Assembly: GCF_040954645.1 (NCBI RefSeq)
Contig: NC_092810.1
Span: 69,624,660 to 69,688,659 of the forward strand
Length of the DNA: 64,000 nucleotides
Direction of reading: 5' to 3'
Source: Diabrotica undecimpunctata
Lineage: Eukaryota > Arthropoda > Insecta > Coleoptera > Chrysomelidae
A program made the position numbers and the translations under genes. Each line of letters starts with the position of its first letter. Positions within the stretch are counted from its first letter, which is position 1. The notes beneath the pieces are model-generated. The model saw only the letters and a list, made by a program, of their open reading frames with translations. It ran no database searches and was not told the origin of the DNA. Shown here piece by piece: positions 1 to 64,000 of this stretch.

Positions 1-919
1 AAATATAATAGAAACAGTGAAAAATGATTGCATAATACATTATCTATTTGTCTATCGTATGATGAATACAATAATGTGGGAAAAAAGATAAAAACAGTAT
101 ATTTTTCTGTTTGATCAAGTGTCAACAATAATAGAGCTTCTTCGACATCAGTCAAAGACTTTGTTGAAAATTAGTTTAATGTTATAAATATTAGACATAA
201 AAAAAAATAATTTGTGTGTGGTAAAAAATCAGATCAACAGAATAATATCTACAAAGAAAAAGAAAATGAACAGCTCCATAACTATTGTGTTGGTAGCTAC
301 CGTTATACAGTGATAGGTATTCCTATTGAAGGAAAATCGAGGGCAGATACCTAATTTTGAAGGTTTTGTCATACTGTATACATATTGTATATACATAATA
401 CATTTGTCATGATTATTTTCTTTTTTGACGATATTACTCTTGGATACCTTCGGATAAAGTGTTTGGAGAACGAACAGTGTTAAATATGGGAGGATGTTTA
501 AATTCGTTTTAATTGTTATATTAACTATTAAACTTAATTTTAGTATATTCAACAATTTCAATTTATATTTGGATAATATTAAATCAAATTAAGCGGTATA
601 TGCATGCAAAATGTAATAGTGAACATTTTCTAAAATATATGTGAATCATATAATAGAATAAACTTTTATACAATCTGTGTTGTTGATTAATATTGTTGAT
701 TGTATCTTTGCAAATTCAGTACCGAAAATTAAGAATAGTAACGGCAACATTGTAGAACCCGGCACGAACATTGACAGTTTGCAACATGTGACGAGTGCCG
801 AAGTGGTGGAGGTGGTAAGTGAAGTGACAGTGACATGTCCTTAAATGACCGAGTATAGGTTATGTAGTTTACGTTTTTTACATTTTTGCTTTATCTTTTA
901 ATTCAAAAGTACAAATAAA
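1..919. other. 5' flank of the phosphatase gene
   Basis: I see no coding region here. The first 700 bases are very AT-rich. Bases 720-850 are richer in GC and lie just before the phosphatase start codon at 920, so the promoter and 5' untranslated region probably sit there. No TATA box or initiator can be assigned with confidence. Confidence 0.4.
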
Positions 920-986
920 ATGAGTGCTAGTAAGGCTTTTAAAAGAGTAACACATGTCATATTTGATATGGATGGTGTTCTTTTAG
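920..986 (+). CDS. Phosphatase exon 1 (HAD motif I)
   Basis: This exon codes for 22 residues plus the first base of the next codon, and the donor GTAGGT starts at 987. The ATG at 920 is followed by a short basic lead and then the strand ending in FDMDGVLL. The Asp-Met-Asp pair is the catalytic nucleophile and general acid/base. The split codon becomes Asp with either following exon, completing the family signature DGVLLDTE, and this fixes the donor rather than another GT four bases later. Confidence 0.9.
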
Positions 987-3900
987 GTAGGTATATATTT
1001 TTTTAAATTAGAAGATTGTGTAACTTATTTCTACAAAGTTACAGTAATCCCTTCCCTATTTAGAAATAAACGTGATACAGGCAAGAAGCAATTTCTGCTA
1101 ATTATTGTCTTAGGAAATCTATTACAAAAATAATAAATAGTTGTGTAGTATGACTATGATTTATTAAAACAATTTTCAGTAACCAAAACATCATTAATAT
1201 TCAGCTTTAAGAAATGCTGAAATAGCTCCCTCTAAGACGAAAATTCATTCGTCCTAAATATCTAAAATACCAAAAATATTTAGATCAGGGGGGACTCTTC
1301 CAGTGTTATTGGGTCTTAGGTGACTTGGTACCCTGGAATCATCATCATCATCCAGCCTCAAGAGTCCACTGCTGAACATAGGCCTCTTCCTCATGTTTCC
1401 AACCCCGTCTATCTTGCGCCGCTCTCATCCAGTTTTTATTGAGTCTTCTTAAATCATCAGTCCATCTTGTAGGTGGTCGACCGACGCTTCTATTGTCTTC
1501 CCTTGGCCTCCATTCCAATAACCTCTTTGTCCATCGCCCATCTGTCATTCTAGCTATGTGTCCTGCCCATCTCCATTTTAGTCTGGCTATCTTCTCGATG
1601 ATGTCAGTCACTCCGGTTCTTCTCCTGATGTCTTCGTTGGTTATTCTGTCTCGCAGGGTTATTCCTAACATGGACCGCTCCATTCTTCTCTGCGTGACTC
1701 TCAGTTTGGTAGCTGCTGCTTTTGTTAATGTAAGTGTTTCTGCTCCGTACGTCAAGACTGGGAGGACGCACTGATCAAATACCTTTCTCTTTAGGCATGT
1801 GGGCAGTTCACTTTTAAAAGTCTCTCTCAGTTTTCCAAATGCTGCCCACCCAAGGCCGATTCTTCTCTTCAGTTCATGAGTCTGGTTATCCCTGCCAATC
1901 ATAATTTCATGTCCCAGGTATTTATATCTATCTACGAGTTCTATTTCTTTCCCACCAATACTGATGTTCTGGTTGGGTACCAAATTGGTCATGATTTTTG
2001 TTTTCGAGATATTTATATTTAAACCTACACTTTCTGTAGCCACAACAAGTTCCTGTACCATCTCTCTTGCCATACCTAGATCTTCAGCTATTATAAGTAT
2101 ATCATCGGCGAAATGTAAGTTGTTTAGATATTCTCCATCTATTTTTATTCCCTTTGTCATCCAATCCAAACTCTTAAAAGCATGTTCTAGCACCGTATTA
2201 AAAAGTTAAGGTGATATTGGGTCTCCTTGTCTAACCCCCCGTTCTATTTTTATGCGATTACTGTTAGTATGTAATCTGACAGTGGTTGTTGCCTGCAGGT
2301 ATATTTTGTATAATAATTTAGTATATCTATAATCTAGCCTGCATTCTTTAAGTGCCTGTAATATTTTGCTTAGCTCAACTGTGTCAAAGGCTTTGTGAAA
2401 ATCGATAAATATTAGAACTAGCGGTTTATTGTATTCCACTGCTTTCTCTATTAGGGTTTTTATACTTTGTAGATGGTCATTTGTTCCGTAACTTTTTCGG
2501 AATCCTGCCTGTTCCCTTGGTTGATAAGTCTCTAATTTTCTTTCCATTCTCTTAACTAGTATTCGCATAAACAACTTATATATATGGCTGAGGAAGCTAA
2601 TCGGTCTGTAATTCTCTAAATTTGCTTTGTCTCCTGCTTTGTGTAATAGAATCATAGTAGCGTTGTTCCAGTCTGTTGGAATATTGGCGCTGTGAAGGCA
2701 GATATTGAAAAGTTGTTTAATTTTTTCAAGTAATACATCCCCTGGAATATCTTATACAAATTCTCTCTTACACAAAGAAGGTTTCTCAAAAATATCTCAT
2801 ATTTTGGATTAAATACAATATCTCAAGTTTTGTTTTCTTGATAATAAATATAAAAGGAGAACTAGGAATACATAAAAAGGTATCATTCTAATTCTCAGGG
2901 TTAGATATAGTTCTGGATATGGTAATAGTTTCATAATTTTTCAAAAACTTCTCTGTTGTTCTATAGGAGGCAAGGAGGCATGATTTCCTGTTTGTATTGA
3001 TTATATTTATCCATTATGGTGCCAAAATGTTTATAATGCCGAATCTGTTTGATCATATTCCCATTAATGTGTATTTAATATGTAGTAATTATTTTTGTAA
3101 ATATTACATTTTTTAATTTTTTGTCATTTTGTTTATTTCTTCCCTTGATTGAAATTCCAGCTGAATCATCTTCTAAGGCTTTCCCAATGTTCAGAGTAGG
3201 GATGTGATAAAATGTATAGTCGAGAAAATATGTCCTTGATTCATAATTGTCTAATAATTTTTGGTGTTTGTCATTATCGAAACTGTAGGTAATCGAGATC
3301 CAATGTTTCAGCCTCGCATTTGTTATACATTCTTGTTGTGTTATGTGGCTTTTCTTTTTATTTTTATATAAAATTAAACTGATAATAGTACATGATGATA
3401 TTATATAATGATGGATAGAGTAATTTTGATAAAGGATTCTTTATCTAGAAATTTAAAAAATATAAAGAATCCTTATTAAGTAGCTCTATCTTGAGCTAGC
3501 TACTTATTTTGATACATAAACTTTTGTAAAATTTAATATTGCCACCTCTCTGTAATTATATTATACTTTTTCTTTCTGACATACAAATCTCATACTTTGA
3601 TATTAACAACATTGAATTACAATATTCTGCACAATTTTGGAGCATTTTAAAGAGATGCAGAAGCTAAAAAAAATAAGTCATTCATTGCTTAATGCCATCT
3701 ATGACTAGAACAATAATGAGGAGGTAATCTTGTAACGGATTTTTTACTTGCATCCCTCTTTTGATATGTAAAAAGGGATGGAAACTATGTTTATCATAAT
3801 ATTCTGACATAGAAAATAAAATAAAATTAAAATTCTTATAATATACAAATCTTGTCACTGGTGTTAATAAAAAGACATGCAAAAAAGATTAAACAAAATA

Positions 3901-6900
3901 TCAATTGTTTGTAACTATTCCAAATATTAATATCAATATTTGTAACTATACAGAAGTATTCCTCTTTATGAGCTAATCAAACATATACAAGAAGAAATAT
4001 GTATTTTGGAAATTTTTTCAAAAATTAAAAAAACTTGATTGCTTGTAACTTTACTAGAAATATGCTAGGGTCTGCGTTAAAATGTTTTCTTGTTGGTAAT
4101 TTTATCTAGTTTTAAGATCCATTTAGAGCCAATTTTTCATCTGCCAGAGAATCTATTAGTTTTAGATGACCCATGCTAGTAAGGAAATTTGTAGACTAGA
4201 TAAATTGATAAATTTGCAAAGCTCTAACTTCTGTGTCAAAAAGTTTCTAAAATACTCTAAGTGGTTACTAAAATTAGATAACATAGATTAGTATTAGAAA
4301 ATATCAAGAATTTTAGAATAAGCACTGTTTTTGCAAAAAATTGCGAACATACAAATTTTGTATTGCATATGACAGGGGTGGTATTGCTAGTGTGAGCTAT
4401 TTTTAAAATACGAAATTTTTCGAGAACCGCAATTAAATACATATTAAAAAAATAAAAGAGCAACTAACAGAAAAGTTAGACAATTCGGGAAAAAGATTAG
4501 TCAACCACGAATCGGAATTGATGCTTGAGATATCAACAGATAAAATAAGGAATGCACTGAAGAACATGAAAAGAAATAAAGCTACGCTTTTTAACTTGTC
4601 TACACCAAAGTGAAACACCTACAAGATGGCACCATGCACTTACCATTTTATTACACAAAAAAAGCAATCCAATAGGCCTTGAGAATTACTGACCCATATG
4701 TTAAACCACCTCTACAAGTTATTCACAAGAATAATAACAAAAATAGACTGAAAACAAAATTAGATTTTTATTAACCTAAGAAATAGGCAGGTTTTAGGAA
4801 AAACTTTGGTACTAACGACCACCTCCACTGTATAAAAGGTATTATAGAAAAATCCATCGAATATAGCCGACCATTGCTCCTTGCTTCCATAGACTTTCGC
4901 AAAGCATTCGAGACGATAGAAATTAACAGCCTCCAAACTGATCGCGAATATATATATACAATAATGCAGACTTGACCAAAAGACTATACAACAATTCTTT
5001 CAGGCGCTGGTTAGTTAATACTGATCAGTGTTTGGATTTCATGAATTAAGTGGAATAAAATGATTTACATAAGTACATTGTTCCGAATATGGAAATAATT
5101 CAACAAGCAGCCTTTCTCTAATTCAGGATACTTTGGATCTGTTATATATTTTCAAAATTCAGTAATCAGTATCTCTATTAATTATAATTCTCCAGATGTT
5201 TTTTAGATTAGTTTGATCGCGTTCAGCATACCAGACTAATTACCGCCTTGCAGAGCATCCAACTAGATGAGAAAGACATCAAACTTATTGCCAAACTTTA
5301 CTGGAACCAAAGAGCCATTATTAATACCAACAACAGAGAATCAAAGCCAATCAGCATTGAACGAGGCGTAAGACAGGGCTGTGTACTGTCTCAAACCCTC
5401 TTTAACGTGTATTCTGAGAATCTATTTAGGGAAGCTTTAAAAGATCAAAAAGGAATTATCATAGGAGGAGAAATAATTAACAATATACGGTACGCCGACG
5501 ATACTGTGATTCTAGCTGAAAACATCGACGATCTGCAGGAGCTAATCAATAGAGTTGACATGGAATGCACAAATTGGGGACTGTCGATAAATATCGATAA
5601 AACTAAATACATGGTGACCAGTAAAGTGGATATCGGAGCAACCCAACTGATATTAAACTAACAACCGCTGCAGAGACTTAAGAGATTCAAATACCTTGGA
5701 TGTTGGATTACCCAAAAACTGGATCCATCCTTCGAAATTCGATGTAGAATTGAACAGGCAAGAAACTCATTTCAAAAATTCAAGCCTCTATTATCCAATA
5801 AGTCATTAAATTTGGAAATCCGTGAAAAGTTTACAAGATGTTACGTGTGGTCTGTACTTTTGTATGGATGTGAAACTTGGACTTTAAACGCCGATATCAT
5901 GAATAAAATCGAGGCGTTTGAGATGTGGTTGTATCGAAGGATACTAAAAATTCCATGTACTAGCAGAACCAGAAACGAAGAATCAACGAACTCTATTAAA
6001 TATTATTAAGAGGCGTAAACTAGAATATCTTGGACATATAATCAGAGGACCAAGATATGAGTTCCTTCGGCTAATTCTCATCGGTAAAATCGAAGGAAAG
6101 AAACGGATAGGACGGAAGAAACTCTCTTGGTTGAAGAATTTGCGGCAGTAGACAGGTTTGACAGCGGACCAATTGCTACACGTAGCGCAAGACCGAGATC
6201 AGTATAACAATGTTATAAGCATGGTAGTCGCCGACGTTCCGTAGGGATATGGCACTCTAAGAAGAAGATGTTTTTTGGGTCATAATTAGATTGAATAGAA
6301 ATTTTTGAATTGTCGATGATTTTTTGCATTGGTGCGAATGTAATTTACGATGTGTAATACTGTTTTCATAACTTCAGGATATTTGAAATTATTGTACAAC
6401 GAGAAGTTCTCGGTGAATAATGCAGTGAGTCATATGAATGGTGGAATTTAAGAATCATCTCTTAAAAACCGAATTTTTTACTCAGCATTGCTGGAGCTAC
6501 ATCAGTTGCAATGCTTATAAGTTCATTAAATCATTATTACTTCAAAAGTTTTCATTATGGAATCTAATGCTTTTTAATATCGACACCGCGGTTGACTCTT
6601 GAAGTGCTACTAAATCTACTAATTCTTCTTTAACAACAAAGTCAGGCGAAACAATATGTATAAAAACTGCCAATTGCGGAAGATCTATTGTATCTGTCGA
6701 TTCATCAAGGGCTAAGCTAAATACAATACAGTCCTTCAAATCATTTTTAAATTATTATTTAAGTGATGTATTAATTGCAGTTATACGTCATTCGGTTAGT
6801 TGGGGTATAATGTTTAGATGGGGATTTGCGACACAACTTTGTGCAATGCTGCATTATTTGGATACGTTCCCTCTCCATACGGGTGTGTTGTAACATTTCA

Positions 6901-9900
6901 GGCCATAACAGAACTGGATCAGTCACATTAGCTTTATTGCTAAAGATCGTTACAACTGACTGTAGTTTATTTAAATTTGATTTTAAAAAAGCAAGTTTAT
7001 CTGATATTCATTTGGAAATTGTTGGATATCCTTTTATATATACTTTTAGATATACTTTTATAATTTTTGACCCTAGAATTCTCTAAAAAAGAAATTCTCC
7101 TTCCACTCATTCTTAAAATTTACATTTTCTTGCTCATATTTTTAAAATAACTGGAAATAAAGTTTTGTGTTATTAAAACAATAACAACACGTGTTTACAT
7201 ACTATTAAAATCAGATTACAAATTATATCCGTATAATTAATTAATTAATCCGTGGCTCGCGATAGTTTGGCCACCCGTGGTATATAATATCCAGCAATAA
7301 CACCAGTTCCAGTGGTACGACTTATTTTTTTATATGTATTTTGAGCAACAGTGCTTGAACCATATTTCAGCACTAGCTATATTAACCTGTCCATTATTTA
7401 ATCGTGAAAATAAACGATTGAATACTAATAAAAAATTCATTTTAAACTATTTACGGAATTTAAATTTTTAGATACTGAAATTTTATACACGAAAGCCACA
7501 CAAAACATTTTAGATCAATATGGAAAAACTTTTACATGGGAAGTAAAAACCCAAATGATGGGCCTACACGGCCAAGAAATGGCAGAAAGAATAGTAAAAA
7601 TTTATGATTTGCCCATCTCGGCTCAGGAATATTACAAACAAGCATTGGAACAATATTATATCATCATGCCTGAATGTCAATTAATGCCAGGTAACTATAT
7701 TTTCATTTTACATTTCCAGATACCGAAATTTTTTACAAAAGAGCCATACAAAGCATAGCCAGTAGGTTTGGGAAAGTATATACACCACATATTCAAAGTA
7801 AAATTATAGGAACTCCTGAAAGGGATTCTAGTAGAATTGCTGTACAGGAAATGAAACTACCTATGTCAGTGGATAAATTTCAGGTTGAATTTAGGACAAT
7901 GGCACATAAATACATGACTGATGTGAAATTTATACCAGGTAATTACTTTGGAGGGCCAGTTTGCACGTTTATTTTATTCTGCTCCTAATTTTAATAGTCT
8001 ACATAGACTAACTTCGCTATACAACTAGCTGATTAAAAACATATAAATAAAATTAAATGAATAATGTAATGTTTAACTATCAATGTTGTATTTTTAAATT
8101 AATATTATAATAGCTAGATTATATTTTTGATTTTTAGCTGAAGAAAGGCAGTGGCAATAAAGATTAGTGCTTTTGCTTATAGAAGACAAATTATATATGG
8201 TTATTTGATTTTAATGTATATGTATAATAGTGGTTCTCCTGCTTCTTGGCCTTTGACCTGTTTTTATCCGGTCTTAATGCTGCAGTCGTATTTGTGACAT
8301 TGTCTGCCAGGTGTCTTGGTTCTTCCTAGCAGTCTGGTATTTGTTGGGTTTAAATCACTTTCCCATTGTACAATGTCCTAATGTTATAGAGATATTTATT
8401 TCGTTATTTGGTAATCTGTTACTTTGTATTTTCTTTAGGTTCATTAATTATCGATCTTAAGATTCTCATTCCTGACGTTATAAGTATTCTTCTTGTTTCT
8501 GCTGTATCTTCGGGATTTCGGGCATTGGAAATTTATCAGTTTCTCTTACACCTGTCCTAACATATTGTTATTCTCTCAGATATGTCTCTCACAATCGTCA
8601 CATACTCACCGGGAACTGCTTTCTTATTGAGCCTCTTATTTTCATGCCACTATTATATGGTTTTCTCTTCTCCTTTATTTTTTTTAAACTCGATCACCAT
8701 TAGGTTTCTTTTTCGGCCGAAAACTAAATGTTAAAAAGAAAAAATGTATGGTAGTGAGCAAGAATCACGAGTATAATAGCAATCAAGATAAAGTCACGCC
8801 TATTATTTAAGATTATTAGGACTTCCTTTCATGTTCTAATTCATTTTTTCTACTATTTTTTCCGTGAATAGACCTTCTTTCTCATCTTTTAACATCCACC
8901 ATTTGATTTTTCCTCATCGATATTTTGGTACTTCGATGTCCAACACACGAAACTTATGTTGTGTGATCATTAACCGTTACCTTTCAGTCCTTAAATTCAC
9001 GTGTATCTTCTTTTCTTGTGAGAAAATAATCTATTTGAGAGCTATTTTGCTCACTGTTGTATATGATAATTTGACTTTCTCTCTTTTGAAAGAATGGGTT
9101 AACAATCGCCATATCTAATGCTGTTACTAATTTCAGGATATCATTTCCAGCATCAGTTTTAGTTCCAAAGCCTAGTCCTATATGTATTGTTTCATATATT
9201 TTTTTTTTGGATTGACTAACATGTGTATTAAAATTATCTATTATGACTTTCCCCTCTGATAAAATGTCACTCAGTATGTCTCCTAATTGATAATAAAAAG
9301 CTTTTTTTCATTCTCACCTAGACCGACTCAAGGAGCATACACGCACAATATTATTTATCACACAACTTCATTATTAATTACAAATTTCACTGCGTTATTC
9401 TATCACTCGTTCTCACAACTTCTATTACGTTATCTTTCATTTCTCTATCAGCAATTATACCATCTCCATTCCTAATGTTACTTTTCTCTACATAACACAA
9501 CATAGTTCTTTCTTCCTTTAGTCTTTCCATTTTGGAATATAAATATTCAGCTCGGAATCCTTAAAAAGTGTAATAAGAAATCAAGCCTATAAAGCGGTTT
9601 ATGTATATACCACCAGTTACTCGAATATCGAGACTTAAGTCATCAATTACCATTTAGCGTCGTTTGAACTTACTTCTTTCCAATGGAAATTTGGTTTTAG
9701 ATGTTGATATCTTCGTATTGTATATTTTCACCGCGTTTTTAATATTTGTACCATTGGCTTTCAAGTTATCTTCGTTATTTGAGATCATAGCTGCAGTCAA
9801 ATTTAATCTGTAATTTTAAATATGAGTTACCATCATTCTGATTTGTTCTTTACTTTTTGTTTCCAGTTGGTAATTTGGAGTATGTAAGAGTTTTCACATC

Positions 9901-12900
9901 TTGTTCCACTTGCCTCGTGTATCTAGTTTTGGATCTTCTTTTAACCTTATTCCTGCTGGTGTCTGCCGTATTATTTTCTTTGGCATTTCAGTCTCCTGAT
10001 ATTGTTCTGAACCTATTCAGTATCCTGTATCCGTTCAACATGGCCCATCCAGCGTCAACGTTCAACCCTATACATGTTATGATAAATTTTAAAGCCAAAT
10101 CCGAAAAAGTACCTGAATCTAAATCACACAACTAATTCAGGAAAATATGGAGTTTGTTAAAATGCGGAAAGAACATGGAAAGACATAAGCTCGGAATTAT
10201 CTATTACAAAAAAAATGAAAACTAAAAATAGAGCAGCTTGTAGGTATAAGCAATGGATATTAGCAATATCTTAATGATTATAAATAATCTTCAAAAGTAG
10301 ATACATTCTATTACATTTAAATTTGCAAAATAATTTTGTATTAAGTTAAATCTTGGAGCATTGTTTGCTCTACCCCCACTTTTAATGTTTTGAAGATTTT
10401 CTACATCAATGTTGTTTACTTGTGATGGGGGTACAACAATGGGAGATTGCTGCACAAAAACGGTAATAGTGGAGAAAATAGTAAACGCCGCCAAGACTCA
10501 TTTAAAATTTTAGAACCAAGAAAGACAAAGAAGAATGTTGTTTACTAATTAAATAGCATTTTCTTGTTCTTGATTAGCTGGTGATATATTTGTTCTTCAA
10601 TTGCAAGCAATATTATGTATTACGGTAGTCAATATGATCATAGCTTTTACAATATCTAGAATAATATTCACTGTCACCATTAAGAAGGTTTTTATCAAAC
10701 ATACATTATTCAAAAACAATTATATACTACAGAATTTTCGGAACATATACGGATAATGTGAATATCTATATAGGGAAACGTGTGACAATATTTCGAATTT
10801 TTTAATCTGCACCTGCGATTGTTTAGACATTCAGTGAAAAAAATATATTTTCTTTTTCAAAAATATAGTATTCTGTCCCAGCACGTACGCTAACTTGTGC
10901 AGCATATATTGCTTCTGGAAAGAAATTAACCACTCCTTCACTCCACTTTTTTCTTCCAAAGTGAGGGAGATAGAGTTACTCCTACTCAGAGCTCTTTACA
11001 CACTACCTTTCGTCGCAATTGGTACTTTATATGTAGCTAAGATAGTAATACTTAAATTCACTAGGGCAATTCCTCGGATCTGACTCCTCAGTTCCTAACA
11101 TCGTATCCTTATGTGTGCCTATCGATTCAGATTTGATTTGTCTTGAATTAACGGAACTCAAGGCTGATCTTCAAAATGAAAACCTCCGTTCAGTGCAACA
11201 ACAAATTAACAATACAACTAACGTTAACCAAAAATTAAAGTACATAAATACAGCTATACAAACAGCAGGAAAGAAACATCTTACAAAAACAACAACAAAG
11301 AATAAGGGGTGGATGACACAAGATATACTAGACTTGATGGAACAAAGAGGAAAGATGAAGAATTACCTAGACAAATACAAATAAATAAACAAACACATAA
11401 AAAAGAGAATAAAAGAAGCCAAAGAGGCGTGGATTACAGAACAGTGTGAAGAAATGGAAACCTATGAGAAAAAGTACGATGCGTTTAATATGCACAAAAA
11501 AGTGAAAGAGATAACAGGAAGCATAAAGAAATGCCAAATAGGTAAACTTAAAGACAAAAATGGAAATCTTATTGTAGTTCTAGAGAATAAAATAAAAAGA
11601 TGGACAGAATACCTGAATGAAGTATTTAAAGACGACAGAAACAACTTAACTCAGATAATCAATCCAACTGGGCCAGACATATTGAAAGAAGAAGTAGAAT
11701 ACGCAATAAGAAACGCTAAAAATGGAAAAGCAGATGGACCTGATGAAATTCCTACAGAACTGTTGAAGCTTTTGAATGATAAATCCGTAACCATAATATT
11801 ACATCTATTCAATACAATATACAGTACTGGTATAATACCTCGAGAATGGTTGCTGTCTACGTTTGTCACCATACCGAAGAAAACTAAGGCAACGCAATGT
11901 TCTGATTATCGAAAAATCTCCTTGATGAGTCATCTGCTTAAAATATTTCTTAGAGTCATCCACAACCGAATCTATCAAAAGTTAGATATCGATATTAACG
12001 ATACACAGATGGGATTCCGAAAAGGATTAGGTACAAGAGAGGTTCTCTTTGCCTTAAACGGCCTAACACAGAGATGTCTAGATGTTAATCAAGAGGTACA
12101 CGCCTGCTTTATAGACTTTGAAAAGGCCTTTGACAAAGTACACCACAATATACTCAAAGAAATCCTGGAGGGTCAGAACATCGACACCAGAGACATACAA
12201 ATAATATTAAATCTGTACTGGAATCAGCGAGCTAATATAAAAATAGAAGAACAAACATCGGGCGAAATAGAAATACGTAGAGGAGTACGACAGGGTTGTA
12301 TATTGTCACCGCTCTTGTTTAATATCTACAGCGAACAAATATGCCAAGAAGCTCTCTCACATGCAAACGAAGGGATAATAGTCAATGGAGAAGTTATCAA
12401 TAACATTCGATATGCTGATGATACAGTGATAATGGCAAGAACAGCGGAAGATCTACAACATCTAGTTGAAAGTATGAATGAGATATATAATACGACATAA
12501 GGATGAACGTCAAAAAAACCAAATATATGACCTTCAGTAAGAATCCAATACATGACACTAGTATCGCAACAAACGGTACCCAACTCGAAAAAGTAAACGA
12601 GTACAAATACTTGGGAACCCTCATCAATGAAACAGGTGACCAAAATCACGAGATAAAAAGACGTATTGAAATTGCCAGGTCTACCTTTATAAAAATGAAA
12701 AAATTATTTTATAATCGTGATATTAGTATTCAGCTACGAACTAGAATGTTAAAATGCTATGTATTCAGTACTTTGCTTTACGGTATTGAGGCATGGACTC
12801 TTAAACAGAAGAATGTTAAAAATCTTGAAAGCTTTGAGGTGTGGTGCTACCGCCGTATACTAAAAATAAGTTGGATGGATAAAATTACAAATGAAGAGGT

Positions 12901-15900
12901 AATACGCAGAATAAATAACGATCCAGAAGTTATACTGAATATAAAAAAGAGAAAACTTGAATACTTCGGCCACCTGATGAAAGGACAACCTGATGCAAGG
13001 AAAAATCCAAGGACGCAGAAATCCAGGCCGTAGAAGAATGTCCTGGATGAGAAATTTAAGAGAGTGGTTTGGCTGTACCACTAACGAATTATTCAAAACA
13101 GCAGTAAATAAAATTAGAATCGCCCTAATGATATCCAATCTCCGATAGGAGAGGCACTCAAAGAAGAAGAAGAAGACTGATCTCAAGGGCCTGGCTGGCC
13201 ACCAGAACCCATAGCGTATGCTCGGTATTAAGCTCTCATGGCTTTCACACTGTAGAGCTTAGGTACAGTAAAGATGCTATACTTTTTCTTACTATCTGCT
13301 TCAAATATGGATCCCAAGTGAACTTGGGGTATAACATTACCCTAAAAAGCTAGAGAACTGCTAAACAACTTCGAGAGATCGAGTCTATTAGCTTCTACGG
13401 AACAATTTAAGTTCGGTTTTATTGGGGTTACCTCAAAAGCTACTTCTCGACACCGTTCTCCAAGATCTTGTCTGAGGACGGTTTAAAACGTATACCTATT
13501 AGAAAAAAGAAAAAAGATGATACAGCAGGCGGTACAGTAAATTGACGAGAATAAAGTAATTTTATATTTATTTATTATTTATATTTAAAAAAAATTATAT
13601 TTTAAAAGGTTCAATAAATTACTATGTTTGCTCCTAAGGTCACTTGCTAACGTATTAACAAAGCATACATTGTTTACTTCTGTCAAATTCAGACGAAATA
13701 TTAAATTAATAATAAATAAATATTTGATAGTAAATTTAAATATTATATAAACTAAATAAGATATTTAAAAATAATAATTTTATTTATATGAAATTATTTT
13801 AAAACGAGAAATGTCATAAAAATTTAAACAGATGATTCAATATTGTTATTAATCAGATGGCATTTATGACTTTTAAATTTCGACAATTATCACGGATCTA
13901 ATCTTTTCTTTTTTGTGATATTTTTTAAATTTTTTACTTCTCATTTAATGTCTGTATTTTGTTAATTATTTTTCATGCAGTTTATAATTTAAACCTGCTT
14001 AGAATACATATATGTGATTATTAGAAAATGAAGTTATCGAGAGTAGTGAATTTTACTGTAGAGAAAAAAGTAATACAACGCCAGTATAGAAGCTTCGCTT
14101 CAAAAATAGAGTAGCTGCCTTACGTAAACAGTTTAAATTCCAATGTTTATTTAAACAATCATATCGCAATCCATAATGCAAAGACATTTCTTTTAACAAT
14201 TATCATTTTGCAAATTATTGCTTTATTTTTTACACTATTTTGTCGATTAAACTTTCATGAGGTGTTAGAATCCAAATCGATAAGCCAATGTATCAGTTAA
14301 ACTTAAAAATAAAAAAAAGTAACAACAAAATTTTCTTAATATGTATATTAATTTAGACCAATAGTATACAAATATATTATCAGACTGATTTCGTTGTAGG
14401 AACTTAGCTACTTGCTTGATTTTAATATTTTTCAGCACTTCCTAATGCATCGTTGTTTTAGGTGCGGTCACATTAGTGAAACATCTTCATTCAAAAAATA
14501 TTCCAATTGCAGTAGCAACATCATCCTCACAAGAAAGTTTTAATCTTAAAACGGGAAAGCACAAAGACTTTTTCTCATTATTTAATCATATCGTTTGTGG
14601 AGGCAGTGATCCTGAAGTGAAATCAGGGAAGCCAGCACCTGACATATTTTTAGTTTGTGCTTCTAGGTAAGTATTATGTTTATTATACCTGAAGAGAAAT
14701 AAAAAACAATTTCAATAATATATATTAAATTCAAATGTAATGGGATTAATCGTCATTTTGTTAAAATCTTAATTTTGGTGGACCTTTAATGGAAATGTGT
14801 AAAATTGATCATTTTATTGTCTGAATTACATTATTTTTAATACTCGAATTTGTCAGAATATAGTGTAGTGACCTATTATAGCGCTGACTTGTAACTCCCA
14901 TTTTACATATTCTCTGTATAGACGCTTTATCATAAATTCTAGATCATAAGAATCTTGAGCTAGGACGACTTGATCATCCGCAAAGTTCAGGGAGAACAGT
15001 ACCTCATTTCCTATGGGGATTGTCATTCCCTGGCAGTGGTTTTTCCAATTTTGGATGGCTGCCACAATATATAAATTAAACAGTAAGGGTGACATACTGC
15101 ATCCTTGTCTTAGTCCTTTAGTTACTTTTATTGGCTCTAATAGTCTATTTCCGATTTTTAGGTAAGTAGTGTTATCCCTGTATGCTTCTGTGATTATTCC
15201 AAAAGGTATGGACTAATGCCGAGTTGTTGTAAAGCTTGCCATAATTTAAGTCTTGGAATTATATCATACGCCTTTTCTAGGTCGATGCAGGCTAGATGTA
15301 CTTCGGTACCAACCGCTATTCTTTTTTCTATTAATTGTTGGAGTATAAACAAGTTATCAGTACAAGATCTACCAGGCGTAAATCCACTTTGGTCCTCGCT
15401 AATTAGATGTCCTTCGTCATCTTGTATTTTTCCATTTATTATCTTTCCAAACAATCTCCCGAAAGTAGGTAGGACACTTAATCCTCTGTAGCAGTTAGGA
15501 TCTTTTCGATTACCCTTTTTAAAGATGGACACTTGGTGAGCGGTTTTCCATTCAGATGGTACTTTAATTTGTTGGCATCATTGATTTATTAGAAAAGTTA
15601 TTCGTTCTATTAGGAGTGGACCTCCTGCTTTAAGTAACTCTACAGCTATATTGCCAGGTCCTGAAGATCGCCCGTTTTTCATTTTAATTAACGCAGTACG
15701 GACCTCGTTGTTAGTAGTATTAATGTTACTATTTGTTTGTCTCTCCGTACCGTATTCCTCTCTCATATATTCCAATCTGGACTCTTGGAGTAAATTTTTA
15801 TAGTGATTTTCCCACTTTTCTATAGGAATTAAGTTGCTTTAAGGATTTATGGGTGTTTTTCTTTAGATTAGTGATGGTTCTCCATGCTTCCGTAGTCTGA

Positions 15901-18900
15901 GAATCACCAATTAAATTTTCAACTTTTTCAAGACACATTTTTGTGTTCCCAGAAATTGTTTTTTGCTTCTTTTATTTGATGCGTACTTCTCCGTTTTTCC
16001 TTTGATATGTTACTCTATTCTATTCTATCTATATTATAGATGTTTTATTTGTTAGCCATTTCTTATATATTTTGTTTTTTCTTGTATCATTTCTTTTACG
16101 TTTTCTGTCATCCATGGTGGTTCGTGGTGTTTTTTGTCGTTGTTCTCTGTTCCTAATACTTCATACGCAATTTTTTTATTGTCGTTTTGAGGTTGTTGTA
16201 TTCTTGTTCTACATCCATATTTCTTTCCATCTCATTTAGTTCCTTTTCTAATTTAGATTGAAAATATGTTTAATATTTGGTTGGAATATAAGGTGCAATT
16301 TATATTTCTCCGTTTTGTACTGTGTAGTATAGTTTCTCTCACTTTCGGTGTTCTGTTTGTAGTATTGTTTGAAGGAGCACAAAAGATTAGCTAAAAGAAA
16401 GTAGTGATCTGTCCCACAGTTATATCCTCTTTTTACTCTACAGTCTTGGCACTTAAATTTTGATTTCTGTCTCATTATTATATAGTCTATGACTGTAGAA
16501 ATCATGCTAAACACGTGGTATTTAAAGATCCTTACAAAGCTTTTGAAGGTCGTTTAGTTTTTTGGTAGTAATCGGGAACCTCGATTTGTAAGGTTTTATT
16601 GGAGAATTATTAAAAGAAGGTCTTCTGTTCAATCACAAATTAATCCCTTAATTTGTAAGCTCACATTATACTTAACTTCTTAACCTTTTATAGTTTCACC
16701 GTGTATAATTGAGACATTATGAAACATATCGAGTAATATTTTAATAATTAGAGTCCATTCACCTGCAAAACCTGCAGACTTAATAAATTGCCGAATAATA
16801 TATTTTCTAATTGAACTTCCTAAGTGTTGCAGTAACGGCCTAGAATAAATTGTATTGTAAGCTCATAGTTACAGTGTAAGTAAGTTACAGAGTAAGCTCA
16901 TTTTACAATTAATGAACAAACGAAGAGAATCCAAAGGAAAAAATGACAAGGACGGAGAATACAAAAGACTAAATAGAATAATTCGAAAAAAAATAACCGA
17001 AGCAAAAGAGAAATGGCTGGAAACAAAATGCGTGGAAATAGAAGAACTACAACAAAGGCACGATTTTTTTAATTTACATAAAAGGGTAAAAGAGTTTACA
17101 TCGACTACCAAGAGAACGACTTTTCACACCATGCTGAACACGGATGGCAAACTGCTAGAAAAAACGGAAGACAAACTGAAAGAATGGGAAAACTATATTA
17201 AAATTCTTTTTCACGACATACGAGAAGAACCAAGATTGGAAAATAACAACGAAGGGCCAACAATTCTGAAATCTGAAATCATAAATGCAATTAATCATCT
17301 TAAAACAAATAAAAGCCCAGGTCCAGACGGAATATACCCAGAAACGTTAAAATTAATCAGCGAAGAAAATATCGAAATATTTGTCCTTTTATTCAATCGC
17401 ATTTATGATACAGGTAAAATACCCCAAGATTGGCTGGAGTCAATATTCATCCCACTACCAAAAAAGCCAAAAAACCCACAACACTGCAATGAGTTCCGTC
17501 TGATAAGCCTTATGAGTCATGCAGTAAAAGTCCTACTAAAAATCGTACATAATCGTATCTATAGAAAGTGCGAAACAATCATCGGAGACGATCAGTTTGG
17601 ATTCAGAGCCGGCATGGGAACGAGAGAAGCCCTGTTCAGTTTACTAGTTCTCGCCCAAAAATGCTACGACCAACAGAAAGATATATTTATATGCTTTATA
17701 GACTTCGAAAAAGCATTTGATAGAGTAAGACACGACCTACTATTAGAACGTTTGCAAGAAGTCGGTTTAGATGGAAAAGACATCAATATCTTAAAAAACT
17801 TGTACTGGAACCAAAACGCCAGAGTTAGGATCGAAGGTTCCACATCCGCAGAAGTAGAAATTAGGAGGGGAGTTAGACAAGGATGTGTTCTGTCGCCTCT
17901 GCTGTTTAATCTTTACTCCGAGTTTCTATTTAAAGAAGCATTGGAGGATTCCAAGGATGGAGTCAAGGTGAATGGCGTAAATATCAACAGTATCAGATAC
18001 GCCGATGATACAGTGTTAATTGCGGATTCCGACGTAGGTCTACAACGACTCATCGACAAGACCAACTCGACCTGTGAGCAATTTGGTATGAAAATAAACA
18101 TTAAAAAAACCAAAGTGATGTCAATCCGAAAAAATCAAAACGTACCTCAACCTTGCACAATAAATGGGCACATTTTAGAACAGGTCAATAGATTTAAGTA
18201 CCTGGGATGTTGGATCGATAGCAGCCTAAATCCTGATCTAGAAATAAGATCGAGAATAGAACAGGCCAGAAAATCTTTCGAAAAAATAAAAAAACTGCTT
18301 TGTGATTCTCGAATAAAACTCGAAATTCGACTACGTTTATCAAAATGCTACGTCTGGTCGACTCTTCTATATGCAGTTGAAACGTGGACTCTAAAAACAT
18401 CAACCGTAAATAAATTGGAGGCCTTTGAAATGTGGATCTACCGGAGAATGCTTAAAATTTCATGGACATCGCATACCTCAAACGAAGAAGTGCTGCATAG
18501 AATAGGCAAGGAAAGAGAACTTTTTAACACAGTAAAAGTTAGAAAAACATCATACCTAGGCCACATACTGAGAAATAATAAGTACCAATATGCCCAACTT
18601 ATAGTGAAAGGAAAAATCGAGGGAAAGAGAGGCCTAGGAAGGAAAAGACTATCGTGGCTCAGAAACATCCGACAATGGACAGGGCTAAATTTTGAACAGC
18701 TAATAAGAACAGCTGAAGATAGAGAAGATTTTAAAATTGTAGTAGCCAACCTCCATTGAGGAGAGGGCACTTTAAGAAGAAGAAGAAGCTCATAGTTCAA
18801 TGTTTGTTAGTATGATAGAAGCATTAAACTCTGTGCTGAGGTATACATTATTTGTGAAATTATAAATTGGGGATTTGAGCTCATTTGAGCGCAGTCTATT

Positions 18901-21900
18901 ATAGATAGTTACCTAACCAACAACTAGAGTGTAATTATTAGTAGCTGTCAATAAAACTATAATTTTTACTCCACAACTTCAACATTTTATTGTATTACCA
19001 TCGTCGATCGAGAAGAATCGGACAAAGGGGCATTAGAAAATAATTCGATCCTAATATTTACATCGAATCTGTCCACTTCCCCGTTTGTTTTTTATACCTT
19101 TTGCAATGTACTTCACACAAAAGGTGCGTCATCTGAATAATCCGAATACAGCATCTGAATGAGTTGTATTTTTTATTGCCACTGTCGGGGTCCTCAAAAG
19201 CAATCTTATCAGTACAGAAATCAATGAAGTCATCATGGCACAAAGGCATTACTTGAAATTGTGTTGGTTTACTTCTAGCAGTGCGAATTATTTGGCACCA
19301 CCCCTCCAGAGTAAAAATTGGGACATTTTTACTTTGCTGCTCTATTTTGACATGAATGGAGTCACACTGGCTATGACCAGGTTCAAAAAACCTGTGATCA
19401 ATTTGTTTGATCGAAGGGTGCTCCTTAACAACATTCATACACATGGTAATGAATTTGAAATTTTTTGCTGCCCTCCGCAGCTATCCGACATCATTTTGAC
19501 AACTGCTGTTTGTTTGGCCCATCAAATAAGTATAAATGCATGTCGATATCTCTATACTGCCCCGGTTTCCTTCTGTTTTGTCCCAGACACAACAGGTAAC
19601 ACTGGCATCTTTAATATTGTAAATGGTAAGTTTGTATACAGCCAACTTTCTGACGTAGAAGAATGATCCAGTAGCTGCTTTTGGTGTGTTCAGAACGGCT
19701 TGGAGATCTGATTGTATTGCCAAAACACTTTCTTGGTCCTTTTTATCCTCTTTGCCTTGATCTCTAATTTTTCGTCCTGCTTCCTTGCGCTTAATATCAT
19801 CATACTTTGTATCTCCTTTTTGTTCTTCATGAGCAATACATTTCTTACAACGATCTTTAGCAGGTTTGTGAAATTTCAGTTTGTACTCACGGAAAATTCG
19901 TCTGTAATTTTCTAAAGGTACTGGATTCTTGTTTTCTGCAATGCACTTTTCTTGTTTTCTGCAATGCACTTTTCTTTATACAAGTTGTGCATAATTGTTA
20001 CATTTAAGTCACTGACTAAATATTGGTATTCTGATTTCTTCCTTGCATAGTGTGATTTCATTTTTGGGAACGTTAAAATGTGATCTCTTATGAATTTTTC
20101 ATTTATAGGGTTTACTTTATTTGATGGATCTTTTTCCCCTCGTAGATCAGATAGGAGAATTCCACTCGAGTTAACCTTTTCAAGAGCCCCTCTGACTCTG
20201 AAATATTTAAAGTATTTTTAATTAAGTTTACCTATCGAATATTCATATTCGACTGTTTAGCGTTGTGAATAGTGAAGTAGGTGTAGATTCGTCAAACTAA
20301 AAATAGGCAACAATGACGTTTGATTGAATTGTTTGTTGATATGGTAATATGTAGCAATAAATGTTACTTAATTTTTTAATATCTGATTTTCTATTTATAC
20401 ATTTTTTATATTTTTCTGTATATGTGTCGTTTCTAAAAATATCCGCTTCTCTTTATTTTTCTCCCTCTCTAGAATTGAAGTTTGTGAAAAATTAAATGTG
20501 TGATTTAGATTGATGGAATGGTCGGCTAATGCACATTGTGTAGTATACGAGAAGTTTCTCCTATATAAACCTTGTGACAGTCTGAGCAAGGTGTTTGATT
20601 CACTACTTTGGATACTTTTCTTGGTTGATAGAGGATCTTTAGTTTTAGTGTATAAATGTGCTACGGTTTTAACATTTCTAGTGGCAATTTTTATGTTTTC
20701 TAATCCTTTAAATAATTTGGGAAGTTTCGGTGTTAAGAATGGAATATAAGGTCAAGAACCAAAAGTTTGTGGTGTTGTTGGTACTAAGGTGTTAACTGTC
20801 GGGCTATTGTTTATTTCTTGGCTTGCCGTTTTCACTGTGATTTGTTTTTTTATTGTTGGTATTGCCGATCAATGTGATGGAGGCTGGAGAGTTTGCAGTA
20901 CTAAAAATTAATTTAGTAGGCCTACGGAATAAGAGTTTTCTATTAGTATGTTTTTTTGTCTTTTCAAACTACGTTCTCTATATGTTGAATGATACATTTT
21001 AGTTACTCTACTTTTTAGTCCCAAAATTAAGTTTATTTTTATTCTTATAGGTTGTTCCGAATAGTAATTTATAAATCTATTGCTAGAAATCGGTTGTAGA
21101 TACCATTCTGTTTTGAGACTATTGTCATGTGTGCTATGGACAGTCATATCTAGAAAAGGGAGACTGTTATTTTGTTATGTTCCTGCAGTGAAGTGTAGTT
21201 GGCTACATTGGTTGTTAAAGATATTTAAGACCTCAATAATTTTGTCATTGGGTACTGCTAGGATCAAAAAATCATCTACAAAACGTTTAAAAAATGGAAA
21301 GGTATCATTCTAAACATTCCTCAATGAGACCATCAAGAGCACAATTGCAAATGATTGGTGGTAATCGGCTTCCCATAGGAGTGCCTGGTGTTTGTTGGTA
21401 ATAACTGTTATTAAATTTGCAGATATTGGTATTAAAAATGAAATATAATATTTCTTAATTCAATGTACAATGCGATTGGATGATTTTTAAAAATTTTAAT
21501 ATGTGTGTGATTGTGCGTTTTGTAATGTCAAACTTATTTGTATTCTCACGACTAGTAAGTAAAAAAAACTAATACTCGTAATTATAACTACTTGTCTTGA
21601 AAAAGAATTGAATAAAAGTTTGAACGTCAAACAATAATAATTATAAAATGTAATTTTCATTACAATTAATTGTGGCCAATCCCATATATACATAATATTT
21701 AACTCATAAAAAATAATACTCAGTATAAACACAAACAAAATGGAAATATTGACAAACTTTGTATTCAGTGAAAGGTGCCAGACGATTTATGTGAACAACT
21801 TTTGGTTTACCTTCTGGCAACTTCTTAATTCGGTATATTACGTCATTTATTCTCTTTTTAATTTCATACGGACCTTCCCATTGTCTTTGCAGTTTAGGAC

Positions 21901-24900
21901 AAGCGTCGACGACGTTGTGGATTATAAAGCCAAACAAGATCACCTACTTCAAAGCTTTCATTTTTGCATAGAGAATCATATTGATCTTTCATTCTGTCAC
22001 TGGCTAACTGGATGTGTTTTCGGTCAAGTTCATGAATGTTGTTCATTCTTAACTTCAGGCGGTCGACATATTCTTCGTTTGCAATATGTTCTTCGGAAGG
22101 TCTGCACCCAAACTCTAAGACGCAGGGGCAAACGAAATTCACGACTCAACATCAGGCACGTTGACCTCTGGCCTGTAATTTCACTCACGGACGAGCGCTA
22201 GGCTCGGCCTACCGCTCGGATGTGAGCTGGTTCCAATCTCTAAATGAATGTGCTGATGAATAAATGAATGTACTGGTTCCAATCTCTTTGACGTTCTGAT
22301 ACAACTTTGGACAGGTGTTTACCCATCGTTCGATTCATCCTCTCGACCATTCCATCTGATTGAGGATGTAGGGCAATTGTTCTGGTCTTATTGGCACCGA
22401 TCAATTCAAAAACATTTTGGAAAAAGGTTGACTCCAAATTTCGCTCTTGGCCGGAGTGGATCTTCAAGGGAACACCAAATCGGCTAAAGAAATCTTTACC
22501 TCTGCCTCTAAGTACCTCTGTAACGGTAGAAGCTTCTTGATTTGGTATCGCATAGGCCTCAGTCCATTTCATAAAATGATATATGTCCACCAGGATATAT
22601 TTATTTCCTTTATCCGTGTCTGGAAATGGACCTGCAATGTCTATTGCTACTCTTTCTATAGGACTACCAACATTGTACTGTTTCATGGGTACCCTCTTTT
22701 TACCAACTGGACCATTACTGGTTGCACACAGTTCACATTTCCGGCACCATCTTCTTACATTATCTTTACAGATCTCCGAATATAACTGTTCTCGAACCTT
22801 TGCAGAATCTTCGTAATACTGATGCACCCTCATGCAACTGACGCAATACTTATGACACTTTACTTTAAGGTACAATCAACTGAAGCTTAGATTCTGTACC
22901 ATCATCGTTCTCAATGGTTCTATACAGAATATCATCTTTTAGTACTAGACTATTCCATTGGCTCCAGTAAGACTTAACTTCTGGACTACATGCACTAATG
23001 TCTTGCCAAACGGGTTCGATGCATCCAATCCAATATTCTTTTTATATATGGATCATCTGCTTGGGCGTCTTGTAGCTGTTGAGGCTGCCATTGATCATTA
23101 ATGACGATGGTTTGTTTCACGGGAGAAAGTCGTTCCTCTAATTTAAGACAGTGATTACAATTTGCACTGGCCGTCTTGACTGAGCATCCGCATTTGAATG
23201 ACTTTTTCCAGCCCAGTGTTCGATCTGTTCTAATTTTCTGACTGTTATATTATTTTCTTGCAATTTAAGGTAAATGTGACCTACATCGCCACCATTCCAA
23301 TATCTGGGTTCGCGTCTATTCGGCATCGTGTTACAAACTATTTTCCGTACGATTCTCTAGTTTATCGTTTTGTTCGTCGCGCTCTTCAGAGGTTCGTACT
23401 CGATAGCTCCATGACGCTTTTCGTGTTCCGAGGCAATGGCGAGCGCTTCATCTAAAAATTTCGGACTTGCTAGTCGTAAAGCTTTCTGTACCTCACTATC
23501 TCTCAACCTATTGATGAAGGTATCTACAGCAATTTCTTCCAATATGTTGTCTGGTGCATCCGGATAAGCAAACAGCGGTATACGAGCAACATATGCTTCA
23601 AACTCTGCTTCTACTTCTTAGTTGTGCTTTGTAGACTTGTATGGGCATCTCCGTAACGTTTATCTAGTTGAGTGAACAAGGTCTGGTAACACTTTTCTTG
23701 GCCCATAGGAATCGATCTTAGGATATCCGCAGCATCACCTCGTAATGCATCAGTCAAGAAAACAATATTTTCTTGTTATGTCCAATGATTGGCTGTCGCA
23801 ATAGCTTCAAATTGTCTAAGGCCTAAGGCATATGGACCAAAAAGACCTCCCATCAAATGGTGGCAGTTTGAATCTCATATAATGTGTCGATTCGTCTCTA
23901 GCTGATTCCTCTTTCACTACAGGATCTAAAACAACTGCATTAACTGGTGGTAGCACTGTTGTATTGGTTATCATGCTCTCTAACTGTTCTTCTCTCCTAC
24001 CTTATCGAATGTTCTAGAAACTTTTTCAAATTTTTCCTTTTTCTTTCTAGAAGTTTCTCCCATCATTTTAGAAACATTTTCAAATTTCTAGTCGAATTTT
24101 CTAGAAACATTTTCAATTTTCTAGAAACATTTTCGAATTTATCATTAATTATTAGAGAAACATTTTCAAATTTCTCATTTATTTTCGTTAAAACTGCTTC
24201 TTCTGCTGATTGAAAATGGAATGTATCTGAATCATCTCCATTCTTCATCCCTCAGTCGTTCTTGAAGGATCTTCTTGGACTCACTGCAGTCTTCATCCCG
24301 TTCTTTTAGTTGTTCACGTAACTGTTTTACTGATAGTTCTGCAAGCCGCATCTCTGATCAGGCACACACGTACTTTTTAAATGTTCTTTCTTACAAAGAT
24401 CACTACCGAACTACGCGGATGTTCCCGACGACCAATACTTTTCAAAAGTCTCTGCTGAATTTATTTTTAAACAAATAAATTACCTCACACCATAACACCA
24501 CTGTAGCGTTTTACTAATAAAACGATAGGTTTTAATTTATATAAATATATTTATTTATAAGCTTACAGTACGATAATATCTTATTAACTAACTAAACTAA
24601 TATCAACGCAGTTTATACATATAAGTTGTTATGTACTAGAATAGTCTACCCCTATTCTCGCTTGAATGAACACTTAGATCTGTCAGCCGGTCGATACGCC
24701 ATGAACATTCTGGAACACACATCATCGTTTCGAGAGATGCAACCGTTATATGGGATACGTCGAAGTTAGCTTGTTCGTTAAAGTAAATTGAATAGATATA
24801 TAAAGTAGCTTCGCATAATGCAATGTTCAATGAAGAATAACTGTACAAGTTAGTGTTTTTCAAATATCGAGATGAGAATATACCCTAAATTGTAAATTAA

Positions 24901-26058
24901 ATTATTTCTCTTTAGTCAATTGAAAAATTGTATTTTTAAAGCAGTTTCTGATATGGAACGTCAGATAAATGATTTATTTTACTCTTTATGATTATTTCCA
25001 ACAAGATATTTGAATAAAATAGTGACTCATTAACTAAGTTGTAGTTTATCATTTATTCTCAATTCGTTTGTGTTACAGAACATTTTCCTGATGAGGATGC
25101 TTCATCCATTTGAAATTTACCAAAAAACTTTCTTTACCTTGTTCTGGCTTGGAATTCTTCTACGCATGTACTCCAATTATATTAACCCTTGTTTGTTTAT
25201 TCTTATTATAACCATTACTAGCATTTCTATCCTACTATCTTAATATCCACTTTACTGCTTGATCTAGATCTTTATTTTTAATTATCAACACCACTCATCT
25301 TTTGTTGTCTCATCTCTCGGTATCTCATTATATATCAATATATGTTCCCCAACTGCCGCTTAACCCTTTTATTCTCTTCTTTGTCGCTTTTTATGCACAT
25401 ACGTCGATGTTACGATATTTAATTTTATTTCTATTTCCTGATATCTTTTGTTTAGTGATCTAATATCCCACGTTACTATTTTTAATATGTTTTTCATTTT
25501 CCTTATCCTTGCCCTTTTTCTCGCATGGGTCGTTTTAGTAGTTTCGGTCCTCTTGTGAAAGTTTTTACCTGCTATATGAGTATACAGTTTCTTTTGGCGG
25601 ATAGGTTACTATTAGCACGTATCAAGTGTTCTCCTTTATCGTTGGGACCGGTGTGACAGTCATTAAAACCAAGAAATAAGTTTATTTTAATTATAGTTTC
25701 ATATGTTAAAAAAACTAGTTAAAAAAAATTACAAATAAAAATCTAGTGTATTTCATAAATATCACTCATTGCGAAAAGTGCTTCTTGCACAAAATATTAA
25801 TAAACAACATATAAATAACGTGGATAAATTAATATTTATTAATTTTCTAGATTTACTGATAACCCCAGTCCGGAAAAATGTTTGGTGTTTGAAGATGCCC
25901 CAAACGGCATATTAGCCGCTATTGGTGCAGGAATGCAAGCTGTTATGATACCAGATGAAAATGTACCACCAGAACTTAGAAAAAATGCACATGTTGTTAT
26001 TGATAGATTAGACAGGGCCCCCTTAGAAAAATTTGGGCTGCCAAGTTTGAATAGTTAG
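920..26058 (+). CDS. Pseudouridine-5'-phosphatase-like HAD hydrolase, five exons
   Basis: Spliced gene of the haloacid dehalogenase superfamily, HDHD1/GS1-like branch. Enzymes of this branch remove phosphate from 5'-pseudouridine monophosphate and related sugar phosphates in the cytosol. Exons are 920-986, then 7472-7690 or 7720-7938, then 14462-14666 and 25851-26058. All junctions have GT/AG ends and matching phases, and either form gives 232 residues, close to the usual length of about 230. All four HAD motifs are visible: DMDGVLLDTE across the exon 1/2 junction (nucleophile and acid/base Asp), ATSSS in exon 3, KSGKPAPD in exon 3 (motif III Lys), and FEDAPNG in exon 4. Introns of 6.5, 6.5 and 11.2 kb are filled with transposons. 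The exact substrate is inferred from family resemblance. Confidence 0.9.
987..1334. other. Start of phosphatase intron 1
   Basis: Intron sequence between exon 1 and the first LINE insertion. It is AT-rich and I see no gene or clear repeat in it. Confidence 0.5.
1335..2755 (-). mobile_element. RTE-like LINE, 5'-truncated, reverse transcriptase half
   Basis: A non-LTR retrotransposon copy reading leftward inside phosphatase intron 1. From 2655 down to 1348 the translation runs through typical LINE reverse transcriptase blocks: NYRPIS, a GFR block, [20 protein letters not shown], the catalytic FADDI, then a C-terminal region with [10 protein letters not shown] and WAGHIARM. One stop codon near 2206 splits the frame just after the PISP block. 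No endonuclease domain is present, so the copy is 5'-truncated near 2755. The 3' end at about 1337-1352 is a short ATGATG run, as in RTE-type elements. The clade is inferred from the protein; the LINE identity is secure. Confidence 0.85.
2756..4430. other. Intron sequence without recognised genes
   Basis: AT-rich intronic DNA. Nothing codes convincingly. A hairpin lies at 3432-3474 (13-bp arms, aaggattctttat) and is followed at once by a second small one at 3478-3505 (arms aagtagct). Confidence 0.4.
4435..4965 (+). mobile_element. Heavily decayed RTE-like LINE fragment
   Basis: Read rightward, with many stops and frameshifts, this stretch keeps scattered reverse transcriptase blocks like those of the 1335-2755 copy. 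They include a LLHKK block followed by LENY near 4660-4690, a GRF/GFR-like block with a TNDH equivalent near 4790-4830, and the DFRKAFE-like block near 4890. It is an old fragment of the same or a related family. Confidence 0.6.
5220..6272 (+). mobile_element. LINE fragment (YADDTV family), 3' half
   Basis: Reverse transcriptase fragment of a second LINE family, which recurs at 11100, 16871, 31935, 58440 and 62577. It enters at [11 protein letters not shown], continues through [15 protein letters not shown] and the catalytic [10 protein letters not shown], and then the C-terminal region with [14 protein letters not shown] and [14 protein letters not shown]. Stops at about 5661 and 6009 and a frameshift near 6000 break it. 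The 3' end is a short AAGAAGAAG run at about 6258-6269, as in the other copies. Confidence 0.85.
6290..6900 (-). pseudogene. hAT-family transposase remnant
   Basis: The minus strand keeps a 65-residue open stretch (6542-6739) with [10 protein letters not shown] followed by LPQLAVFI. This is the block around the first catalytic Asp in GTF2IRD2/ZBED-like hAT transposases. Downstream, in broken frames, come phrases such as [17 protein letters not shown] and [14 protein letters not shown], also typical of that group. There are many stops and no terminal repeats were found. It abuts the LINE fragment on its left. Confidence 0.65.
6901..7471. other. End of phosphatase intron 1
   Basis: AT-rich intron sequence leading to the acceptor taaatttttag at 7461-7471. 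I see no gene or repeat. Confidence 0.5.
7472..7690 (+). CDS. Phosphatase exon 2a (cap domain, version A)
   Basis: Exon of 219 bases with phase 1 at both ends, acceptor TTTTAG and donor GTAACT. It codes for 73 residues beginning DTEILYTKA, with [10 protein letters not shown] near the middle and ending in QLMPG. In HAD phosphatases of this type the segment between motif I and motif II is the helical cap that closes over the active site and sets substrate choice. The TWEVK...MG block is the form I associate with HDHD1-type enzymes, so this version is the likelier ancestral one. It is followed after only 29 bases by a same-length counterpart (7720-7938). Confidence 0.9.
7720..7938 (+). CDS. Phosphatase exon 2b (cap domain, version B)
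   Basis: A second exon, also 219 bases and phase 1/1, with acceptor CATTTCCAG and donor GTAATT. It codes for [19 protein letters not shown], an [10 protein letters not shown] block where version A has MMGLHGQEM, then LPMS and a terminal KFIPG. Aligned without gaps, the two versions share 18 of 73 residues, including the DTE triplet, Gly-Lys at 18-19, Gly31, Leu-Pro at 47-48 and the terminal Pro. There is no stop and both splice sites are good. Most changed positions face the part of the protein expected to form the cap. I infer a functional alternative exon from an old tandem duplication. Confidence 0.85.
7939..8789. other. Start of phosphatase intron 2
   Basis: AT-rich intron without a convincing gene. 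At 8132-8138 there is a consensus acceptor (tttttag) followed by a seven-codon open stretch in the right phase, a stop, and an overlapping AATAAA near 8157. See the findings for a possible short terminal exon. Confidence 0.4.
8790..9560 (-). mobile_element. Decayed LINE endonuclease region
   Basis: On the minus strand, broken translation keeps phrases of an RTE-type apurinic-like endonuclease and linker. They include a VYAP-like block near 9330 and, further along, peptides resembling the region between endonuclease and reverse transcriptase. Stops are frequent. The assignment rests on pattern and orientation only. Confidence 0.4.
9860..10085 (-). mobile_element. LINE 3'-end remnant
   Basis: The minus strand reads [18 protein letters not shown] and then a basic stretch. 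This is the W..GH..R motif found near the C-terminus of RTE-like LINE proteins (compare [10 protein letters not shown] in the 1335-2755 copy). It is short and broken by stops. Confidence 0.5.
10090..11095. other. Intron sequence without recognised genes
   Basis: Between two LINE remnants in phosphatase intron 2. Short open stretches exist on both strands (for example 10291-10494 minus) but none resembles a known protein to me. Confidence 0.4.
11100..13175 (+). mobile_element. LINE (YADDTV family), near-complete reverse transcriptase, disrupted
   Basis: Second copy of the family also seen at 5220 and 16871. Reading frames 11115-11384, 11454-12500 and 12503-13033 follow one another. Together they give the linker, the reverse transcriptase ([27 protein letters not shown], catalytic [11 protein letters not shown]) and the C-terminal region ([33 protein letters not shown]). 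A stop at 11384, a frameshift or stop at about 12500 and another shift at 13010 inactivate it. The endonuclease domain is missing. The 3' end is an AAGAAGAAGAAG run at about 13159-13173. Confidence 0.9.
13180..14461. other. End of phosphatase intron 2
   Basis: AT-rich intron DNA up to the acceptor TTTTAG at 14456-14461. No coding sequence or structured repeat was recognised. Confidence 0.5.
14462..14666 (+). CDS. Phosphatase exon 3 (HAD motifs II and III)
   Basis: Exon of 205 bases, entering in phase 1 and leaving in phase 2 at the donor GTAAGT. It codes for the rest of the hinge and the start of the core Rossmann fold. [14 protein letters not shown] carries the motif II Ser/Thr. The stretch from [15 protein letters not shown] to [10 protein letters not shown] supplies the motif III Lys. 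It joins in frame to both exon 2a and exon 2b. Confidence 0.9.
14667..14864. other. Start of phosphatase intron 3
   Basis: Short AT-rich stretch before the next LINE; nothing recognised. Confidence 0.4.
14865..16515 (-). mobile_element. LINE (FADDQVV family), truncated at both ends
   Basis: A third LINE family on the minus strand. From 16515 leftward it holds the end of the endonuclease ([13 protein letters not shown], then [10 protein letters not shown], the conserved DH block), a broken linker, and then the reverse transcriptase. That includes [53 protein letters not shown] and the catalytic [12 protein letters not shown]. The copy stops at about 14870 just after the palm domain. Several stops and shifts are present. 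Confidence 0.85.
16516..16858. other. Intron sequence without recognised genes
   Basis: AT-rich stretch between two LINEs. Bases 16859-16870 are the left target-site copy of the next LINE. Confidence 0.4.
16871..18785 (+). mobile_element. Young LINE insertion (YADDTV family) with 12-bp target-site duplication
   Basis: The element is bracketed by the direct repeat aagctcatagtt at 16859-16870 and 18786-18797, as expected for target-primed reverse transcription. The 3' end is an AAGAAGAAG run just before the right repeat. The 5' end lacks the endonuclease, so the copy was truncated on insertion. It still carries an uninterrupted 615-codon frame (16912-18759), unlike every other copy of this family in the window, which suggests it is the most recent insertion among them. 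Confidence 0.85.
16912..18759 (+). CDS. LINE reverse transcriptase, 615 residues, open frame
   Basis: Reverse transcriptase with its C-terminal region. Visible blocks are [12 protein letters not shown] near residue 130, [10 protein letters not shown] near 195, [13 protein letters not shown] near 225, [12 protein letters not shown] near 263, [16 protein letters not shown] near 320 and the catalytic [11 protein letters not shown] near 362. These are followed by [31 protein letters not shown] and LGHILRN. The last 60 residues are basic. The N-terminal endonuclease is absent, so the protein could not by itself nick a target. The ATG at 16912 is the first after an in-frame stop at 16858-16860. It lies inside phosphatase intron 3 on the same strand. 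Confidence 0.9.
   Translation: MNKRRESKGKNDKDGEYKRLNRIIRKKITEAKEKWLETKCVEIEELQQRHDFFNLHKRVKEFTSTTKRTTFHTMLNTDGKLLEKTEDKLKEWENYIKILFHDIREEPRLENNNEGPTILKSEIINAINHLKTNKSPGPDGIYPETLKLISEENIEIFVLLFNRIYDTGKIPQDWLESIFIPLPKKPKNPQHCNEFRLISLMSHAVKVLLKIVHNRIYRKCETIIGDDQFGFRAGMGTREALFSLLVLAQKCYDQQKDIFICFIDFEKAFDRVRHDLLLERLQEVGLDGKDINILKNLYWNQNARVRIEGSTSAEVEIRRGVRQGCVLSPLLFNLYSEFLFKEALEDSKDGVKVNGVNINSIRYADDTVLIADSDVGLQRLIDKTNSTCEQFGMKINIKKTKVMSIRKNQNVPQPCTINGHILEQVNRFKYLGCWIDSSLNPDLEIRSRIEQARKSFEKIKKLLCDSRIKLEIRLRLSKCYVWSTLLYAVETWTLKTSTVNKLEAFEMWIYRRMLKISWTSHTSNEEVLHRIGKERELFNTVKVRKTSYLGHILRNNKYQYAQLIVKGKIEGKRGLGRKRLSWLRNIRQWTGLNFEQLIRTAEDREDFKIVVANLH
19058..20220 (-). pseudogene. Unclassified transposon-associated protein, broken
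   Basis: Minus-strand frames 19481-19969 and 19058-19444, with continuation up to about 20220, form one disrupted protein. In order they show [34 protein letters not shown], a Lys-rich stretch with a C..C pair ([15 protein letters not shown]), [26 protein letters not shown], and [18 protein letters not shown] know this layout as a multi-copy protein type in insect genomes. The spaced acidic residues in CVWD, SDSCGG and CDSIHVKIE would suit a DDE-type transposase, but I cannot name the superfamily. A tandem duplication of about 21 bases (ttttctgcaatgcac, near 19935-19975) shifts the frame. No terminal repeats were found. Confidence 0.5.
20385..21460 (-). mobile_element. Penelope-like element with GIY-YIG endonuclease remnant
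   Basis: On the minus strand the right part reads [16 protein letters not shown], the Penelope-type form of the palm block, and then, in broken frames, DDFL-like and SPFLDMTV blocks. At 21147-20908 comes a stretch with [20 protein letters not shown], which matches the KPT..NRYL..HS region of these enzymes. Further left, at 20589-20395, [18 protein letters not shown] followed by ILERE and [10 protein letters not shown] is the C-terminal part of a GIY-YIG nuclease. The order reverse transcriptase then GIY-YIG is diagnostic of Penelope-like elements. Frames are broken. Confidence 0.75.
21730..24480 (-). mobile_element. Gypsy-like retrotransposon with internal deletion
   Basis: Minus-strand order is gag (24250-23357, including a 60-residue open stretch with [20 protein letters not shown]), then directly the end of RNase H (near 23326-23140, [21 protein letters not shown]). 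The integrase follows (22875-22240: zinc-binding C..C in [34 protein letters not shown] in place of the usual TD.G block, [13 protein letters not shown]). Last comes the integrase C-terminus (22142-21740, GDLVWLYNP and [10 protein letters not shown]). Protease and reverse transcriptase are missing, so gag is fused to the tail of RNase H near 23330. Flanking LTRs were not recognised. Confidence 0.8.
24481..25189. other. Intron sequence without recognised genes
   Basis: AT-rich phosphatase intron 3 sequence between the deleted Gypsy element and a LINE remnant. I see no coding sequence. The right edge of the Gypsy element, including any LTR, may extend into it. Confidence 0.35.
25190..25500 (-). 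mobile_element. LINE endonuclease N-terminal remnant
   Basis: The minus strand reads [20 protein letters not shown] near 25480-25420, the TWN.R.L block that opens LINE endonucleases. After two stops comes [12 protein letters not shown], the equivalent of the YSGVP block. It is short and decayed. This is the only copy of an endonuclease start recognised in the window apart from the R1-like elements. Confidence 0.5.
25501..25850. other. End of phosphatase intron 3
   Basis: AT-rich intron ending at the acceptor aattttctag (25841-25850). Nothing else was recognised. Confidence 0.5.
25851..26058 (+). CDS. Phosphatase exon 4 (HAD motif IV, stop)
   Basis: Last exon, entered in phase 2, ending at TAG 26056-26058. 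It codes for [19 protein letters not shown], whose Glu-Asp pair binds the magnesium ion, then [19 protein letters not shown] and the terminal FGLPSLNS, a close of the kind seen in HDHD1-like proteins. It lies 11.2 kb from exon 3. Confidence 0.9.
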
Positions 26059-26082
26059 GTTAAATTGTTACGTTTAAAGAAA

Positions 26083-26088
26083 AATAAA
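26083..26088 (+). terminator. Polyadenylation signal AATAAA of the phosphatase gene
   Basis: A canonical AATAAA hexamer 24 bases after the stop codon, with T-rich sequence downstream. The 3' untranslated region would be very short. Confidence 0.6.
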
Positions 26089-26239
26089 GATTTTTATTAG
26101 TTCACTGTTTAAACGATATTTCTTAATATAAATATAATTAACATAGATATTAAACTATATAAAATAAACACGTGGAATCATACAAGAATATATCTTACTT
26201 CTTGACTGAAAATTTTATTAAATATAAATAGAGCTGGTA

Positions 26240-27260
26240 CATGATTCGTCCATGTGTTAGACTTCTATCAGCCTAGAGATCAAGCTGGATTTAGATCGGG
26301 ATACAGCACTAACGACCACTTCCTAGTGATAAAGAACCTGATAGAGAAGTCTGCAGAATACCACAAACCATTGGCACGGATATTTGTGGACTACGAGAAA
26401 TCGGTAGCCATCAGAAAATGTTTAGTGATTGACAGAATGCCGAATAGACCATCGTTACACTAACATAAAATATATCTACCAAAATGCCACAGCTAGCATA
26501 AGACTACCTGAACAAGAAACAAATTCTGTGTACAGCGAGGAGTAATGCAAGGAGACACCGTCTCTCCAAAGATATTTACGACGCTTTTAGAACATACTTG
26601 TACGAAGGCACATCTGAACGAGTCATTTGAGATTTGCAGATGACATCGTCCTTATAGCCGATCGTATGGATGATGCAATAATAATAATAATGTTTGAAAA
26701 ATTATATCACGCTTCCTTGGAGGTCGGACTAAAGAGTAATATGAATAAGACGCAAATAATATCTAATCTTATGTTAAATCGAAATATTGCTGTTAATTGG
26801 ATATTGTGCAGATTGCGTCATATAAGTATAATTCGGTTGGGCAGAGATAACCAGACATTTGACCTCCCATGTCGCATAGGATTAGCCCGGGCAGCGTTTG
26901 GTAAATTAAACTATGTATTTAAATCGGACCTACCCATATGCCTCAAAAGGAAAATCTTTGACCAATGTATGTTATCTGTACTCACTTACGGAGAGGAACC
27001 ATTAACACTCACAAAAAAAGTAGTGAAGAAGATTCGCGTGACTCAGAGGGCTGTGGAGCGCCAGATGTTGGGTGTCTCTCTGAGAGACCGAATCCCAAAC
27101 GAAGAAGCACATCGTAAAACAAAAACAACAGACGCTATCAAAAAAATCGCGACGCTAAAATGGAATTGGGAAGCCATGTCACCAGATTAACCGATGGACA
27201 AAACATATTGTCGAGTGGAGACCAAGACAAGAAGCACTACGGAGCAGATGACGCCCACCA
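26240..27260 (+). mobile_element. Decayed RTE-like LINE
   Basis: Plus-strand copy of the FADDI family seen at 1335-2755. Recognisable blocks are YQPRDQAGFRSGYSTNDHF, RIFVDYEKS, RFADDIVLIADRMDDA (26627 onward), GRDNQTFDLPCRIGLARAAFG, KRKIFDQCMLSVLTYGEEPLTL and ERQMLGVSLRDRIPNEE. Deletions and stops remove the palm's RQGD block from frame. It begins about 180 bases after the phosphatase polyadenylation signal. Confidence 0.8.
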
Positions 27261-27549
27261 ACTAAATTTTTTTTTCTCGTGGAAGCTGTCTGTTAAGAAC
27301 CGGTTGTACTGCAGCCAATTGGATTATTGTACATCTTCCATTCCTTTACGATACCTATTCCAGGATTCTGGGACCTTGTACCAGCTTATACAGATCTAGT
27401 AGATGGATATCATATATATTTGTCATGTTTGTACATATATTTGAGTCACTTCGTTGTCTCCAAAAAGTGTTTGAAGCCTGCGATCCAATGCCACGCAGTC
27501 ATGCAGGATATGGTTGACTGTTTCAGCTTCTTCTGTTTCAGAAGCTTTT

Positions 27550-29290
27550 TAGATCATTATTATATTCAGAGCTTTTCGATAATCGTCCCACTCATCTGAT
27601 ATTTTGGTGAAATTAAATTTTCTTTCAATCAAATTTTCAGTATCTCTGGGCAGTTGTCTTCGAATGCTGACATGACAACCTCTTAAAATTGTTCGACGGC
27701 CATGTCCAAGTCGAATGTATACCTTATCATTCCTTGAACCCTGCCTAAACAATATTCCACATCTGCTTGATATGCTTCCCAGTTTGTTTTACGAGGATTA
27801 CGATAAATTTCTTTGATATGCTCATTTTTTGTCATTTCAAAACAGATATGTCGATGGGTTGAACAGGACACCTCATCTGATAGATGCCATTTTAAACAGT
27901 TCTAGCCACGTGAGTCATGGACACTGTTATATCAATTACCTCATTCCGTTGTAAAGTTGGTTTGTTTCCTACGTTTAGTATGTCTAAACCATTTTCCAGA
28001 ATAACTCACCTCTTGCATTGGTGTTTGTACTGCCCCAGGTCAGATGGTGCGCATTCGCATCACAGCCACTGATTAATTGCAGCCCATTTTTCCTGCAATT
28101 TCTCACTAGTAGGTCCAACTCCATTGATGGTGGTTGTTCGGGATTATCATATGGGTAGTATGCTGATCCGAGAATTGTCTCCCTCATACCTCCTCCCTCT
28201 ATGATCTTCATATTTACTGTCATTAAGTCCCTGGAACCAAGATTTATAAACGGCAGTGTTTTGATATGTCGTTTGACTATTACGCAGCCCTCGGGAATTT
28301 GGCTATATATAAGCTGTCCACCAATACCCGATAGACCTATTATTTTGCCCTTATAAACCCTGGGCTCTTGTATCAAAGCTATATCAAACCTTCTTATACT
28401 CACAGTAAGTTCTGCCAAAACTGCCTTACTACGCTGGAGGTTTGCTTGCAGGGTTCTGATTGGAGCTATCGAAGTCTCTGATGGTTTTAAAGGATATCTT
28501 TCCAAGTCTGTAATACGCCTTGATATTAGCAACCTACATTTAAGTCTGCTCACTCCCACAGGCTCTCCGTAGTCCTCACCACCTCTTAGTCCATTTTTTG
28601 GTGTATTCGTTAGCACAGTTTACCCACACTGTCCCTGCGCTAAACGATGTTTTATGGTACTGCAGAAGTTGAATTTGACTTCAGTCCAACTCAGCTCCAG
28701 TAGGAGCCTCAACCACTGCTCATTCCAGTTTGTTGATGACGAGGTCTGCTTGAGCCTGATCTAGTTGAATATCAGGATGGTGTCTATATGCCACCGCCAT
28801 TCTGAATATTTTTGTGACATTGCTGTATGACCTAGTCTGCTCATTAGAGTTTCTTGTTTTTTTAGCAGCCCTTTGTTGCGGGTTGGTCGTGGTATTCTCC
28901 CGAGGTCTTTTTACCCACAGGTTTTGCGGTACTCCTGTTTTGGTTTGGATGGGGCTGTGGTCCATTTTCCAGTAGCCATTAGTGCTCTCTCGTCATATCT
29001 CTTTTTGAGCTCCAGAGAGGCGTTTTTGGCTACTTTGAGCAGAGTATGTTAGTATGTCCCTCTCAAAACACCTTATGTCTGTATTTGAAACATACAGAAT
29101 CCACGACAGGAGTTGCCTCTCTGACTGTCTCCGTTGTTCGGGTTGTCTTTTCGATTTCGTTGTCCATAGGCACAGAAGTGCGCCCTTACCGTGTTAAGAC
29201 TATAATCCCCCAAAATTCACCAGCTTTCTGAGGCATCGTTTAGGGCAACATTTTCTCCCCTGTGCCATGCATCCCCTGGACACGATGGTG
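27550..29290 (-). mobile_element. R1-like LINE, ORF1 end plus endonuclease
   Basis: From the right, the minus strand gives the end of ORF1 (29280-28630, with basic stretches such as WVKRPRENTT and AAKKTRNS), then ORF2 with an apurinic-type endonuclease at 28616-27984. The endonuclease shows LQANLQRSKAVLAEL, ALIQEPRVYKGKIIGLS, GSAYYPYD and the catalytic GCDANAHHLTWGS. A broken tail to 27550 (RNPRKTNWEAYQ, DLDMAVEQF) leads toward the reverse transcriptase, which is missing. Two more decayed copies lie at 32820-33660 and 43835-44690. Confidence 0.8.
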
Positions 29291-29350
29291 TTACACCTCG
29301 GGATTAGGGAGCGCGGTAGTTACACAACAAATCGTAACTTATATCGAATC

Positions 29351-29422
29351 AGTGGTGATTTGTCAATTGACCGTGATGAGTGTTTGTGTATGTGTGTGTG
29401 CTATGTTCAATTGACAAATCTA
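29351..29422. repeat. Inverted repeat with 14-base arms
   Basis: gatttgtcaattga recurs as its reverse complement tcaattgacaaatc about 45 bases on, spanning roughly 29351-29422. It may mark the edge of the R1-like element or of a small foldback. Confidence 0.4.
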
Positions 29423-29639
29423 TAGTAATGACATAGCTGCCGCTCCATGCCATGTTTTCAGTTGATCTACGGGTGTTTATTTGGTTGAATCTTATTCACA
29501 CCTGTCCTATTTTTACATAGAACGTCCTCTATTAGCCATTGGAACGTACTGTGTCGGGGTTGAGAGTATTTCCATGTATTCGCACATATACAAATACATC
29601 GGCACATACAATCACGGGAGGGAGTGTAGTGGTCGTCGT

Positions 29640-30400
29640 GATATCGTTTATGGTCCCTCCATAGATTTATGTCTCTGGTCATCTTTATTACATCGTGCAT
29701 AGGTCTGTTGCAACTTCCTGTGATCTGGTCAATCCATCTTGTTGGAGATCTTCCTCGTGGAATTCAATCTTTCCTTGAATGATGAGTCTCTCCATATTGT
29801 CTATGATCTTATAACATGTCCACAAATATTTTAATTGTTGTAGTTCGATTTTGCTGGAGAATCTCTTACAGATATTTAGTTCTTTTAGAAGAGAATTATT
29901 TGTTCTACAGTCGGTCCATGGAATTTGCAACATTCTTCTCCAGTAGAACATTTCTGGGGCGTCTATATTTCTCCTTTCTAATTGCCTTAATGTCCAAGAT
30001 TCACATCCATATATTAGTACTGGAAATATTAATGAGTTGATCAATCGTCATTTTTAGGTTTTTGGAAATATTGGGATCTTTTTATATTTTGGTCATCTTT
30101 CCCATAGCGGTCTTGGATAGATCCCATCTACATTTGATTTCCCCCTGGAGCGTCCCTGTGTTTGTAATAGATGATCTGATACAAGAATGAGTTTACAAAA
30201 CATCAAACTGGTCATTTTTGGTTATATGTGGGTGGTTGTTGTGTTGCTTATCCACTATCATGATTTTTGTCTTTGCTATATTTACTTCCAGACCAAACCT
30301 TTTACTCTCATTTTCAACCAGCCTAAGAGATCAATCAGGTCTTCTTAGCTATTGGCTACACTCACCAATCCATTTTTTTATCGGACAGGTTTTATACAGC
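29640..30400 (-). mobile_element. BovB/RTE-like LINE C-terminal fragment
   Basis: Minus-strand frame 30044-29688 begins at MINSLIFPVLIYGCESWTL, continues with YWRRMLQIPWTDCRTNNSLL and LIIQGKIEF, and ends in a broken basic tail. The ..GCESWT..FWRRML..PWT.R..N..LL layout is typical of RTE/BovB-type LINE proteins. Up to 30400 there are further decayed blocks. The catalytic domain is not preserved in frame. Confidence 0.75.
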
Positions 30401-30539
30401 AGGTCTGTCGAAGTATCAAGGTTTGTATAATAATGTAAGATAATATTAATTGGCGATAGTACGACCTGTAGAAAACCGACGGCTTCCAGAGAAAAAAGAT
30501 ATTTCCACGAAAATACCAGCATTACTCGAATTGAAATGG

Positions 30540-31300
30540 ACCACCATTAACTGAACAGTTTCTGTTTTATTGCAAGTATTATAAGGTCAACTTGATATGG
30601 GTATCGAGACACTCAGGTGTGGAAGGGAACTAACGGGAAGATGGGGCTCATCTACTCTGCCTTTAGAACCCAAATCTGTGATTGATATGCCCTTCAGTAC
30701 TGGTTAAGGTAGTCTTACAGAGGTTCCCGAACACTTGGGGTAGTGGTGGAGATATGAGACAGGCTATATACTCCACTTACGAGGCCATCCAAAAGTCTTA
30801 CAGCCCAACTTCTTCTCAACCGTAGGAAATGCTCTCTGCTGGTCAGTATGCTTACTGGCCACTGTAGGCTCAGGCGGCATCTACATCTACTTGAATTGGC
30901 AGATGGCGCAAGGTACCGTTGTCGCTAAGTGCTCGGTCAGAGTGACCAATGAGCACTCTTGGCGCGCATCGCCCCGCCTTTCTTCTTTTTCCCATTTCCT
31001 CATTGGTCTTTTGGTTTGGAATCTTGTAAAATATTATGTATAAATATTAGTTGATTTCCAAACCAACAGTCTACCTCGGTTTCTCCTAGAGCCCTAAACT
31101 CTAGGGAGCCGACTAGCGGGGGTCTGCTCCACCTACCTCAGACTCTGAGGTTTTGTATTCGTCTCTTACGATTAAGTTTTATTTTATTCTTCAAAAAGAA
31201 ACAATTCAACGTCCCAACTAGAATAAGGGATAAGTGTCTAGGGTGTTTCGCACATCGAATTCACGAAGCCCCCTAAGCAGAGCGTACAGCAGAGTGGATA
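30540..31300 (+). mobile_element. LINE RNase H tail fragment (R1-like)
   Basis: The plus strand keeps VNLIWVSRHSGVEGN near 30590-30640, the WVPGHSG.EGNE block around the last active-site residues of a LINE RNase H. Near 30840-30900 comes MLTGHCRLRRHLHLLELADGARYRC, in which the LTGH..L.RHLH tract is the C-terminal signature. Stops intervene and the domains before RNase H are absent. Confidence 0.75.
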
Positions 31301-31930
31301 ATTCCATAGGTCCACTCTTGCTACGACGACACCGTCTATGTAATAAGGAATAGGATGATAAATGTCTCGATCTCCATGACCACGAAGTTTTATGTACATC
31401 TGAGATAACTTATTTCCTTAATGTGTTCCAAAAAAAGCTAATCCAGTCATTCTTCTTTCGGATGCGGACCATGTCTTATTTATACAATCTGTATGTGGGT
31501 TCGAAAACAACTTGCGAGGCGGATTCATGTATGGTAACTCAAGTAGGTAATGAATACCACCAGAGCTACAAAATGTGAATTCGTTGAAGTGAGTCACTCT
31601 CAAAGTGCAGCTTTTTTGTATATGTTTGGCATCGATTTTAAGTTTATTTGCCGCAGTGTTGGGTATAGTAGATAAAAATACGTTTTTAAATTTTTATTTT
31701 AATCTTGTTAAAATTTAAATTAACTCGTCAAGTAGCCTTCTATTGTCGCAACTCAGTAAGTATCTGATGTTAAGTGGTATATTAACTACTAATTTTTTGC
31801 ACTTCATAAAGTGGTACATTAGACTAGCGCGAAGCTTCATACTATGTTTTCTGCATTCTTAAATATTTTTAAAATTGAATAAAATAATTTTATAAATTTA
31901 TTTATTTTACGTTTTCTGTACAATCATCGA
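31301..31930. other. Intergenic sequence without recognised genes
   Basis: Sits between two LINE fragments. Short open stretches on both strands look random. Confidence 0.4.
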
Positions 31931-31934
31931 TTCT

Positions 31935-32320
31935 TCTTAGAGTGTCTGTCCGTTCCGAACGTTGGCGATCATTCTGGCTATGATGACTTTGTTGGCTGCT
32001 ATACAGAATAGCTGTGTTGAGGTCTTTCTATACCATTCTCTCAGGTTAGCAAGCCAGGATATTCTTCTTCATTCTGGGGCCCCCTTTTCCTTCAATTTTA
32101 CCTTTCAAAATGGATTGGAGTAGCTCGTATCTGCCTTGATTTCTCATTATGTCCCAAGTACTGCAGCTTACGACCCTTCACGATGTTGACCAAATCCGCG
32201 GTTGTGTTCATCCTCCGCAGTACTTCTTCATTGGTGACTTTGTCTGTCCATGGTATCTTCAGGATCCTTCTGTATGACCATAGCTCAAAAGCCTGAAGTT
32301 TTGATAGTTTCCGCCTTCAA
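31935..32320 (-). mobile_element. LINE 3' end (YADDTV family)
   Basis: The minus strand reads [39 protein letters not shown] and then a broken basic tail. The AAGAAGAAT run at about 31934-31942 is the 3' end shared with the copies at 5220, 11100 and 16871. The 5'-truncation lies near 32320. Confidence 0.8.
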
Positions 32321-32815
32321 TGTCCATGTTCATCATCGATTGACAAAGTTTATTTATTTATTTTAACAATTTTTGGAAATGGACTCTTCCAACTATTTTG
32401 TATCGCTAATTTCGTGGCAATCGTCTCAGCATTTTAGTAGAGAACAATTAATACAATGCTTTTATCTTAATCTACCACTTCTTTTGCCACACGCCAGTTT
32501 TCCCCGGAACCATAAGTTATTGTACCCAGTCCAACCTGCTGTCAAGTGTCTCGTGGTGTCGGCTTTGTTCCAGACTCAGGAAAGTGCACCCTGAAACTTC
32601 TTTCAGGGTCTCTTCACCATCTTGAGTGTATTCACGAGATTCTCTTTGGAGTGAGAGTATATTTATTTAAGGTTCTTAATAGGAGAGAACTTTATGAATC
32701 TTTGACATTTCTGCAGTGTGTTCTATCTCTTCACAATACCTTCTCAAGTACTTTCTTTTTGCCCTTTTCAGTTCCTTATTAAATTAAGTCAAATATTTAT
32801 AGTAATCTACTCATT
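32321..32815. other. Intergenic sequence without recognised genes
   Basis: A region of mixed composition with two overlapping short plus-strand frames (32373-32594, 32546-32782) that match nothing I know. I see no splice-site pattern that would make them exons. Confidence 0.35.
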
Positions 32816-32819
32816 CACC

Positions 32820-33660
32820 TGATCTTTTGGCGAAATTAAATTTTCCTCTGACTTTGGTCTTCCTATTTCCAAGGTTGTTATTCCACTAGGGCACTTTCCC
32901 ATTGGGATTCCTCACTAACTGTTTGGCAGCCATGTCTGGGTACAGTGTATGTCTTATTGTACCTTTAACCCTTCCTAAATAATATTCCAGGTCTACTTCA
33001 TATGCTTCCCAATCTATTTTACGAAGATTTGGTGATAGCTATATGTAAGGTGATTTTTTAAATAGTTTTAAACATGTGAGTCGTTGTTATTATCAATTAC
33101 CTTCTTTAGTTGTGTGGTTACAAAGAGTAGTTTGTTTCCTACATTTATTATATCTATATTCCATAACAATGGTAGCAGTGATTCCCTCTTTTATTGGAGT
33201 TTGTGCTGCTCTAGGTCTACTGGTGTGTGTTCACATCACAGCCCATAATCAATTGCAGTCCATTTATCCTGAAATCTCTCACTAGTTTTCCATCCTTCTT
33301 GCTGGTGGTTTTTTGATTATATGGAAGATATGCTGATCTGAGAATTATTTCCTTCATACTTCCTCCTTCGATGATTTTTAGCTTTACCATTGATAAATCC
33401 ATAGAGAAATTCACCAACGGTAGTATTTTATTATACCGTATGACTATTAATAGTATAACAGCACAAGAAGAAGCAGAACCATATAATACACCACTTCAAT
33501 CATTACTATTCATAAATCTATGGAACAGAAATTCATCAATGGCAGGATTTTAATGTTGTATAACTATTAACAGCATAACACGAAGCAGAACTATATAAAG
33601 GAGATCAAGGAGTGGTCCCCCAATGGCTTCTAAACATACATCTACAATTGTGTAAACCAT
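32820..33660 (-). mobile_element. R1-like LINE, second decayed copy
   Basis: The minus strand at 33417-33217 keeps KLKIIEGGSMKEIILRSAYLPY and GLQLIMGCDVNTHQ, matching the endonuclease of the 27550-29290 copy (MKIIEGGGMRETILGSAYYPY, LISGCDANAHH). The DNA on either side follows the same element with many changes. Only the endonuclease region remains. Confidence 0.75.
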
Positions 33661-34911
33661 CCGATTTAGAATAGTTTTACAGTTTAGTTTATGATATCCA
33701 GAATCCTAGGTATTTGAACTCATTGGGAATTGTTTTATAGTTTAGTATAAAGTTATTATTTAAAATCAAATGGTGACGAGTAAAACACCACAGCTGCTTT
33801 AGTGACATCAAGTTTGTTGACTAACTGTCATATTCCTTTGACTGGTTGATATTGTTGCTACTGTGCTTAAAGCTTCTGTTTGTGTGTTCTTATAAACAGG
33901 GCACAGTTTGCTTTAAGAAGGGGAATACCGCTTCTACAAAATTCGTGAAACTGGTTAATAGTTTTTTACAATCAAAAACACTATCAAAAGAGTCTTATGA
34001 ATTTTTGTAGAATTACATTTTTTATTAAAAAAGTAATTCTACAAAATTTCTTTCAAGTCTCTGATAATGTGTTTTAAATAAAACATCTATATTGTAGGTT
34101 GTATTTAAAATATTGTAGAACGGCAGACTCATGACCTATTTCTGGTAAAATCGTTCATGAATTATTACATATTGAAAAACTGATTTTATTCAAAATAAAA
34201 ATAAGCGAAATTAAAATCTACTATAAAATGAACCTGTTAAAATAGCAGCCTTAGTTACTTGAAAAAGATAATACAATTTTGTACAAAACAATTAACTACA
34301 ATGATAGTCACTCATATAGGCAGCTAATATAAAAAAAATTATAACTTTCATCCATATAATATTCACTATGAAACTTGATAATGTTAATAGTAATCCTTCC
34401 TTGCTATTGTAAGGAATTTGGTAGAAATTTTCTCATTTGGATAACACAGTTAATGTAAACAAGATTGCAATGCTAAAAATGTATCATAAAGGCTTTCTAC
34501 ATTTAATTCATCTAATGCATTCAATAATTCATTTATTGTTTGTAGTATTGTAAGCTGTATGTTTTAAGTATTACAGAGAACTGAAAAACTAACTCAAAAC
34601 AGTAAACTATTTGTATTTAAATTTAATGTACCAATCATCTCTGACCCTTTTGCTAAAACATCTTCATCATATTCAGAGCAGTGGGTTTTGTATTAGATTT
34701 TTACATATAAATTGTATTGTGTTGGCAACTTATGGGAAATTTTGTTTTTCTTTGTGTAATGGTATCACTTTAGTACTGAAAAGGAAAAACCATTAAGGTT
34801 TCATATATTAGGTTTCATTTACCACTTCATAATATATTTTTCATGTAGGTTAAAAAAGAAATAAAAGAAAAATATGAAACACTTATTCCTCAAATTGAGG
34901 CAACTTTAAAA
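33661..34911. other. Intergenic DNA 3' of NDUFA2
   Basis: AT-rich with no recognised gene. It contains the hairpin listed at 34003-34046. Confidence 0.4.
34003..34046. repeat. Long near-perfect hairpin
   Basis: Arms ttttgtagaattac and gtaattctacaaaa pair over 14 bp, then after one mismatch over 5 more A:T pairs, leaving a small AT loop. It may be the core of a foldback element. A small-RNA role is possible but there is no further evidence for one. Confidence 0.5.
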
Positions 34912-34917
34912 TTTATT
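34912..34917 (-). terminator. Polyadenylation signal of NDUFA2
   Basis: AATAAA on the minus strand about 40 bases past the stop codon of NDUFA2. Confidence 0.6.
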
Positions 34918-34957
34918 TATATTATAAATATCTACAATCTACCTATACAATTCTGGT

Positions 34958-36050
34958 TTATAGACCTTTAGCTACAGCTTGAATTCTGTTCAAAACATCT
35001 TCAGGAGACAAATCTTTCAGTGAAACACATTTTTCTTTTCCTAAATCTGAAAAAGAAATATAAGTGTGATTATAAAATTTAGTATGAAACTTTAAAAGTG
35101 TTCCAATTAGGCAATTCACTGTTGGAAATCAAGAAATCATTCAGCTTTATGCCATCAAATAAATAAAAATGACATTTTTTTAAACATTAAAAATTAAGAA
35201 GTGCATTAAACTCAATAGCAAAAGTAGATATCACCTAAAGCCTAAAGTATAATAATTATAGCCTACTATAGAATCAAACAAATTGAAAGTGAAGGTATTT
35301 TATTATTCAACATACTCTCCTCTTAATTGGATACATTTATGACAATGAACCTGCACCTGCAATGAAAAAATTATATTGCTCTGCAAAATAAGCCTACACA
35401 GTTCAGAATAACAGCAGCCACAGGCTGTTGAAAATGGCTAGTCAAGGGACACCTGCACACATGAGGCCGTTTCATGAAGACTTAAGGTGCAAACTTTGTG
35501 GCAGAGAACCTGAAACAGTCAACTATATTTTTCGTAACTATGAGGCATCAAAAACTTTTTGAAGCCTGGACTTGGCTGCAGTACCACAGGTTTATAACAG
35601 ACAACCTTCCAAAATAAATAGTAACATTCTTTATAGAAAATTATATAATCTGCTATATTATATTGGCATTTTAAGTTCAAATAAAATCATCTCATAATGT
35701 AATATAATAAGAATTAAATAGCGAAACAATCAGGAAACTAATTTAATTTTCAAAATACTAGTAATTCAAAATGTTTTCACTTACCATATCTTGCCCATAA
35801 TCTTGGTTCAACTCCAGAACATTCTCTTACAAGTATGGGGAATTTTGGATTACTAGATTTTAATTGAACATAGTGTTTTTCTATAAAATCTCTACAAAAA
35901 TCGAAGTATGTATTAACATTGGGATTATATAACCTAGTAACAATGAGTAAACAAAAAAAATAAAACTTACCTGACTCCTTTACTAGCAGCCCCAGTTTGG
36001 CAGAGGTGTATCCGTAATTCCTTCAAAGCGGATCCAAATCTAACGGCCAT
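34958..36050 (-). CDS. NDUFA2: NADH dehydrogenase (ubiquinone) 1 alpha subcomplex subunit 2
   Basis: Complete three-exon gene: 35971-36050, 35785-35891 and 34958-35046, with GT/AG introns and matching phases. The protein has 91 residues. It begins [20 protein letters not shown], continues with [19 protein letters not shown], then [20 protein letters not shown], and closes with [17 protein letters not shown]. This is the thioredoxin-like B8 subunit of mitochondrial complex I. The first Cys (residue 17) and the CSGVEP Cys are the pair usually found in the family. There is no cleavable signal, as is normal for this subunit. The intron between exons 2 and 3 carries a LINE fragment. The start lies about 275 bases from a MITE-like element, so its promoter is short or overlaps that repeat. 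Confidence 0.93.
35340..35610 (+). mobile_element. LINE RNase H tail in NDUFA2 intron 2
   Basis: The plus strand reads [21 protein letters not shown] followed by [13 protein letters not shown]. This is the zinc-knuckle-like C..CG.E.ET..H.. tail that follows RNase H in R1-like LINE proteins. It is antisense to NDUFA2, short and broken. Confidence 0.6.
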
Positions 36051-36059
36051 CCTTTCAAT

Positions 36060-36316
36060 TTGGAATAATTATTTTACTATTTTTCAATTTCTCTTTATTA
36101 AATGTCAGAATGACATCAATAATTATTCACCTTCTTTTCTATTTATCCTATAGAGTATTATTCGGCAGCTACAACTTCGTTATCTTCTTCTTTCAATTCA
36201 CAAAAGTATGTAGCAAACTTCATACATGTCATCCTGCAGGATCACGACCACAGACCACTAAGAGGTAGGTGATTTGTGATTACGCTACGTCACAGTATAG
36301 ACAACAAATACTGTGA
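36060..36316. other. Promoter side of NDUFA2
   Basis: The sequence immediately before the NDUFA2 start codon on its strand. Near 36278-36322 an imperfect palindrome (ctacgtcacagtat and atactgtgactacgta) flanks the MITE-like element at 36325. No specific promoter motif was recognised. Confidence 0.35.
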
Positions 36317-36324
36317 CTACGTAC

Positions 36325-36825
36325 CATCGAGCAAAAAGACAAAAGAGGGAATCTAATCCTTATGAAAAGGAGACCAAAAAAGTGGCCTCTGATGGCGGAC
36401 ATATCCGGAAATGCGAATGCGCCAAATTTAAATTTCATGACACTTCACAATAATCATACATGGTGTAGGGGTTTTAATTTATCTATTTATTTGTTATATT
36501 ACATAATATTAATACATAATACACCTAAAATACTTTTTTTAACACTAGAACACAATAAAGTTTTAATTAAATAATAACAATAATAGTCTAAAATGTGAAA
36601 CAATTGTTAAAAAACTTCAATAGAAAATACAAATAATCTTTCATGTGACAGTTGGGACAAACAATAACATCAACAATAACATAACCCAACTAAATTTGAT
36701 TTCTTAAACAAGGAAAGAGTCTCGCTTTCCTTGTTTAATGTGGCCTCTCAAGATGGCAGTTCCTGTCTAACAATATTTTTGCCCCCACTACCTTTACATT
36801 CCCTCTTTTGTCTTTTAGCTCGATG
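36325..36825. mobile_element. Short TIR element, copy 1 (MITE-like, 501 bp)
   Basis: Begins catcgagcaaaaagac and ends with the near-complement gtcttttagctcgatg, terminal inverted repeats of about 28 bp. The 8-bp direct repeat ctacgtac flanks it at 36317-36324 and 36826-36833, as expected for an hAT-type target duplication. It has no coding capacity. A second copy starts right after the right-hand repeat. Confidence 0.8.
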
Positions 36826-37148
36826 CTACGTACCATCGAGCAAAAAGACAAAAGAGGGAATCTAATCGTTATGAAAAGGCGACCAAAAAAGTGGCCTCTG
36901 ATGGCGGACATATCCGGAAATTGCGAATGCGCCAAATTTAAATTTTCCGACACTTATTAACAGTAGCTATAAAATAGTTTTCAGAATGTGTCTTAGACGA
37001 GAATATTTTAATTAAATATTAACGATAACAGTCTAAAATGTGAAACAATTGTTAAAAAACTTCAATATAAATAAGATTTCATGTGACAGTTGGGACAAAT
37101 AATAACATAACCCAACTAAATTTGATTTCTTAAACAAGGAAAGACTCT

Positions 37149-38308
37149 GTGGCCTATTTGCGGGAAGCAAAGTAGTCGGGGCACACTTTAAACTGTTTTA
37201 TTGATTTATTAGCAATAAACTACATACTAAAAAACAAGTAAGAAAACTGTAAGAGTTCTTTTCGTTGTCACCTCGTCGTGTGATCAAGGTTAGTAGATGT
37301 TAAGTAGGTTGTCTCGTAACTATGTGGGCGAAGCGAGGGGAAGGCAGAATGCTTACGTCACTTATACGACAAAGTCAAATTTGACAGTTGTCTGCACGTC
37401 TGAGTTTAAGTTCACGTTTGTTGATGTCTCTATTCTATAGTATCATTAGTTCGTTTATTTGTTTAGTTATTGTTTAGTTTTTATTTTTAAGTATAGGTAT
37501 AAGGACAATATTATTTATAGAGACTTATTATTTAGTTATTTGTGTACATAAACACTTGTGAAGTGTGTTTTCGTAGCCGTGATATCAAGGTTTATCATAA
37601 CAATTATATGTAGTTTTGTACGTTATAATAATGATATATTTTTTTAGATGAGATAAGTATATATAGCTTGAAGATTTGTGCTTGAAGGACTAATCATTTT
37701 TTGTATTTTAATCTAATAATAAATTATTTATATTACCTATTGGTTTTTTTTGCCTACCACTAGATATGATAAAATACTGCAAATTCCAGGAAAAACATAA
37801 TAAGTAAGTTCCTACATATTTAGTATTTTTGCTTTTGAACTTTTTCTACTGTTTTTTTGGGTTTTTGTGCGAAATAAACTGTTATCTCCATTTAAAACAC
37901 ATAATATTATCACTATAATCAATTCTATTTTTTGTCATCAGACTATTGATTTTAGAAAAAAAAATTGATATAATTACTAATATAAGAACCACTTAACATC
38001 CCTATACCCAAGAAAATCCCAAAATATATTGCAAAACCTAAGTTTTTGAACCTTATATTAGCATTGAAGCTTATGGCAATTTTAAAAGTGTCGTATGGGT
38101 GACGTATTCCCGCCTTTAAAAAGCGAGCATTTGATTGGTCTATAGTTACGAGACAACCTACTTAAATATCTACTAACCTTGTCGTGTGATCGTGTTCTGA
38201 CAGCCTTCAGCTGCTCTCATCGCCTCTTCTTTTCTCCGTCGACGTTCCCTCACTTCAATAGCACAGTCAACCCATGTGTGGCTGGAGGTTAACTGTCAAT
38301 CTGCCACA
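37149..38308 (-). repeat. 3' LTR, interrupted
   Basis: Left LTR of the Gypsy-like element. It is split by the TIR element at 37286-38180 and the duplicated 11-bp target gtcgtgtgatc. Contains caataaac-type sequence near 37210 that could serve for polyadenylation on the opposite strand only. Confidence 0.85.
37286..38180. mobile_element. TIR element (895 bp) inside the LTR, 11-bp target duplication
   Basis: Terminal inverted repeats of about 38 bp begin aaggttagtagatgttaagt on the left; the right end, read on the other strand, is aaggttagtagatatttaag with one small length difference. The flanks gtcgtgtgatc (37275-37285 and 38181-38191) are direct repeats, and the other LTR shows the uninterrupted site. 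There is no long open frame, so it is non-autonomous. A target duplication near 9-11 bp fits Mutator-like elements best, but superfamily assignment is an inference. Confidence 0.85.
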
Positions 38309-41300
38309 GGGCTCCCCTCCAGTGAGGAACCTGCTGGTTTCGAACGGCTATGTTGACTTGTGTTGCTCATCAGACGGTTGGCATATGCATGTTCTTCCTG
38401 CACCTGTTGGGCCGCTGGAATATATGCTGGTTTGAGTCGGTCCATGGAAATTCGCTGAGGAACATTTTGGACATCCACAGTTACAAACTTATCACTTCGT
38501 TCTAACACTCTAAACGGGCCGGTATAGGGAGGTGTAAGAGGAGGCTTCACTTTATCGGTTCGCACAAACACATGACTCGTAGTCTGTAGATCCGGATGGA
38601 CAAAGGCAGTGCGGGCTGAGTGGTTGCTCGTCGGTACAGGACGCAATGCTCCCATGGTCTCACGTAGTCGTTGGACAAAACTATGCTCGTTGGGTGTAAC
38701 AGCACTAGGGACAAGCAGCTGTCCAGGGAGACTCACTGGGGTACCATACACTAACTCGGAGGCTGTACATGCAATGTCTTGTTTGAAAGTGTTTCGAAGG
38801 CTTAGCATGACCAGAGGTAGGGCTTCAACCCACGATACTGTGTCCGCGGCGATGAGAGCAGCCTTGAGCGTTCGGTGGAAACGTTCAATACATCCGTTTG
38901 ATTGTGGGTGGTAGGCAGTGGTTTTAATATGTTGTACACCTAGTAATCCATTGAGTTGGCGAAACAACTGGCTCTCAAATTGCCTACCTCGGTCCGTTGT
39001 TATGGTTCCTGGCACGCCAAACCGGGATATCCATCCCTCAAGGAGCTTCTGCGCGACGACTTCGGTTGTAATCTCCGAGATAGGTATGGCCTCTGGCCAT
39101 CTTGTGAAACGGTCGATGATTGTGAGCAGGTATCGAAAGTTCTGATTTGCTGGAAGTGGGCCAACGATGTCGACATGTATGTGTGCGAATCGATCGTCTG
39201 GCATTCCTAGAGGTGTCACAGGTGTAACAGTGTGACGTCCGATTTTGGTACGTTGACATTGGATGCACTCTCGTGACCACTGCTTGACTTGGCGATTCAT
39301 GTTATGCCACACAAAACGTTCAGCAATCATTCGTAATGTAGCAGCATGCCCTGGGTGGGACTGCGTGTGGAATTTCAGGAAAACATCTCTTTGGAACACA
39401 GCTGGCACATAAACTCGTATACGACCATCTTGGACTGAACAATAAATAGCTCTGGTAGAACTATGCGTTGAAGTTGTAAGGAACTGGCAGGATCGTTCAG
39501 GGTCTGTTGAAGACCCTCATCTGTAGTCTGAGCTTCGGATAGCCGGTCATAGTCAATAGTAATGGGTGTTGTGATAGCGTCTACTTCAGGTCGTGAGAGA
39601 CAATCGGCAACGATATTGGCTGCGCCCTGTATATGTCGAGAATTGGCCAATAAATTCTAGTTGACGTATCTGTCGTGAAGACTGCCGCTCATGTCGCTGT
39701 TGGAAGGCAAACGTTAAAGGCTTGTGATCAGTATAAATGGTAAATGGCATACCCTCAAGAAAATGGCGGAAGTGATGTATGCCACTGAATATGGCAAGCA
39801 ACTCTCGGTCATAAGTGCTGTAGTTTCGCTCCGTCTTAGAAAGCTTTCGAGAGAAGAAAGCGATGGGCTGTAGGTGTTCACCTATAAGCTGTTGCAAAAC
39901 ACCGCCGATGGCAGCATCTGAGGCATCAACTGACATGTTCAATTGGGCATTTGGTGCTGGAAAGACCAATTCAGTCGACGCGGCCAAGAGTTCTTTTACC
40001 TTGGTGAAAGCTGCTGCAGCTGCTGGTGTTAATGTTAGTTCTTGCTGCTTTTTCTTTTGTTGAGACAATAACTCCGTTAGTGGCATTAGCTCATTGGCAG
40101 CATTAGGTAACCAACGTCTGTAGAAATTGAACATACCCATAAATCGTCGTAGCTGTCGATAGGTCGTAGGTTGTGGAAACTTACGAATCGCGCTAACTTT
40201 AGCCGGTAATGGACGAACGCCAGTTGGGGATACCGTGGCACTCAGGAAGTTTACTTCACGTTTACGGAATTTTGATTTATCCTTGTTTGTTTGGAGTCCA
40301 TTTGCTTCCAGAATCCGAAGTACTGATGCCAGGTGTTGCTCATGCTCAGTCTCAGTCTCCAAGGCAACCAAGATATCGTCAATGTATACATACACATATG
40401 AGCATTCTCGAAAAAGGTGATCGAGGTATCTCTGGAACGTCTGGGCAGCATTTCGCAAACCGAACGGCATTCGGAGGAACTCGTACAGCCCAAAGGGGGT
40501 TATTACAGCAGTCTTTTGGATTTCCTTCGGGTGGACAGGAATTTGGTAAAAAGCACGTACCAAGTCGATGCAAGAGAAAATTTTCTTACCATGTAGCTGG
40601 TTAGCAAAATCCTGGATGTGCGGTATAGGGAAGCGATCTGGTTTCGTCATGGCATTTAAACGGCGGAAGTCTCCACAGGCACGCCATCGTCCATTGGACT
40701 TCTGAACTAAGTGAAGCGGACTGGCCCAAGATGACTTTTATGGTCGAATAATGCCTGCCTGCATCAGCTCGTTGAATTCTGCTCGTGCAGCTTGAAGACG
40801 GTCTGGTGGAAGTCTTCGTGGTTTAGAGAAAACTGGTGTACCTCGAGTCTCAATATAGTACTGGACTCTTTCAGTATCCTCTGGTATAGCAACAGTTGGA
40901 CGATCATAGGGATGAGCAGTGGATAAGCCTACTTCTGGCACCCTAACACGACGAGACACACAGGTAATACTGCTTGACATACTTGGACTTACTAGTCGTT
41001 TGTTTCTCATGTCTACACTAATGCCATGGTACGTCAGAAAATCGGCTCCTAGTATGGGTGTGGTGACATCTGCGACTACAAATGTCCATGTTACAGGTTG
41101 GCCTAGACCAAGGTTTAGTGTGAGCTGTTTCTGACCATATGTTTGGATGCACGATCCGGTGGCAGAATACAGGCGTACAGTGCTGGGCTGAGTCGCAGTG
41201 CAGATTTTACGTGGAAGCACACTTAGGTCTGCCCCTGTATCAATAAGAAATTGAAGTTGGAGAGCATTATCGATAATGAAGAGGCGGCGTGGTATGTGAG

Positions 41301-41319
41301 GGGCTGCGGTTGCCGCCAT
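38296..41319 (-). pseudogene. Gypsy-like pol: protease, reverse transcriptase, RNase H, integrase
   Basis: Reading leftward: protease 41319-40738 with active site FLIDTGADLSVLP and ILGADFL, then a single stop (40738-40740). Reverse transcriptase follows to 39586, with PFGLRNAAQTFQRYLD and catalytic YVYIDDILVA, and RNase H with MSVDASDAAIGGVLQQ and FTIYTDHKPL. A frameshift near 39640 leads to GAANIVADCLSRPE (the RNase H exit). Another shift near 39408 opens the integrase, 39408 to 38296, with the zinc-binding HTQSHPGH...[23 protein letters not shown] and [14 protein letters not shown] (the D-D-E core). All expected domains are present and decay is limited to one stop and two shifts. Confidence 0.9.
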
Positions 41320-41447
41320 TACTGCGCCCTTTGATCGTTTTTTGTAAAATTGCAGGGTGGTCTACATTTCTTTGCTTGTGCACCAAATCTTCGATGGTAG
41401 TAACACTGTTCGTCTGATGATGACTTGGTACTCTTGGTCATTTGAAT

Positions 41448-42104
41448 CTATTGCCCTTCTTCAGCTACAGTTAATCTGTTGGATAAAGCATTCACTTGGT
41501 CACTCAATGCAGCCACTGTTTTGTCTAAGGTAGAGCTATCGGTAACAACCATGACTGGAAAACTGGAACACCGTAGGTACGTATCGGCTTTCTTAGTAAG
41601 TTCTTCTAGGTCTCCATCAAGAATAGATATAACGCTTCGAACTGAAGGTGGTAGGCGGTCCAACCAAAAATTTTTGAGAACTTGCGTACTAATGCTATCC
41701 ATGGCCAAAGTTTGCATTCGATGGAGTAGTTGAGTGGGTTTTAGGTCACTCAGAGTGAGTTCCATCAACTTGTGGATCTTTTCATCTGAGCTGGTGCCAT
41801 ACCTGTCGAGAAGTCGAGTTTTTAGTTGTATATAGGCATTGCCAGCAGTGGGATTCTTTACTATGTCTGCTACTTCTATAAGTACTTCACTGTTTAAACT
41901 AGCAACAGTATGGTCGAATTTACAGTTGTCAGTTGTGATTTTGGCTTGTCGAAACTGCGCTTCTAGCCGGAGAAACCATAGTTCTGGTTCAGTGCGCCAA
42001 AACTCTGGCGCTTTAATGCCTACCCGTGCAATTAATGAATGATTATCGCCTTCGCACGGTGTAATATTCATATTGTTTGGCATTGTTTGGTCGGTGTTTG
42101 TCAT
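41448..42104 (-). CDS. Gypsy-like gag
   Basis: A 218-residue capsid-type protein starting at the ATG 42104 (an open frame extends further into the LTR without ATG). It shows the hallmark sequence of this insect Gypsy group: FWRTEPELWFLRLEAQFRQA, then KLMELTLSDLKPTQLLHRMQ, FWLDRLPPSVRSVI and a C-terminal coiled segment. A stop codon comes at 41448. In the same frame beyond it, 41445-41325, lies CYYHRRFGAQAKKCRPPC, a zinc-knuckle-like tail normally part of gag, so the stop may be a damaging change. Confidence 0.85.
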   Translation of the reverse strand: MTNTDQTMPNNMNITPCEGDNHSLIARVGIKAPEFWRTEPELWFLRLEAQFRQAKITTDNCKFDHTVASLNSEVLIEVADIVKNPTAGNAYIQLKTRLLDRYGTSSDEKIHKLMELTLSDLKPTQLLHRMQTLAMDSISTQVLKNFWLDRLPPSVRSVISILDGDLEELTKKADTYLRCSSFPVMVVTDSSTLDKTVAALSDQVNALSNRLTVAEEGQ

Positions 42105-42140
42105 AGTTGTGTATAAATCGTTGTACTTACAGTTTTTTTT

Positions 42141-42153
42141 CTCGGGGTCACCA
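42141..42153 (-). promoter_or_regulatory. Primer-binding site
   Basis: Two bases inside the 5' LTR end the minus strand reads TGGTGACCCCGAG. This fits the 3' end of a tRNA; the first dozen bases match the tRNA-Trp type used by some retroelements. The tRNA identity is inferred. Confidence 0.65.
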
Positions 42154-42154
42154 A

Positions 42155-42409
42155 TGTGGCCTATTTGCGGGAAGCAAAGTAGTCGGGGCACACTTTAAAC
42201 TGTTTTATTGATTTATTAGCAATAAACTACATACTAAAAAACAAGTAAGAAAACTGTAAGAGTTCTTTTCGTTGTCACCTCGTCGTGTGATCGTGTTCTG
42301 ACAGCCTTCAGCTGCTCTCATCTCCTCTTCTTTTCTCCGTCGACGTTCCCTCACTTCAATAGCACAGTCAACCCATGTGTGGCTGGAGGTTAACTGTCAA
42401 TCTGCCACA
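42155..42409 (-). repeat. 5' LTR, intact (255 bp)
   Basis: Right LTR of the Gypsy-like element, TGTGGC to GCCACA. It shows the empty target site (cctcgtcgtgtgatcgtgtt) for the TIR element that interrupts the other LTR. Confidence 0.9.
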
Positions 42410-42573
42410 ACTCTCTTTCCTTGTTTAATTTGGCCTCTCAAGATGGCAGTTCCTGTCTAACAATATTTTTGCCCCCACTACCTTTACATTCCCTCTTTTG
42501 TCTTTTTGCTCGATGATTAGACCTGACTATGTACTCTAATCATGGTACAATGAGTACTCTAATAATAATTTTT

Positions 42574-43157
42574 GGACGATTTTCACATTTGGTGCCATTG
42601 AAGATAGCTATAATTGAGCTGTCAATTAAAGTTCATAGAACGAAATGTTGGTTCTTGACTGTGTTGCCATGTTTTTTTAATAAATCGGGAAATAGCATGT
42701 GATTTATAATTAATAAAAATCCAATAGAACGTTAACAAACTAACAGTAAAAAAGAAATTCTTTCAAAAAATAATAAGAATAGTATTCAGGTACTTTCCAC
42801 AGATATCTGGTGACCATCTGTAACAATCTGGCAACTAGCGGTTTGAGGATTGCCAAATCTATTAGCTTATTATCAAAGGCAAATGCCAAAAAAATGTTGT
42901 AATAATAACTGCAATTTATATGAGAAGAAACGAGTATTTATTCGTTCGTGTTGTATATAAAAAAATAAAAAAATTGCATAATTCATATAATAAAATAAAA
43001 ATGTATTTTTGAAAGCTTCTGTATTTGTAATTGAAGCCTACAACATATACATTATAAAGACATGACAACACAGTCAAACGTCAAAAATTTGTTTTGTGAA
43101 TTTAATTCACAGCTCCTTTGTAGCTATCTTCAATGGGACCAAATGTGAAAATCGTCC
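42574..43157. mobile_element. Long-TIR MITE (about 584 bp)
   Basis: Inverted repeats of about 100 bp: ggacgattttcacatttggt at the left, and the same on the opposite strand at the right end, continuing through cccattgaagatagcta and on to gactgtgttg.catg. Arms differ at roughly one base in seven. There is no coding sequence between them. Confidence 0.75.
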
Positions 43158-43159
43158 TA

Positions 43160-43834
43160 CTTTTCTTTTTTACGCTTTAAGCCAATGAATATTGAACCCG
43201 ACGCAGAAGCATAATATATAAAAAAGAATTACAGAATCTTTTTCACTGTCATGTCATTTTTTAGTCAATAATCAATAAATCGGCCATCGGGGCAAGGGAA
43301 CGGGAACAGTAACAGGAACAGTGATATGATGAACTGATTTCAACTGATGAAGGAAAGTTCAAATGGGCGATTTAAAATTTAAAACCATCATGAATGATGT
43401 AGTTAGGGGAAAGTGGGAAAGGAGTACAAACGGAGCAATTTATTTAACTTATGCATCTACGCGTAATCAAATTTCGATGCCATTGATTTGCAAGCTGTCT
43501 TTTTTTGTTTTTTCACAACAAAATCTTTATTTTTAATATATTATATTTTTAATTTTAAAACTTTAAAAGGTACGATATTTACAATATTCAAAGTATTCAT
43601 TTTTTTTTTTTATTACATGTAAATAATATTTTACTTTGAATTAAAAATAGGTTTGTTCCAACGTCATTGGTTCCAACACTACGAAAAACCGTCACATAAC
43701 TTTTTATTATACTGTTTTCGTGTCCAAATATTTACGAAGCATTTTTAAAAAATTTCAAAATTTTTTAACCAAAAATTTAATTTTCTCAGAACTTTTCATC
43801 AAACGTTTTAGACAATTTTGACTTCTGTCCTTTA
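43160..43834. other. Intergenic sequence without recognised genes
   Basis: AT-rich, with a purine-rich patch near 43285-43330 (gggaacgggaacagtaacag). No gene was seen. Confidence 0.4.
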
Positions 43835-44690
43835 ATTTGCAAGATTTTTATTCCACTAGGGTACTTTCCTGTTCAAATTCCTCACAGCGCTTAAAGACAG
43901 TTATCTTTAAGCGCTGACATGACAATGAAATTGTACGGCGGTCACATCTACGTTCAATGTATGCCTTATCGTCCCTTTAATCTTACCCAACTCTTACCTA
44001 AATAATATTCCAGGTCTGCTTGACATGCTTCCCAATTTGTTTTTTACCAGCCAGTCTTCTGTGTTAAGGTCTTAATTTTGCCTCTTTAGACGGGTTCTGA
44101 TAGTTTCTTATTCAAGTTTTTTTTCGGGGATGCGGGTGAGGACTATGAGGCGCTTGTGCATATAATTTGGAACAATTATATTTAAGTTTACTCCCTCCCA
44201 CGGGCCCGCAATAGTTTCCACCACTTCGTCACTTCACATTCACACAGTCGTCCATTTTTTTTATACTCGTTAACACAGTTCACCCACATGATCCCTTCGC
44301 TAAACGATGTTTTATGGAACTGCAGAAGTTCATTTTGACCTCAGATAGGAGTCTCATCAAGTGCTTGCTCCAGTTTGTTTATGATCAAATTAGCTTAAGC
44401 AGGATCTAGTTGAGTATCAGAATGGTGTCTGTGTGCTACCACCATTCTAAATACTTTTGTCAGGGTGCTTTATGACTTAGTCTGCTCGTTAGAGCACCTT
44501 GGTTTCTTAGCAACTCTGTTACGAGGGGGGCGATGGTATTCTCCCGAAGTCTCTTTTTATCGTCGGGTGTTGCTGATTTGGATTTCTTAGTATTTGCTAT
44601 GGTATATGTTCCAGCAGCCATTTTTGCCGTTTTCTTATCTTCCTTTGTTGAGCTCTAGTGAGGCGTTATTTAAGACTTACTTATTTATTT
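43835..44690 (-). mobile_element. R1-like LINE, third decayed copy
   Basis: DNA at 44280-44640 follows the ORF1/ORF2 junction of the 27550-29290 copy base for base with many changes; for example ctaaacgatgttttatgg occurs in both, as does the tgctccagtttgtt tract. Bases 43850-44050 match the endonuclease end. All frames are broken. Confidence 0.7.
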
Positions 44691-44964
44691 TTTAATTCAA
44701 AAATTCGAAATTATACTTCACAATTTCGAATTTTCAAATTTTAAAAAATAATTCTTTGGTGTATGTGCTAAAAAGCAATTCTAGGGTACTAACAAGATCA
44801 GAAATTGTTTTTTGATCGAAACACCTTACAATTTTTAGAGCTTTATCTCCCGGTGATTGACTTTTAATTAATTTTATTTATAGTTTATAAGAAGAGAGTT
44901 TTAATTATATTATTTGTAGATTTGTACATATTTCAATTAAAAATTTGAATCATAATATTATTTC
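44691..44964. other. AT-rich spacer
   Basis: Contains a small inverted repeat (aaattcgaaatt and aatttcgaatttt near 44698-44740). Nothing else was recognised. Confidence 0.4.
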
Positions 44965-45620
44965 TAAAAAGATTCATTTATTAAAAGTAAAAATATTATT
45001 ATTTTCTTTAAAAAATTTTATAAAACGCAAAAATTTAATCGTATTCTACGACCACGCGGCATCTACATATAAAAATATCTAAAGTTACATTTGTTGCCCC
45101 ACTCTTTCATATTTTAGAAGCAATAATAGCGCTGACATGGGCGCTCTTTAGTGGTACTAAAATCTTGATCCACCTGTCACTGTCATTCTCTTCTTTTTCA
45201 TAACGTGTGATCAACATTTGCCGACGCCAGAGATATCTTACATATCTCTGGCCGACGCTCAAAAATTACTGAAACATCCTTCATTATAATATATACTATA
45301 TTCTACTATATTCTTCTATACTATATTCTTTGGTGATAGTGAACAATAACAGTTCGAGTTCGGGAACTAGATTTGTAGATTTTACTTCTTTAACTGTACC
45401 ACTATTCCGCTATTCCAGCTTCTAAAATATGGAAAGAGTGGAGCAATAAAATTTATTTTAGATATTTTCTTAAGAACTGTCGCATGGTCGTGTGCATAGA
45501 ACGCTAAGCTTTAAATTTTTGCATTTTATAAAAATAGAAATCAAATCCTACTCATGCATCATATTTTTTTTGCAGATAATAAAATATTATTTTAACTTTT
45601 AATTACTTTATTTTTAGAAC
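44965..45620. mobile_element. Long-TIR MITE (about 650 bp)
   Basis: Inverted arms of about 160 bp. The outer part is AT-rich (ttataaaacgcaaaaattta near 45018, its complement near 45530). The inner part runs to ccactctttcatattttaga near 45097, with its complement at about 45425-45445. Inside, the palindrome ccagagatat...atatctctgg sits at about 45231-45255. Exact ends are uncertain because the outer arms are AT-rich. No open frame is present. Confidence 0.6.
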
Positions 45621-45639
45621 TATAAAAAATACATACTGT

Positions 45640-46222
45640 GGTTGAAATTGTTAATTCAAATGTGTTAAGCCAGAATGGTATAATCTTACAGCAGAATTAC
45701 CAGGCATTAAAATTTTTGATGGAGCTTTATCTCATTTAGACATTCGAATCGTTGAATCGAAGCTGCAATTAAAAATTATGTAATTCTGTTTTGTCTACCG
45801 TCCAACATCACTCATGAGCGTCAACTTCTTTATAAATCAGTCTTCAGGAGTTTCGAATCTTACTGGGATGAGGAGGTGTTAAATTTTTGGGCGAACCATA
45901 ATAACTATATATAACCAAATATTTACGCCGATTTGGAAAAACGCATTGACGCAAAAAAATATTTTTGAAGCAACTGGGGTAGGCCATTGGCCATTCAATC
46001 CAAATGCTGTTCCGAATGCTGCCTTTGCCCCTAGTTGTCTGACACAACGAGACATTGAAACAATCGCCGAAGATTTTCAAGAAAATCCTGTAACCGAACC
46101 AGAAATTGAACCAACTGGTAAAAAGGCTACAAAAAAAGTGATACAGGGACAGTTCATATGACTGACTAAGTGCAAGTTTTTTTTTTGCAAACGGACTAAG
46201 TGCCAAAAAAGTTGACAGGCCA
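45640..46222 (+). pseudogene. Pogo-like transposase remnant, left part
   Basis: Broken plus-strand frames give DGALSHLDIRIVE (the second catalytic Asp block), then CFVYRPTSL followed by the HE.QPLD-like region, SFESYWDEEVLNFWANH, and an open stretch at 45926-46161 with NIFEATGVGHWPFNPNAVPN and AFAPS. The ...A...TG.WPFNP..... tract is the C-terminal signature of pogo/Jerky-like DDE transposases. The reading is interrupted at 46226 by the piggyBac derivative, and sequence with the same character resumes at 51151. Confidence 0.7.
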
Positions 46223-46457
46223 TTAACCCATTAACGCCGAGAAAAAAATTTTTTTGAATTTACGATTTTTTTATTTGAACTTTCATAAAGAAAGGTGTAA
46301 AATTAACCTACGTTTGGAAAAAAATAAATTTTTATTTCAAAATACACAAAAAACATGCTGTCACCATATGGGCCCTGTAGGCGTTCCAGGGTATACACAA
46401 AATATTATCTGAATTAAGTGTTTGTGTGAAATTTCATAAAACATTCTAAACATAAAC

Positions 46458-49400
46458 CAGGGACGTATTTATAGTTTTTTAATGGGGGGGGATCCTAATT
46501 TCCAAATTAAGTAAAACCGGGGCTTGGTTTTGAAATACCTTTGAAAAAAGTAATAAAAACAAATTTCTAAAAATTTTATTAAAACTTAAAATACCGTTTT
46601 ACAAAATTAAATTCATTCTCTTCCTTCTTTCAGCTAACTTATTTACAATTTCTGAGGAATTTAGACCTATTGTCACATTCCGATGAATACTCATGAGAGC
46701 TAATCCTGTAAGCCTCTCGTCTCCCATTCTATTTCTAAGATAAGTTTTTAACCGTTTAAGTGATGAAAAAGTACGTTCAGGTGTGGCAGTAGATACTGGA
46801 AGTGTTGCTAAAATTTGAAGAAGTTTCCTAACCGTTGGAAAAAAAATTTTATCACATCGGTCCATAGCTTCTAGTGCAGTAGACGGCTGTTCTTGATTGC
46901 ACCAGTGGTTGTGCCAAAGCTCATACTCACTTACTAAATGTTTTATTTCAACTTCCCTGAGAAATATTTCTCCGATTCCTGCTATACATTTCTTTGCTCT
47001 CTCAGTATTTTGGGTGCGATCTGGTAGAAGTAACTGAATTCCTGAAATTGCTTCTTCGTGAGGTTTAAAGCGAGCATCAAGCTCGGTCACTACATGTTGT
47101 ATAAATGGATAAAATATATTTCGCCGATAGTAAACTTCAGCAGTGTCCCCTGGTATATTATTGCGGTTCAATTGTCTCCTACTTACTCTTGGAACAGTTA
47201 TATCTGCTGAAATTAATTTTTTTGCTTCCTCAAAAAGATTTGAGAATTCACGTTCGTTACGAAGGTTCTGTAAAGTGGTTTTTATTGTTTTTACGTAACT
47301 GCAAGAGTCGGTTAAATCTACATTGACTTTTTGTAGGGTTCGGTTTAAGCTTGACGTATAGGAGAAAACCTTCCTTAAAATAGTTAGTGAAACTATAAAT
47401 TGACTGTTTTCCATTGCGACTTGTAACTGGTAAGCTTGGGTTGCAATTTCCCTTCCAGATTCTTGAAGTTCTTGAAGCACGGAATTTACTACAGGAAACA
47501 TCTCAGCAAATCTTTCGACGGCTGTATGTTTTTCTGTCCAGCGTGTCTCACAAAGCGAAATAAGCGTTGAATGAGGTGCTTCAATCTCGTCCGCAGTTCT
47601 TTTTAAAAGTCCATCCCGGAGTGCAGATTGCCGAAAGAAGTTAATTATACTTTTAATAGTTCCGATGCAGTTTCGTATTGCAGGGATCTCGCATGAATGA
47701 CCCAAAACTAAGTTTAATGTGTGCGCCACACAGTGTACGAATAGTGCTCGAGGATATTTGTCCATGATTATTGTTCTTACTCCTTTAAATCGTCCGCTCA
47801 TCACAGCCGCACCATCATAGCCCTGGCCAACTAAATTCTCCAAATCTAATCCAAACGACTTAAGTTTATCGATGATTGTCGTAGCTAGAGCTAATCCTGT
47901 TACTTCATCAACGTGTATAAATTCAATGAAATCCTCTCGAATAAGTGCCTTTCCAGAAGAGCAGTCTACATACCGAAGGCAAAGTGAGAGTTGTTGGTGA
48001 CGCGAAATGTCTTGAGTTTCGTCAGCAAGTACAGCAAAGAAACCTGATTGTTTCACTCTATTTATTATTTGCTCCTGAACAGCATTTCCACACAAATCAA
48101 TAATTTCATTTTGAATGACGGACGATGTGTACATAGCCCGAGAATGATTGCTTTGAGAAATAAGGTGATTTTTAAGTACTTCATCACCAGCTTGCGCACG
48201 AAAACGAAGTAGTGCACGAAAATTACCGTCATTATGTAGAGGATCTATAATACCGATTTCACCAGAGTCTTGATTTCCTCTCAAAGGCAATTCCTGCCGT
48301 CCGCAAAATAAGATTGTGTCCACTATGGCACATAGCCTCTCTCTATTTTCTCGGGCAATTTTTTTATTTTCTTCATTAAACGACTCTGTAATATCACGAG
48401 TTTGACCTTCCATAACGCTTACAAAATTTCTTGCCCGTTCAACAGCATATTTATGATAATTTGTATTTCGATGATGTTCCATTTTTTCCAGAGCTTTTTT
48501 CCAGTTATTAAATGGTTTTGTGACAAAACTTCCAAGTTTTTGATCACCGCGACCACCTTCGGTCTGTCCAAATAAAACGCACATTTTGCATAATGATCCT
48601 TGTAACATATTTGAATATACTAACCATGGATTCTTTTGGGTCCAATGACGTTGAAAACAAAGTTTTCTTTTACCACAGACGGGGAACTTAAAAGTCTCTG
48701 GAGGGGTCCAAGTTTCTTTTAAAACTGTTAATTTTTCTTCGTCATTTTTTGGATTATTTGATAAATATTTACCAAAATCGTAGTCCATACCAGAATCCAG
48801 ACCAGCTAAAAAAAATGCTTTAAAATGGTGAGAGATTAAAATTAAAGTAACTTACCATTGCTTGGTTCTCTGTTTCTATCTGAGGTGGAGAGAGTTGGAG
48901 CATCCCCATCTGTACTAATATCCATACTCGGCGTAGTTAGGATTTTATCGTTTTGAGGATTCGGTTCATCATTAGTTTTCCCCTTCTTTGGAAAAAATCC
49001 CAAAAGCGACTGCTGTAAAGTTCGTTTCATACTTCTTTCACTAAAACATTAATATTAAGCAATATCCAAATAATAATTATTATATTATCTATATATACGT
49101 AACGACACTGTAGATACTTACACAAACACCACAAAAATTTCGACAAATACAACAGTTTACTGGATTTGTACTTGTACGATAGCAACAAAATATAGAAAAC
49201 AATACACAAATCCACATATGCACCGGCCGGCCGACAAACAAGACTGGCACTAGACAGACAGCACTAGACTGCGACTCATATATAACCACCGTTCAGTGAT
49301 AAAATAAGTTGGGTCACTCTCGATTTAGCGCCGGTTTACCTGCCCCCGTCGTCTCACGCCCCGTACCTACCAAATTCTCACCGGTCAGTCCTCTCTAAAT

Positions 49401-49738
49401 TTCTATCGTTCAGGCACCGTTCAATGTATTTGCGGAGCGTTCAATATCATTTATGACTACCGGAAAAAAAATCTTTCGGCAAGAGCCGAGATCAAAAGAG
49501 TGAACCTACTATTTGGAATAGGTGTACGGTGATATAACTACTAATAGCGTTCTAATTCTAATAGGTATTAGTTTATCTGTATCTACGCTGCTACTGCGGA
49601 CCGACAGCATCCGTGCGCTGACTCATTAATTTATTTTTATTTTTTATACATGTAATATTGGATTAAAAGTAATAGTTTTGCATGGACTGCAAGGAGGGGG
49701 TTTGAACCCCCTAAACCCCCCCCATAAATACGTCCCTG
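46458..49738 (-). mobile_element. hAT DNA transposon, complete with 8-bp target duplication
   Basis: Ends CAGGGACGTATTTAT at 46458 and its exact complement at 49724-49738. Both flanks carry ACATAAAC (46450-46457 and 49739-49746), the 8-bp duplication expected of hAT elements. G- and C-runs follow the termini on both sides. It encodes one two-exon transposase that is uninterrupted throughout, so this may be a structurally complete, recently active element. It disrupts the cysteine-rich end of the piggyBac derivative. Confidence 0.93.
46599..49030 (-). CDS. hAT transposase, ZMYM1/TTF-type zinc finger, two exons
   Basis: Exon 1 is 48856-49030 (58 codons plus one base, starting MKRTLQQSLLGFFPKKGK). 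A 50-base GT/AG intron follows, then exon 2 at 46599-48805. The product is 793 residues with no stop. Domains: a TTF-type zinc finger (KRKLCFQRHWTQKNPWLVYS, then CKMCVLFG) near 95-130; a DUF4371-like region with FAVLADETQDISRHQQLSLC carrying the first catalytic Asp near 325; a second Asp in GQGYDGAAVMSGRFKGV near 390 and HCVAHTLNLVLG just after; and the C-terminal dimerisation domain with LATLPVSTATPERTFSSLKR near 735. Length and motifs match intact members of the group. Domesticated ZMYM1-like genes look similar, but the flanking TIRs and target duplication show this is the transposon itself. Confidence 0.92.
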
Positions 49739-51150
49739 ACATAAACCAACATCGCACTTGATACACATTGTACGCCCTTTGCTTATACAATTGAACCCGG
49801 CACATCTTCTTCTTTTTCCTTCTGGCACTACTACTACGTAATGGTTTAACCCATCAAATCTGACATCGTCTCCAACACGGCTGTTACTTCCAGCAGCTTT
49901 AGGCATTCGACCTGGACCTTTAGTTGTCGTTTTGTACTTTGCCAAATATGTCTAAAAATCCCAGTAACATGTAAGACTACGTAAATATGTAGTAAATTAT
50001 AACATTACCTGAGCAATACTTCGCCTAAACTCCAACTGGCTGATATTTCTGCCACTTTTGCGGTAGAGAATCCAAGCATTTTGTATAGATACATCAATAA
50101 GATATGTGAATATTGACCAGTACCACTTTTTTGATCTTACACCAATACGATAACTAAAACAATGTATGTTATTATATTATTATAATCAATATACTTTACA
50201 TACCAAGATACATTTGCATCCATCAGATCGGTGCCTTCCATGTTTTTATTGTATTTGGAAATTACATCCGGACGTGGTATAGGTACGTTTCTTTTATTTT
50301 TCCTTGAAAATCTCTCTACAGATTTCACTGGAGTAACCCCAAAACACGTACTGGCCTCTGTTACCACATTATTGTCCATCCACCTCACATAAAGAATACC
50401 ATGGAATACCATCAGTACTAAATTTGCTTTAGCGTCACTTTGTACCACAGTATGTAATTGCTCATTTGCTAAATCTTCAGATGTGTCCTCCACTCTCGTA
50501 CCATTTGAAAATACAACTTCAGCTAGAGCTAACAGTTGACGACTACTCAAATTTTCAACAGTTCCACCCTCATCTTCATCCCCTGAATCCTAATCGGTCA
50601 GATCCTGACAGTCAGGTGGCTGTATGTATATATCAGTGACTTCGTTATCAGATTAGTAGGCGATATCTAACGCTTCTTGAAGAGTTATTCCTCTGAAACT
50701 AAAATTATCGTATAAAACTATAGGTTAATACATATTGTCCGTAGTACGCCTACTGGTCCCATATGGTGACAGTGACGTTTACGAGGAAATTATGAAAAAC
50801 TAGAACCATATATTTAGAAAATCAACAAACAGTATTGCGAAAATACGTTTTTTAAATAAAATCGATCGCCTAGATATACAATAAAATAAATAAGATCCAC
50901 ATAATTTAACTTACCGTAACGGGATGTCCATATTTTCGTCGTCGAAAATAATCTGTCCAATAAAAAATAGCACAACCTCTCACTCGCGAGTACAACAAGC
51001 AACTGATCTTGTCAAGCGCATCCAATGAGCATTTTGAACGATTAGTTCTCAGTCAGTGGCTTTCAAATTAAATTTGTCAGTTAGTACACGCTAATAAATA
51101 TAGGGCGGTTTTGTGTCCCCATATGGGACCCGTAGGCGTTAATGGGTTAA

Positions 51151-51310
51151 TGCGAAAGCACAAGAAGTTACCAGAGATTTATTTAGTACACAATCTCATA
51201 GCTCAGCAAAACCAAAATCGAGTTTAAAAGAAAGAGTCATGGTACTGTTTCTGGTGTGATGAATATAGAGTGGCTGACAAGACAAGCGCAAAGCGCAAGT
51301 GTGTTCATTA
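51151..51310 (+). pseudogene. Pogo-like transposase remnant, right part
   Basis: Directly after the right TTAA of the piggyBac derivative the plus strand reads AKAQEVTRDLFSTQSHSS, and then, with shifts, a W.CDEYRVADKTSA and CVHYNRYIHEEC pattern. That looks like the zinc-binding tail found after some insect pogo-like transposases. It is taken as the continuation of 45640-46222. Confidence 0.5.
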
Positions 51311-53618
51311 TAATCGGTATATCCACGAGGAATGTAAATATCTATAGGATAAACAAAAGACGACAAGAACATATTTGTATGTCCTCATCTTCGATGTGTG
51401 TAAATGTGGATTTAAATTTGACTGATGTTCTGTGGCTTACAACAGAATTTGTTTAATTTGGCTCACTTGGCCATCTTTTCCGGGAAAGACCTCAATCACT
51501 CTTGTTAATACCCAATAAATAGGAGGAGTTTTGTCTTCAATCCACAAGACGAGATCATTGGGTTCTATGTTCTTAGGCGGGAGAAACCATTTAGGACGAT
51601 TTTGAAGGCTGTTCAAGTAGTCGACTTACCATTTTTTTCAAAACAATTATTGGAGTTTGGACATATGCTACCATAAATTGAGTCTATTTTCGGGAATGAG
51701 GTAAGATATTGTCCAATTAAGAAGTGTAAAGGAGTAAGGTAAATAAAATCAGAGAGATAATTTGAAAGAGAGCAAAGAGCCCTTGAATTAAGCACAGCTT
51801 TAATTTGAACGAGAACTGTGGCGAATTATTCGAACGTAAGCTTAATATTGCCCAGAAGCCTACGCATATGATGTTTTGCGCCCTTTATAGCACCACTATA
51901 AGGGGCTAGAGGAACTATAGTTTTCCAGCGAATGTGGAACGAGGCTGAAAATTATTTAATAGAGCGGGAGGTTTCATTTTCATTTAAAAATTTATAGAGA
52001 ATTTATAGGTGCAGGAAACGACTTCAATATGAACAGCTCGAGGCAACAGGCAACCGAAAGAACAATATAGGATTTTATTAAAGGAGCCTTGCGGAGGAAA
52101 TCTAATCTGACATGAGTGAACACTCGAGAGGAGTTTAAACGTTCTTTTGGAAAATCTGCCATAATCTAGGTAGCTGGTTTGGCACGGAACTTAAAACAAA
52201 CCATACTTTGGTGACTTTTTTTACTTCTCGTAGTCTATTCAAAGGCCAATATTTTAGACGAATTTGGGGCAGAGTACTTTGAGGACCTGAGTAACAGAGT
52301 CTGACATGTTATCTGTGGAGGATGAGACGGACTACACGTTTTTTTGAGGGAAGGGCAAGGGGATATCTTTGATCGAATGTAACTTCTGAGTTTCCAAGGC
52401 GGCCTCACACCCGGAGCATTTCATTTTCAATCAAAAAGGGATTTAGGGATAAACGACACTTATTTTTGGGTTGTGTTTCCATAAATCCAATTGAAATTGA
52501 TTAAAAAATGGAGGACCATGAAACCATAAGGAAGAGTTTAATATTTCAGTGGGTAGCATTCTTTGGGAGAGTATGTCGGCAGGATTCTCTTTAGACGGTA
52601 CGAACCTCCAGTGAGCGTTAGGAAAATTGTCTAGAATTTGTGCAACCCTACCTGTTACAAATTGGATCCAACTAGAAAGATGTAAACGAAGCCAAGCGAA
52701 AACAATTTCTAAATCCGACTACATATTTGTAGAATCTAATCGAGCTAATTTTTTTAACAATGTCGGTAATCTTTGCTGTGAGTTTACTACACAATAGCGC
52801 ATCCATGAATTCCAATCTTGTGAGGGTCAAGTGCTTTAGCGGACTCTTAGATGCTAGAGGGGAACAAGATACCTGTTCTGATTTATAATCACACGTAAGT
52901 AGATACAAGCTCCATAAGCCTTTAAACTTGCATCCGAGAAAGAGTGAATCTCAACGCCAGTGATTTCTTGACTTAAAAAGACATATCTAGGTATACTTAG
53001 ATGTATATACTTAGCTATACAAGTCCTTAAAATGAGAGAGACTGCTAACAAAAACTTAGCCACTGGTATCAATGGTACCATTGGTATAATGGTATCGTTC
53101 CAACTGATTTTGCAAATCCAGATTTTTTTGTATTATGAGCTTATTGACAACTATAACTGGATTAATAAGACCATGAGGGTCAAATATTTGGGAAATCATT
53201 GACAGTACTTCTGTCTTGGTATATGAGTTCTTTTCTTTAGGGTGAAATCTGGAAGAGAAATTGAGAAAGTGTCAATAAAGGATTAAACCTTAGAGCAATT
53301 ATATGGAGATATGACATTAGAAGAGTTCGAAGAAAGAGAAGAAATATTTTTTAGAAATCAGTCCGAGTTAGAACATCATTTATGTAGAGAAATACATGCT
53401 GGTCCTAGCAAACTAGATATTTCTTTATGAGCTTTGAGGAGACTTTGTTCATCATTAGCGAAGTAGAGAATGTCATCAGTTTAGAAACTATTTTGAAGAG
53501 CATCACTATGGCGCTTTTAGTTCCATATGTGACTGTTAGCAGTTCCAGAAAAGTTTGATCAATATTAATTTTAACCTGTCTGAACATCTTTTATATATCC
53601 GTTGTGAAAACAAAGGAA

Positions 53619-53820
53619 TATTATATATTATATATTATATATTATATATTATATATTATATATTATATATTATATATTATATATTATATATTATATATTA
53701 TATATTATATATTATATATTATATATTATATATTATATATTATATATTATATATTATATATTATATATTATATATTATATATTATATATTATATATTATA
53801 TATTATATATTATATATATA
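53619..53820. repeat. 7-bp satellite (TTATATA)n with duplicated flank
   Basis: About 29 tandem units of TTATATA. The sequence just before (ttatatatccgttgtgaaaa, 53591-53610) is repeated just after (53841-53862), as if the array lies between the halves of a local duplication. Long open frames across it (YIIYYIL repeats) are products of the period, not genes. Confidence 0.9.
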
Positions 53821-54057
53821 TATAAGGAATATTTATATAATTTATATATCCGTTGTGAAAACAAAAGAATATAATCTAAAGCGTAGCAAAATGTCAAAAA
53901 ATTCCATTTGAAGGGTAGGACATTTGAGTAGGATATCATTAAGCGAGAAACCACTAGAGGCTTTCATTGAACCATCGAGATCTAAGTTTTGTTGTTAAGG
54001 ATTCTTCCTTCAATACACAGTGATGCGGGAGGAAATATTAATTTTCTAATTTCCTAT

Positions 54058-54060
<3 letters not shown>

Positions 54061-54094
<34 letters not shown>
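54061..54094. repeat. (AG)17 microsatellite
   Basis: Seventeen AG units within the BEL/Pao remnant. Confidence 0.95.
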
Positions 54095-54095
<1 letters not shown>

Positions 54096-55102
54096 CACTA
54101 TTCTAGCATGCTCTAGAAGAAGATACTCACTAATGAAAGACTTATAATGAGCGTATGTATTTTCATTTTTTTGACAAGAACCTATTTTCTAAATTGATTA
54201 ACCTCTTATAGAGCTATTTTAAAATATTCACCAATTTTTTATAAGCATTTTCGCAGACAAGTGGAAGATATACTTCCACAGAAAACGACCTGAAGGTAAA
54301 ATAAGTGTGGTTTTATTAAATATTTGTTCAGCTAATTCATCATCGGGGGTTAATTTACTAACGTGGGGAACTTCTTCAATTTAGAGAAATTGTTGAATCA
54401 ATTTGTCTAAATTATTCTATTTGGATTCGGATTGTGCAAAGAGAAAAACATTTGACAGAGAAATAGCCAAGTTTGAACTCCGATGAAAGACATGAGGGGG
54501 AAGTGTACCAGAAATAACATAGCCTAAGTGGGTATTTTGAAGAATGGGAAGATTTTTTCCTATAGAAGTATGAATCTATCAGTCAATAATTCGCTATAGA
54601 TGTCACCAGCTAGAAGCAAATCAATTCTAGGGTACGAGGGATCTGCGAGAGTGAGATTATGTGGAACATTTGTTTTACTTCTATCCAGGGTTTATCATTT
54701 GATTTGACAGTGAGGTGTTTTAGAATATAGTTGATATCTGTAACTGTTTAAAATAAGCAGTGAGGTTGAACATCTCGACCAAATTTTAAGAAATGAATTA
54801 ATGCTGACTCATATTATCTAGAAACGCTCCGGTGTGCATGGTCCTGCCATCTTTGGTATAAACGGTCACTAAAGTTCTTCCAGTCATCGAAAAAAAAAAA
54901 CTTACCATGAAGTAAAAACTATATGTAAAATTGTATAATTTTTTTTATAATTTTTATTTTAAATTATGTTTTAAAATAGCTTGTTCTTTATTGTGAGAAC
55001 TATCATATATTTCTTTTTACAAACTTAAAAAAATAAACTGAATATTACGATTTTATTTTAGTACATCCTTTATTCAAATGTTATCGATATAATGAAAATT
55101 AA

Positions 55103-55635
55103 TTATATTATTGTAGTATATTTAGCTGGGACACTCCATGACTCGTGGGAAGCATCGAACATCGATTTTGGAACGGCAGATTCACTAAATAGCGCTAATT
55201 TAGCAGCTGCAAATCCTACAGATATACATATTTCTTCGGATTTCTCAGACACTAATGCACATATAAATCCACTTGCAAAGCAATCACCCGCTCCACTAAC
55301 GTTTACTAAATGGGTGATTTCTTTTGTAGGGTAATGTCTAGCTCCGAATTTTTTGTTTGTTAACTTTTGTTGGAATGAATCAGTTGCTAAGCCCTTTCTT
55401 CCAATAACTATTCCTTGATGACCCATTGTAACAATGACATTGTCTACATAATTCACAACTCTTTCTGTTAAATTAGCTATATCTTCTAAACTAGAAGATT
55501 TCGTGTAAGGAATGTTTAACAAATTTGCTATTACATAAAGTTCGTTTATATTTGGTGTTATGAATTTTATTGCCTTTGAATGTGTTGACTTGAATGGTAG
55601 GTCTGCTATAGCTGAATCTGTCGGTTCGAAGAATA
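55103..55635 (-). CDS. PfkB-family kinase, last exon (pseudouridine kinase-like)
   Basis: The final exon of a split gene, acceptor ttctgttgcag ending at 55636 and stop TAA at 55103-55105; 177 residues, entered in phase 1. It starts VFFEPTDSAIADLPFK, continues TPNINELYVIANLL, DNVIVTMGHQGIVIGRKG, and carries the PfkB signature HLVNVSGAGDCFASGF, in which the Asp is the catalytic base and GAG forms the anion hole. The V.FEPTD block is what I associate with pseudouridine kinases, free-standing or as the C-terminal half of the bifunctional insect enzymes with a pseudouridine-5'-phosphate glycosidase domain. Ribokinase or adenosine kinase fit less well. Upstream exons must lie at higher coordinates; none is recognised before 64000. 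Confidence 0.8.
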
Positions 55636-55891
55636 CTGCAACAGAAAAAAAATAAAATTAAAATATTAATATTAAAAGTGAATATAGGGGAGATTTCAGT
55701 TTTTTTAATTAGTTTACTTCGTATTTGACAAGTAAATAACTAATAACAAAAACGAAAAATAATTAAAAAATGCGTATATATTTATTTCTGCTGCGGTTCC
55801 AAAGAGTAATGACATTTCCCATTCTGAAAATATTAAACTCATGGATCTTTTTAGCACGGTTTGATAATATGTGTTCCCAGCAATTATTTGT
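55636..55891. other. Kinase intron sequence
   Basis: Upstream intron of the kinase gene on the minus strand. AT-rich with no gene recognised. Confidence 0.4.
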
Positions 55892-56230
55892 TAATAACGA
55901 TTACTTATCTCTAAGTGAAACCACAAATTGAAAAAAAAAAAACAATATTTATTTAATAAAATCCAGGACGAGTTTCGACATCACCGTCATCATCAGATCT
56001 CTAGTATCCCTAATATCTCTCATATCTCTAGTACAGAGACTAGCTCCGGTCCCAACCTTTCGTTTTAAATAATAATTGTCTGGTTTGGGATGTTCCCTAT
56101 GGCGTTGTCAATCCATTTATTTTCTCTGTTTTATAAAGCTGATGATGACAGTGATGTCGAAATGCGTCCTGAATTGTATTAAATAAATATTGTTTTTAAA
56201 ATTTGTGGTTTCAGTTAGTTATCGTTATTA
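55892..56230. mobile_element. MITE, about 339 bp, arms of about 105 bp
   Basis: Starts taataacgat and ends with its complement atcgttatta. The arms continue through gaaaccacaaatt, aacaatatttatttaata, caggacg..tttcgacatcac and gtcatcatcag. Between the arms lie about 130 bases with tctctagtatccctaatatctc repeats. It is non-coding and would fold into a long hairpin. Confidence 0.8.
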
Positions 56231-56940
56231 CCTCACATATCACATTAGAGAGATACTTTTCGTTTTTCGTATTATATGGCTAAGCCATATTTTTGAGAGG
56301 AAGTATCAAAATCTAATACATGTGCTTTTGAATGCTTCAAACATTTTTTTTGAGATTGTGGTTGATTTTGAGGTTAGACATAGAAAGAACCCCATGAACT
56401 GAGTAATACAACGTGCTCCTACATCGTGAAATGAAGCTTTTAGGCCTTAGCTTTTAGAATTTAGGGAGTTGTGTAGTAATTCTGACAAAGATATTATAGG
56501 TATCAAAGACTCGATGCTTGCATTACAAATACTTAATAATCAACAAGCGTACATAAGCTTACTGCATAAAGTTTCAAGTTTCACATAAAAATCAAACAAT
56601 TTACACTCAAATTGTTGTAAATCCTCTCCTTTCTACAACACAAGAAGCGGGCCAGACGTTAGAACCGGCTAAGTAGGTGGACTTGGATTAAATAATCCCT
56701 CGTTGAAAACAATTTCTGCGTCGAACTGGTAATAATAATGCTTTGTTGTATTTAATGGCACTTTATTTTACGTTACACTCTAGTTTACAAAGATTGTAGT
56801 TGTATTCAACTTACACTATTTATTTTTCTGCTACCTATGTATACGAAGGTAAGGTTTACGTAGAGCGCGTGTAAAAACCATCCTACTTGAGGATTGAATA
56901 CGAAGTCTGAGAGAGAAGTCTTGAATTATTAACTACTGAC
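56231..56940. other. Intergenic or intronic sequence; possible LTR fragment
   Basis: No gene was recognised. From 56660 to 56940 the composition changes and, read on the minus strand, it resembles an LTR end region (gccattaaatacaacaaagc, aataaag-type signal). I could not find a partner repeat. Confidence 0.3.
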
Positions 56941-56943
56941 ACA

Positions 56944-57670
56944 ATGGCCGCGAACGAAGTCTTGAGTGTTAACTGTTTGGCACTAGGGCCGAGCACGAAG
57001 TCTCTGAATGCCGCTTTGATTCAAGCTTTTATAGATAAAAATAACCGCCAATCGTTCAACCGTTGTAACGAATTTTTAACGTTTTATAACGAAATTTACA
57101 TGTCCCAAACGGTGGATTCTAAAAAACCACTTTTTTATGCATTCGAAGAAACTGCATAAAAACAATAAAACTAAAAGATTTATGGCTTCTTTACAAGTTC
57201 CGATAATGAACAAATAAATATAGTTGACCCAGTTCTAGGTACAGAAAAAACTTATTTTTTGTAACGAATTAGCGACGCGGTTGGCAGTTGTGGTCGTAAA
57301 AATGATAGTTTTTTATATTGACAAGGGGAGCGTTAGCGTTAAAATAATACCCCAGTGTTTTGGATACCAAAGAAGCCACCTGATTGTAGCGGGAGTCTGA
57401 ACGAGACAAAAAACACGTTTTATTTAGAGATACATCAAAATAATAGAATATTGTTACGATAAAATTATGATTCATATTTAACTGTAAACATATTATTTCT
57501 AATTCTATTCTATTCTAGTAAGTTCGCCGCTCAGGTGAAAAACCTGTTTGCCAACCTGACTTTTCGAGAGTCGCCGTCAGAATTCGAAGGGATTCTCGAT
57601 TACCTGTATTTTATATTTAAGGAGGAAATTTTGTTGAAAACAGTTAGTTCTAGTACTAGTTTTGAATAAC
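56944..57670 (+). other. Unidentified coding-like stretch
   Basis: A 71-codon open frame from ATG 56944 (MAANEVLSVNCLALGPSTKS, then NEFLTFYNEIYMSQTVDSKK, PLFYAFEETA) is followed, in other phases, by protein-like strings YGFFTSSDNEQINIVDPVLG and DKGSVSVKIIPQCFGYQRSH. After an acceptor-like ttctattctag (near 57520) comes VKNLFANLTFRESPSEFEGI with LDYLYFIFKEEILLKTV. Base composition is less AT-rich than the surroundings. I do not recognise the protein. It could be a decayed retroelement or inserted viral gene, or an unrelated spliced gene. Confidence 0.35.
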
Positions 57671-57674
57671 GAGT

Positions 57675-58430
57675 TTAAATTATAAGCCGTAAATAAATAT
57701 AAATAAATATTGTGAAATAAATTAGTGAATATCGTAATAAAGACTTTAATAACTTGTAAGTGTTATAAATGTAGAACCTTTCATAATAAATAAAGACAAT
57801 AAATTAGATTAATAAATATACTACAATACATTTTCGTGTTTTCTTAATAATTGTAACAGAATAATGAGGAATTATTGGGAATATGTTAAGACTTTAACAC
57901 AAATTAAATATATTATAAAGTTCAGGGAAATAATCAAAAAAGTACAATGTTTGTTCCACTGATCCCTCCAGTCAAACGACTGGAGGGTTGTTTATTAGTA
58001 AAAAGTGGACCACTCATTGAACCAAGTCCATTTTTCGAGCTGGGAATTTGTATGTTCTCTTAAAAATGTAATCCTTTATCATCGACCTAGTGTCATAATT
58101 TTTAAAATGTTTATTACTTTAATTAATAACTAACCTCGTTATGTGGATAGTTTCAAATACTTTATAGACGTTTTTTACTCATGATGATCTGATAGGATCT
58201 AAATCGTTCTGAAATTTTATAAATCCATTTTGGATAATTTTTAATAAATTTTAATACCATTTTACTCAAGAAGTTTTTACTTCATAGTAAGTATTTATAG
58301 GCGTTTTTATACAAGCGCAATTACTATCGTCTTTAACAACATATACAAATCTGGTGAGATATCTACGGAATAACTACTATCAACCTTTTTTCCGCTACCA
58401 AAAACCAAGAATCCCAAACACTGTCATGAC
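57675..58430. other. Intergenic sequence with one perfect hairpin
   Basis: AT-rich; contains the hairpin at 57964-57987. No gene was recognised. Confidence 0.4.
57964..57987. repeat. Perfect 10-bp hairpin with AAAC loop
   Basis: ccctccagtc and gactggaggg pair completely around a 4-base loop; this GC-rich stem stands out from AT-rich flanks. Confidence 0.6.
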
Positions 58431-58439
58431 TATGGATTG

Positions 58440-59240
58440 ATCAGATTGATCAGCGAAGTGGATTTGAGTAATATATAATTTGACCTTCGGAATTGCTTCG
58501 GAGCAGTAGAAGCTCTGTATAGTTTCACAACTCTTGCTCAAAAATTCCGAGACCAACAAAAAGATCTTTTCGTCGCATTTATAGACTATGATAAAGCTTT
58601 CGACAAAGTTAAACATAACATTCTCATGGAATGTCTAAAGCGCAAAGGACTCGATAAAAATGATATTAACATAGTAAGAAATCTCTATTGGAGCCAACAG
58701 GATGCGCAACAGATAAGTAGAGGTTTGAGACAAGGCTGTGTACTTTCACCATTACTATTTAATATATACTCTGAACAGTTATTTACACAAGCACTTGAAA
58801 CCTTTACAGAACGGATCCAGATAAATGATGAAAATATAAATAACATTCGCTATGCCGACGATGTCATTATCGCTAAAAGTGAGAAAGACCTGCAGACGCT
58901 ACTAAACACAATTTGTGATACTGGGGAACAGTTTGGATTAACAATAAACATAAAGAAAACCAAAACCACGGTTTTTGTAACAACCCATCAGTAAGAGGGG
59001 CAAAGTCATAACAAGGATCCAGATAAAAAAAATTCGATCAAGGGCAGCCTTTTTGAAGATGAGGAAATTTCTGATCCTGGTAGACGACAAAATATGCTGG
59101 CTCAAAAACATTCGCGACTGCCGACTGGACCGGGTTAAACACATAAACGCTTTTAAGAAAAGCAGAAGATAGGGACGAATTTGTAATGGTTACAGCCAAC
59201 CTTTATTAGTAGAGTCGGCACTAGCAGAAGAAGAAGTAAG
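58440..59240 (+). mobile_element. LINE (YADDTV family), internally deleted
   Basis: Plus strand: [56 protein letters not shown] and the catalytic NIRYADDVIIAKS up to 58994. After a deletion that removes most of the C-terminal region come the last codons (ALLRKAEDRDEF-like, near 59145-59205) and the AAGAAGAAG 3' run at about 59228-59237. Same family as 16871-18785. Confidence 0.85.
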
Positions 59241-59575
59241 TTTTTATATAACTTAAAAGTGTCTTACTCTAATTTTTTTTTTTCAAATTCTTCACTTTTA
59301 GCTGATAGATGAAAAAAGCGAAACTTTACCATTGTTTACATTAATTTGTTAATAACTAGTTAATACCATAGAATCTAAGACACAAGAGACTATTTTTTAT
59401 AGACCATGGCCGTTCATATTTGAAGCACCCATTCAAATAAAGACTGACCCAAGTGACTAATAAAAAATGTTATATAGGTTATTACAATATATTAAAAATA
59501 TTTCTATTACGATAATCATTGAATAATAGTAAAACAATATATTTTATATTTTACTACCAACATTTTGCAAAATAA

Positions 59576-59613
59576 TCACAGACCATACATACTAGCGTAT
59601 GTATGGTTTGTGA
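59576..59613. repeat. 17-bp hairpin upstream of the claudin-like gene
   Basis: Arms tcacagaccatacatac and gtatgtatggtttgtga pair with one G-T wobble around a tagc loop. It lies about 120 bases before the ATG at 59733. Confidence 0.6.
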
Positions 59614-59732
59614 AAATAATCCTTCAGGTCGGTTTATCTTGGCTAAATGCCATGATGTAAGGGGCCACTAAAAAGAAGATTATTGATGTTTCTAGTCAGA
59701 GAGAAGTAGAAAAATTGTAAACTTACTCGAAA

Positions 59733-62317
59733 ATGGCGATAAAATCAAAAACAGGAATTTGTGCAATTGCTTTAACAACAGTTGCCTCTATATTTGTAGT
59801 TATATCATTTTGTACACCATACTGGCTAGTAAACGATGGAAAAATTGAAGATCCCAAATTTCTACGCATCGGTAAGTTTGTATATATTGTGTTTTAGTAG
59901 GAGTGGCTCATATGTTGAAATATTAGTGACTAATAATAGAAACACCTGCATGGATTATCATTATAAATCATGATAATCTTGTAAATACAGACATATTTTC
60001 TTTTGTAGTATTTTAGATATTAACATTAAATCTTGTTTTCACCAAATATAGAATGCTACAGGGAGTTTAATTGGCAAAATAATCTAAAATAAAACTGTCC
60101 TTTTAATTAGCCACCCTTTAAGTAGTATTTATTTTAACTTCTTGTTTTTGATTGGAAACCTCATCTTTTAGTAAACCATAACATACTTTAAAGTTTTTCT
60201 GTATCTTAAAAATGCTTGCTGTATCTTTCGAGTTCCTTCTAAGGAATACATTATATTCCTTGATTCTCTGAAGTGTGGAGGTTATTAGAGTAATTTAGCT
60301 GCTCAGAAGTAGAAGAAATGAATATAGACACTTATACTAACGAATATAGATGCATACATATCTATATTCAGAATATAGATGCATATGTGTCTATGTTGGT
60401 AGAACTTAAGCATATGTAGTGACAAACGTGATTAATATCCCTTAATGTTATTTACAATTTATTTCAATTTAATAAGCATTATCATAACAGAAGAAATAAC
60501 AAGCATTATGAAAAACTGATAAATGGTAAAGAAGCCTCATAAATGTAGTAGGTACAATGAAGACCAAGAATATAGATTTATGGCATAATATACAGTTTTA
60601 TGGCAGTGTGTAGTTAAAATAGCTTAATTTTCAAAATTTTGTCATCATGTGACCAAAATGCAGAAGCAACACCATCTGTGATCTTGGACAGATCTGTTAA
60701 AATGTATGAATAGTTGGAGATAAATTATCTAAATCATCACCAAATACCTTCTGCCTGATTTGACTAGAAGTTAATGAGTAATTTCTTAATAAATAGCATT
60801 CTGTTACATGCAATTTGTGCATATCTGCCATATATTGTAAAAAGCCAAATTCTTATTTGAAGTGAGCTTAGAAATCTTGAAATTTATTTCTATACCCAGG
60901 AGATATTTTTGGTTGTCCCTTTAATTAATAAAGTGTAAACAATGTGAAACTGTTAGTGCTAGTGAAGTATGTGCCATTCCAACTGCAAGTAGATATATTC
61001 CTTATATAAATATGTAAAAATTGTGCCCCTTAACTTACAAATCTTTATGAATTGGGCACACATATTATATCTTCAGAGCAATAAATTCAGGTTATCAAGA
61101 CTGTAGGTCACATGGTAGGCTTCATGTAGGATATGAAAACCCTTTGTGAGGATACTAAAGGTACAAAGGCTCTGACATCATTTGATATACTTAAAAGAAA
61201 CTTTTTCAGTAAAAATATCACTTAGTGGCAGACCAGTCCACCTTTAGATTTTTACAATATATACTTCATCTAATTTACAAACTGTTGCACGTCATCCGCG
61301 TCATAGTCGGTGAGGTTACATGATACCAACACGAAATATTTAGGCGGTAGGTGTGTTCTTTTTTAGAATCACTTTGCCAAGTACACTGGCATTACAGCCA
61401 CTAGACATATTTTATTATATACGCGTAGAAATAATATTTAAAGATTTCTATTGATGTTAACTTAAAGAAATACACAATAATATGTTTCATTTAATTTGTA
61501 TAAATGCATTATAAAGCGTTTTTATGAAGAACATTTGTTCGTAACACACTGTAACTGTAATCGAATGAAGGTGATATTTTGGCATAAATTGATAACACTT
61601 ATTTGACAGTTGCGGTGTTGACTAATGTTAATAAGTAATGAAAAAAGTGTTGTTTTTGTTTAAGTATTCCATTTTACATCTTTATACAACGCATACAAGC
61701 TGATCAAATTGTTTTTAACAAGATTATTTTTTAACTTTTGTTTCTATTTATTTACATTAAATATTAATTTGTTTTGTTGTATAATCCACTTTTGCAATAA
61801 TTGTGACCTATTTGATTTAAAATAGAGTCAGGATTTTTTTATACTTTGACAACTATGTCAAATTCGATCTCTGTCAATGATAATGATATGCAACGGTATT
61901 TAAATTAGATGGACTGTAGACATAATTTTAACATACATAAATAATATAATGGAATGATAAGGAAAATATTTTTGGCACATTGGGTAAATTAGGAATCGTG
62001 AATTCACCAGTTTGCTTTCATGATAATGTTTATATTAGAGATTTGACTAATATTTTCCTGAAGTGGGAAATTAACAAGAGATATATAGAGCAATTATATT
62101 ACAATCTACAACAACCACAAGTGTGTTTTCCAATTAGTATAGAGTATTTACTAAGTTTCCATGGAATAAGAATAATTAACTTTTTAATTGACTATTTAAA
62201 ATAAATAACGATTGCCATTTAAATGAAACAGTTATAGATATAAGAGAACAAATAGATGACTCTAAAAAATAAATAAACATCTGTGGCTAACGGACCTGCT
62301 TCCAAGCCATCTTCTCA

Positions 62318-62350
<33 letters not shown>

Positions 62351-64000
62351 TCACAAGATGAAGTTAACAGAGTTGTTACTATTAATAAAAGATGCAGTTA
62401 AGGAATTACTCAAGGTGATTAAACTAGGGAAACAAAATAGAAATAGTTCCAGGCCTCTTAAGGTAGTATTCTCCAACAGTAACGTAGCAAAAATGTAATC
62501 AAGCAGTTTGTTTGGTGAACATGTTTTTAAGATTAAGAGTGATCTAGCCCAGATACAAAGGGAGTATTTAAGGAAGGTCTTCTTCTTTTGGTGCCTATAT
62601 GTTTCGAATATTGGTGATCATTCTGGCTATAATTATTTTATTAACTGTACATTAGTTGTTGTTGTGGAGAACCATTACCTCCTATTTTTTAACCATGATA
62701 TTCTTCTTTTAACTGGTAGTGGAAATCAATACAATTTTTTTGTTTCAATATTAAAAGGTGATTTTTTGTGAAAATTATGTTTTGGCCTGTGTTGAAAGTT
62801 GGCCATCTGAAGATTTTTTAATGCTGAATTGGAAGTGAAGTCATTTAAGTAATATATTCTGGTATGATAGACCATAAGTAACTGCAGTAAAATTTGCGGA
62901 GTAGGTGTGATATTTATTAGAAAACATTCAAAGATAAGTAAGATAGCATATGATTCAGTTGAATAATTGTTTTTATTTGGTAAAGTGGGAGATTCCAGGT
63001 ATGTATTTGGTGGACTATATATGTATTCTTATTTTTGTAATTTTTATATTTTCAGTGTTTGATAGTAATGAATCTGTTGTGGTAGTTTTATATTCACTTA
63101 ATTGGCTTCAGTGAGGTTTAGTCCAGGTTTGGTAAAGGTTTAATCTTTAGTCAGTAAATTTTTTCTAGAGATTAATGATACCCAACATCAGACTGATTTA
63201 TCTAAATCTTATTTTTGCAAATATAGGTAACTGTTTGTAACTGAGAACAGTCTGCAAATAGATTCTGAAGATTAGGATCTACATGACATTATGTTATTGT
63301 AGAAAATTTCTTATGATAAATCATTACCATTGTATTGAGAATTTACACGGGACTAGATTTTTTATATTACCATGACTAACTATAGATCTTGCTGAACTAT
63401 AAAAAAATAGACTACATTATGCTTTGGAAAAGACATTCACTTTCCTCTTATTTTTCTTCCAATAAAAAAATCACAAGAAGCTTTATATTCAACTTCTACA
63501 GTGCCATTATGTGTTGAAATTTTAAGGATACATAAGATTTAAGAACTCAACTAAATAAAAACCAAAATAAAAATCCAAATAAAAACTTTACAGCAAAATA
63601 ATTAATACAAGGCACACATTTAAATCTATAAATAAAACTGAAATGAAAGTCACAAGGCTAGAGATATTGAATTTCTTTATACTTTATAATAAATTTTTCG
63701 TTTCCTGTTGTTAACCTTATATATATTTTATTTTTAGGGCTTTGGGAAGTTTGCTTCAGAAACTTTGAAGATTTCAGACATCAATATGACTATCGATTTA
63801 CAGGATGCTGGTGGGTGTTTGAAGAAGAATATTACATAATATTTGATTTCCTTTTACCAGGATTTTTTATAGCAACACAATTCTTTTTCACCCTTTGTCA
63901 AACGCTAGTGTTAGTAGGTGCCTTTTTAACATGGATGTACTGTTTTTGCAGCAGAGATCATGACAAATACTTGCTTCTCTTACTCAGTAATGGTTCCATA
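59733..64000 (+). CDS. Claudin-like tetraspan membrane protein, 5' part
   Basis: Exon 1 is 59733-59871 (46 codons plus one base); exon 2 starts at 63738 and is still open at the end of the window. The protein begins MAIKSKTGICAIALTTVASI, with transmembrane segment 1 at residues 8-27. The first extracellular loop has PYWLVNDG, GLWEVCFRNFEDFRHQYDYR and FTGCWWVFEEEYY, that is W...GLW..C...C, the claudin/PMP22 signature. A second membrane segment (LLPGFFIATQFFFTLC) and a third (LVLVGAFLTWMYCF) follow, then SRDHDKYLLLLLSNG. Claudin-type proteins of insects act in septate junctions. The loop resembles the pasiflora group to me, but that finer name is uncertain. Confidence 0.8.
62319..62348. repeat. 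(AC)15 microsatellite
   Basis: Fifteen AC units in the intron of the claudin-like gene. Confidence 0.95.
62577..62665 (-). mobile_element. LINE 3' tail fragment (YADDTV family)
   Basis: The bases cttcttcttttggtgcctat and then tggtgatcattctggctataat match the 3' end of the copy at 31935 (ttcttcttagagtgtctgtc, tggcgatcattctggctatga). It is a very short 5'-truncated insertion in antisense to the host gene. Confidence 0.65.

What the first reader, a model, noticed from the sequence alone, without database searches (positions are those of the whole stretch)
7472..7938. Duplicated, mutually exclusive cap-domain exons in a pseudouridine-phosphatase-like gene
Two consecutive exons have the same length (219 bases), the same phases (1 in, 1 out), good splice sites and open frames. 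Both start with the family's DTE triplet and end at the same Pro-Gly. They share 18 of 73 residues without gaps. The segment is the cap of a HAD phosphatase, which decides which phosphate ester fits. One gene would thus make two enzymes with the same catalytic core and different substrate choice. I know of no description of this for the family, though I cannot search.
Basis: partly seen in the sequence, partly recalled or inferred. Interest (0 to 1): 0.88.

Follow-up and report, generated by a model that had tools for sequence, protein, structure and literature searches.

The report
Swappable lid exons in insect phosphatase
A leaf-beetle gene for an enzyme resembling pseudouridine-phosphate phosphatase carries two alternative copies of the exon that makes the enzyme's lid; beetles and flies share this old pair, it was already reported in one fly, and I found no test of whether the two lids prefer different substrates.

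Summary
In a Diabrotica PUDP/Gs1l-type gene, exons A (7472-7690) and B (7720-7938) have the same length (219 nt) and phase, and each encodes the cap of a HAD phosphatase. The intron between them is 29 nt, and the only branch-like motif at a usable distance from B's acceptor lies inside exon A. One mRNA should therefore not hold both; retaining the 29 nt gives a stop. The pair is not confined to this genome: 18 annotated isoform pairs differ only in this cap (9 beetle, 9 fly). Profiles trained on one order sort the other order's caps correctly (64 of 64), so the duplication most likely predates the beetle-fly split. Both isoforms model as human PUDP (TM 0.94, 0.93). cDNA cloning already showed the exon choice in Drosophila montana Gs1l (Hopkins 2018). 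Residues fixed by type lie in a loop that, from memory, sets specificity in related HADs; B has a conserved acid there that A lacks. Different substrates are plausible but untested; the 2018 modelling argued for equivalence. Decapod models show three or four cap copies. Verdict: real, ancient, known in outline; the substrate question is open.

The parts
920..986 (+). Exon 1 (coding part): start codon and HAD motif I (FDMDG), phase 1 donor
7472..7690 (+). Alternative exon A (cap nearer to human PUDP), 219 nt
   Evidence: typed A by cap profiles
7681..7685 (+). Branch-like motif TTAAT inside exon A, 35 nt from the end of B's acceptor (inferred branch site of exon B)
   Evidence: pattern scan; inference
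7691..7719 (+). 29-nt intron between A and B; if retained, frameshift and stop after residue 117
7720..7938 (+). Alternative exon B (B-type cap), 219 nt
   Evidence: typed B by cap profiles
14462..14666 (+). Exon 3: core with HAD motifs II and III
25851..26058 (+). Exon 4: core with HAD motif IV (FEDAPNG) and stop

Best explanation
The gene is the beetle counterpart of fly Gs1l, related to human PUDP. Splicing puts in either exon A or exon B, not both, because the 29-nt gap is too short for an intron and B's likely branch site lies in exon A (inferred from sequence). Both products share one catalytic core and differ only in the four-helix cap (seen in relatives by annotation and, in one fly, by cDNA). 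Form A keeps the cap nearer to PUDP and most likely dephosphorylates pseudouridine 5'-phosphate (inferred). Form B has kept another specificity loop since before beetles and flies parted and may act on another, unknown, small phosphate ester or with altered preference (inferred, about even odds). The confidence given is for the gene, the exon choice and its age, not for the substrate step.
For: Exon anatomy and 29-nt intron. 18 matched isoform pairs besides the window, 9 beetle and 9 fly, identical outside the cap. Cross-order sorting: fly A 16 of 16 and fly B 14 of 14 on beetle profiles; beetle A 17 of 17 and beetle B 17 of 17 on fly profiles. A/B split 100/99 in a 65-row tree; holding the beetle caps together is rejected at p 0.033. 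Positions 29, 48, 56 and 80 share no residue between 33 A and 31 B caps; 54 almost none. Models with pLDDT 93.9 and 93.5, best match human PUDP. D. montana cDNAs with one exon or the other.
Against: No transcript data for this genome. The isoform pairs are annotations; that they rest on RNA reads is recalled, not seen. Double-cap models exist in other species (30 tandem-cap proteins among 83 multi-cap ones), so exclusion may not hold family-wide. Hopkins et al. argue for near-equal function. In the 104-row tree the tests against one origin per order were not significant (p 0.075 for 35 beetle rows, 0.28 for 15 fly rows). In the 65-row tree fly A and fly B caps were not single clades and the program warned of long branches.
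Confidence: 0.9

Rival explanations
1. The two caps are functionally equal; exon choice only tunes amount, stability or timing of one enzyme.
For: Hopkins et al. model both D. montana forms on 3L5K and call them practically equivalent to HDHD1A; both forms here model as PUDP, TM 0.94 and 0.93; [quoted passage not shown]
Against: Type-specific fixed residues shared by beetles and flies, some in the putative specificity loop.
Confidence: 0.4
2. Both caps go into one 305-residue protein with two lids.
For: A+B stays in frame; double-cap models are annotated in Exocentrus, Harmonia, Eupeodes, Cochliomyia, Blattella and others.
Against: Here the 29-nt gap is below the shortest insect introns I know of (recalled); retention gives a stop after residue 117. 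In D. montana 9 of 12 long clones kept the intron with a stop, and the authors thought the other 3 might be cloning artefacts.
Confidence: 0.05
3. The pair works mainly as an off switch: transcripts keeping A, the 29 nt and B carry an early stop and are degraded or untranslated, so exon competition sets enzyme level.
For: Early stop on retention; intron-retaining D. montana clones, 9 of 12 long ones.
Against: Does not explain why B stayed open with residues of its own fixed across two orders; may coexist with the best explanation.
Confidence: 0.15
4. Exon B is a decaying or chance copy.
For: B caps are less alike between orders than A caps (mean cross-order scores 66-67 against 90-91 bits).
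Against: Open, spliceable, and of a type found in beetles and flies and, by double-cap models, in a wasp, a cockroach and a stick insect.
Confidence: 0.01

Closest known systems
Drosophila montana Gs1l exons 2 and 3 (Hopkins et al. 2018, PMC5953924; parts 1-3 of 7 and passages read)
   Same: Counterpart gene; two cap-coding exons giving short variants of identical length with one exon or the other; the intron between them brings a stop when retained
   Different: The passages I read do not speak of a cap domain or of duplication, nor of beetles or an ancient pair; long forms were also cloned
Human PUDP/HDHD1A (PDB 3l5k, 9m7l)
   Same: Same core motifs and fold; 113 of 219 (A) and 107 of 219 (B) identical
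   Different: Cap nearer to A (24 of 72) than to B (18 of 72). Hopkins et al. list four human isoforms, one lacking much of the cap and none with an alternative cap
Enzyme genes with alternative duplicated exons such as KHK-A/KHK-C, PKM1/PKM2, CYP4F3A/B (recalled)
   Same: One enzyme gene, alternative exons
   Different: Here the swapped unit is a whole HAD cap
Mutually exclusive exons with too short a donor-to-branch distance (PMC5740500, passages read)
   Same: Steric exclusion
   Different: Here the whole intron is 29 nt and the likely branch site lies in the upstream exon

Membership tests
PUDP/HDHD1 (HAD with C1 cap) | HAD motifs I-IV | tested here: met
   D16, D18, T115, S116, S117, K152, E178 and D179 invariant or nearly so in both alignments (31 and 36 sequences); Pfam HAD_2 and Hydrolase above cut-off
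PUDP/HDHD1 (HAD with C1 cap) | Human PUDP as nearest solved sequence and fold | tested here: met
   phmmer 236 and 220 bits; TM 0.94 and 0.93
PUDP/HDHD1 (HAD with C1 cap) | Hydrolysis of pseudouridine 5'-phosphate | not testable with these tools
   needs an enzyme assay
Mutually exclusive exon pair | Neighbouring homologous exons, same length and phase, AG/GT sites | tested here: met
Mutually exclusive exon pair | Barrier to joint inclusion | tested here: met
   29-nt intron, branch-like motif inside exon A, stop on retention; joint inclusion itself would stay in frame
Mutually exclusive exon pair | Transcripts with each exon alone | not testable with these tools
   no reads for this genome; annotated in 18 relatives' pairs and seen as cDNA in D. 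montana
Gs1l exon 2/3 pair of flies | Same two cap types | tested here: met
   cross-order sorting 64 of 64; D. montana isoform X2 (P0225) was one of the 14 fly B caps and lies on the B side of the split

The most novel reading that the evidence does not exclude
Arthropods use exon choice to swap the whole substrate lid of one phosphatase: form B hydrolyses a different metabolite from pseudouridine phosphate, the pair has been kept for some 300 million years or more (date recalled), and crustaceans separately extended it to arrays of three or four lids.
Probability: 0.4. Interest if true: 0.75.

Novelty: new member of a known kind. Interest (0 to 1): 0.55.

Why it matters
The cap is held to be a main setter of substrate choice in HAD phosphatases (recalled). 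A natural pair of caps on an identical core, kept in beetles and flies, is a clean test of that idea: assay two proteins that differ only within residues 24-95. It could also give a handle on pseudouridine metabolism and on the cold-responsive splicing reported in D. montana.

Tried and rejected
Rejected: chance similarity and a lone gene-model error (18 matched pairs elsewhere). No third cap copy was recognised in the window. An independent origin in each order is disfavoured, but the larger tree could not exclude it (its beetle set was 35 rows, leaving out several beetles and the paralogues). Rfam and promoter scans were not run. I had no second species' DNA, so no dN/dS.

Literature: ten searches, of which I saw capped listings (for example 20 of 55 papers and 15 of 196). 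'Gs1l' found the D. montana paper. I saw no other description of the pair in those listings. Term look-ups in the main text of PMC3303723, PMC3228551, PMC3923563 and PMC5147784 gave no occurrence of Gs1 or CG15441 (the latter number recalled). Hatje and Kollmar 2013 is not held and may list the gene; no supplements were read.

A plasmid search found nothing and says nothing about insects. The window's own genome could not be searched: the same request came back 'busy or cannot be reached' ten times, so paralogues in this genome are unexamined.

The placing of residues 54, 56 and 59 at beta-phosphoglucomutase V47, R49 and S52 is recalled numbering; of such enzymes only the alignment to Thermotoga 3kbb was seen.

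Full report
What is there. The window holds a gene on the + strand with coding exon 1 (920-986), exon A (7472-7690) or exon B (7720-7938), exon 3 (14462-14666) and exon 4 (25851-26058). The gaps between them are 6485, 29, 6523 and 11184 nt. Either choice gives a 232-residue protein. Form A differs from a Diabrotica balteata protein (P0007) at 2 of 232 residues, none in the cap. Form B differs from a D. virgifera protein (P0003) at 11 of 232, 5 of them within residues 24-95. The window is thus most likely from a Diabrotica beetle (inference).

What the exons encode. Both forms hit Pfam HAD_2 and Hydrolase above cut-off. Both have human PUDP as nearest solved sequence, 236 bits for A and 220 for B. 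The AlphaFold models have mean pLDDT 93.9 and 93.5 and show the same four helices between residues 25 and 90. Best fold match is human PUDP 3l5k, TM 0.94 and 0.93. Against human PUDP the A cap shares 24 and the B cap 18 of 72 residues.

Exclusion. The A-B gap is 29 nt, below any insect intron I know of (recalled). In the 60 bases up to B's acceptor the pattern YTNAY occurs three times, 35, 14 and 9 nt from the acceptor's end. Only the first is at a usual branch distance, and it lies inside exon A. This fits steric exclusion; a human survey counted donor-to-branch distances under 50 nt as such cases (PMC5740500, passages). Keeping the 29 nt shifts the frame and stops after residue 117; joint inclusion, or skipping both, would stay in frame. 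The branch site is a motif match, not shown.

Relatives. Three protein searches listed the 120 best of 5225, 5415 and 6264 hits. The set held was 247 sequences: 244 hits, the two window forms and human PUDP. Among those of 200-270 residues, a search for proteins alike at both ends but not in the middle gave 20 pairs. One is the window; one (Zeugodacus) also differs at the N-terminus; 18 remain. By the names they are nine beetle pairs (Agrilus, Photinus, Diorhabda, Leptinotarsa, Gonioctena, Anthonomus, Dendroctonus, Sitophilus, Euwallacea) and nine fly pairs (Phlebotomus, Stomoxys, Haematobia, Ceratitis, Glossina, Teleopsis, Drosophila grimshawi, D. busckii, and one whose cluster representatives are D. 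sulfurigaster and D. nasuta). A Lutzomyia pair differs also in its last residue.

Age. Profiles built on beetle caps sorted 16 of 16 fly A and 14 of 14 fly B caps correctly; fly profiles sorted 17 of 17 and 17 of 17 beetle caps. I chose the lists from caps already typed, so this tests agreement between orders and is no blind survey. In a 65-row tree the A/B split has support 100/99, and holding all 34 beetle caps together is rejected at p 0.033. That tree has 71 columns, a bootstrap that had not settled, fly A and fly B not as single clades, and a long-branch warning for human PUDP. In a 104-row tree B caps of beetles, flies, a wasp, aphids, a louse and a bug group at 95, with cockroach and stick-insect B caps beside them at 81, while A caps group only weakly. 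The tests against one origin per order on it were not significant (p 0.075 and 0.28).

What differs. Over 33 A and 31 B caps, positions 29 (T or S against K, E or R), 48 (K in 33 of 33 A, in no B), 56 (mixed in A; E in 30 and D in 1 of 31 B) and 80 (F or Y in 31 of 31 B, in no A) share no residue. Position 54 is L in 28 of 33 A and T or S in 29 of 31 B. Positions 25, 28, 53 and 70 are fixed in both. Human PUDP is A-like at 29, 45 and 48, B-like at 62, and like neither type's common residues at 54 and 56. Positions 54-59 follow the fixed Gly53 and fall, by recalled numbering, on the substrate-specificity loop of beta-phosphoglucomutase, with 56 at its Arg49. Thermotoga 3kbb has Glu at 56, as B does (alignment). 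Form B has thus possibly changed its preference; this is inference.

Other arrangements. Of the 247 sequences, 83 hold more than one cap: 30 have caps in tandem on one core, 49 are two whole HAD units, 4 fit neither rule. Tandem forms include insects with A then B, Harmonia with B then A, Artemia with two A-like caps, and decapods with two, three or four caps, all A by profile. In the 104-row tree most decapod caps form groups of their own, but one divergent set of three falls among the insect A caps, so separate multiplication is likely rather than shown. Whether double-cap models are proteins or annotation errors I cannot tell; the authors of the D. montana study suspected artefacts in the 3 such clones without intron.

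What was known. Hopkins et al. 2018 (PMC5953924; parts 1-3 of 7 and passages read) cloned exon 1/2/4 and 1/3/4 cDNAs of D. [quoted passage not shown] They modelled both forms on human HDHD1A, judged them practically equivalent, and asked for activity tests. D. montana isoform X2 (P0225) is a B form here. Their exon-2 form has 113 of 221 residues in common with HDHD1A; a D. virilis A form has 114 of 220 and P0225 108 of 220, so their exon 2 is probably A (inference). The splicing is therefore not new. The breadth, the age, the 29-nt barrier in a beetle and the type-specific loop I did not see in print in the listings.

Verdict. Real and functional by conservation (confidence 0.9); specificity switch about even odds. 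Interest 0.55: ordinary as a discovery of splicing, better as a ready test of what HAD caps do.

Noticed in passing
window 55106-55657, - strand: Last part of a PfkB-type sugar or nucleoside kinase (Pfam PF00294, E 5e-15). Its best solved relative is 7c1x (E 1.4e-5), which I recall as Arabidopsis pseudouridine kinase. A pseudouridine kinase near a pseudouridine-phosphate phosphatase would be a striking neighbourhood, but ten nearby ORFs and a motif scan showed no further exons or glycosidase part.
   Followed up: partly
P0004, Diabrotica balteata; window 7691-7809: An annotated 275-residue model joins exon A to an acceptor inside exon B; an in-frame AG is here too, ending at 7809. Probably a gene-model error, possibly a third isoform.
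   Followed up: partly
P0042, P0147, P0149, P0156, P0161, P0175, P0236 (decapods): Three or four cap copies in tandem on one catalytic core, mostly 73 residues apart; Panulirus isoforms carry different subsets.
   Followed up: partly
For example P0123, P0125, P0127, P0128, P0179: 49 of 247 proteins hold two PUDP-like units far apart in one chain; named ones include copepods, an acorn worm and a midge.
   Followed up: no
P0056, P0066, P0079, P0092, P0116: Single-cap beetle proteins, apparently separate paralogues, score as B type, so B-like caps also seem to exist as stand-alone genes.
   Followed up: no
P0027, Harmonia axyridis: Cap order is reversed (B before A) and the A copy sits on a very long branch.
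   Followed up: no
window 11385-12497 (+), 16861-18756 (+), 38299-39516 (-), 46602-48851 (-): Mobile-element reading frames: two reverse transcriptases, an integrase, a hAT transposase.
   Followed up: no
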